IMG/VR virus record: IMGVR_UViG_3300045738_001611
Span: 1-33,530 of that record
Length of the DNA: 33,530 bases
Direction: 5' to 3' (one strand)
Origin: a virus
Position 1 is the stretch's first letter, and every line of letters starts with the position of its first letter. A program made the position numbers and the translations under genes. A model generated the notes under the pieces. That model ran no database searches. It was not told the origin of the DNA and was given only the letters and a program-made list of their open reading frames with translations. This document shows positions 1 to 33,530 of the stretch, piece after piece.

Positions 1-133
1 TGATCAATTGTCGAGACCCAACAAATAGGAGATGCGATAGTTGTTGAGGCACATTTAAATAAAAACCATTAAAGAGACCAACTAAGTGTGTATATAGTAT
101 TAAACTAGACGCCTTTTTTGATAGGAATTCTAA
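1..133. other. short non-coding leader before the first complete gene
   Basis: No gene could be supported here. The frame starting at base 1 opens with a TGA and then runs open for 22 codons to a TAA at 70-72. The other two forward frames close by about base 48. The segment is AT-rich and contains a TATATAGTATTAA-like stretch near 91-105 and a CCTTTTTT run near 112-119. Neither has a clear partner element (a -35 box or a hairpin stem), so I call neither a promoter nor a terminator. The AGGAATTCTAA just before 134 is a plausible ribosome binding site for the next gene. At 133 bases this is the longest stretch without a called gene in the window. Confidence 0.5.
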
Positions 134-1411
134 GTGGCAACCAGTGTATTTTCCCCAGATAATGGCCGCATATTTTATGCCTGCCAAGCCGTTCTATTTA
201 AAAAACGCCAAAGCACCACAAGCGGCGGGGCCGATGCCCCCGAAGACGGAGATCTTTTGTCTGGAGTCCAATCCGTAGGGGTGAGCTCTAGTTTTCAAAG
301 AACGCCTTATTCTGATTTTGGTCGTTTCCAGAAGGAATATGGTAGCTACGGAAAACAGATCTTCACAATAACCATAGACAGGGTTATAGACGGAGCGACA
401 TCAGCATTGGGTCGTGGTACACCATTCTATTATCCGGCAGGCAATCCCTCTTCCTACAAGAATTCACACATACTGAAATCCACTAACATTGGTTCTGATG
501 GTTTTTCCGGTTCGTTGAGAAACTACGATATTACATTACTTTATGGTGGAGACTCTTTTGCAGATATGGGGGACGACGACGATGGTTTGCCACCGAACCC
601 GGGTACCGTTGTGTCACAAACTACCTATCGTTGCTGTCTTCTAACAGAAATAAGTTACTCCATTTCCGTTCAGGGGGCTGTAACTGAAAGCATTACGCTC
701 GTCACTGGGGTCGCAACACATAATGATAATACCACTCGTAGTAACTATGATGCTCTTAGTGCTTACCCCGAGAGTGCTGGGGCGGTTATGCAGGGAAAAC
801 ACGTAGATACAAACCTCTGTGTTTTTCCTCTTGAGGTTCAAAGAATGTTTGATATGGGTCAAGTCAAAAAAGAGGGGAATCCACCAGTTAATGTACCTGT
901 CTTGGGGCTGCAAAGTATCGAAATATCGGCGTCTATAGACTATTCCGACATGTTCGACTATGGGGAATTTGGAGGAACGCGTGGAGACTTGGACGAAGAA
1001 CGCTACCCCCGACAGAACGAAATGAAACAAGTAACGCTTCCTGTTGCTGTGACGGCCTCCTTTACGGGTGTTGTTAGAGATCAATACTATGGCAACCAAG
1101 CGTGGCAGTGGAGAATTGAGGACCAGACATTGGACAACACAACCAGTATTCTTGACCCCCTCAAGATATACAAGTGGGAAAGAGAAATAGCCATTTATTC
1201 ATCAGCACAGAATTCCGGCGGAACCGAATTATATATGCATTGGTTGCTAGGAAAAAAGAATTACCTAACAGACATTAGCTATTCTGGAGGAGATGCGGGA
1301 GGCGGAGGAAACGTGGAGGCAACCCTTTCATATCAAAACGAACACAGTGATTTTATAACATATAAATCCGGCACGCTGTATCCAAATCCCACATCTGGGA
1401 CCATCTATTAA
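134..1411 (+). CDS. putative phage tail-tube or other virion structural protein
   Basis: This is a 425-residue protein starting with GTG, preceded by AGGA seven bases upstream. It has no signal peptide or membrane segment and is rich in Ser, Thr, Gly and Tyr with alternating hydrophobic strands, as in beta-rich virion proteins. Two similar-looking halves can be seen: an early VQSVGVSSSF / IFTITIDRVI pattern, and a later LQSIEISASIDY segment followed by LPVAVTASF. The phrase 'LQSIEIS...LFxxG...R...VTLPVAVTASF' resembles phage tail-tube proteins, where strands 'SVSISVD' and 'FPIEVT' flank an Arg-rich loop. A glycine-rich stretch and a Ser/Asn/Tyr-rich tail end the protein. This assignment is an inference from pattern. 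It could also be another beta-rich virion protein such as a neck or decoration protein. It is the only structural gene in the window and probably ends a structural module lying to the left. Confidence 0.5.
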   Translation: MATSVFSPDNGRIFYACQAVLFKKRQSTTSGGADAPEDGDLLSGVQSVGVSSSFQRTPYSDFGRFQKEYGSYGKQIFTITIDRVIDGATSALGRGTPFYYPAGNPSSYKNSHILKSTNIGSDGFSGSLRNYDITLLYGGDSFADMGDDDDGLPPNPGTVVSQTTYRCCLLTEISYSISVQGAVTESITLVTGVATHNDNTTRSNYDALSAYPESAGAVMQGKHVDTNLCVFPLEVQRMFDMGQVKKEGNPPVNVPVLGLQSIEISASIDYSDMFDYGEFGGTRGDLDEERYPRQNEMKQVTLPVAVTASFTGVVRDQYYGNQAWQWRIEDQTLDNTTSILDPLKIYKWEREIAIYSSAQNSGGTELYMHWLLGKKNYLTDISYSGGDAGGGGNVEATLSYQNEHSDFITYKSGTLYPNPTSGTIY

Positions 1412-1418
1412 GGTAATT

Positions 1419-2090
1419 ATGGCTAGAAAAAAAAGAGCAACACAAACAAAACCCGTCCGATCTTCCCGCAAAAAACTGAAGCCCAAAACACCCAATCAAA
1501 CCAATTATCTCAAAGGAATGTCCGAATCCGACATTACATTCTGTTCTGGGCCAGCCGGAACCGGAAAAACGGCAGTAGCCGTCGGAATGGGTTGCGAATA
1601 TCTTCTAGAAAACAAGATATCAAAAATAGTTATAACAAGACCCGTTGTTGAGTCTGGAAGAGGATTAGGCTTTTTGCCCGGTACGCTAACAGAAAAGGTT
1701 CAGCCTTATCTGGTTCCAATAATGGAGGAAATGAAATTATATTTAGGACTAGAAACATACAACTTAATGAGAGAGACTAATATAATAGAAATATGTCCCC
1801 TTGAGTACATGCGTGGAAGAAATTTTCATGATACATTCATGATACTGGACGAAGCACAAAACGCTACATTTGAGCAGATTAAAATGTTTTTGACCAGAAT
1901 TGGAATTGGGTCTAAGGCTATCATAAACGGAGACCTAGACCAAACAGACTTGCGAAACGGTGAACACGGTGGTCTCCGTACATGTATATCCAAGCTAGAC
2001 AATCTGGCTGGAGTTTCTATTTGCGAATTAGATAACTCCGACATAATTAGAAATAAGATCATCTCAAGTATTTTGGAAAGACTTAAATAA
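1419..2090 (+). CDS. phoH: PhoH-like P-loop ATPase
   Basis: This is a 223-residue PhoH-family ATPase of the kind common in marine phages. The N-terminal 30 residues are very basic (KKRATQTKPVRSSRKKLKPK). The Walker A motif GPAGTGKT is at residues 44-51, followed by the family signature around TRPVVESGRGLGFLPGTL. The Walker B stretch MILDEAQNAT lies at about 141-150, and a sensor-like INGDLDQTD follows. In PhoH and PhoH2 proteins this core is related to superfamily 1 helicases and binds RNA. The biological role in phages is not settled. The length is that of the compact phage form. The start is 7 bases after the previous stop, with AAGG upstream. Confidence 0.93.
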   Translation: MARKKRATQTKPVRSSRKKLKPKTPNQTNYLKGMSESDITFCSGPAGTGKTAVAVGMGCEYLLENKISKIVITRPVVESGRGLGFLPGTLTEKVQPYLVPIMEEMKLYLGLETYNLMRETNIIEICPLEYMRGRNFHDTFMILDEAQNATFEQIKMFLTRIGIGSKAIINGDLDQTDLRNGEHGGLRTCISKLDNLAGVSICELDNSDIIRNKIISSILERLK

Positions 2091-2147
2091 AAAAGTGCAT
2101 TCTTGATGAGGATTGCCCATAATAAAGAAATTGACGAAAGGATAAAA

Positions 2148-2486
2148 ATGCCTCTTTATGATTTTGAATGTGAGCCGTGTGCATATTACACAGAGGTTCG
2201 ACAGCGTATGAGTGACCCCTCAACGCTAGAATGTCCTGTTTGCGGAGAGGAAACGCTCAGGAAAGTCTTCATCAACGCTCCACACACCTTTATAAGGGGG
2301 GAAGCCAAGACGATTGGACAGCTAGCAGAAAAAAATTACAAAAATATGGGCTTCTACGAAAAGCAAGACAGAAAAATAAAAGACCTGCTAGAAAGCAGTG
2401 AAGTAAAAGACAAAAGAGAAAGACATCAAAAAATTGTCTCAATGACACCGGAACAACAGACAAAGTGGATTAGAGAGGGAGACTAA
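2148..2486 (+). CDS. FmdB-like zinc-ribbon protein
   Basis: This is a 112-residue protein with the N-terminal MPLYDFECEPC typical of FmdB/CxxC regulatory-type zinc ribbons. Its two metal-binding pairs are C-x2-C in CEPC and CPVC. The last two thirds are charged and helical (EKNYKNMGFYEKQDRK and similar) with no recognisable fold. The frame is open upstream to a TTG at 2103, which would add 15 residues. I prefer ATG 2148 because AAAGGA sits five bases before it and because family members begin with MPLYDF or MPIYEY. A DNA- or protein-binding regulatory role is usual for this zinc ribbon but is unproven. The stop overlaps the next ATG (TAATG). Confidence 0.72.
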   Translation: MPLYDFECEPCAYYTEVRQRMSDPSTLECPVCGEETLRKVFINAPHTFIRGEAKTIGQLAEKNYKNMGFYEKQDRKIKDLLESSEVKDKRERHQKIVSMTPEQQTKWIREGD

Positions 2487-2818
2487 TGGACGAGAAGACC
2501 CTAGAAGACGGAAACATCAACTTTGAACAGATGGAAAACACAACGCCCAATCTCCCCTTTGGGCCAAAAATAGTTGGTCAGAACCATGCTAGCGACGACA
2601 TGCCTAGAAGCATGAAGCCACACATAGGGATTGTAACAATGAAAATAGACATCAGAGCAATGAACCCAGACGGAACACTAGATATCCATGTGATGGGGGA
2701 GAGGGCACTAAAAAAATACAAAATTTCGAATAAGGCACAATTCGTAATCAAGGGAACATCAGAAGCGGCGTGCATAAAAAAACTTAAAAACACTTTGGAG
2801 AAGATTGACAATGGCTAG
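2486..2818 (+). CDS. small hypothetical phage protein
   Basis: I do not recognise this 110-residue protein. The first 45 residues are polar and probably disordered. The last 60 form a compact alpha/beta unit beginning MKIDIRAMNPDGTLDIHV and ending in a basic helix (AACIKKLKNTLEKID). No catalytic motif, Cys pair or membrane segment is visible. Its start overlaps the stop of the zinc-ribbon gene and its end overlaps the next gene by eight bases, so it belongs to the same transcript and is probably translated by coupling. It sits between PhoH/FmdB and the recombinase, so a nucleic-acid role is possible but is only a guess from position. Confidence 0.7.
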   Translation: MDEKTLEDGNINFEQMENTTPNLPFGPKIVGQNHASDDMPRSMKPHIGIVTMKIDIRAMNPDGTLDIHVMGERALKKYKISNKAQFVIKGTSEAACIKKLKNTLEKIDNG

Positions 2819-3152
2819 AGGAGAGAACGAAGACGTTTCTGATTTGAACTTACCAGATCCATTAAAAGTCAAGATTGTTTTTTATGACAGGGCGGGCAAA
2901 GAGGCTGAGGAAGCCCAAGCGGTCGCCAAAGAAGTATCAACGTTCCTTAATTACGAGGATTTTTCTGTACAGCAATTCATCTTATATGGGCGTGGTGAAA
3001 TATTAGACCCGCACGGGGTTGATGCTCGCTGCAACAGGAGCCTATATCAATACAAAAAGGTTGCTAAGGACGCCTTTGAGAGCTATATCAAGTATTTAAA
3101 GTCCAAAAACGCAATGTATTTCACTAGAGCTAGACGACTTATTATGGAGTAA
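2811..3152 (+). CDS. small hypothetical phage protein
   Basis: This 113-residue protein is not recognised. I use ATG 2811, which overlaps the previous stop in ATGGCTAG. A TTG six bases earlier would add two residues. After a short acidic N-terminus, the strand VKIVFYDRAG is followed by helices rich in Glu, Ala and Lys and a basic C-terminal region (YIKYLKSKN, FTRARRLI). There are no metal-binding pairs and no transmembrane segments. It is a soluble, probably helical protein of unknown role within the co-transcribed small-gene block before the recombinase. Confidence 0.7.
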   Translation: MARGENEDVSDLNLPDPLKVKIVFYDRAGKEAEEAQAVAKEVSTFLNYEDFSVQQFILYGRGEILDPHGVDARCNRSLYQYKKVAKDAFESYIKYLKSKNAMYFTRARRLIME

Positions 3153-3156
3153 AAAA

Positions 3157-3474
3157 ATGAAAAAAGGTCCACTTTCAAACAAAGAAAAAGAACATATAAC
3201 TACAAACCGTTCGCGGGAAATTGGCGAAATTGCAAAAGAGATGGATCGCTCAGAATCCATTGTGCAAAAATTTGTTGATACTCTAGAAGAAGAGTCCGAA
3301 CCCAGAGAAGATGTTAGCGGTCTTTTTGCAAGAAACGAGGAGCGTGGAGTCACCGTCATGACAGAATCAGCATCTATGGCTTCGGATAAAAACAAGACCA
3401 ATGATGAAAACGAAGCCCCGCAAACACCAGACAGGTATAAGCAGTTTATCCACCAGATCAAAGAAAAAGAATGA
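3157..3474 (+). CDS. small protein with a predicted helix-turn-helix N-terminus
   Basis: This is a 105-residue protein. Residues 5-45 (LSNKEKEHITTN, then IGEIAKEMDRSESIVQKFVD) have the spacing of a homeodomain-like helix-turn-helix: a helix, a turn near 'DRSES' and a recognition helix. Such domains occur in many phage regulators and terminase-associated proteins. The remainder is acidic and low in complexity (PREDVSG, DKNKTNDENEAPQTP) and probably unstructured, closing with a short helix. A DNA-binding role is an inference from the first third only. The start follows the previous stop by four bases. The end overlaps the next gene's ATG (AATGA). Confidence 0.65.
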   Translation: MKKGPLSNKEKEHITTNRSREIGEIAKEMDRSESIVQKFVDTLEEESEPREDVSGLFARNEERGVTVMTESASMASDKNKTNDENEAPQTPDRYKQFIHQIKEKE

Positions 3475-3986
3475 TCTGTACGACTTTAGACGGTTACATG
3501 AAAAAACTATGTCATGAGGAGCTGATAATAAGCTGGAAGATAACGCTTACTGATGGCACTCCCGTATATGGTGATTATGAAAGACCGGAACTTGATAACC
3601 CTTGGAACAGATTAAGAGACCACTGTTCCCTCAATAACGTTCTGCCTGCAAAGATTGAGCTATATATGTTCGGGGCGGAGCGTCGAGTGTTTTTTGAAGA
3701 TCCAAACGGCTTGGACGGAATCTCTATTTTGCGTGGCCTTGGAAAAGAACAGACAATGGACGGTTCACATGCTCAGTCTTTTCAAACTTTAACCGTGTCA
3801 TTACTAAGGGACTCATGTGATTATATTGATGTGGCAAAGTACACTTGGCCGATAAATAATTTTGAGCAAAGGGAGTCCGTTAGGGGACTATCCGTATCGA
3901 ATTTTCAGAACATGATTTTTAAAAATGAATCAGAAAAACTCAAACACCCGAACGTACAAGAGTATCTCGACATCGGAACCATGTAA
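3471..3986 (+). CDS. hypothetical phage protein
   Basis: I do not recognise this 171-residue protein. It begins in the last four bases of the previous gene. The N-terminal third is mixed strand and helix (ISWKITLTDGTPVYGDY). The middle has beta-rich segments (AKIELYMFGAERRVFFED), and a proline- and asparagine-containing C-terminus follows. The strand 'ISWKITLTDG' with 'VYGDYERPE' looks like a small beta-sheet domain. No enzyme motif can be seen. The next gene's best ATG lies 62 bases inside this one, which is an unusually long overlap for this window. Confidence 0.65.
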   Translation: MICTTLDGYMKKLCHEELIISWKITLTDGTPVYGDYERPELDNPWNRLRDHCSLNNVLPAKIELYMFGAERRVFFEDPNGLDGISILRGLGKEQTMDGSHAQSFQTLTVSLLRDSCDYIDVAKYTWPINNFEQRESVRGLSVSNFQNMIFKNESEKLKHPNVQEYLDIGTM

Positions 3987-4410
3987 TGCCGCACAATATA
4001 TAGCAGAACTTGTGTGCATACGTCGAAGCGAAAGAGAAAACAACGGCAGTCTCGAATATAAATTTTGGAATAACTCTAAAAACGAACAGTACCAAACACA
4101 GGTTAGAATGGCGTCAAAACTAATTAAAAAATATGGCGAAAAGACGGTACTACATTATCTAAAAGGCCCCAGCGGAAAAAATGTCTATTCGCTAGGGTTT
4201 TTGCACAAGTCTAAGAAATTTGTGTTGTCGCTAGACTTTGTTGAAGAAGGAATCAAAAAATCTAAAAAAATACTAGACGAGCAAGCCAAAAAGAAGAAGA
4301 CTATAATCAACCTTCCCAAAGGTGAGTATAAGTCGAGAAAACAGAAACCCCAAAACAGCTTAATGTCAAAACTGAGGAAACTAGATGGCAACCAAGATAA
4401 AGACTCCTGA
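3925..4410 (+). CDS. hypothetical basic protein upstream of the recombinase
   Basis: This is a 161-residue protein. Residues about 17-130 look like a folded domain: EPCNAAQYIAELVCIRRSE, then YKFWN, then a helix MASKLIKKYGEK and the strand pair VYSLGFLHKSKKFVLSLD. The C-terminus is very rich in Lys (KKSKKILDEQAKKKKT) and is probably flexible and nucleic-acid binding. The first ~16 residues fall in the overlap with the preceding gene. No other ATG, GTG or TTG lies close to the domain start in this frame, so I keep ATG 3925 although no ribosome binding site is visible. Its stop overlaps the recombinase start by 26 bases, so the two are probably co-translated and may act together. Confidence 0.7.
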   Translation: MNQKNSNTRTYKSISTSEPCNAAQYIAELVCIRRSERENNGSLEYKFWNNSKNEQYQTQVRMASKLIKKYGEKTVLHYLKGPSGKNVYSLGFLHKSKKFVLSLDFVEEGIKKSKKILDEQAKKKKTIINLPKGEYKSRKQKPQNSLMSKLRKLDGNQDKDS

Positions 4411-5467
4411 GTATCTGAAAAAGATAATCAAGGATTATGGAGAAATAATTCGTAGTGGCACCGAAGTTTTGGAGGAGAAAAAGAACTACAAGACCATATC
4501 GGTTAGCCCCGCAATAGATATAGCTTTGGGGGGTGGTATTAAAGAGGGCAGCTGGCTAACATTGACGGGCGATCCTAAATCTGGCAAAACGACTACTGCC
4601 ATGCAAATTGCCGCAAACTGCCAAAAAGAAGGTAGACCCATTATCTACTTAGATGCAGAAGGTAGATTAAAAGACATGAACTTTGAGGTCAAGGATCTAG
4701 ACCCCGACAAGATGACCGTCGTTGCACCCGAAGATAAGCCGATTCCAGCAGAAGATTTTCTTGATGTTGCTTATAAAATGATGAGTCATCCAGATTACTA
4801 TGGGGCGGTTTTAATAATTGACTCCATATCGTCTCTCCTACCTAAGAAAGAGCTGGATGGTGACTTTAGTCCCACCAGAGCGGGACTTCCAAAGATCCTG
4901 TCGATTTTTACAAAGAAGATAGGACAGCTTTTGCCGCGTCAGCGTGGTTTGATTATCGCTATAACGCATTACATTGCTAACACGGGCGGATTTGGCAAGG
5001 CGAAGATGTCTGACGGGGGTAATAAAATTCAATACCAAGCCGATACAAGAATGGAAATCGCGGGAGGTGGAGAAAAGGTTTCGGCGGTGTCTCCTTGGAC
5101 GAACACCAACGGAGACAGAATAGGTCAGGTTATTAATTGGAGAATCGTTTGTTCGTCGATGGGGCCACCGGGAGGCCAAGTTCAGAGCTATCTTAGGTAT
5201 GGTCACGGGATTGATAAAACACAAGAGATACTAATGCTTGCTTGTGACTTGGGTTTGATTGATAAGTCTGGTGCTTGGTTCTCCTGTTCGTTCATGGGGG
5301 CTTGTAAAGAGTTGGCTAAGGAGATTAAACCAGAACTCAACGTGGATGACGAAGAAGCTTTGATCAAGGCGTTTAAGTTTCAGGGACAAGATAACCTATT
5401 CAAGTTTTTGTCGGGGCACCCAAAACTGATTACATTTCTTGAGTCGGCAATCAAGGAAATGTTATGA
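4385..5467 (+). CDS. uvsX: RecA/UvsX-type recombinase
   Basis: This is a 360-residue RecA-fold ATPase that would catalyse DNA strand exchange in phage recombination and repair. Residues 30-60 carry the entry 'ISVSPAIDIALGGGI'. Walker A is GDPKSGKT at 62-69, Walker B is AVLIIDSISS near 141-150, and a recombinase-like ITHYIAN segment is near 195. DNA-binding loop regions follow (KMSDGGNKIQYQADTR) and a helical C-terminal domain ends the protein. 'ALGGGIKEGSWLTLTG' is characteristic of RecA relatives. The length is close to those of bacterial RecA and T4 UvsX. It overlaps the preceding gene and shares ATGA with the nuclease downstream. I use the UvsX symbol for role only; the sequence could equally be called a phage RecA. 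Confidence 0.9.
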   Translation: MATKIKTPEYLKKIIKDYGEIIRSGTEVLEEKKNYKTISVSPAIDIALGGGIKEGSWLTLTGDPKSGKTTTAMQIAANCQKEGRPIIYLDAEGRLKDMNFEVKDLDPDKMTVVAPEDKPIPAEDFLDVAYKMMSHPDYYGAVLIIDSISSLLPKKELDGDFSPTRAGLPKILSIFTKKIGQLLPRQRGLIIAITHYIANTGGFGKAKMSDGGNKIQYQADTRMEIAGGGEKVSAVSPWTNTNGDRIGQVINWRIVCSSMGPPGGQVQSYLRYGHGIDKTQEILMLACDLGLIDKSGAWFSCSFMGACKELAKEIKPELNVDDEEALIKAFKFQGQDNLFKFLSGHPKLITFLESAIKEML

Positions 5468-5868
5468 AAATAACAGGCTTGGATGGAAAGGAATACAACT
5501 GGAATCCGTCTGGCAAAGAGTCCTCGTCAAAAAAAAGATCAAATCTTCATAAAAAAGCGAAAAAATTACTTGACATTCTCCTTCCGTATGATAGAATATT
5601 GGAAGAGGTGTCGCTCGTCGGTACAAATAATGGTATTCGTCGGGGCACGCTTCGGGCAGATTTTTTTATACCCAACCGAAACTTAATTGTCGAGGTTCAC
5701 GGAGAGCAACATTTTAAATTTAATAAGTTCTTTTTTGAGAACAAGCTTGCCTTCTTTAGGGCACAAGCTAGAGACCGAGATAAAAAAGAATGGTGTAGAA
5801 TAAACGATATTAAGATTGTAGAATTTAACTACGATGAATCAGAAGAGGATTGGAGAGATAAAATATGA
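5464..5868 (+). CDS. Vsr/PD-(D/E)XK-like endonuclease
   Basis: This is a 134-residue protein with the core of the very-short-patch-repair and related PD-(D/E)XK nucleases. It has a basic N-terminus (KKRSNLHKKAKKLL), then RADFFIPNRNLIVEVHGEQHF with Asp66, Glu77 and Gln82-His83 as likely metal and catalytic residues, and a final RDRDKKEWCRINDIKIVEF helix-strand pair. Similar short nucleases serve as resolvase-like or homing enzymes in phages. Its position directly after the recombinase, with an ATGA overlap, fits a recombination or repair role. A stand-alone homing nuclease is the alternative. The gene ends in ATGA shared with the glycosyltransferase that follows. Confidence 0.75.
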   Translation: MKITGLDGKEYNWNPSGKESSSKKRSNLHKKAKKLLDILLPYDRILEEVSLVGTNNGIRRGTLRADFFIPNRNLIVEVHGEQHFKFNKFFFENKLAFFRAQARDRDKKEWCRINDIKIVEFNYDESEEDWRDKI

Positions 5869-6842
5869 CAGACGATTTATTTTACATCAGAGACTTAAAT
5901 AAGAGTGAAGACGGCACACAGGAATTGTCTCGCCATGACGACTTTTTATACTGTGCGTTATATACGTGCCTACGGTTGTCGCAGTTAAGAATCATAAACC
6001 TTGAGCATAAGCTTGGCCTCCTCCCTGTTGATACCCATAGTTATTCTTGCATCGAGTCTTTTTCAGAAAAGTGTGATCTACACCCCGATGACTTGGCGTG
6101 TGATACAATCATTACAGAGAACGATGCCAACAACCTGAGAAAAATGGGGAAACAAAAACACAGGTTAACCGGTTATGAACTCTGTGTCAATGGGGGAGGT
6201 TATTTTATAGTTCTAGATTTGGACTCTATTGCAAGTAGATATAAGAGGTGGTTTACAACTCATCTACCCCAAAAACTGCGAGACAATATATATCCTCTTC
6301 CGTTGGGAATCTGTAGAAAAGAAATTGCCGACTTTGCTCATCTAAGAGAAACCCCCAAGAAAAATCTTTGTTACGCCAATTTTTCAATGACATGGCATGG
6401 TCGACTAAACGTAGCTGAATGGGCTGCTGCTCAGGATTATATCGACCACCGCTTTGCGAGAAGGTTTCCAACACTAGATCAAGATTTGGACGATAAACTA
6501 TTGTGTGACGATGTGTTGCCATTCGATGAATTTTTAGCCACTCTTTCCTCATATAAGTACTGCATAGCCCCAGAAGGGGTGGGTGTTGATACCGATAGGC
6601 AATGGGAGTGCATATTTATGAACGTGGTGCCAGTAGTTCAAAATAACTATGCAAATCGTATCTTTTCCAGAATATGGCCGATGATCTTGGTGAACAGATA
6701 TGAAATGACCGATCTTCCTAAGCTAATTACCGAATTTGAAGAACGGTGTGGGAAAAATATTCAGTATAACCAAGATCTTCTGTTAAGAAAAAATTTGCCA
6801 GAGCTTCTGGATCTAATCGAACACGAGTGTAGAAAGGTATAA
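5865..6842 (+). CDS. exostosin-like (GT47-type) glycosyltransferase
   Basis: This is a 325-residue protein whose C-terminal third has the exostosin/GT47-like signature. At residues 230-258, YKYCIAPEGVGVDTDRQWE is followed by a short hydrophobic strand ending in VVPVV. In this family that loop holds the nucleotide-sugar binding Glu. The N-terminal half is mixed alpha/beta without recognisable motifs (LPLGICRKEIADFAHL, then KNLCYANFSMTWHGR). 'NLCYANFSM...HGR' matches the usual family phrase in which the enzyme reports a short strand before an Arg. There is no signal or membrane segment. It sits inside the recombination-replication block, overlapping the nuclease, well apart from the main glycan island. 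Donor and acceptor are unknown. DNA-base or protein glycosylation are possibilities only. Confidence 0.7.
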   Translation: MTDDLFYIRDLNKSEDGTQELSRHDDFLYCALYTCLRLSQLRIINLEHKLGLLPVDTHSYSCIESFSEKCDLHPDDLACDTIITENDANNLRKMGKQKHRLTGYELCVNGGGYFIVLDLDSIASRYKRWFTTHLPQKLRDNIYPLPLGICRKEIADFAHLRETPKKNLCYANFSMTWHGRLNVAEWAAAQDYIDHRFARRFPTLDQDLDDKLLCDDVLPFDEFLATLSSYKYCIAPEGVGVDTDRQWECIFMNVVPVVQNNYANRIFSRIWPMILVNRYEMTDLPKLITEFEERCGKNIQYNQDLLLRKNLPELLDLIEHECRKV

Positions 6843-6845
6843 GCA

Positions 6846-7337
6846 GTGACAGGCGAAGAAAGATTGAATGAGTTTTTACAAGCTGTAGACGATTGGATTG
6901 AGTGTAAAAACATTATATCGGCTAGAGGCCCAACTAAAAAGCCGAAGAGCGAAGAGCGTCGTGGCAATATCTCTAGGCTTTTAAACTTTTCTGCCGACGA
7001 TCTTAAAATGTTGACGGGAGAAGAGTGTTTAGCCTATGCTTACGAACTACATGCGTATAGTGAATATCTAGAGTCCGTTAAGGCAAAAGAAATTATTGTT
7101 TTAGAATGGGCGGATTCCAGCCTTTGGTATATAATATCTACAGTGATGAATCAATACGGAACACAGTACACCAAATGGCAAGAAAAATACTACTCAGCCA
7201 TAAAAGAGAATCCGCTCGCCAGTGAAATATTAAAAGTAAAAAATCACGCAGAAGCCAGAGTAAAGATATTGAGCGGCAAAGCTGACAGAATGCAAAACAT
7301 GGCCCAGACACTTAACAGTTTATCCAGAAGGAGATGA
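6846..7337 (+). CDS. helical protein, possible recombination mediator
   Basis: This 163-residue protein starts with GTG, three bases after the previous stop. It is almost entirely helical by eye. A basic loop around GPTKKPKSEERRG leads to a long Tyr- and Glu-rich helical region (AYAYELHAYSEYLESVKAKE) and an amphipathic C-terminus (AEARVKILSGKADRMQNMAQTLN). The general layout of an alternating helical core with a basic C-terminal helix, and the position between the recombinase and the helicase, recall T4 UvsY. I cannot align the two convincingly, so the function is unassigned. Confidence 0.6.
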   Translation: MTGEERLNEFLQAVDDWIECKNIISARGPTKKPKSEERRGNISRLLNFSADDLKMLTGEECLAYAYELHAYSEYLESVKAKEIIVLEWADSSLWYIISTVMNQYGTQYTKWQEKYYSAIKENPLASEILKVKNHAEARVKILSGKADRMQNMAQTLNSLSRRR

Positions 7338-7338
7338 C

Positions 7339-7755
7339 ATGACTAAGTTTGACGCTGAAAAATTAATAAAAGACCTTTCAGAAGAGCAAAAGCAGAGGCT
7401 CATAGAAAAATTAACAGGGGAACCGGAAAAGAAAAAGGAAGAATCCTTTTCCGCCGTAACCCATTCTCACGTAATGAGAAATAGTCCCGTTACCACGGAA
7501 ATCAAACAGACCAAGCAAGAAGGACGGGTGACGGGCGTTCCGGTAAACGAAATGCCTCGATTTAACAAGTTCACAGACGACGGATCAGAACACAAGGACA
7601 ACCAAAACGAGACTCCCGATATTGGGTTGACAGAAAGAAGTCGAGAACCTTTTAAACTAATCAAACAAACCTGCACCCGATGCAGCAAAACGATTGAAAC
7701 AAACCCGCAGTTCTACAGAGAATTCTATATTTGTGACTCATGCCTAAAAAGATAA
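7339..7755 (+). CDS. protein with C-terminal zinc ribbon
   Basis: This is a 138-residue protein. The first 40 residues are a charged helical segment (LIKDLSEEQKQRLIEKLTG), and the middle is polar and probably disordered. The end is a compact zinc ribbon with two C-x2-C knuckles, CTRC and CDSC, separated by 16 residues. Such a two-part organisation suits an adaptor that binds a protein partner with its N-terminus and DNA with its ribbon. The last 16 bases overlap the helicase gene, so coupled translation is likely. A helicase-loading or primase-adaptor role would fit the position but is only inferred. The start is preceded by AAGGAGATGAC, a good ribosome binding site. Confidence 0.7.
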   Translation: MTKFDAEKLIKDLSEEQKQRLIEKLTGEPEKKKEESFSAVTHSHVMRNSPVTTEIKQTKQEGRVTGVPVNEMPRFNKFTDDGSEHKDNQNETPDIGLTERSREPFKLIKQTCTRCSKTIETNPQFYREFYICDSCLKR

Positions 7756-9206
7756 CAAAAAAACTTGAAGACTTGGCGGCAGAAAGAGCCGTTTTGTCAG
7801 CTCTCTGCCAGTATGGTTTAGACGCATACCTAGAAATAGATTTTATTAGTTCGCAGTCCTTTACAGACCCCACGAATCAATTAATATTCGATTGCATCTA
7901 CTCCTCCATCACGGAAAATACGCGGGTAGAATTGTCGTCAATCCTGTCTGCGGCTAACGATCTAGGCGTTTACGATCAGATAAACACTAAAGAAGAAATT
8001 GGGTTTATCCGGTCGTTATTCAACTTCCCCATTCACAAAGAAAACGTTGGAGTGCACGCCGCTAAGATAGCAAAGCTAAAGATTGCTAGAGATCTTAAGA
8101 GAAATCTAAAAGCTTGTGAAAATGACCTTAGCTCCATCACCGGCGACGAAGATATCATGGATATCGTCGCTAAGATTGAGGAACCCTTACTTGAAGCCAC
8201 AGGAGATATATATCAGTCGTCCAAAAAGAACACAGAGGTTCTTGGCGACGGTGTACAGGATCATATACAGTATCTTTCAGAAAATGTTTCTGACTTTGTT
8301 GGCATTCCCAGTGGTTTTAAGAGATTTGACGAAGCTATCGGAGGAGGCCTGCGGAGAAAATGTGTTGATCTTGTAGCGGCACGCCCCAAGGTAGGTAAGT
8401 CTATGTTTGGTGATGAGGTGGCCCTACATGTCGCTGGGGAACTAGATATCCCCGTGCTAATGTTAGACACAGAGATGTCAAAAGAAGATCATTACAACCG
8501 CATCTTAGCCAATTTGTCGGGAGTGGAGATCAACAGAATCGCAACGGGTAGATTTTCGGAAAAAGAAATAGAAAAAGAAAAGGTACTTGCGGCCGCAGAC
8601 AAACTAGAAAAAATTCCGTATCACTATATAAGTATCGCCGGAGAATCATTTGAGAACATTTTGAGCCAAATGAGAAAATGGATATATCAGCACGTTGGTT
8701 TTGACGAGAATGGCCAAACAAAAGACTGTCTAATAGTTTATGACTATCTGAAGCTCATGGGATCAGAGAGCATTAGTTCTGCAATGCAAGAGTACCAAGT
8801 TCTGGGTTTTCAAATCACAAAACTGCATAATTTCATGGTTAAGTACGATGTACCGTGTCTGTCTTTTGTTCAATTAAACAGAGATGGTATTACTAGAGAA
8901 TCCACAGATGTTGTCTCGGGGTCGGATAGACTCATTTGGCTGTGTACCAGTTTCTCGATTTTTAAGATGAAGTCCGATGAAGAAGTGGCTACGGACGGCA
9001 TTGATAATGGAAATAGAAAACTTGTACCAATAGTGGCAAGACATGGAGCCGGTTTGGATGACGGCGATTACGTGTGTATGAAGATGCATGGAAATTTTGG
9101 ACGAATAGAAGAGGGTGAGACCAGAAACGAAATTCATGGGAATAGACAAGAAGGCTTTGAAACAGATGAGAATATTGACGAAGAATCAGATATCGGCAAT
9201 CTGTAA
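7740..9206 (+). CDS. dnaB: replicative DNA helicase, DnaB type
   Basis: This 488-residue protein is a hexameric 5'-3' helicase of the DnaB family. The N-terminal domain begins with the usual ERAVLSALCQYG. A linker follows, then the RecA-like motor. That motor starts with the family phrase IPSGFKRFDEAIGGGL, has Walker A ARPKVGKS around residue 214, a LDTEMSKEDHYNRI segment (helicase H1a-like), Walker B CLIVYDYLKL near residue 330, and SFVQLNR downstream. The length is a little over that of E. coli DnaB, owing to an acidic tail. It starts inside the zinc-ribbon gene and overlaps the primase, matching the usual helicase-primase gene pair. No strong ribosome site is visible, which fits coupled translation. 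Confidence 0.92.
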   Translation: MPKKITKKLEDLAAERAVLSALCQYGLDAYLEIDFISSQSFTDPTNQLIFDCIYSSITENTRVELSSILSAANDLGVYDQINTKEEIGFIRSLFNFPIHKENVGVHAAKIAKLKIARDLKRNLKACENDLSSITGDEDIMDIVAKIEEPLLEATGDIYQSSKKNTEVLGDGVQDHIQYLSENVSDFVGIPSGFKRFDEAIGGGLRRKCVDLVAARPKVGKSMFGDEVALHVAGELDIPVLMLDTEMSKEDHYNRILANLSGVEINRIATGRFSEKEIEKEKVLAAADKLEKIPYHYISIAGESFENILSQMRKWIYQHVGFDENGQTKDCLIVYDYLKLMGSESISSAMQEYQVLGFQITKLHNFMVKYDVPCLSFVQLNRDGITRESTDVVSGSDRLIWLCTSFSIFKMKSDEEVATDGIDNGNRKLVPIVARHGAGLDDGDYVCMKMHGNFGRIEEGETRNEIHGNRQEGFETDENIDEESDIGNL

Positions 9207-10209
9207 TGAAATGTTCCCCAAGTTGCCATCGCTGATGGCTTACTTTGGAATAGACTACATGGAATACCCCAATAGGATTGCTTTTCCGTGCCCCGTCCAC
9301 GGCGGAGACAATCCGGAGGGGTGTTGCATATTTACTGACGGAATGACCCAAAAGGGAAATTGGTCTTGCTGGACACATCACTGCGAAGAAGATTTTGTCA
9401 ACAACTTGTTTGGTTTTGTGCGGGGATGTTTGTCCCAAAAAAGAGACAAGAGCATTTCGATGAATGAAGCCGCCGCCTTCTGCTCAAATTTTTTAGATAA
9501 GGATATCGAAGAACTGAATTTGGATGTGGATTATAAAAATAACTTTAAAGTTATTGATATCTTTAGCCGAAAAATAGAAAGGTTAGATCCACTAATAACT
9601 AGAGATGAGGTTAGAGCAAAAATAAACATACCAGCAGAGTATTATATCGGGAGAGGATATATACCGGAAACCCTAGATTTATTCGATGTCGGAGAATGTT
9701 CTGTAAAAAATCAACCAATGTCGGGAAGAGTTGTTGTCCCAGTCTATGATGAAGGCTATAATTATATAGGATGTGTGGGCAGAGCCACAGACGATAAGAC
9801 GCAGCCGAAATGGTTGCACAGCAGGGGTTTTAAAAAGTCTGTACTATACGGTTTACACTTAGCAAAAGACAAAATATTGAAAACACAGACAGCCATTTTG
9901 GTCGAAGGACAGGGTGACGTTTGGCGAATGCATGAGGCCGGTTTTGAAAATACTGTCGGAATTTTTGGATCTAGCATCAATGATGACCAACTTATGTTAC
10001 TTGAGTCCAGCGGTGCTCTTAATCTAGTTATCCTTACTGATTCAGATGAAGCTGGCAATAAGGCCTTTTTGCAAATTGTAAAAAAATGCGGAAGAAGATT
10101 CAACTACTGTCGTCCTTCAATCTCTCAAAAAGATGTTGGAGACATGTCTATAGAACAAATAAAAGAAGAACTATATCCTCAATTAAAAGGAATGACCCAT
10201 GCAAAGTAG
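9136..10209 (+). CDS. dnaG: DNA primase (zinc finger plus TOPRIM)
   Basis: This protein would make RNA primers for lagging-strand synthesis. With ATG 9136 it has 357 residues. An N-terminal zinc-binding unit has CPVH followed by CW-T-HHC, as in CHC2-type primase fingers. The catalytic core has the TOPRIM Glu in ILVEGQGDVWR and the metal-binding DxD in ILTDSDEAG. No helicase domain is present, so it is a stand-alone primase like those of T4-type phages rather than a T7-type fusion. It overlaps the helicase. The start is uncertain: a GTG at 9115 and an ATG at 9166 are in the same frame and none has a clearly better ribosome site. The end overlaps the kinase start by 11 bases. Confidence 0.85.
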   Translation: MGIDKKALKQMRILTKNQISAICNEMFPKLPSLMAYFGIDYMEYPNRIAFPCPVHGGDNPEGCCIFTDGMTQKGNWSCWTHHCEEDFVNNLFGFVRGCLSQKRDKSISMNEAAAFCSNFLDKDIEELNLDVDYKNNFKVIDIFSRKIERLDPLITRDEVRAKINIPAEYYIGRGYIPETLDLFDVGECSVKNQPMSGRVVVPVYDEGYNYIGCVGRATDDKTQPKWLHSRGFKKSVLYGLHLAKDKILKTQTAILVEGQGDVWRMHEAGFENTVGIFGSSINDDQLMLLESSGALNLVILTDSDEAGNKAFLQIVKKCGRRFNYCRPSISQKDVGDMSIEQIKEELYPQLKGMTHAK

Positions 10210-11068
10210 AATTTTAGCCTTTTCTGGAAGCAAACAATCCGGAAAAAGCACATGTTCCAATTTTCTCCACGGCTATCAGCTAAAGTCTCAGGGGATTGTT
10301 GACGACTTTAGTATTCTCTCGACAGGGGAATTGGTTGTAAATACGGGCATCGTTGATGAAACGGGGGAAGAGGAACAGGGTGAGGCCATTCTCGACACCT
10401 CTAGAACAGATTTCGAATTCGCTGAGTGGGCCATGTACAGTCTGTGGCCATTTGTTAAGAAATACTCTTTTGCTGCCCCCCTAAAAGAGATTTCGCAGGG
10501 TCTTTTTGGTCTTACCTACGACCAGTGTAACGGAACAGACAAACAAAAAAACACCCTTACAAATATACGATGGGGGGATTTACCTACTAAAAATAATAAG
10601 TCTAAAAACAAAAAAATGACAGCTAGGGAATTTTTACAATACTTTGGAACCGACATCTGTCGAAAGATGTATGAAGATATTTGGATAGACCGGTGTCTTG
10701 CGGATATTGCGTTTGAACAGCCTCTGCTTGCCATTGTCGATGATTGCAGGTTTCCCAACGAAGCAGAAGCTATACAAAAGTCTGGTGGAAAAGTTGTTCG
10801 TCTTACGCGATCCTTATACAAGGACTCTCATAAAAGCGAATCAGCACTAGATAGCTGGGACAATTTTGACGCGGTCATTGATAATCAAGAGATGGATATT
10901 CTAGAGACGGCAAAAAATCTAATAAGCACTCTTGACAAATGGGGATGGCTGGGAAAAGAAGTTACTGCCGAAGAAGCCAAGGCACAATGGGAACCCAAGT
11001 CCCCCGAATCTAATACTCCCGAACCAAGACTTAAGAGCGGCATTCACACTATCAAAAAGGGTAATTAA
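10199..11068 (+). CDS. deoxynucleoside monophosphate kinase (T4 gp1-like)
   Basis: This is a 289-residue P-loop kinase that would phosphorylate deoxynucleoside monophosphates for phage DNA synthesis. Walker A is GSKQSGKST at 10-18. The long insert carrying the acidic sequence TGEEEQGEA and the segment AREFLQYFGTDICRKM followed by IWIDRCL are typical of the phage dNMP kinase family. A late DDCRFPNEAEAI strand and basic VVRLTR complete the core. The C-terminus (about 30 residues, proline-rich) extends beyond the usual fold. Which nucleotides are accepted cannot be read. The neighbours are primase and a RecB-like nuclease. Confidence 0.82.
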   Translation: MQSRILAFSGSKQSGKSTCSNFLHGYQLKSQGIVDDFSILSTGELVVNTGIVDETGEEEQGEAILDTSRTDFEFAEWAMYSLWPFVKKYSFAAPLKEISQGLFGLTYDQCNGTDKQKNTLTNIRWGDLPTKNNKSKNKKMTAREFLQYFGTDICRKMYEDIWIDRCLADIAFEQPLLAIVDDCRFPNEAEAIQKSGGKVVRLTRSLYKDSHKSESALDSWDNFDAVIDNQEMDILETAKNLISTLDKWGWLGKEVTAEEAKAQWEPKSPESNTPEPRLKSGIHTIKKGN

Positions 11069-11070
11069 TA

Positions 11071-12093
11071 ATGATTGTAACTTATATTAGAAGTTCGTCT
11101 TACAATAACTACGACTATTGTCAGATGCAGTATTTTATCACATATGTTCTTGGCCATAGGTCAACGTCAGGAAAAAAGGCTCAACTAGGAACCATTGTAC
11201 ATAAGGTCATGGAGTGTCTTTCTAGCTGCAAGAAAAAGTTACAAGACAGCCCAGAAAAAAAGAGCCTATATATTAAAGATGACGCCTTGGGAAAAATTAA
11301 TTTCACCCCAAAGAGTTTGTTCACTAAGGCGTTCGTTGCTCGCGTGTTAGCCAAAAGTTATGAACACTACACCGAAGACTGTGTACATAACTATGCCGGT
11401 GCTGATATTAAATTTTGTAGAGAAACGACAGATCTGGGATTAGCTTATAACGACGGTCAGTTTGATCCACGAAAAAGAAACGTTGTTGACGCAGAACCGC
11501 AGTTCGACATTCTGATTGACGAGCCTTGGGCTAAGTTTAAATACAAGGGGGAAAATGGAGAAACGATGGAGGGTCAACTAGCCATCAAGGGAACCATCGA
11601 CCTAGTGACAGAGGTTGCCGACGACACTATAGAAGTTATCGACTGGAAAACAGGCAGGAGACTGAATTGGGCGACAGGAGAGAAAAAAACTTACGAAAAA
11701 CTACTTGAAGATCCGCAGTTGTTACTGTATAATTATGCCATATCGAAGCTTTACCCCAATTATAAGCAAGCTATCGTGACTATCTTTTTCATTAAGGATG
11801 GAGGCCCCTTTAGCCTATGTTTTGACAAATCGGATCAAGACAAGTTTCTAGAGATGTTGAAAAAACGATTCAAGCAGATACAAAGAAATGACTATCCAAG
11901 CCTGTGTTCACGCAATAGGACTAGCTTCAAGTGTACGAAGCTTTGTCACTTTTATAAGAACGACTGGCCCGGCACCAATATCTCAATATGCGAACATGTG
12001 GACGAGCACCTAAAGGCCCTTGGTCCCGATGAAACAATAGAAAAGTGTAAGGTAGAGGGTTTTGAAATCGGGCATTACGAAGCACCGGGTTAA
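11071..12093 (+). CDS. RecB/Cas4-like PD-(D/E)XK exonuclease, possible Fe-S cluster
   Basis: This is a 340-residue nuclease of the PD-(D/E)XK family (PDDEXK_1, RecB/Cas4 type). The first motif contains GTIVHKVMECL (His). The next is GTIDLV with Asp177, followed by VIDWKTGR with Asp191 and Lys193 as metal-binding residues. A conserved QLLLYNYAI helix with its Gln comes after. Cysteines at 17 (YDYCQ), 288, 292 and 307 could bind an Fe-S cluster, as the N-terminal and three C-terminal Cys do in Cas4 and AddB, although the C-x3-C and C-x14-C spacing is not standard. A DNA end-processing role in recombination or replication fits the position. The start is two bases after the kinase stop. Confidence 0.82.
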   Translation: MIVTYIRSSSYNNYDYCQMQYFITYVLGHRSTSGKKAQLGTIVHKVMECLSSCKKKLQDSPEKKSLYIKDDALGKINFTPKSLFTKAFVARVLAKSYEHYTEDCVHNYAGADIKFCRETTDLGLAYNDGQFDPRKRNVVDAEPQFDILIDEPWAKFKYKGENGETMEGQLAIKGTIDLVTEVADDTIEVIDWKTGRRLNWATGEKKTYEKLLEDPQLLLYNYAISKLYPNYKQAIVTIFFIKDGGPFSLCFDKSDQDKFLEMLKKRFKQIQRNDYPSLCSRNRTSFKCTKLCHFYKNDWPGTNISICEHVDEHLKALGPDETIEKCKVEGFEIGHYEAPG

Positions 12094-12120
12094 ACAAAAT
12101 TTTATAAAGAAAGAAAAACT

Positions 12121-12276
12121 ATGAAAAACTACATATTGGGATATTTAATTTCGGGAATCATTCTTGGCGGATCAGTCTTATTGGCTTATTCGGACAATTC
12201 TGCATGGCCTTGGTTTTTAGCTGTAGGATTTTTCCTGTTTTCTACTACAATAGGTGCGGAAATCAAAAAAACATGA
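12121..12276 (+). CDS. 51-residue two-helix membrane protein
   Basis: This is a small open frame of 51 codons. It has two hydrophobic segments: residues about 4-23 (ILGYLISGIILGGSVLLAY) and 29-42 (WPWFLAVGFFLFST), separated by a short polar turn with SDNSA, and a positively charged end (EIKKT). This is a membrane hairpin. Its TGA is shared with the ATG of the methyltransferase downstream (ATGA at 12273-12276), which supports it as a real gene and sets that next start. Upstream is only a weak purine run (AAAGAAAG). The function is unknown. Small two-helix proteins of phages include holins, spanin partners and antiholins, but its place among replication genes does not favour a lysis role. Confidence 0.68.
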   Translation: MKNYILGYLISGIILGGSVLLAYSDNSAWPWFLAVGFFLFSTTIGAEIKKT

Positions 12277-13481
12277 TCAAAAGAACCCATAAAGAACACA
12301 TCCGCAAGCTGCTAAAAGAAAACCTCGAATGGAATATATTAGATTTAGGGTGTGGGCGATTTGCGTGGGAGGAGGCACAGACCCTTTCTGATCTTGTAGA
12401 CCATTCGGAACTGTATCCACAAAAGCGATTTGTCAAGTGTGACGCCTCTGAGACTCCTTTTGAGGACAAGGAGTTTGATTTTGTAATTGCCAGTCACATC
12501 ACAGAACACATCCGAAATCTTGACGTGTTTTTAAACGAACTATCAAGAATTTCAAAGCACGGATACATAGAGGTTCCGCTTCCTTTGTTCGATAATTTAA
12601 CTTACGGAAACAGGGAAGAACATATTTGGTGGGTGGGTTTTGATGATGTCAAGCACGAAATAACCTTTATGCCCAAGGCACAACTGATCCAAGAGCGGAT
12701 TCTGCCCGTGGAGCTTCTGGCTTTTGAACAGTTCTTTAGAAGCAGTATGGCACTAGAGCTGCACTGGAAAGACAGTATTGAGTGGAGAATAGGAATTCTT
12801 CCGGTTGTCCTTAATGACGATTTAACATACGACATCTGGCCCGAACCGCATTCCGATAACTTTAAACAGCAGGAACAACTAGGAGTACTTAGAAAAAAAA
12901 AGATGAACATAGTGCAAATAGGATGTGGTGACGGCGATGACTCTGTATTTTCTTTTGTCGTAGACCACGAAAAAGACATAGAAAACTGTATTTTAATCGA
13001 CGCAAACCCCGAAGTTTTAAAGAAGGCGACAGCTAAATATTCAAAATTTCCCTTTTGTGAACTTAGAAACCTAGCGGTTCTCCCGATTGAAACAGAGGGA
13101 TACGAAATAAAATTATTTTCCTCAATAGCAGACCCATGCCTGCGTGTTGCCTCGGTAAACAAGGAGCATGTGGTGGCCCATATCCGCGAGCAACCGTCCC
13201 TAGAGTTCAAAGTTCCCACAATCTCGTTGACCTCCCTGCTCAAAGAATACATTAAAACAGATTATTTATTTATAGACGCCGAAGGGCTTGACGCCTTAAA
13301 TCTTTTGAGTGTGAACTTTGATACAACAAATTTAAAACAAATCGTTTTTGAACACATACATACCGATGATGTGTGTCGCTCTGGGCCTCGGCTTAAATGT
13401 CTTATCAAGTATCTTGAAGAATTTAAGTTCGTGGTAGACCCAGATCCCGACTCTGAATATAATATGATAGCAAAAAGATAA
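12273..13481 (+). CDS. double methyltransferase: class I domain fused to FkbM domain
   Basis: This is a 402-residue protein with two S-adenosylmethionine-dependent methyltransferase domains. The first has motif I LDLGCGRF at about 23-30, then FVIASHITEHIRN and a GYIEVPLP strand, as in Methyltransf_11-type enzymes. The second begins near residue 211 with MNIVQIGCGDGDD and continues through ILIDANPEVLKKA and the FkbM hallmark TDYLFIDAEGLDALNL. The frame can be extended upstream to an ATG at 12204, but I use 12273 because that base opens the ATGA overlap with the membrane-protein gene. FkbM enzymes methylate sugar hydroxyls. The first domain may act on another position or be regulatory. The join is continuous in frame, so this is a fusion and not two genes. 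Confidence 0.82.
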   Translation: MIKRTHKEHIRKLLKENLEWNILDLGCGRFAWEEAQTLSDLVDHSELYPQKRFVKCDASETPFEDKEFDFVIASHITEHIRNLDVFLNELSRISKHGYIEVPLPLFDNLTYGNREEHIWWVGFDDVKHEITFMPKAQLIQERILPVELLAFEQFFRSSMALELHWKDSIEWRIGILPVVLNDDLTYDIWPEPHSDNFKQQEQLGVLRKKKMNIVQIGCGDGDDSVFSFVVDHEKDIENCILIDANPEVLKKATAKYSKFPFCELRNLAVLPIETEGYEIKLFSSIADPCLRVASVNKEHVVAHIREQPSLEFKVPTISLTSLLKEYIKTDYLFIDAEGLDALNLLSVNFDTTNLKQIVFEHIHTDDVCRSGPRLKCLIKYLEEFKFVVDPDPDSEYNMIAKR

Positions 13482-13484
13482 AAC

Positions 13485-15083
13485 ATGAAATCAAATTGGA
13501 TACCTTTGAATTGCAAGACGCACTATAGCTTACAAAAAGCGTTTTGCAAAAACGACATTCTAGCACGACGGTGCAATGAGTATGGCTATACCGCATGCGG
13601 CATAGCTGACATCAAAACCCTTTCCGGTACTGTTGACTTTCATCAAGAATGTAAGAAAAACGGAGTTAAGCCCATCATAGGGTGCGACTTTGAGGGTTAC
13701 TTGCTGTTTGCCAAAAATAAGGACGGATGGACCGATTTGATAAAGTATGTATCCAATCAAAATCTAAGTGTGCTTAAGGAGACTGCCGAAAGAGGCAATG
13801 TTATTTGTATTTCTCCAGATCCTAACGGACTCAAAAAACTATTTAAGGGCAATCATTTTCAATATAATTACAACAAACACAAGGTGTACTATGTCACCAA
13901 GGACGAGGCGGATTGTCACAGGGTCTTGCTTTGTTCTGGGATGAAAACAACCCTCAAAAAGGTCGGCCTGCTTCTCAAGAATCAACAAGAGATTGACAAC
14001 AAAGAGTTCTTTTTGTCAGACGGCTTCTCTTTGCCCGATGTCGTAACATCTGAATCTTATAAAGAGACAGACATAGTAAATCAAATAGCAGATCTCTGCG
14101 AAGAATACGAAGTTGCGGACAAACCTATGCTACCGGAATTCAAGTGTCCAGAAGGAATGGATGCAGACGAATACCTGACAGACCTATGTAGAAATGGTTG
14201 GCGTAAAAAACTACTTTCTAGCAAAAAGATTGCAGACAAAGAGAATGAAAACATATATGCAGAAAGAATAAAGCGTGAGTTAAAGGTAATTTTCAAGGCT
14301 GATCTTTCTGGATATTTTTTGATCGTTCAAGACATCATAAACTTTGTAAAGAGTCAGGGGTGGCTTGCTGGCCCCGGAAGAGGGTCTGCTGCCGGATGCC
14401 TTGTTTCTTATCTGTTGGGTATTACGGGCGTTGACCCAATAGAGTATGGCTTACTTTTTGAGCGTTTTTATAACGAAGGACGTAATACGGAAGACTATGT
14501 TTCGTTGCCCGATATTGACATGGATGTGCCAGCAGAACATAGAGACGAAGTGATTGACTACATCAAGCAAAAATACGGAAAAGAAAACGTTGCTCAGATG
14601 ATTACGTTTGGCAGGCTTCAGGGTAGAGCGGCCATCAAAGAGGTTTTAAGAATAAACGACGCTGTGTCATTTGCAGAAATGAACACGATAACAGAGAGTA
14701 TTCCAGATGAGTCCAGAATCTCTGACCAGCTAGAGCTGATGGACGATAAGTCTATTATTAAATGGACACTGGAAAATGAACCAGAGAGCCTGAAAAACTG
14801 GTGCATGTTGAATGACGACGGTCAACTGGAAGGCCCCCTCTCGCACCTATTTGAACAGGCAATTAAGATCGAAGGAACCAACAAATCGCAGGGTAAACAT
14901 CCTGCGGGGGTAATCATTTCAAAACACAAGCTGGCGAATGTGTGCCCCATGACAAAAGACAAATCTGGAGATACCATTGCAGCATTTGACATGGGAGATC
15001 TAGAAACACAGGGACACGTAAAGTTTGACGTGTTGGGTATTGACTTATTATCAAAAATAATGGAGATTTCAAGTAATGACTAA
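13485..15083 (+). CDS. dnaE: DNA polymerase III alpha subunit (DnaE), N-terminal half
   Basis: This is a 532-residue protein corresponding to the first half of a C-family replicative polymerase. It starts with a PHP domain in which the usual H-x-H metal pair is replaced (PLNCKTHYSL) and the D-H pair is 'ADI', so metal binding looks lost. The palm follows: YFLIVQDIINFVKSQG, the PGRGSAAG signature, PDIDMDV with Asp345 and Asp347, and the third catalytic Asp515 in HVKFDVLG. These match E. coli D401, D403 and D555. The protein stops 17 residues after the third Asp, before the fingers. The stop overlaps the next gene's ATG. It presumably functions as a two-subunit polymerase with the gene at 15999. 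Confidence 0.9.
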   Translation: MKSNWIPLNCKTHYSLQKAFCKNDILARRCNEYGYTACGIADIKTLSGTVDFHQECKKNGVKPIIGCDFEGYLLFAKNKDGWTDLIKYVSNQNLSVLKETAERGNVICISPDPNGLKKLFKGNHFQYNYNKHKVYYVTKDEADCHRVLLCSGMKTTLKKVGLLLKNQQEIDNKEFFLSDGFSLPDVVTSESYKETDIVNQIADLCEEYEVADKPMLPEFKCPEGMDADEYLTDLCRNGWRKKLLSSKKIADKENENIYAERIKRELKVIFKADLSGYFLIVQDIINFVKSQGWLAGPGRGSAAGCLVSYLLGITGVDPIEYGLLFERFYNEGRNTEDYVSLPDIDMDVPAEHRDEVIDYIKQKYGKENVAQMITFGRLQGRAAIKEVLRINDAVSFAEMNTITESIPDESRISDQLELMDDKSIIKWTLENEPESLKNWCMLNDDGQLEGPLSHLFEQAIKIEGTNKSQGKHPAGVIISKHKLANVCPMTKDKSGDTIAAFDMGDLETQGHVKFDVLGIDLLSKIMEISSND

Positions 15084-15300
15084 TGCTAGTAAGAATGAAT
15101 ACAAATCTGTAGTTTATTCTGGATGTTCAATTGAAAGTAGTGGCGTTTCGGTGTGCAACCTAGAAGACGTTATGAGTACTAGAATTGGAGTGCCTAGAGC
15201 TAAATATCAGGTGTGGTCCGACAAACATAGATTCCACGCACTTTTTCATACATTAGACGAAGCTGTTGATAAATTTATGGAACTTAGAATAAAGAGGTAG
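15076..15300 (+). CDS. 74-residue unknown protein between the polymerase halves
   Basis: This is a small unrecognised protein. It starts within the stop region of the polymerase N-terminal half (ATGACTAA) with GGAG about ten bases upstream. Residues 9-30 look like short beta strands (YKSVVYSGCSIESSGVSV). The later region has a basic stretch (RIGVPRAKYQVWSDKHRFH), and a helix closes the protein (LDEAVDKFMELRIKR). 'AKYQVWSDKHRFHALFHTLDEAVDKFMEL' has the feel of a small alpha/beta domain. It has two cysteines but no metal pair. It could serve the split polymerase as a joining or accessory factor, which is only a guess from its place, or simply be cargo of whatever split the gene. Confidence 0.6.
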   Translation: MTNASKNEYKSVVYSGCSIESSGVSVCNLEDVMSTRIGVPRAKYQVWSDKHRFHALFHTLDEAVDKFMELRIKR

Positions 15301-15302
15301 AT

Positions 15303-15989
15303 ATGAATTATAGAGACATAATTGTTTTTGACTTTGAAACCGGCGGTAGAAACCCCCATAAGTGCCAACCTACACAGATTGCGGCAATTGCTATTCACGC
15401 TAGGAAACTAACGATGCAACCCGGGGGAGTTTTTAATAGCGAAATGCGTCCCATTCTTGATGACGATAAAGCTATAGCCGCCGGACTTGACCCAGTGGAA
15501 GATGAGGCACTGGAGATAACCCATAAGACAAGAGCCAAACTCGCAAAAGCACCACTTCCCAAAACCGTCTGGAAAAAGTTTGGTCAGTTCTGTAACAAGT
15601 ACAACTTTAAGAAGACTGGCTGGACTGCCCCGATTGCAGCCGGATATAATATCAATGGTTACGATATGCCCATCGTTGAACGCATGTGTCAAGCATATGG
15701 CCCGATTGACGAAAAGCGTGGACGACAAAAGCTGTTTAATCCTATCTTCACAATGGATCTTATGCAGCACGTATATTGCTGGTTTGAGAACAACGCTGAC
15801 GTTAAGGGTTACAGCATGGATTATATGCGAGATTATTTTGGTATGCCGACAGACAACGCCCATGATGCATTACAGGACGTAAAAGACACGGCTAATATTT
15901 TAATCAAGTTCTTGAAGATGCAAAGAAACCTTTCTAAGAAGATTAAATTTGAGAAGGCTTTTTCTAAGGGTGAAATGTATGTCACATAA
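15303..15989 (+). CDS. DEDDh 3'-5' exonuclease, probable polymerase proofreader
   Basis: This is a 228-residue DnaQ-like exonuclease. The four catalytic acidic residues and the general base are all visible: Asp10 and Glu12 in VFDFETGG, Asp121 in NINGYDMP, and His187-x4-Asp192 in HDALQDVKD, which makes it the DEDDh type. A basic C-terminal helix (NLSKKIKFEKAFSKG) may contact a partner. It is preceded by AGAGGTAGAT and lies between the two halves of the DnaE polymerase, so a role as the epsilon-like proofreading subunit is a strong inference. The polymerase N-terminal half also has a damaged PHP domain, so the only intact exonuclease near it is this one. Its TAA is in frame with the next gene. 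Confidence 0.9.
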   Translation: MNYRDIIVFDFETGGRNPHKCQPTQIAAIAIHARKLTMQPGGVFNSEMRPILDDDKAIAAGLDPVEDEALEITHKTRAKLAKAPLPKTVWKKFGQFCNKYNFKKTGWTAPIAAGYNINGYDMPIVERMCQAYGPIDEKRGRQKLFNPIFTMDLMQHVYCWFENNADVKGYSMDYMRDYFGMPTDNAHDALQDVKDTANILIKFLKMQRNLSKKIKFEKAFSKGEMYVT

Positions 15990-15998
15990 AGAGGGGGA

Positions 15999-17591
15999 AT
16001 GGATTGTCCGATGAATGAATTTGATATCAACGACTTTGAAGACGAGAAGGTTTGGGATTTGATTTGTGATGGAAATACCAAGGGTGTTTTTCAACTAGAA
16101 TCTAGTCTAGGGAAGCACTGGGCTAAAGAAGTTAGACCAAGGAACATTAAAGAATTGGCGGCTCTTATTAGTCTTATTCGCCCCGGTTGCCTAAAAGCCA
16201 AAGACGCGAATGGCAATAGTATGACACAGGTTTACGCAGACCGAAAGGCCGGTAAGCCGAACAGCCCCGTAGAGTATCTTCATGAGTCGTTGAAGCCCAT
16301 TCTTAAGGAAACATACGGGGTGCTGGTATATCAAGAGCAATCCATGAAAATTGCTCAGGTACTCGCTGGATTCGATCTGAAGGAAGCTGACGCACTACGA
16401 AAGGCTATTGGCAAAAAGAAGGCCGACCTTATGGAGAATGTAAAAAAAGCCTTTCTAAAGGGCACCGTAAAACAAGGAACCATTACCATCGAGGTGGCAG
16501 AAGAGATTTTCTCTTGGATCGAAAAATCGAACCGATACGCTTTTAATAAATCTCACGCCGTATCATACGCTTTCAATGCGTACTGGTCGGCATACTGCAA
16601 GACATATAGACCGAAGAAGTTCTATGAAAAGTATCTCAACAGATCGGACAAAAAACCAAAGCCCGACATAGAGAAAAAACAATTAATTATGGACGCCAAG
16701 CGGTCAGACATCGAGGTGCTTCCTCCTCGGTTGCAGCATCTTTATACTAACTTTTACCGACACCCAGAGAAAGACATTATTTACTTTGGACTTAGACATG
16801 TCAAGAACGTTGGGATAAAAGAGTGTGACAAGTTAGAGGGGCTCAAGAACAGTGTAGATATTTCAAAATATAGCTGGATGGATTCCCTTGTTGGCATAAT
16901 TTACGAATTAAATCTTAACAAAAGGGCTGTTATAGCTTTAATTTCTGTCGGTGCTTTTAGCGGCAAAAATAACACCGTCAGCAGACAGCGGATGCTCTAT
17001 GAGTTTGATAGCTGGAAGCAACTGTCTGCCAGAGAACAAAAGTCTATTGCAGACAACCACAAAGGCAAAAACCCCGAATTACATGGGGAGAACTTGGCAG
17101 CTTGTATTGATCACATGGTTACCACCATCAAGGTTAATTCTCGAAGACTAACCACGGTGATAGACATTAAAAAGTCATTAGAAAACCCTTTTTATAATCT
17201 TGATGACAGGACTTTCACCATGGCAACAGATGAAGAGAAGTACATGAGTTGCTCATTAACCTGCGATAAAATTGATGGAATAGAGATAAATGTATCAACT
17301 TCTATGTGCAAAGACGTTGCAAATGGCACGATAACAGGTAAAGCTAATCTTGCAGTGCAAATTGTGTCTGTTAGAACCCATAAAACAAAGCGTGGAAAAA
17401 ACCCCGGCCAGCTCATGGCCTTTTTGTGTGTTGAAGATGGTAGCGGATCTGTTGATTCAATCACTGTATTTCCTGAATGTTACGAGGAACATAGGGATTT
17501 GCTGGTTGAGGGCAACACGGTGCTAATGTTAGGAGAAATATCTAAGAGGGATAAAACATCCCTTATTGTCAACCAAGTGTCACAAATTTGA
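15999..17591 (+). CDS. dnaE: DNA polymerase III alpha subunit (DnaE), C-terminal half
   Basis: This 530-residue protein continues the DnaE polymerase. It opens with DFEDEKVWDLICDGN and then GVFQLESS, matching the fingers region just after the third catalytic Asp of bacterial alpha. It goes on with LIRPGCLKAK, GVLVYQEQSM, LRKAIGKKK and FNKSHAVSYA, all family signatures. A helix-hairpin-helix-like region follows (IIYFGLRHVKNVGIKECDKL). An OB fold ends it (VRTHKTKRGKNPGQLMAFL). It contains none of the three catalytic Asp, so it can only work with the N-terminal half. The start is 15999 with GAGGGGG immediately before it; ATG 16011 gives better spacing and is a real alternative. SSB follows by nine bases. 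Confidence 0.9.
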   Translation: MDCPMNEFDINDFEDEKVWDLICDGNTKGVFQLESSLGKHWAKEVRPRNIKELAALISLIRPGCLKAKDANGNSMTQVYADRKAGKPNSPVEYLHESLKPILKETYGVLVYQEQSMKIAQVLAGFDLKEADALRKAIGKKKADLMENVKKAFLKGTVKQGTITIEVAEEIFSWIEKSNRYAFNKSHAVSYAFNAYWSAYCKTYRPKKFYEKYLNRSDKKPKPDIEKKQLIMDAKRSDIEVLPPRLQHLYTNFYRHPEKDIIYFGLRHVKNVGIKECDKLEGLKNSVDISKYSWMDSLVGIIYELNLNKRAVIALISVGAFSGKNNTVSRQRMLYEFDSWKQLSAREQKSIADNHKGKNPELHGENLAACIDHMVTTIKVNSRRLTTVIDIKKSLENPFYNLDDRTFTMATDEEKYMSCSLTCDKIDGIEINVSTSMCKDVANGTITGKANLAVQIVSVRTHKTKRGKNPGQLMAFLCVEDGSGSVDSITVFPECYEEHRDLLVEGNTVLMLGEISKRDKTSLIVNQVSQI

Positions 17592-17600
17592 AGGAAAAAA

Positions 17601-17903
17601 ATGAATAGATGCCATTTTTTAGGAAAGTTCACGGATGACCCAGAAGGGTTTCTTGAAAACGGTGTGTCGGTAATCCGATTTACTTTGGAAATCGAAGAAC
17701 ATAGAAAAGGAAGAGACGGGGATAAAATAAAATCTTTTACTTATCTAGAATTTGAAGCTTGGGACACCGCCGCAAAAGCTATAGCAAAGTATGCCCATGA
17801 TGGATGCATGATGGCTGTTGAGGCTATTGCACGAAACGACACAGAGTCGGAAGATCAAGATTATGTTATCTTTAGGGTAACAAGTTTTAAAATCCTGAAC
17901 TGA
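17601..17903 (+). CDS. ssb: single-stranded DNA-binding protein
   Basis: This 100-residue protein is a single OB fold of SSB type. It starts with MNRCHFLGKFTDDPE, which follows the pattern of bacterial SSB (MNxxxLxGxLxxDPE). The fold continues with VIRFTLEIEEHRKG, the strand SFTYLEFEAWDTAAKAIAKY with the typical aromatic residues, and MMAVEAIARND. The acidic C-terminal tip of bacterial SSB that recruits partners is missing; it ends in SFKILN. The strong site AAGGAAAAAA precedes the ATG. It closes the replication block and follows the polymerase, as expected for a replisome cluster. Confidence 0.87.
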   Translation: MNRCHFLGKFTDDPEGFLENGVSVIRFTLEIEEHRKGRDGDKIKSFTYLEFEAWDTAAKAIAKYAHDGCMMAVEAIARNDTESEDQDYVIFRVTSFKILN

Positions 17904-17911
17904 AAGACACC

Positions 17912-19579
17912 ATGAGAAAAAAGAAGATCTTATTCGTTTCAGAGGCCTCTTGGAAAGCTACTGGCTATTCTGTATACACCAAAGAGGTTTTGAGTAGACT
18001 GTCTCAAATTCAAAATCTAGAAGTTGCAGAGCTTGCTTGCTACGCCTGTTCCACAGACACGGAAATCCAAACCACCCCTTGGAAGGTTTATCCCAATAAA
18101 CCCCATCCCAACTCTCCAGAATTCCAAGAGTACAAAAGAACTCCCACTAGAGTTTTTGGCGAACAAACATTCAATGGTGTTCTCTTAGACTTTCAGCCAG
18201 ATGTTGTGATGGACATTCGGGACTGGTGGATGTTTGAATATCAACAACGCTCACCATTTCGAGACTTGTTTCACTGGGCGATTATGCCCACCGTTGACGC
18301 GGCTCCACAGAATCCACAGTGGATAAACACCTTTCAGTCAGCTGACTCGGTTTTGGCGTATTCGGAGTTTGGCAGAGATGTGATGCTAGAACAGTGCGAT
18401 AATCTCAACTTTGTAGACGTTGCATCTCCGGCCGCTAGTGAAGCCTTCTATCCCGTCACAGATAAGGTTGCCCACAAAGAGTCTATGGGGGTTAACGGCG
18501 ACTCTATTATAGTGGGCACTGTAATGAGAAACCAAAGAAGGAAGCTCTATCCCGACCTTTTCAAATCATTTCGCCAGCTTTTAGATGAAACCAAAAACCC
18601 TAATCTTTTTCTTCTCTGTCATCAATATTATCCGGACATCGGCTGGGAGACCCCTGCGTTGCTAGATCGTTTTGGATTGAGTAATCGAGCACTCTTTTCC
18701 TATAGGTGTGCGGACTGTGGAGTTCTTCAGGTGGACTTTTTTCAGGATTCCGTTGGTTATTGTGTACAATGTAAGAAATTTAAAAGACAAATGGTGGGAC
18801 TCGACAACCCCGTTACCGAAGATGAGCTAAACGCAATTTATAATTTATTTGATGTTTATGTACAATATGCCAACAGCGAGGGGTTTGGTATGCCTCAGCT
18901 AGAAGCTGCTTATGCCGGAGTGCCCGTTGTCTCTACATATTATTCTGCAATGGAATCTGTCATTGACAACATAGGGGGCGTCGGCATTAATCCTCTGGCG
19001 TATTCTATGGAATGTGAAACCGGTTGTTACAGAGCGATACCGAATAACGATAAGTTCGTAGAAGTTTTAAAAGAACTGTTAACGAGCTCGGAAACCACAG
19101 ACAACCACACCGCCGCACAAAAACTAAGAAACAGAGGCTTAGAGATATCAAAAAGAGCAAGAGCTCATTACAGCTGGGATAAAACCGCAGACATTTGGGC
19201 TAATCGCATTGCGTCGATTCCAATGAGAGACCCAAAAGAAACTTGGCTCTCTCCACCGCAAATACACGAGGCAGCCAAGCACGTTCCAGACAACATCAGA
19301 GACTTGGCCGATAAGGTGGACTTTATATTTACAGACATTCTGCACAAACCACAATGGATTGGCGGATATTTGTGGGCCAAGATTTTGCGGGACTGCACGT
19401 TTAAATACAGGGTTTTAAATAAGGATAGTGATTTTTACTTCAATGAATCACATCTACCGTCAATGGATCAGTACCAACCCTTCAGCTTTGAAAAAGCGTG
19501 CCAAGAAATGACATTCTTTAGAAACCAAATTAACGAATGGGAAACGCTGAGAGGAAATTTAAGTGGACAACCAGCCTAA
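17912..19579 (+). CDS. GT-B glycosyltransferase (GT4-like) with inserted zinc ribbon
   Basis: This is a 555-residue glycosyltransferase. The N-terminal Rossmann half starts ILFVSEASWKATGYSVYT and contains acceptor-binding loops. The C-terminal half shows the GT4 E-x7-E motif in SEGFGMPQLE (Glu323 and Glu331) with AAYAGVPVVS after it. Between them is a zinc ribbon, C266-x2-C269 and C284-x2-C287, placed where GT-B enzymes normally have the donor-side strand. About 130 further residues follow the donor domain (PQIHEAAKHV onward). This is longer than most single-domain GT4 enzymes. It opens the glycan island. Sugar and linkage are unknown. Confidence 0.85.
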   Translation: MRKKKILFVSEASWKATGYSVYTKEVLSRLSQIQNLEVAELACYACSTDTEIQTTPWKVYPNKPHPNSPEFQEYKRTPTRVFGEQTFNGVLLDFQPDVVMDIRDWWMFEYQQRSPFRDLFHWAIMPTVDAAPQNPQWINTFQSADSVLAYSEFGRDVMLEQCDNLNFVDVASPAASEAFYPVTDKVAHKESMGVNGDSIIVGTVMRNQRRKLYPDLFKSFRQLLDETKNPNLFLLCHQYYPDIGWETPALLDRFGLSNRALFSYRCADCGVLQVDFFQDSVGYCVQCKKFKRQMVGLDNPVTEDELNAIYNLFDVYVQYANSEGFGMPQLEAAYAGVPVVSTYYSAMESVIDNIGGVGINPLAYSMECETGCYRAIPNNDKFVEVLKELLTSSETTDNHTAAQKLRNRGLEISKRARAHYSWDKTADIWANRIASIPMRDPKETWLSPPQIHEAAKHVPDNIRDLADKVDFIFTDILHKPQWIGGYLWAKILRDCTFKYRVLNKDSDFYFNESHLPSMDQYQPFSFEKACQEMTFFRNQINEWETLRGNLSGQPA

Positions 19580-20210
19580 AGAACTATATGGAGTGGGACA
19601 ATTTGGTCAAGACTGTTTTGTAGACAAAATACTAGATATGGACGGAGGATTTTTTCTCGACATAGGGGCTGGTATTAGCCACCAGAGTGTAGACAGCGTG
19701 GGGATTTATTCGATGAGCAACACGTACTGGCTAGAGAGCGAGAGGAAGTGGACGGGAATAGGAATAGACTATGATGAGGCGTATATCAATGCCGCAAAGC
19801 AAGTCAGACCATGCAAGCTGCTATGCGTTGACCTAATGGAAAATAATATAAACGAGATACTAGAGCAGAATAACTGCCCCGAAAACATAGACTATTTGTC
19901 TTTTGATGTGGACGACGCCCAGAGTAAGGTTTTTAGCGAACTCGATTTTTCAAAATACCAATTTAGAGTGATCACATATGAACACAATTTATTTAGGGGA
20001 AACCCCGAAGAACAAAAAGTGTCTAGAGCTACATTTAAAGCACTGGGATACAAATTGTTATTTGGCAACGTGGGATACATGGCTGAAAATGGCGTCTGGA
20101 CACAAGAGGCCGTAGAAGACTGGTACGTGGATGCCGAGATTTTCCAGAAACATGGACACTTAGCCGAAGATAACTTGTATCCCGTAGAAGCCCTATCAAA
20201 GTTAGAGTAA
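19563..20210 (+). CDS. FkbM-like methyltransferase
   Basis: This is a 215-residue class I methyltransferase of FkbM type. The SAM-binding strand GGFFLDIGAGISHQSV is at about 28-43. The acidic second-strand residue follows in IGIDYDEAYI, and the FkbM hallmark appears as IDYLSFDVDDAQSKVF with YQFRVITYEHN. The family usually has D-x-E-G in this place; here 'DVDDAQ' is a variant. It starts with GTG, 17 bases before the preceding stop, so coupled translation is likely. FkbM enzymes O-methylate sugars or carbamoylated and polyketide hydroxyls. A sugar is likely here from context. Confidence 0.8.
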   Translation: MDNQPKELYGVGQFGQDCFVDKILDMDGGFFLDIGAGISHQSVDSVGIYSMSNTYWLESERKWTGIGIDYDEAYINAAKQVRPCKLLCVDLMENNINEILEQNNCPENIDYLSFDVDDAQSKVFSELDFSKYQFRVITYEHNLFRGNPEEQKVSRATFKALGYKLLFGNVGYMAENGVWTQEAVEDWYVDAEIFQKHGHLAEDNLYPVEALSKLE

Positions 20211-20213
20211 ATT

Positions 20214-21308
20214 ATGAAAGTGTTGTACATAGGAAATTATCGAGATGGCACTGGCTGGGCGAACGCTTGTGCTGGAAACATCTTAGCACTTGATGCGGCG
20301 GGTATTGATGTGGTTCCCAGAGCCATTAGCTTTGAGACCCAAGACAAAGGCTATCCTGATAGAGTAAGGGAGCTGGAACAACGGCATAAAAACCGGAGCA
20401 GTAACTGTGACTGTGATATTGTCATTCAGCACACACTGCCCCATCTTTACTGCTATGATGCCAGTTATAAAAACATCGGATTTTGCGACACGGAATCGCA
20501 CGACTTTTCCACGACGGGGTGGCAATACTCAATAAATATGATGGACGAACTGTGGGTACCGAGCCAACAAAACGTAGAAGCGGCTAAACGTAGTGGTGTT
20601 ACTATTCCTATTAAGATGGTTCCACACTCTATAGATATTGCTCGGTATCAAGACACGGGGGGCGAGAAAATAAAACAAATGGAAGGGTGTTTTACTTTTG
20701 GTTTTGTGGGAGAGTTTATTGAAAGAAAAAACATTAAAGCCCTGATTCAGGCTTTTCATATTGAATTTGGGACAAGAGAGCCGGTCAATATGTTTATTAA
20801 AACCTCTAAGGTTCCACTGGAAACAATACAGGGCTACTGTACACAAGTTAAAAAAGGTCTGAAAATAAGAAGGGACTACAAAGAAGAAATAGTAGTAACA
20901 GGAATAATGCCTAAACAGGACTATATTTCAGTCCTGAGTCAAGTAAACTGTTTTGTGATGCCTAGCCGAGGCGAGGCGTTTTGTATTCCAGCTTTAGAAG
21001 CAATGGCACTTGGTGTCCCCGCTATCTATACCGAAGGTATCGGAATGGACTTCTGTGTCGGTCAACCAATTGAATCTAGGCTAACCCCGTGTTTCGGGGC
21101 GGTAGATACTCTCTTAGACCTCGACACGGCGGCCACATCTTGGTCAGAAATAGATGTTTTAAAATTGTCAAAAGCCATGCGAGAGGCATATAATCAATAT
21201 GGTACAGAAGAAGAAAAAACCTTAAAAGAAGCATGTCTCTTCCGAGCAGAGATTTTTGACCACAAACCCATTGGACAAAGAATGAAGGAGTTACTGAGTG
21301 ACAGCTAA
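20214..21308 (+). CDS. GT-B glycosyltransferase, GT4-like
   Basis: This 364-residue enzyme has the GT4 double Rossmann layout. The first half opens with KVLYIGNYRDGTGWANA and contains NIGFCDTESHDFS and DELWVPSQQNVEA, the acceptor side. The second half starts at FGFVGEFIERKNIKALI and contains the donor-binding segment with E-x7-E (Glu254 and Glu262 in RGEAFCIPALE, then AMALGVPAI). No signal or membrane helix is seen. It follows the FkbM gene after three bases and overlaps the next glycosyltransferase by 11. The 'EAFCIP' with a Cys replaces the more usual 'EGFG(L/M)P'. Confidence 0.85.
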   Translation: MKVLYIGNYRDGTGWANACAGNILALDAAGIDVVPRAISFETQDKGYPDRVRELEQRHKNRSSNCDCDIVIQHTLPHLYCYDASYKNIGFCDTESHDFSTTGWQYSINMMDELWVPSQQNVEAAKRSGVTIPIKMVPHSIDIARYQDTGGEKIKQMEGCFTFGFVGEFIERKNIKALIQAFHIEFGTREPVNMFIKTSKVPLETIQGYCTQVKKGLKIRRDYKEEIVVTGIMPKQDYISVLSQVNCFVMPSRGEAFCIPALEAMALGVPAIYTEGIGMDFCVGQPIESRLTPCFGAVDTLLDLDTAATSWSEIDVLKLSKAMREAYNQYGTEEEKTLKEACLFRAEIFDHKPIGQRMKELLSDS

Positions 21309-22377
21309 CGCGACCAGAAGATCCATCAGATCTTTAATGAGAAAAGTCAAACAGGGAGACAAGTTGAATATTTTAGTCTTCCCTACTCACGAAAGATACG
21401 AACATAATTTGTGTCAAACGGGACACAATTTTTACTCTCTTAATATTGGCAAGGGGTGGGAGCGAGCCTATTCTGAGGTTCCAGAAAATTATCATCTGAT
21501 TGATTCAATACCGGAATACGTTGATTTCGACTTGATCTTGGGTCACACGAGTTGCGAGAGATTAGAAATTGCACACGACCTGATATCTGAGACACAAAAG
21601 TCTCCGGTAAATAAACTGTCGATTCCAGTTCTTCGGCACTCTCACGTGCTGCCAGACGTTCGATTTGATACAGAGCAACAAATACAACAATACCAATCCA
21701 TACCAGTAGATCGCACTTCTTTTATCTCTAATTTTAACAGAAACGCGTGGGGCTTCGACGAAAGCAATTCTAGTGTTATCGAGCACGGTATCGACACGGA
21801 CTTTTGGAAGCCTAGTTCACTAGAGCACGAGGAGCTACTACCCAAGACAAACGACGTCTGTTTATCTGTTGTAAATGATTGGCCTAACAGGGACTGGTGC
21901 TGCGGTTTTGATCTTTGGAGACAAACCACGCAAGGTCTGCCCGTAAAGGTGTTAGGACACAGCCCAGGGTTATCTGAAGCGGCGGAGTCGGTTGAACATT
22001 TACGAGAGGAGTACAGATCATCTCGCTTGTTTTACAACACGTCGTTACATTCTCCTGTTCCTACCGTACTTATGGAGGCTATGGCCTGCGGGTGTGCTAT
22101 CGTATCGACTGCTACTTGTATGATTCCCGAAATAATCGAACACGGTAAAAATGGGCTAATTTCCAATGACCCCAATGAATTGCGGGGTTTTTTGGAAATG
22201 TTGCTAAAGGACAAAGACTTAGCAAACAAGTTGGGGCAAGAAGCCAGAAAAACAATTTGTGAAAAATACAACCTACAGTCCTTCGTGGATAACTGGAACA
22301 ATCTTTTTTATGATACAATCGAAAACTATACGGACGTAATGGAGGTCTCCAATGAGAATATATCTCAGTCAATCTGA
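21298..22377 (+). CDS. GT-B glycosyltransferase, GT4-like, divergent
   Basis: This is a 359-residue protein starting with GTG inside the preceding gene. It has two Rossmann-like halves: LNILVFPTHERYEHNLC, then the acceptor loop 'ILGHTSCERL'. The C-terminal half includes the nucleotide-binding part SPVPTVLMEAMACGCAIVS and IIEHGKNGLISNDP. The first Glu of the usual E-x7-E motif is replaced (SPVPTVLME), so only the second is present. This is common in some family branches but leaves the mechanism open. The following gene overlaps by 26 bases, with a strong GGAGG site inside this gene. Substrates unknown. Confidence 0.78.
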   Translation: MTANATRRSIRSLMRKVKQGDKLNILVFPTHERYEHNLCQTGHNFYSLNIGKGWERAYSEVPENYHLIDSIPEYVDFDLILGHTSCERLEIAHDLISETQKSPVNKLSIPVLRHSHVLPDVRFDTEQQIQQYQSIPVDRTSFISNFNRNAWGFDESNSSVIEHGIDTDFWKPSSLEHEELLPKTNDVCLSVVNDWPNRDWCCGFDLWRQTTQGLPVKVLGHSPGLSEAAESVEHLREEYRSSRLFYNTSLHSPVPTVLMEAMACGCAIVSTATCMIPEIIEHGKNGLISNDPNELRGFLEMLLKDKDLANKLGQEARKTICEKYNLQSFVDNWNNLFYDTIENYTDVMEVSNENISQSI

Positions 22378-22774
22378 GCCCGAAGACGGCTCCCTTGAGC
22401 ACTTTACAAACGTGGCAACCTTTTCTAGGGGGGTAATGGATAGTGAGGCCACTAGCATTGTGTGCGACAGATTCTTATCTTCATTCGCTTATAACAAAGT
22501 CGAAGCGGTATTAGATTTAGTGCTACAAAAAATGAGAATCGGGTGCGAGCTGACAATCATGGAGCCGGATTTTTATTTGATATCCAAACATATTTTTCAG
22601 GATCGCGTTGAGGAAAAATTAATCAACGACATCGTATTTAAATATGGTAACCTAAAATCCATTCTTACTATGGAAACTATAGAAAAATGGGTTTGCCCCA
22701 GATTAGAGATTGTTTCCAAGCACTTCGATGAGAAGTTTTGCATGGCTATCATAAAAACAAGGAGAAGCGAATGA
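22352..22774 (+). CDS. methyltransferase-like remnant lacking the SAM-binding motif
   Basis: This is a 140-residue protein. Its core, DRFLSSFAYNKVEAVLDLVL then MRIGCELTIMEPDFY, lines up by eye with the latter half of small class I methyltransferases, where 'ASHVLEHFP..EVxxVLxEWxRVLKPGGxLxIxVPDF' is usual. The N-terminal GxGxG strand (motif I) and the acidic second-strand residue are absent, and the His of the 'HVLEH' phrase is also changed. An active SAM enzyme is therefore doubtful. It may be a binding or partner protein. The frame and the strong GGAGGTCTCCA ribosome site argue that it is expressed and not a pseudogene. Confidence 0.6.
   Translation: MRIYLSQSEPEDGSLEHFTNVATFSRGVMDSEATSIVCDRFLSSFAYNKVEAVLDLVLQKMRIGCELTIMEPDFYLISKHIFQDRVEEKLINDIVFKYGNLKSILTMETIEKWVCPRLEIVSKHFDEKFCMAIIKTRRSE
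22353..22374 (+). other. coupled translation: overlap of GT4 and methyltransferase-like genes
   Basis: This is the overlap between the glycosyltransferase ending at 22377 and the gene starting at 22352. The GGAGGTCTCC immediately before 22352 lies in the last codons of the upstream gene and is one of the strongest ribosome sites in the window. It decides the downstream start and shows that the small methyltransferase-like protein is actively translated. Confidence 0.6.
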
Positions 22775-23586
22775 CAAAAGTACAAACCAACTGTGAAGGA
22801 TGTGTCTTCACAGAAGAAAAAAAACACCATCTGGGCACAAAAAAAGGTACTCAGATCGGGTGCTCTCTCGAACGACACAACTTGCTCGAAGTAGAAAAGC
22901 TTGATGACAAAGGTAATTTTATATTAAAAAGATTCTGTAACACATATCGTCCCGAAGAGTGGATTCAGGACTTAGATTTCGACGACGCCCTAAACCCCGA
23001 AGAAACCGTTCTTCAAGAGGTGTTTCCCCGTATAGGATTTTTTATTCGTCTTGACACCGATGACCCCACAGCTATCGAAGACTTGGATATAACGCTCACA
23101 AGTATTACGCAACTCACAGGAGAAGACGCTGCCTATGTGGCGGTGGTTACTGATAAAGTGGAGTATAACGTCGGTATCTGGGAATCCTGTGTAAAACATT
23201 TTGCTGAAACCAACACTAAATATCATGTTGTCCAAGCACTCAAGCTGGAATCCGAAGAAGACGTATTAGAAGAGGCGTTTTTACACGCACAAAATGGCTG
23301 GGTTTATTCCACCTCCGCTGGAGAGTTGGTGCCTAGCGACATTCTCGATAAGCTGCATGAACTACTCAATATAAAACTGGAACAGTTGGTTATGGTTGAG
23401 CCCTATAGTGGTCTCAATGGTTTGATGTTTCCGGCGTTTCTTTTTAAGTTTTTAAAGGGAAACAAGGCCAAGTTGTTCCAAGACCAAACTGTCTCCTCGG
23501 GTACTTTTATAGAAAAAATAAAGAACGCCCAAAAACAGGATCAGACGAGCGGTGTTTTAACTTGGGAGGAATTTAATGCTTCCTAA
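22771..23586 (+). CDS. Cys-rich N-terminus joined to a GT-A-like region; function unassigned
   Basis: This is a 271-residue protein with ATG 22771, preceded by AAGGAGAAGCGA and sharing ATGA with the preceding stop. An upstream ATG at 22738 in frame has no such site. The first 60 residues carry four cysteines (C8-x2-C11, C31, C56) with basic residues, suggestive of a metal site; 'FCNTYRPEEW' closes the unit. The rest is alpha/beta. IGFFIRLDTDDPTAIEDL resembles the first strand and loop of GT-A sugar transferases. I cannot find a clear D-x-D. It sits between a methyltransferase-like gene and a GT2 gene, so a glycan role is likely, but the reaction is unknown. Confidence 0.6.
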   Translation: MTKVQTNCEGCVFTEEKKHHLGTKKGTQIGCSLERHNLLEVEKLDDKGNFILKRFCNTYRPEEWIQDLDFDDALNPEETVLQEVFPRIGFFIRLDTDDPTAIEDLDITLTSITQLTGEDAAYVAVVTDKVEYNVGIWESCVKHFAETNTKYHVVQALKLESEEDVLEEAFLHAQNGWVYSTSAGELVPSDILDKLHELLNIKLEQLVMVEPYSGLNGLMFPAFLFKFLKGNKAKLFQDQTVSSGTFIEKIKNAQKQDQTSGVLTWEEFNAS

Positions 23587-24304
23587 TATTGCGATTATTT
23601 GTGCCAACTATAACTACGGACACTTTGTTATTGACGGCATCAAGAGTATTGACAAACAAACCTACAAGGGTCCAATTAAAATCTTCGTTGTTGACGACGG
23701 ATCGTCGGACGATTCTTGGGAAAAACTTTTAAACTATAAAGAGAGCCAAGAGAACCCTGAGAAATACTGTTTCATGAAAATCAAAAACTCAGGAGCGAGC
23801 GTTGCAAGAAACGTCGCCATCGCCGCGGCGTGGGATTGGGCTGATATCTTTGGCATTCTCGATGCTGATGACTCGTATTTTCCAGAAAAGGTTGAAAAGC
23901 TGGTGTCCAAGCTTGTCGAACACGAAGAAATCGGAGTGGCGTATGCTGATTACGAAAATGTGTCTCCTAGTTTTACAAAAAGAGAATTCAAAGTCTCATA
24001 TGATAAAGCAACCCTCATGCAAAGATGTATCGTGCATAGCAACTCGTTAATAAAAAAAGAATACCTCGAACAAGTCAAGCTCCCCAATGGTGAGTTTTTT
24101 GATAGTAGATTACATGGACCAGCGAGCGAGGGGTTCATCGGATGCACAGAAGACTACGACCTTTGGTTGAGATTGTCCAACGTTTGCGTTATGACACATG
24201 TGCCGGAGTGTTTAGGTGTAGCCAATCAGCATGAGAACAATCAGTCTAAAAAAATGACTCCCGAAATTTTTCACCGACAAGCCGAAATTCTGGGGTCTAG
24301 ATAA
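23576..24304 (+). CDS. GT2-family glycosyltransferase (GT-A)
   Basis: This 242-residue GT2 enzyme starts just inside the previous gene after GGAGGAATTTA. The first strand IAIICANYNYG, the helix IKSIDKQTY, and VVDDGSSDDSW with Asp40-Asp41 bind the nucleotide. The metal-binding segment DADDSYFPEK has D96-x-D98-D99. A later EDYDLWLRLS is the typical catalytic ED phrase of GT2. No membrane helix is present, so it acts in the cytoplasm or at the membrane surface. Donor is unknown. The final TAA shares a base with the next ATG. Confidence 0.88.
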   Translation: MLPNIAIICANYNYGHFVIDGIKSIDKQTYKGPIKIFVVDDGSSDDSWEKLLNYKESQENPEKYCFMKIKNSGASVARNVAIAAAWDWADIFGILDADDSYFPEKVEKLVSKLVEHEEIGVAYADYENVSPSFTKREFKVSYDKATLMQRCIVHSNSLIKKEYLEQVKLPNGEFFDSRLHGPASEGFIGCTEDYDLWLRLSNVCVMTHVPECLGVANQHENNQSKKMTPEIFHRQAEILGSR

Positions 24305-25014
24305 TGCAGCGATTCACAACAAGTATAACAAAAACTAAAAAAACAAAGTCCCAAAACGACCGACAGATAACTGTGGCTATTCTTTCTGCTGGGGTCGGTA
24401 GTCGGATTAAATCCTATGAGCCAAGAAGCCTGTTAAAAATAGGCAACAAGCTTTTGATCGAACATCAAGTAAATACCATCAACCAATGCTTTGAGTTCCC
24501 AGAAATAATCAACGTCATAGGCTGTCACGCGAACAAGGTGATTAAAAAAACAAGAGGGATTGCTAGGGTGGTGGAAAACCAACTGCACGATAGCAGCAAC
24601 TCCTCTGAAAGCCTAAGACTAGCGGTCAACAACACGTTAAACGAAAACATACTATTTATGCACGGCGATCTTTACTTTAACGAGAACACCCTAGATGTTA
24701 GCTACGATAAATCATTCATTATAGTAGACAAAACAAATCAAATCAAGGAAAATGAAGTTGGTGCAACCATATGCAATAACAAGCTATCTATACTGTCGTA
24801 TGGTCTGCCCACAAAATGGGCACAAATAGCATACTTCACCGCAAGAGAATTTAAGATACTTAAAAGCATTTTTCAAAAATATGAGTACCAAGACAAAAAG
24901 AGGTTATCTTTTGAAATTATCAACATGGTGATAGATGCTGGCGGTAATTTCGAGTGTTATGAACCTAAAGAAATGTCTATTATAGAGATAGATAGAATAA
25001 AGGATATTAAATGA
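24304..25014 (+). CDS. sugar-phosphate nucleotidyltransferase-like protein
   Basis: This is a 236-residue protein of the nucleotidyltransferase (NTP_transferase, MobA-like) fold. The signature is VAILSAGVGSRIKSYE with PRSLLKIGNKLLIEHQV. The usual 'G-x-G-x-R...P-K' pattern has Lys changed to Arg-Ser ('EPRS'). Later GDLYF gives the metal Asp, and the C-terminus has IIEID. It would make a nucleotide-activated sugar from sugar-1-phosphate and an NTP. The first 20 residues are a basic extension not found in the minimal fold. It follows a GT2 enzyme and precedes a glycosyltransferase, which fits a supply role for the island. Confidence 0.72.
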   Translation: MQRFTTSITKTKKTKSQNDRQITVAILSAGVGSRIKSYEPRSLLKIGNKLLIEHQVNTINQCFEFPEIINVIGCHANKVIKKTRGIARVVENQLHDSSNSSESLRLAVNNTLNENILFMHGDLYFNENTLDVSYDKSFIIVDKTNQIKENEVGATICNNKLSILSYGLPTKWAQIAYFTAREFKILKSIFQKYEYQDKKRLSFEIINMVIDAGGNFECYEPKEMSIIEIDRIKDIK

Positions 25015-26063
25015 GAGTACTCATTGCCAACGACGGACCTCACGCCCACTACTTTCAAAGAATGGCGTGGGCCAACGCTCTTCAAACATGTGGCATACCA
25101 ACGGCATTTTGGGATTGTAAGAATGTTCCGGCGTTTGATGTCTTTGATAGTTTTGAACCCACCGTGTTTTTGGGGCAGTCTTACAACCTAACACCAGATG
25201 TTATTAAGTGTATTCAGGAAAGGCCTCATTTAAAGGTCGGGCTTCGTGCTGGGGACTGGGGAGATCATGCAGACTCGGTAGATCGTACGAAATACAACAT
25301 TTTGTACTGCTCTCCGACAGAGAGGGAAAGGCTAAAAAGACTAAAGGAAGAAACAGGCCAGCCAGAGTTTGTGCATATTCATTATGATGAAGAGGCGGTA
25401 AAACAAACACACAACCACTTTGAAAGCATTGGAATTAAACCAATCTCACTGATGATGTGTGCAGACGTGCCAAGCTACGAGGGGGCAAAGTTTGATCCTA
25501 GTCTAGAGTGCGACATCGGTTTTGTAGGAGGATACTGGCCATACAAAGGACAGGTAATTAATGAGTACCTATTCCCCCTTCTTGATCCCGTCAATAGGTA
25601 TAAAGTCAAGATATTCGGAAATCAGCCGTGGCCAGCGAATCAGTACTGCGGCGTGTTGCCAGATCACGACGTAAAAAACCTTTTCGCCTCTGCAAAAATA
25701 TGCCCCAACCTCAGCGAGCCGCATGCACAAAAATTTGGCTTTGACGTAAATGAAAGAATTTTCAAAGTTTTATATGCGGGTGGGTTTTGTATATCCGATA
25801 ATGTAGAGTCGTACAATATGTTTGGAGACGGTCTTGTGATTGCGGATTCTCCAGAGGATTTTAGGGAAAAGATAGATTACTACCTAGCTAATCCCGAAGA
25901 GGCAACCAAAATAGCCGCAAAAGGGCAGGAGTATGTCAGACAAAATCATACGGGGTTTCATCGAGTGGTGAAGATTCTAAAAGAACTGGGACTGGAAAAC
26001 TTGTCAGACCGTCTAGTAGACGGGTTAAAAGAATATGAGGACTATTTTTATGCCGCACACTAA
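25011..26063 (+). CDS. GT-B-like glycosyltransferase (CgeB/Glyco_trans_1_2 type)
   Basis: This is a 350-residue protein. The N-terminal half (VLIANDGPHAHYFQRMAWAN, then ILYCSPTERERLKRL) and the C-terminal half (CDIGFVGGYWPYKGQ, VKIFGNQPWP, then FKVLYAGGFCISDNV) form the two-lobed GT-B shape with the FKVLY-AGG stretch of the CgeB/spore-coat type glycosyltransferase group. No clear E-x7-E motif is present. The start follows AAGGATATTAA and shares ATGA with the preceding gene. The end overlaps the fucose-synthase-like gene by 14 bases. 'YHRVVKIL' and the last 25 residues are helical. Confidence 0.8.
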   Translation: MRVLIANDGPHAHYFQRMAWANALQTCGIPTAFWDCKNVPAFDVFDSFEPTVFLGQSYNLTPDVIKCIQERPHLKVGLRAGDWGDHADSVDRTKYNILYCSPTERERLKRLKEETGQPEFVHIHYDEEAVKQTHNHFESIGIKPISLMMCADVPSYEGAKFDPSLECDIGFVGGYWPYKGQVINEYLFPLLDPVNRYKVKIFGNQPWPANQYCGVLPDHDVKNLFASAKICPNLSEPHAQKFGFDVNERIFKVLYAGGFCISDNVESYNMFGDGLVIADSPEDFREKIDYYLANPEEATKIAAKGQEYVRQNHTGFHRVVKILKELGLENLSDRLVDGLKEYEDYFYAAH

Positions 26064-26985
26064 AGTAATGGTTACCGGTGCAAACGGTTTTTTAGGAAAA
26101 TCCGTTTGTGATAAAATAAAGAAGATAGATGACTACGAGTTAATACCGCTTAACGGTAGGGCAGAGTGGGATCTGACTAAACAAAAGTATGTTGACTATG
26201 CATTGCAGCAGTTTGACCCCGATATCGTTGTTCATCTTGCGGCCGTTTGTGGGGGAATTGGGGTCAACAGAGAAAAACCCGGTCAGTTCATGTACGATAA
26301 CCTGTCTATGGGAATGAACCTAATCGAATCCTGTCGAAAATATGAAAAGCTTCAGAAATTTATAATGGTTGGAACGGTTTGTGCTTACCCCAAGGTCACC
26401 CCAGTTCCCTTCAAAGAGGAGGACATTTGGAACGGTTATCCAGAAGAGACAAATGCCCCATACGGCATAGCTAAAAAGACTCTAATGGAACTATTAATTG
26501 CTTATCACAAACAGTACAATTTCAACTCTACCAATCTCATTCCGGTCAATATGTATGGGCCTTACGATAATTTTGATCCCAGTAGCAGCCACGTTATTCC
26601 GGCTCTGATTTTAAAGTTCCATAACGCCATAACAGAAGGTGCCGATAAGGTAGAAGTGTGGGGAACTGGAAAAGCTTCGAGAGAATTTCTGTTTGTAGAC
26701 GATTGTGCCGAAGCTATTGTGTCGTCGCTTTCCAAAGACGTAAACCCAGAACCCATCAACCTTGGCACTGGAGTGGAAATTACTATTGCAGACCTAGTGT
26801 CAGAGATTGCCGAACAAATGGGATACGAGGGAGAGATTGTTTACGATGCATCCAAACCAGACGGGCAGCCCAGACGATGCTTGGATACCACGAGAGCAAA
26901 AGAGCGTCTTGGCTTTGTGGCCAAAACAGCCTTTAAAGACGGACTCAAACAAACCATAGAATGGTTTTTAGGAGAAGCTCGGTGA
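26050..26985 (+). CDS. fcl: GDP-L-fucose synthase-like NAD(P)-dependent epimerase/reductase
   Basis: This 311-residue SDR-fold enzyme would convert GDP-4-keto-6-deoxymannose to GDP-L-fucose. The dinucleotide loop is TGANGFLG at 9-16. Cys111 in GTVCAYP, Tyr138 and Lys142 in YGIAKK and His181 in SSHVIPA match E. coli Fcl C109, Y136, K140 and H179. The catalytic Ser107 is replaced by Thr109. VNMYGPYDNF and the C-terminal DASKPDGQPRR are family signatures. I use ATG 26050, with AGGA at about ten bases upstream. An ATG at 26035 would add five residues. No Gmd, which makes its substrate, is in the window, so host GDP-mannose dehydratase or a distant phage gene must supply it. A related sugar epimerase role is possible. 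Confidence 0.85.
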   Translation: MPHTKVMVTGANGFLGKSVCDKIKKIDDYELIPLNGRAEWDLTKQKYVDYALQQFDPDIVVHLAAVCGGIGVNREKPGQFMYDNLSMGMNLIESCRKYEKLQKFIMVGTVCAYPKVTPVPFKEEDIWNGYPEETNAPYGIAKKTLMELLIAYHKQYNFNSTNLIPVNMYGPYDNFDPSSSHVIPALILKFHNAITEGADKVEVWGTGKASREFLFVDDCAEAIVSSLSKDVNPEPINLGTGVEITIADLVSEIAEQMGYEGEIVYDASKPDGQPRRCLDTTRAKERLGFVAKTAFKDGLKQTIEWFLGEAR

Positions 26986-27848
26986 TTACTTCAATAGTAT
27001 TTAGCAAAGACAGGCCTCTCCAGCTAGACCTGTGTCTGAACAGCATTAAAACAAACTTTATCAACTGCGACCAAAAGATTGTTCTTCATAACAACTCAGA
27101 GCTATGCTCGGAAATCAGCAAAACACTTGAGTCTGAGCATCCAGACGTTGAATTTTGGCAACAAGGACGATCTATATACAAAGACCTGCTCCACGCAGTA
27201 GCGTCCGCAGATAATGATTATGTGTGCTTCTTTACCGACGACTGTATATTCTTTTCCAAATTCGAGATGGATCACTTTGACTTTTGGGGAGACGATGTTC
27301 TTACCATGTCTCTCAGAATGGGGCAAAATATAAAAAAACGCCAACATACTGGGGACTGGTATCCCGACCTTCCCACTGAGATGTGGATGGTTAAGAATTA
27401 TAATTTGCTTGCTTGGCCTAGAGCAAGCTCTCTGTACGGCTCTTATTGGTCTTATGCTCTTACTGTTGATGGCGGAATCTTTAAAAAACATCGCATGATG
27501 GAAATGCTAGAAGAACTATGTCTACTGGAGCATTTGTATCAGTCGACTCGTAATAATCGCACTTGGCATCAAACCCCCAACGGAGTAGAGGTGGCTCTTC
27601 AGAGATTCTGGACTTCTGCCGAATCTCTTACGATTTCTCCTCAAACGAGCGTGGTTGTCAATAGCCCAAATAATAGGGTGCAGCAGGACATTGACAACTC
27701 GTCGGGAGAGTCTCACGAACAAAGTAGCATAGACCTGCTAGACGCGTACTTGCTAGGCAGCAGAGTTGATTTAGACTTGCTAGATTTTAGAAATATAGAA
27801 TGTCCACACACTGAAATAAATCTCCTGCGAGGATGTGATGGTATTTGA
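26982..27848 (+). CDS. GT-A-like glycosyltransferase
   Basis: This 288-residue protein uses GTG 26982, eight bases after AGGAG and overlapping the previous TGA as GTGA. The frame is open upstream to ATG 26961. It has the first strand ITSIVFSKDRPLQLDL, a basic loop and FFTDDCIFF with acidic residues where the GT-A metal motif is expected. The rest (MVKNYNLLAWPRASSLYG, then VEVALQRFW) matches no family I can name. An acidic C-terminal region follows. It overlaps the FkbM gene by 11 bases. Substrate unknown. Confidence 0.7.
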   Translation: MITSIVFSKDRPLQLDLCLNSIKTNFINCDQKIVLHNNSELCSEISKTLESEHPDVEFWQQGRSIYKDLLHAVASADNDYVCFFTDDCIFFSKFEMDHFDFWGDDVLTMSLRMGQNIKKRQHTGDWYPDLPTEMWMVKNYNLLAWPRASSLYGSYWSYALTVDGGIFKKHRMMEMLEELCLLEHLYQSTRNNRTWHQTPNGVEVALQRFWTSAESLTISPQTSVVVNSPNNRVQQDIDNSSGESHEQSSIDLLDAYLLGSRVDLDLLDFRNIECPHTEINLLRGCDGI

Positions 27849-28455
27849 TTTTAAAAAAATAAACCAAGAGTATCCCGTTAAAGGTGTGATTCACGTTGGG
27901 GCATTTGCTGGCGAAGAGCTTAACCAATACAGAACGCTTGGTCTTTCCAACACCGTGATGTTTGAGCCACAAGAAGACCTTTACAACTTGATCAAGTCAA
28001 GATGTATATTTAACGAAAAGATTCATAACGTAGCACTAGGTTCAGAATCGTGCACAAAAGAGATGTATATATCCTTTAGAGAAGGTGGAGTGAGTCAGGG
28101 GTGTGGAGCATCTAGTTCGTTACTTAAGCCTAAAAAACATCTAGAAGAACACCCAGAAGTGACCTTTCCAGAAACAAGAATGGTAGAAGTTCGGACTCTG
28201 GACGAATACTATGATCCTCAATACAATTTCTTAAATATTGATGTGCAAGGGTATGAACTAGAAGTCTTAAAAGGGGCGACCAGAACCATAGAAAATATCG
28301 ACGCCATGATTTTAGAAGTTAACAGAGCCGAAGTTTACGAGGGTTGTCCTCTAATAGAAGATATCGACGACTTTTTGGAAGATGTTGGATTCGTAAGAAT
28401 AGCCGAAATATGGCAATCTAAAAGCTGGGGAGACGCATTATATGCAAGGCGTTAG
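27838..28455 (+). CDS. FkbM-like methyltransferase
   Basis: This is a 205-residue FkbM-type SAM methyltransferase. Motif I is VIHVGAFAGEELNQY at about 17-31; the second-strand acid is in VMFEPQEDLYNL; the FkbM hallmark DVQGYELEVLKGA, with Asp and Glu, follows YNFLNIDV. It uses ATG 27838 with AGGA four bases before, three bases after a possible GTG 27835. The preceding gene stops at 27848, so the two overlap. This is the third FkbM domain in the window. Confidence 0.87.
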   Translation: MVFDFKKINQEYPVKGVIHVGAFAGEELNQYRTLGLSNTVMFEPQEDLYNLIKSRCIFNEKIHNVALGSESCTKEMYISFREGGVSQGCGASSSLLKPKKHLEEHPEVTFPETRMVEVRTLDEYYDPQYNFLNIDVQGYELEVLKGATRTIENIDAMILEVNRAEVYEGCPLIEDIDDFLEDVGFVRIAEIWQSKSWGDALYARR

Positions 28456-29185
28456 TATTGTAACTGGAACCTTAAATAGAGAAGAATACCTGCCGGATCT
28501 TATTTCTAATACGGTGGACAGCGGAAGCGTTGTCAACGTGGAGCTTGTTTTGGTGGACGGTGGTAGTACGGACGGGACGATAGAGTATTTAGATAAGCTG
28601 AATCACCCCAATATTAAACTAATCAAGTACGGAAAAAGAAGCCCATATCCACACTATATGAACTTAGGCGTTGCTCACGCGTCTCACGATTTGATATGTC
28701 AGTGGAATGACGACATCCTTCTGGTTAACGACTGGGAAGATGTATTTAGTCAAATAGACGAAGACCATGATGCCTATCTATTTAATTGGAAAGAAGGAAG
28801 CTCTTACGACACAGAAGACGAGAGTTGGCTCAAGTGTAATCATATGCGAGACAATGGATGGAATCTCCATAACTGTGCAGACTACAGCTATCCAAATCCA
28901 GTACGGGGCGAAATAGTTATGAATTATGGGATATACAAGAAGAATGTATTTAGAAAACACGGGCTTTACAACGATGAATACAACTATTACTGTGCGGATG
29001 GCGAGATGTCCATGAGGGCCTATTACGGAGGAGCAAAATTTAAAACATGCATAGACATAAAAGTATGTGTGCTCCCCGCTGAAAAAAGAGCCATAATGGA
29101 TAGTGCGGACATATCTAGATACCACTCCGCCTGCACTAGAATTTTGAAAAACTCTTACCAGTTTTTAGGTGAATTTTTAACATGA
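28442..29185 (+). CDS. GT2-family glycosyltransferase (GT-A)
   Basis: This is a 247-residue GT2 enzyme. VSIVTGTLNREEYLPDLI opens the fold. The nucleotide-binding part has ELVLVDGGSTDGTIEYL, and the metal-binding part is CQWNDDILLVNDW, where the usual D-x-D is NDD. It has many Tyr and Trp residues. It overlaps the FkbM gene by 14 bases and shares ATGA with the next gene, so the FkbM-GT pair are coupled. The start uses GGGGAG about nine bases upstream. Confidence 0.87.
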   Translation: MQGVSIVTGTLNREEYLPDLISNTVDSGSVVNVELVLVDGGSTDGTIEYLDKLNHPNIKLIKYGKRSPYPHYMNLGVAHASHDLICQWNDDILLVNDWEDVFSQIDEDHDAYLFNWKEGSSYDTEDESWLKCNHMRDNGWNLHNCADYSYPNPVRGEIVMNYGIYKKNVFRKHGLYNDEYNYYCADGEMSMRAYYGGAKFKTCIDIKVCVLPAEKRAIMDSADISRYHSACTRILKNSYQFLGEFLT

Positions 29186-29919
29186 GAAAACTGATTTCGT
29201 TTACTTTGTTTGGAGGCGACCCTAAATACATAGAGGGCATGTATAGAAATATTGAACTAAAAGAACGGTTTTATCCAGACTGGGAAGTGATCGTTTTCCA
29301 TGATAATAGTTTGGCGAGCGATGTCGTCGAAAAACTTGGTTTGGGAGCAACCCTGAGAAACGCATCGGATTGTGGAATTTTTCCAGCCAGCTGGAGATTT
29401 CTTGCTTACGACGAAGACAACGTGGAAAGATTTATTTCACGCGACGCAGATTCTAGACTAAGCCAGAGAGAAGCAGACGTTGTTGCAGAATGGGAAGATA
29501 GCGAAAAGGTTTTACACATCATGCGTGATCACCCACACCACGGGAGTCCTGAGCACGGAAAACCTATACTCGGTGGAATGTGGGGAATTACCAAGTACCC
29601 CCCTCTTGATACTAGCATAAAAACAATGCGAGATTTATGCTTGCAACATCAGGGGGGAAAGAGGCACACCACTGATCGTGAAGAGTGGTTCTGGACAGAC
29701 ATGAACTTTTTGCGAGACGCGGTATATCGTGTATTTGGAAATCCAGAAAACTGTAAAGTGCACGCCGCTAGAGATTATATGCACAAGGTGATGTGGAAAA
29801 ATGAACCTTGGGCCACAGACTTTCCCACTCCTCGGAATGAGGACAAGAATTTTGTGGGCGAGGTTATCGAAATAGTTGATGGAAAAGAACAGAGAGCTTA
29901 TCAATACACGGAGCTGTAA
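29182..29919 (+). CDS. GT-A-like glycosyltransferase
   Basis: This is a 245-residue protein that starts with KLISFTLFGGDPKYIEGMYRN and has FISRDADSRLSQREAD as its acidic signature at about residue 92. That phrase is typical of a family of capsule and surface-glycan glycosyltransferases: RDADSRL supplies the metal-binding D-x-D. ILGGMWGI follows at about 134-141. No membrane helix is present. AGGTG precedes the start by about ten bases. It ends in TAATG shared with the heptose-kinase gene. Sugar unknown. Confidence 0.75.
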   Translation: MRKLISFTLFGGDPKYIEGMYRNIELKERFYPDWEVIVFHDNSLASDVVEKLGLGATLRNASDCGIFPASWRFLAYDEDNVERFISRDADSRLSQREADVVAEWEDSEKVLHIMRDHPHHGSPEHGKPILGGMWGITKYPPLDTSIKTMRDLCLQHQGGKRHTTDREEWFWTDMNFLRDAVYRVFGNPENCKVHAARDYMHKVMWKNEPWATDFPTPRNEDKNFVGEVIEIVDGKEQRAYQYTEL

Positions 29920-30680
29920 TGAAGACATTAGTAGTTGGAGACGCGTGTATTGATGAGTATGCGTATGGTTATTGTGCAAGGTTGTGTCCAGAGGGTCCGG
30001 TTCCGATACTCAGTGAAATAGAGGTAATCGAGGCCCTAGGAATGGCGGCAAACACGCACCAGAATATGCTCGAGTTTTGCCCCAATGCCAAATTGATATC
30101 TAATAACCCTATGGAAATAATAAAAACCAGATTTGTAGAAAAAAAGACCAATCAGTTGTTATTGAGAGTAGACACCGACGACACGACAGAAAGAATATCG
30201 AAACAGGATATTGACGAAATATATGATAATCAATATGACCTAATAGTCGTATCAGATTACTGCAAAGGTTTTCTACATGACGAGGACTTAGTTAAGATAG
30301 GGCGATCAAGTGAGTACATCTCGGTTTTGGACAGCAAAAGACTTATTAGCCAAAAGATTATAGACTCATTTGATTTTATCAAACTTAATGAAAACGAGTA
30401 TAACAAAAATAAAAAAACACTCAGCCACCCCTCCAACAAACGTAAAACCATTATCACGATGGGGGGAGAGGGAGCAAGGTTTCTTGATGAAAAATATAGA
30501 CCGGAAAAAACCCTGCAAACCTTTGATGTGTCTGGTGCGGGCGATGTTTTTACTGCCGTGTTTTCTTATAGTATTGCCAGTGGATTAAGCGTTAGCGATT
30601 CTATAGTAACGGCACAGAGTTGCTGTATTAAGGTAATCCAGCGAAGAGGAACATGTATTTATAAGAAAGGGATGGAATGA
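29919..30680 (+). CDS. hldE: compact PfkB-family kinase, HldE kinase-domain-like
   Basis: This is a 253-residue ribokinase-fold sugar kinase. It resembles the N-terminal kinase domain of HldE, which phosphorylates D-glycero-D-manno-heptose-7-phosphate at C1. Visible are VVGDACIDEYAYG at the start, GMAANTHQNM in place of the usual GGAAN, VVSDYCKGFL and the catalytic base Asp209 in VSGAGDVF. At 253 residues it is about 60 shorter than the HldE kinase domain, with a large gap after 'NAKLISNNP' where the substrate-covering lid segment belongs. It may act on another sugar phosphate. Its likely partner lies one gene downstream. Confidence 0.8.
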   Translation: MKTLVVGDACIDEYAYGYCARLCPEGPVPILSEIEVIEALGMAANTHQNMLEFCPNAKLISNNPMEIIKTRFVEKKTNQLLLRVDTDDTTERISKQDIDEIYDNQYDLIVVSDYCKGFLHDEDLVKIGRSSEYISVLDSKRLISQKIIDSFDFIKLNENEYNKNKKTLSHPSNKRKTIITMGGEGARFLDEKYRPEKTLQTFDVSGAGDVFTAVFSYSIASGLSVSDSIVTAQSCCIKVIQRRGTCIYKKGME

Positions 30681-31690
30681 CAAGGACTAATATAGTATAC
30701 AGTTCAACTGTAACGTGGAATCCGGGAGACGAAATAATTTTATGCGGAATAAGAAACCTGATCAATATAGACCACAACCCCATTATCTTTAATAGGGGTC
30801 GATACGTTGGAACTGGGTTGCTCAAAGGGGGGGGTGAAGCACAGTCTTATCACCACACTCAAGGCAGAGATTTTGTCGATCACTTCATCTTTGCCGGAAG
30901 TCCTGAGTGGGCATTAGCAAGTTTGTCTTTGTATAGAGACATAGAACAAACTGGGACGGATTTCTCGTTTATAGGAGTTGGTCATCCGCTTACTACACGT
31001 GGTGTTGCGGAATTAGCAAGAATTTTTAGTTGTCCGCCCACACTTTCTGACGTAAACAAACACGTTTTTTCTAAAGCTACGGTAAAAATAACAAGAGACT
31101 CGCTAGCACAGAAAAGTATATTTGATAGCAATCTTGTGTGCTGTCCAGCCTTCTTTTGTAATCCAGAAATAAATATTAAGCCCAAGACCCAGAAAAAAAG
31201 AATCGCTGTTTGTTGGCAAGACGCCTCGGTGGACTGCTGTGGCGTTCAAGACAAAAGAAAAACAGAGCTGCTCACAGAGTTTGCTAGAAGAAACAAAGCC
31301 GCTGTTGTGTGCCACGCATATTCGGATTACCTCAACGCTTCAAAGCTCAAGCTTGATCCGTTTTACTCGTCCTCATATCAAGATTACTTTGACTTCTACA
31401 AGGAGTTTGATCTAGTTGTTAGTCTGAGAGTACACGGGTCTGGAGTGGCTTCTTCTTTTGGTGTCCCCAGTATAACCATTAAGCACGATGAGAGGGCGGA
31501 AACAGTAACACACTTTGGCTCTCAGATACTGCTAGACGCTGAATATTTACAAGAGCTCTTTGATAACATTGATGACAACAACATAGAAGAAAGATCTTCC
31601 TCAATAATAAAATTAAAAAAAGAAAAATATAATCAATACATAGACATACTGAAACCGGCGGGGTTAACCACGCTGGAAAAGCAGAGCTAG
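30677..31690 (+). CDS. polysaccharide pyruvyl transferase-like protein
   Basis: This is a 337-residue protein of the polysaccharide pyruvyl transferase fold, which adds pyruvate as a ketal on sugars using phosphoenolpyruvate. The two-lobed GT-B-like shape and the C-terminal signature VVSLRVHGSGVASSFGVPSI with its basic pocket residues (Arg and His) are the main evidence. The first half begins IVYSSTVTWNPGDEIIL, as expected for this fold. It starts by ATGA overlap with the kinase gene after AAGGGATGGA. The gene separates the two halves of the heptose module. It could also be a related GT-B enzyme. Confidence 0.78.
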   Translation: MTRTNIVYSSTVTWNPGDEIILCGIRNLINIDHNPIIFNRGRYVGTGLLKGGGEAQSYHHTQGRDFVDHFIFAGSPEWALASLSLYRDIEQTGTDFSFIGVGHPLTTRGVAELARIFSCPPTLSDVNKHVFSKATVKITRDSLAQKSIFDSNLVCCPAFFCNPEINIKPKTQKKRIAVCWQDASVDCCGVQDKRKTELLTEFARRNKAAVVCHAYSDYLNASKLKLDPFYSSSYQDYFDFYKEFDLVVSLRVHGSGVASSFGVPSITIKHDERAETVTHFGSQILLDAEYLQELFDNIDDNNIEERSSSIIKLKKEKYNQYIDILKPAGLTTLEKQS

Positions 31691-31694
31691 CAAT

Positions 31695-32090
31695 ATGAAA
31701 AAGATATGGATTAATGGGTGTTTTGATGTCCTTCATATAGGGCATCTTAGACTACTTGAGCACGCAAAATCTCGTGGTGACTTTTTAACCGTAGGAATAG
31801 ACTCGGACGATAGAGTAAAAGAACTGAAGGGAAAAGATCGCCCAATAAACAACGAATTTTTAAGAACAGAGATGTTAGAAGCTATAAAATGGGTTGATAA
31901 TGTAGTAGTGTTTAGCTCCGACAAAGAGCTTGAGCAACTTATACAGTTAACTTCAGACCTGATGATTATAGGCTCTGACTACAAAAACAAAAGAATTGTA
32001 GGATCGCAATATTCAAAAGTTGAGTTTTTTGACAGAATAGATGATTATTCTACCACAAATTTAGTGAAAAGAATTAAAAGGGGAGAATAG
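31695..32090 (+). CDS. hldE: HldE-type nucleotidyltransferase (ADP-heptose synthase-like)
   Basis: This is a 131-residue cytidylyltransferase-fold enzyme closely like the C-terminal domain of HldE, which makes ADP-D-glycero-D-manno-heptose. The nucleotide-binding HxGH motif is NGCFDVLHIGH at 7-17 with catalytic His14 and His17. Then come VKELKGKDRP, MLEAIKWVDNVVVF, LMIIGSDYKNKRI and the closing TTNLVKRI, each matching family positions. Length is that of the stand-alone HldE2 domain. No strong ribosome site is visible. With the kinase at 29919 it would supply an activated heptose or a similar sugar. Confidence 0.86.
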   Translation: MKKIWINGCFDVLHIGHLRLLEHAKSRGDFLTVGIDSDDRVKELKGKDRPINNEFLRTEMLEAIKWVDNVVVFSSDKELEQLIQLTSDLMIIGSDYKNKRIVGSQYSKVEFFDRIDDYSTTNLVKRIKRGE

Positions 32091-32093
32091 CCG

Positions 32094-32588
32094 ATGCCGA
32101 TTGAAACGGTTGATTTTAAAGAAAGTGTTTACCCAAGATTTCAGTCAGAGGGCAACGCCGCTCAATTTGCGATACCCTATGCACTACATGTGTGTAAGGG
32201 GGTCGGTTATGATGTGGGGTGCGGCAAGAAAGGGTGGGCTTTCCCCAACGCTAGACCAATAGATCTCAATTTGGATGACGAATGGGAGGCTCTCAATCTT
32301 CCCGAACAAAAGGTTGATTATATTTTTTCCAGTCACTGTCTGGAGCATATTGACCGATGGGTAGACGTTATGGATTACTGGTATGATGTTTTAAAAACGG
32401 GTGGCACGTTATTTCTTTATTTGCCCGACTATTCTCAAGAATACTGGCGACCGTGGAACAACAGAAAACACATAAATATGTTTTCGCCACAAATTATCAA
32501 GGACTATATGACGGATAAGGGTTACAAAAATATATTTGTCAGCGACGTAGATCTCAATAACGCGTTCATGACAATGGGGGAAAAATGA
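32094..32588 (+). CDS. SAM-dependent methyltransferase, Methyltransf_11-like
   Basis: This is a 164-residue small methyltransferase. Motif I is GYDVGCGKKGW near residue 37, and FSSHCLEHIDRW follows with the family His. Then come DVLKTGGTLFLYLPDY and a C-terminal KHINMFSPQIIKD pair. The second-strand acid is the Asp of ARPIDLNLD. The length is below the usual 200-250, because the N-terminal cap is short. AGGGGAG lies eight bases before the start. The end shares ATGA with the cupin gene. It probably methylates a sugar intermediate, from context. Confidence 0.85.
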   Translation: MPIETVDFKESVYPRFQSEGNAAQFAIPYALHVCKGVGYDVGCGKKGWAFPNARPIDLNLDDEWEALNLPEQKVDYIFSSHCLEHIDRWVDVMDYWYDVLKTGGTLFLYLPDYSQEYWRPWNNRKHINMFSPQIIKDYMTDKGYKNIFVSDVDLNNAFMTMGEK

Positions 32589-33007
32589 ATTTTGTAAGCA
32601 AAAGATGGGGATATGAGCTATGGATAGAAAATAGCAAAGATTACTGCGGTAAGCACCTGCATGTAATTCCTAACCAGTGGTGCTCGTTTCATTACCACAA
32701 GAACAAAAAGGAAACGTTTTATGTAATAGGCGGGGAACTGCTGCTTGTTTATGCAAAATACTCGGATAATCTAGCGGAAAAAGTTAAGAACGCCCACAAT
32801 CCCAGATGGGACTGGCAACACGCATTTACAGACAAAACCGATCTATACCACAACTTTAAAACCAAGGTTTTAAAAAAGGGCGACAACCTAACTATAGAAC
32901 CCTATACGCTACACACCTTTACGGCGAATACCTCTGAGCCTTGCGATTTTATAGAAATCTCAACCTTTCATGAGGACTCAGATTCCTATAGGGTTTATGA
33001 GGGATAG
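32585..33007 (+). CDS. cupin-fold protein
   Basis: This is a 140-residue single cupin. KRWGYELWIEN opens the strand set, as in the cupin domain of mannose-6-phosphate isomerase and GDP-mannose pyrophosphorylase. The metal-binding motif is SFHYHKNKKETFYVIGG (H-x-H-x4-E) and the second motif contributes TLHTF. The family includes sugar isomerases and epimerases, so a sugar step in the island is plausible, but cupins with other roles exist. The site GGGGGAAAA precedes the start. Confidence 0.8.
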   Translation: MNFVSKRWGYELWIENSKDYCGKHLHVIPNQWCSFHYHKNKKETFYVIGGELLLVYAKYSDNLAEKVKNAHNPRWDWQHAFTDKTDLYHNFKTKVLKKGDNLTIEPYTLHTFTANTSEPCDFIEISTFHEDSDSYRVYEG

Positions 33008-33008
33008 C

Positions 33009-33530
33009 ATGAAAAACGACGTTATCTTTCTGGGGCATCTTGGTCTAGGAGATCATATAATACAGCAGGGTATTGTGAATAGGCTTGCTCGTCAATACGA
33101 GCGTGTTTTTATTTTTTGCAAGCATCATAACCTAGGGTCGGTTAGATGTATGTGCGGCCCTAACGTAAACATCATACCCGTAGCGGGAGACGAGGATGTG
33201 CATCAACTATATCCACAAATAAAAAACGCGGACATAATTAGTGTGGGTTTTTATAATGAGAATTGGGAAAAGTTTTCCGAAAGTGAAATGTCTTTTGATA
33301 GATACTTTTATCATCAAGTCAACCTCGATTTTGCAACAACTTACAACATAGATCTAAAAGACGGAAAACAGTGGGAAACGGTGATAGAACTAGATCCCAA
33401 AGAGCCTTTCTGTTTTATTCATGATGACGATTTTCGGGGGTTTGGAATAAATATGACAAGAGTCAAGACAGTGCTCCCCATCGTTCGGCCCACCATAAGG
33501 AGCGATACTATATTTGACTATCTACCACTA
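33009..33530 (+). CDS. partial glycan-cluster protein, GT-B-like, cut by window end
   Basis: This is an open frame of 174 codons from ATG 33009 with no stop before the edge of the window. It is preceded by GAGGGATAGC and begins DVIFLGHLGLGDHIIQQG, a loop found at the front of heptosyltransferase-like and related two-lobed glycosyltransferases. Later VFIFCKHHN, NADIISVGFY and KEPFCFIHDDDFRGFGIN follow. The last phrase with 'FIHDD...RGF' suggests a second lobe. I call it GT-B-like from shape only. The missing C-terminal half should hold the donor site. Confidence 0.6.
   Translation, partial: MKNDVIFLGHLGLGDHIIQQGIVNRLARQYERVFIFCKHHNLGSVRCMCGPNVNIIPVAGDEDVHQLYPQIKNADIISVGFYNENWEKFSESEMSFDRYFYHQVNLDFATTYNIDLKDGKQWETVIELDPKEPFCFIHDDDFRGFGINMTRVKTVLPIVRPTIRSDTIFDYLPL

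What the first reader, a model, noticed from the sequence alone, without database searches (positions are those of the whole stretch)
13485..17591. Replicative DnaE polymerase split into two genes, with an exonuclease and a small unknown gene in the gap
The N-terminal gene ends 17 residues after the third catalytic Asp (Asp515). The C-terminal gene begins at the fingers region, matching roughly residue 585 of E. coli alpha. The active site is therefore entirely in the first gene and the fingers and OB fold entirely in the second, so the two must assemble. No intein sequence is visible at either end. The 915-base gap is filled by two genes, leaving no room for an intron. A DEDDh proofreader and a 74-residue unknown occupy it. 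Known examples of split DnaE in cyanobacteria use a split intein; this does not.
Basis: partly seen in the sequence, partly recalled or inferred. Interest (0 to 1): 0.85.

Follow-up and report, generated by a model that had tools for sequence, protein, structure and literature searches.

The report
Phage replicative DNA polymerase in pieces
In a large, uncultured group of water-dwelling phages the only recognisable DNA-copying enzyme is made as two separate proteins, one with the catalytic site and one with the DNA-gripping parts, with a proofreading gene between them; sequence conservation indicates that the two work together without being spliced.

Summary
The window encodes a near full-length DnaE (Pol III alpha) as two genes: N (13485-15083: PHP, palm, all three catalytic Asp) and C (15999-17591, start probably 16011: fingers, HhH, OB). 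Between them lie a 74-residue ORF and a DEDDh exonuclease. It is neither an error nor a local accident. In 200 non-redundant loci (IMG/VR, MAGs) N, exonuclease and C are separate genes in this order; none is continuous. Tree: one origin. Both halves are under strong purifying selection (dN/dS about 0.04), diverge in step (Mantel r 0.93) and keep the catalytic residues. Large contigs hold one palm, one fingers, no PolA or PolB.

No intein or known intron lies at the break; relatives with real inteins elsewhere in the C gene serve as positive controls. Best explanation: a two-subunit replicase assembled non-covalently with a trans proofreader, from an old gene fission. The gap keeps gaining genes, often nucleases, so a homing-endonuclease origin is plausible but unproven. 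The 74-residue gene is dispensable (one clade lacks it), so it is not the glue.

Precedents exist (Aeromonas phage 25 gp43A/B, Aeh1 NrdA, jumbo-phage minimal split Pol III alpha). I found no description of this break in a sole DnaE: a new variant of a known kind.

The parts
13485..15083 (+). DnaE N-half, 532 aa: PHP domain and palm/thumb with catalytic Asp343, Asp345, Asp515
   Evidence: PF02811, PF07733; phrog_405; Taq/E. coli alpha alignment; Asp residues 150/150
15076..15300 (+). 74-residue protein of unknown function, start overlaps the N-half stop by 8 bases; dispensable in one clade
   Evidence: No Pfam or PHROG match; conserved in 26 aligned relatives; dN/dS 0.16; absent from clade B; AF2 pLDDT 86
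15303..15989 (+). DEDDh 3'-5' exonuclease, probable proofreader acting in trans; D10, E12, D121, H187, D192
   Evidence: PF00929; phrog_192 'DNA polymerase exonuclease subunit' E 4e-24; residues 156/156; dN/dS 0.028
15999..17591 (+). DnaE C-half, 530 aa: fingers, HhH, OB fold; likely start codon 16011
   Evidence: PF17657, PF14579, PF01336; phrog_405 continues at its position 625; Taq/E. coli alignment; AF2 model matches Pol III alpha
17601..17903 (+). single-strand binding protein (SSB), next gene in the same cluster
   Evidence: PF00436 E 2e-8; follows the C-half in most relatives
7740..9206 (+). DnaB-like replicative helicase (same replication module)
   Evidence: phrog_19 E 5e-48
9115..10209 (+). 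DNA primase (same replication module)
   Evidence: phrog_47 E 8e-42

Best explanation
The two genes encode two subunits of one replicative C-family DNA polymerase. The N subunit (PHP + palm/thumb) and the C subunit (fingers + HhH + OB) are translated separately from one gene cluster and meet non-covalently along the palm-fingers boundary to form the active enzyme. The DEDDh exonuclease encoded between them most likely proofreads in trans, as epsilon does for E. coli alpha. The break is an old gene fission, inherited from the common ancestor of a large group of aquatic phages. The gap it opened is now an ordinary intergenic space into which genes, notably HNH and other nucleases, repeatedly insert. 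Shown: the anatomy, the absence of intein/known intron, one origin, constraint, co-divergence, no rival polymerase on large contigs. Inferred: physical assembly, polymerase activity, proofreading role, and origin by insertion of a mobile nuclease or other gene.
For: Domains and catalytic residues are complementary and complete. 200 non-redundant loci all have N, exo, C separate and in this order. Split group is one clade against continuous DnaEs, support 100. dN/dS medians 0.043 (N) and 0.041 (C); N and C distance matrices r = 0.93, 0 of 499 permutations as high. One palm and one fingers match per large contig, no PolA or PolB, with controls ringing. Gene cluster with helicase, primase and SSB. 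Gap insertions in 66 of 155 loci, including Endonuclease_7-type HNH, HNH_3 and GIY-YIG-like genes. Precedent: split gp43A/43B of Aeromonas phage 25 co-purify with polymerase activity, and split NrdA of Aeh1 is active (PMC2988022). The isolated C-half model is confident in the HhH region (pLDDT about 90) but poor in its first 70 or so residues, the fingers (44-65), as expected if these need the palm (shallow alignment, so weak).
Against: No biochemical, structural or transcript data. A complex could not be modelled with the tools. The window itself has no nuclease of the homing type in the gap, so the origin is inferred only from relatives. Large contigs may be incomplete, so another polymerase gene could be missing. 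In deep lineages the halves can be more than 6 kb apart (L286), so tight co-translation is not needed.
Confidence: 0.86

Rival explanations
1. The halves are joined after all: by protein trans-splicing through an unrecognised very short split intein, or by RNA trans-splicing of an unrecognised intron.
For: Split inteins do fracture this polymerase in some relatives (L036, L069, L070), and cyanobacterial DnaE is joined this way.
Against: Those split inteins sit at another site (RYAFNK|S in the fingers) and are easily seen: N part CLSPKTVVITENGEK...CTLDHKF, C part ...HVFYGDGIATSN|S. At the palm-fingers break no such sequence exists in any lineage examined. Rfam finds no intron. In compact relatives such as L240 exonuclease and gene ends abut.
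Confidence: 0.03
2. The genes do not form a polymerase: the phage relies on the host replicase, and N and C are decaying or repurposed fragments.
For: Split genes are sometimes decaying; the PHP metal motif is reduced in the window (KTH in place of HxH).
Against: dN/dS about 0.04 in both halves; palm Asp invariant in 150 of 150; co-divergence r 0.93; retained together in all 200 loci; sits with helicase, primase and SSB. A reduced PHP motif is also known from active E. coli alpha (own knowledge).
Confidence: 0.07
3. Sequencing, assembly or frameshift artefact.
For: None beyond the unusual structure.
Against: 200 non-redundant loci from many metagenomes and two MAG contigs show the same break with intact genes in the gap.
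Confidence: 0.01
4. The split arose by insertion of a homing endonuclease, later replaced by the exonuclease and other cargo (the specific origin within the best explanation), rather than by rearrangement or by loss of a split intein.
For: Nucleases recur in the gap: 17 Endonuclease_7-type genes just before C, others before the exonuclease; L148 has one directly at the C gene. Genes-in-pieces by mobE/mobA are documented (PMC2988022).
Against: Phylogenetically scattered and of several families, so they look like later invaders of an existing gap; exonuclease is the only gene always present; no pre-split state with an intermediate was found.
Confidence: 0.45

Closest known systems
Split DNA polymerase gp43A/gp43B of Aeromonas phages 25 and 44RR (T4-like, family B)
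   Same: Replicative phage polymerase encoded as two adjacent proteins that reassemble without an intein; a homing endonuclease gene or spacer at the break (PMC2988022)
   Different: Family B, not C; restricted to a few phages; no exonuclease gene in the gap
Minimal split Pol III alpha of group 2.2 jumbo phages (Iyer et al. 2021, PMC7824862)
   Same: Phage Pol III alpha encoded as two standalone proteins thought to reconstitute an enzyme
   Different: Those are minimal catalytic modules without other Pol III domains, genes far apart, split inside the catalytic region, and beside a family B polymerase. Here PHP, fingers, HhH and OB are all present and no other polymerase is seen
Cyanobacterial DnaE with split intein
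   Same: DnaE in two genes
   Different: Trans-spliced at a later site in the fingers (YCFNKSH region; own knowledge); here no intein and an earlier break. Some relatives (L036, L069, L070) carry a split intein at the corresponding RYAFNK|SHA position in addition
Aeh1 NrdA / mobE genes-in-pieces
   Same: Essential enzyme split by an inserted homing nuclease and functional in two pieces (PMC2988022)
   Different: Ribonucleotide reductase, one phage; here a whole clade and various gap genes
OM43 phages MEP401/MEP402 split DNAP with a small unknown ORF (PMC10580990)
   Different: Unrelated phage group, unresolved whether an intron; no proofreader gene reported in the gap
Tenacibaculum phage Larrie (ON950054) DnaE
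   Same: DnaE in two adjacent annotated genes
   Different: Broken before the DxD motif inside the palm, no gene in between; a separate event

Membership tests
C-family DNA polymerase (DnaE / Pol III alpha) | palm with three catalytic Asp | tested here: met
   PF07733 E 3e-74; D343, D345, D515 in 150/150 loci
C-family DNA polymerase (DnaE / Pol III alpha) | PHP, fingers, HhH and OB domains | tested here: met
   PF02811, PF17657, PF14579 over cut-off; PF01336 24.9 bits against a cut-off of 27; PDB profile hits
C-family DNA polymerase (DnaE / Pol III alpha) | single polypeptide | tested here: not met
   two ORFs 915 bases apart; 200 loci
C-family DNA polymerase (DnaE / Pol III alpha) | C-terminal tau-binding domain after the OB fold | tested here: not met
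   the OB match ends at residue 527 of 530
Split-intein DnaE (cyanobacterial type) or Dassa-type fractured gene | intein N and C parts at the break | tested here: not met
   gene ends too short and without blocks; positive controls L036/L069/L070/L173
Genes-in-pieces made by a homing endonuclease | nuclease gene in the break | tested here: inconclusive
   absent in the window; present in many relatives but of several families
Genes-in-pieces made by a homing endonuclease | two parts reassemble into an active enzyme | not testable with these tools
   only purifying selection and co-divergence
Jumbo-phage minimal split Pol III alpha | lacks other Pol III domains and coexists with a PolB | tested here: not met
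   PHP, HhH and OB present; no PolB in 14 large contigs
DEDDh exonuclease (epsilon/RNase T superfamily) | D-x-E, D, H-x4-D motifs | tested here: met
   PF00929 and phrog_192; D10, E12, D121, H187, D192 in 156/156
DEDDh exonuclease (epsilon/RNase T superfamily) | acts as proofreader bound to this polymerase | not testable with these tools
   gene always beside the C-half, co-divergence with C r 0.90

The most novel reading that the evidence does not exclude
The fission is not merely tolerated: these phages run a modular replicase in which a catalytic palm subunit is paired with a separately made fingers subunit that travels with its proofreader (exonuclease gene upstream of the C gene in all 200 loci, even where the N gene lies more than 6 kb away). 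Assembly of the active site would then be a regulated step rather than an accident of gene breakage.
Probability: 0.15. Interest if true: 0.8.

Novelty: new variant of a known kind. Interest (0 to 1): 0.62.

Why it matters
C-family polymerases are among the most conserved enzymes of bacteria and are thought of as single chains. A whole, apparently old phage clade that uses a two-chain version with no splicing shows that the palm-fingers boundary is separable in nature. It offers a ready-made system for asking how a polymerase active site assembles from two proteins. It also matters for annotation: gene callers and completeness tools will read the halves as truncated fragments, and the group is large (466 IMG/VR stretches encode a relative of its exonuclease) yet has no close relative among 50,697 phage records (best below 35% identity).

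Tried and rejected
Intein search by eye and by open-frame extension at both ends of all loci: none at the break. Rfam on the window and six relatives: nothing. Idea that the 74-residue gene is a required linker: rejected, it is absent in clade B and not elsewhere in those genomes. Idea that it was gained late: the trees favour gain at the base of the window's larger group and one loss in clade B. AP2-like fold guess for the 74-residue protein from its sequence: not supported; the model is H-EE-H-EE-H, no significant Foldseek match in PDB or BFVD, best VIA-align Z 5.9 to YkuJ over 62 residues, too weak to use. Bacteroides phages SJC03/DAC16 have a distant relative of the exonuclease, but it sits next to a terminase-like gene, not a DnaE half. 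OR844993 ('Staphylococcus phage SA 1306 Kay') looked like a good N-half match but is a continuous, bacterial-type dnaE. Host assignment from two MAG contigs (Flavobacteriales, SAR202) not trusted: L148 N- and C-halves are identical to those of an IMG/VR virus contig, so a binned virus is likely. T4-type capsid (PF07068, no control rang) and tail sheath (PF04984) gave no match, so the phage type is unsettled. The paper of Dassa et al. 2009 is not held; what is said of it rests on own knowledge and on PMC6892783.

Full report
1. Observation. Pfam puts PHP and the Pol III alpha palm domain in the first and fingers, HhH and a weak OB fold in the last; the 228-aa protein between is an RNase T/DEDDh exonuclease. 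In PHROGs both halves match one family, phrog_405: N up to profile position 609 and C from 625, so the two genes are consecutive parts of one polymerase. Against solved structures, N aligns to Taq alpha up to residue 626 and C from 650 (E. coli 591). Allowing for the unaligned ends of N and C, only about ten or fewer residues of a linker are missing. The break is at the palm-fingers boundary. The second ATG of C (16011) is the likelier start, because relatives begin with MNEFDIN, MSNFDIN or MFDIN.

2. How general it is. The window is a 33,530-base virus record. Scans with N, C and the exonuclease, in several rounds started from ever more distant members, gave over 300 loci. After removing identical exonuclease sequences, 155 loci with N, exonuclease and C were left, and 45 more from the deeper lineages: 200. 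In every one the three are separate genes in the same order. Within the group not a single continuous copy was found; continuous copies appear only in distant outgroups (L073, L075, L149, L288-L296, L362). Trees of the joined halves put the split group on one side of a branch with support 100, so one origin is the simplest reading; the outgroups sit on long branches, so its exact sister is unsettled.

3. What stays and what changes in the gap. Exonuclease is universal. The 74-residue gene was found in 88 of the first 155 loci and is absent from a whole clade (B: L148, L150-L261), and a profile search finds no copy elsewhere in nine of that clade's large contigs. In deep lineages other genes fill its place: a UDG-like gene plus a 100-aa ORF (L333), a 60-aa ORF (L341, L342), an RCC1-like 834-aa gene (L343) (the UDG and RCC1 readings are from the sequence by eye). 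In L286 and L287 more than 6 kb of metabolic-looking genes lie between N plus the 74-aa gene and the exonuclease plus C. 66 of the 155 loci carry extra genes in the gap: 17 Endonuclease_7-type HNH genes, an HTH-bearing family of 10 with HNH-like ends, HNH_3 and GIY-YIG-like nucleases, and methyltransferases and glycosyltransferases. So the break behaves as an ordinary intergenic space that collects mobile nucleases.

4. No splicing. At the palm-fingers break the N protein ends within a short, variable tail, and the C protein begins with a few residues or, in deep lineages, a roughly 35-residue cap with a CGC motif. Neither has intein blocks. That such blocks would have been seen is shown by relatives. 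L036, L069 and L070 have a typical split intein in the C gene at RYAFNK|SHAVSYA, with a DUF559/Vsr-like nuclease between its parts. L173 has a cis-intein with an HNH-like insert at RPG|C. L360 has a cis-intein ending ATSN|SHAYSYA. In the first three the polymerase is therefore in three gene pieces, of which only the last two can be trans-spliced. Rfam finds no intron, and in compact loci such as L240 the genes abut.

5. Is it functional? Median pairwise dN/dS is 0.043 for N, 0.041 for C, 0.028 for the exonuclease and 0.16 for the 74-aa gene (Nei-Gojobori on pairs with pS 0.05-0.7, dS high, so rough). N and C distance matrices correlate at r 0.93 (0 of 499 permutations as high), C and exonuclease at 0.90. 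All palm Asp are invariant in 150 N-halves and the exonuclease's D, E, D, H, D in 156. Eighteen large contigs (30-174 kb) have exactly one palm match, and fourteen have exactly one fingers match and no PolA, PolB or beta clamp, while the control genomes rang. The window's neighbours are PhoH, a RecA/UvsX-like protein, DnaB helicase, primase, dNMP kinase, another exonuclease and SSB. It follows that the pair is most likely the phage's replicase; that it assembles is inference, backed by the proven assembly of split gp43 in Aeromonas phage 25 and split NrdA in Aeh1 (PMC2988022).

6. Structure. The C-half model (17 sequences, mean pLDDT 78) finds Pol III alpha structures in PDB (best E 2e-19), with low TM-scores because the domain arrangement of the isolated chain is not fixed. 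The first 70 or so residues are low in confidence. The 74-aa model is decent (pLDDT 86) but has no significant match; the best second-look match is YkuJ, Z 5.9, too weak to build on.

7. What it resembles. It works like the split family B polymerase of Aeromonas phage 25 and like genes-in-pieces generally. It is not a cyanobacterial-type split-intein DnaE. It is not the minimal split Pol III alpha of jumbo phages, which lacks the other domains and coexists with a PolB (PMC7824862). A group with so many metagenomic members may have been noted in supplements I could not read.

8. Verdict. The four-gene view should be narrowed to N - exonuclease - C, and the claim of novelty tempered by the precedents. 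The origin is open: a mobile nuclease is plausible, since several kinds now live in the gap, but those seen are scattered and may be later arrivals.

Noticed in passing
L036 10402-11899; L069 4701-6198; L070 3950-5498: C-half broken a second time by a split intein (RYAFNK|C... and ...ATSN|SHAVSYA) with a NUMOD3/DUF559-Vsr-like nuclease gene between the intein parts: polymerase in three pieces, a fractured-gene arrangement in DnaE.
   Followed up: partly
L173 8316-9398; L360 8968-11100: Cis-inteins in the C-half: one with an HNH-like insert at RPG|CLK, one short at SN|SHAYSYA, the same site as the split intein of L036.
   Followed up: partly
L286 1784-8542; L287 2204-8986: N and C genes more than 6 kb apart, with six metabolic-looking genes (by eye: aldehyde dehydrogenase, aminotransferase, sugar-nucleotide dehydrogenase and others) between them.
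   Followed up: partly
L333-L350 C-half starts, L263, L269: Deep members carry a roughly 35-residue cap before the fingers with CGC and a further Cys before TWDLI, possibly metal-binding; lost in the window's lineage.
   Followed up: no
window 13485-13620; L262-L265: PHP metal motif intact (HLHTHYS) in deep members but reduced (CKTHYS, NYTHYS) in the window's lineage and clade B.
   Followed up: partly
L077 5701-9281; L297 1522-5135: Other phage DnaEs in two ORFs at other positions: Tenacibaculum phage Larrie before the DxD motif; Bacillus phage BpsS-140 between PHP and palm (unannotated there).
   Followed up: partly
L149 (OR844993), L292 (CAKLQH020000028): Records named as phage contain continuous bacterial-type dnaE genes (beside asparaginase and serine acetyltransferase genes in L292), probably bacterial chromosome.
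   Followed up: no
L148 versus L150/L198: A SAR202 MAG contig of 152 kb has N- and C-halves identical to those of an IMG/VR virus contig: a virus binned into a MAG.
   Followed up: no
L013 4391-5946: C-half in two ORFs at residue 255 without an insert; frameshift, error or a further break.
   Followed up: no
window 17912-32585: Long run of glycosyltransferase, epimerase, methyltransferase and sugar-nucleotide genes after the replication module.
   Followed up: no
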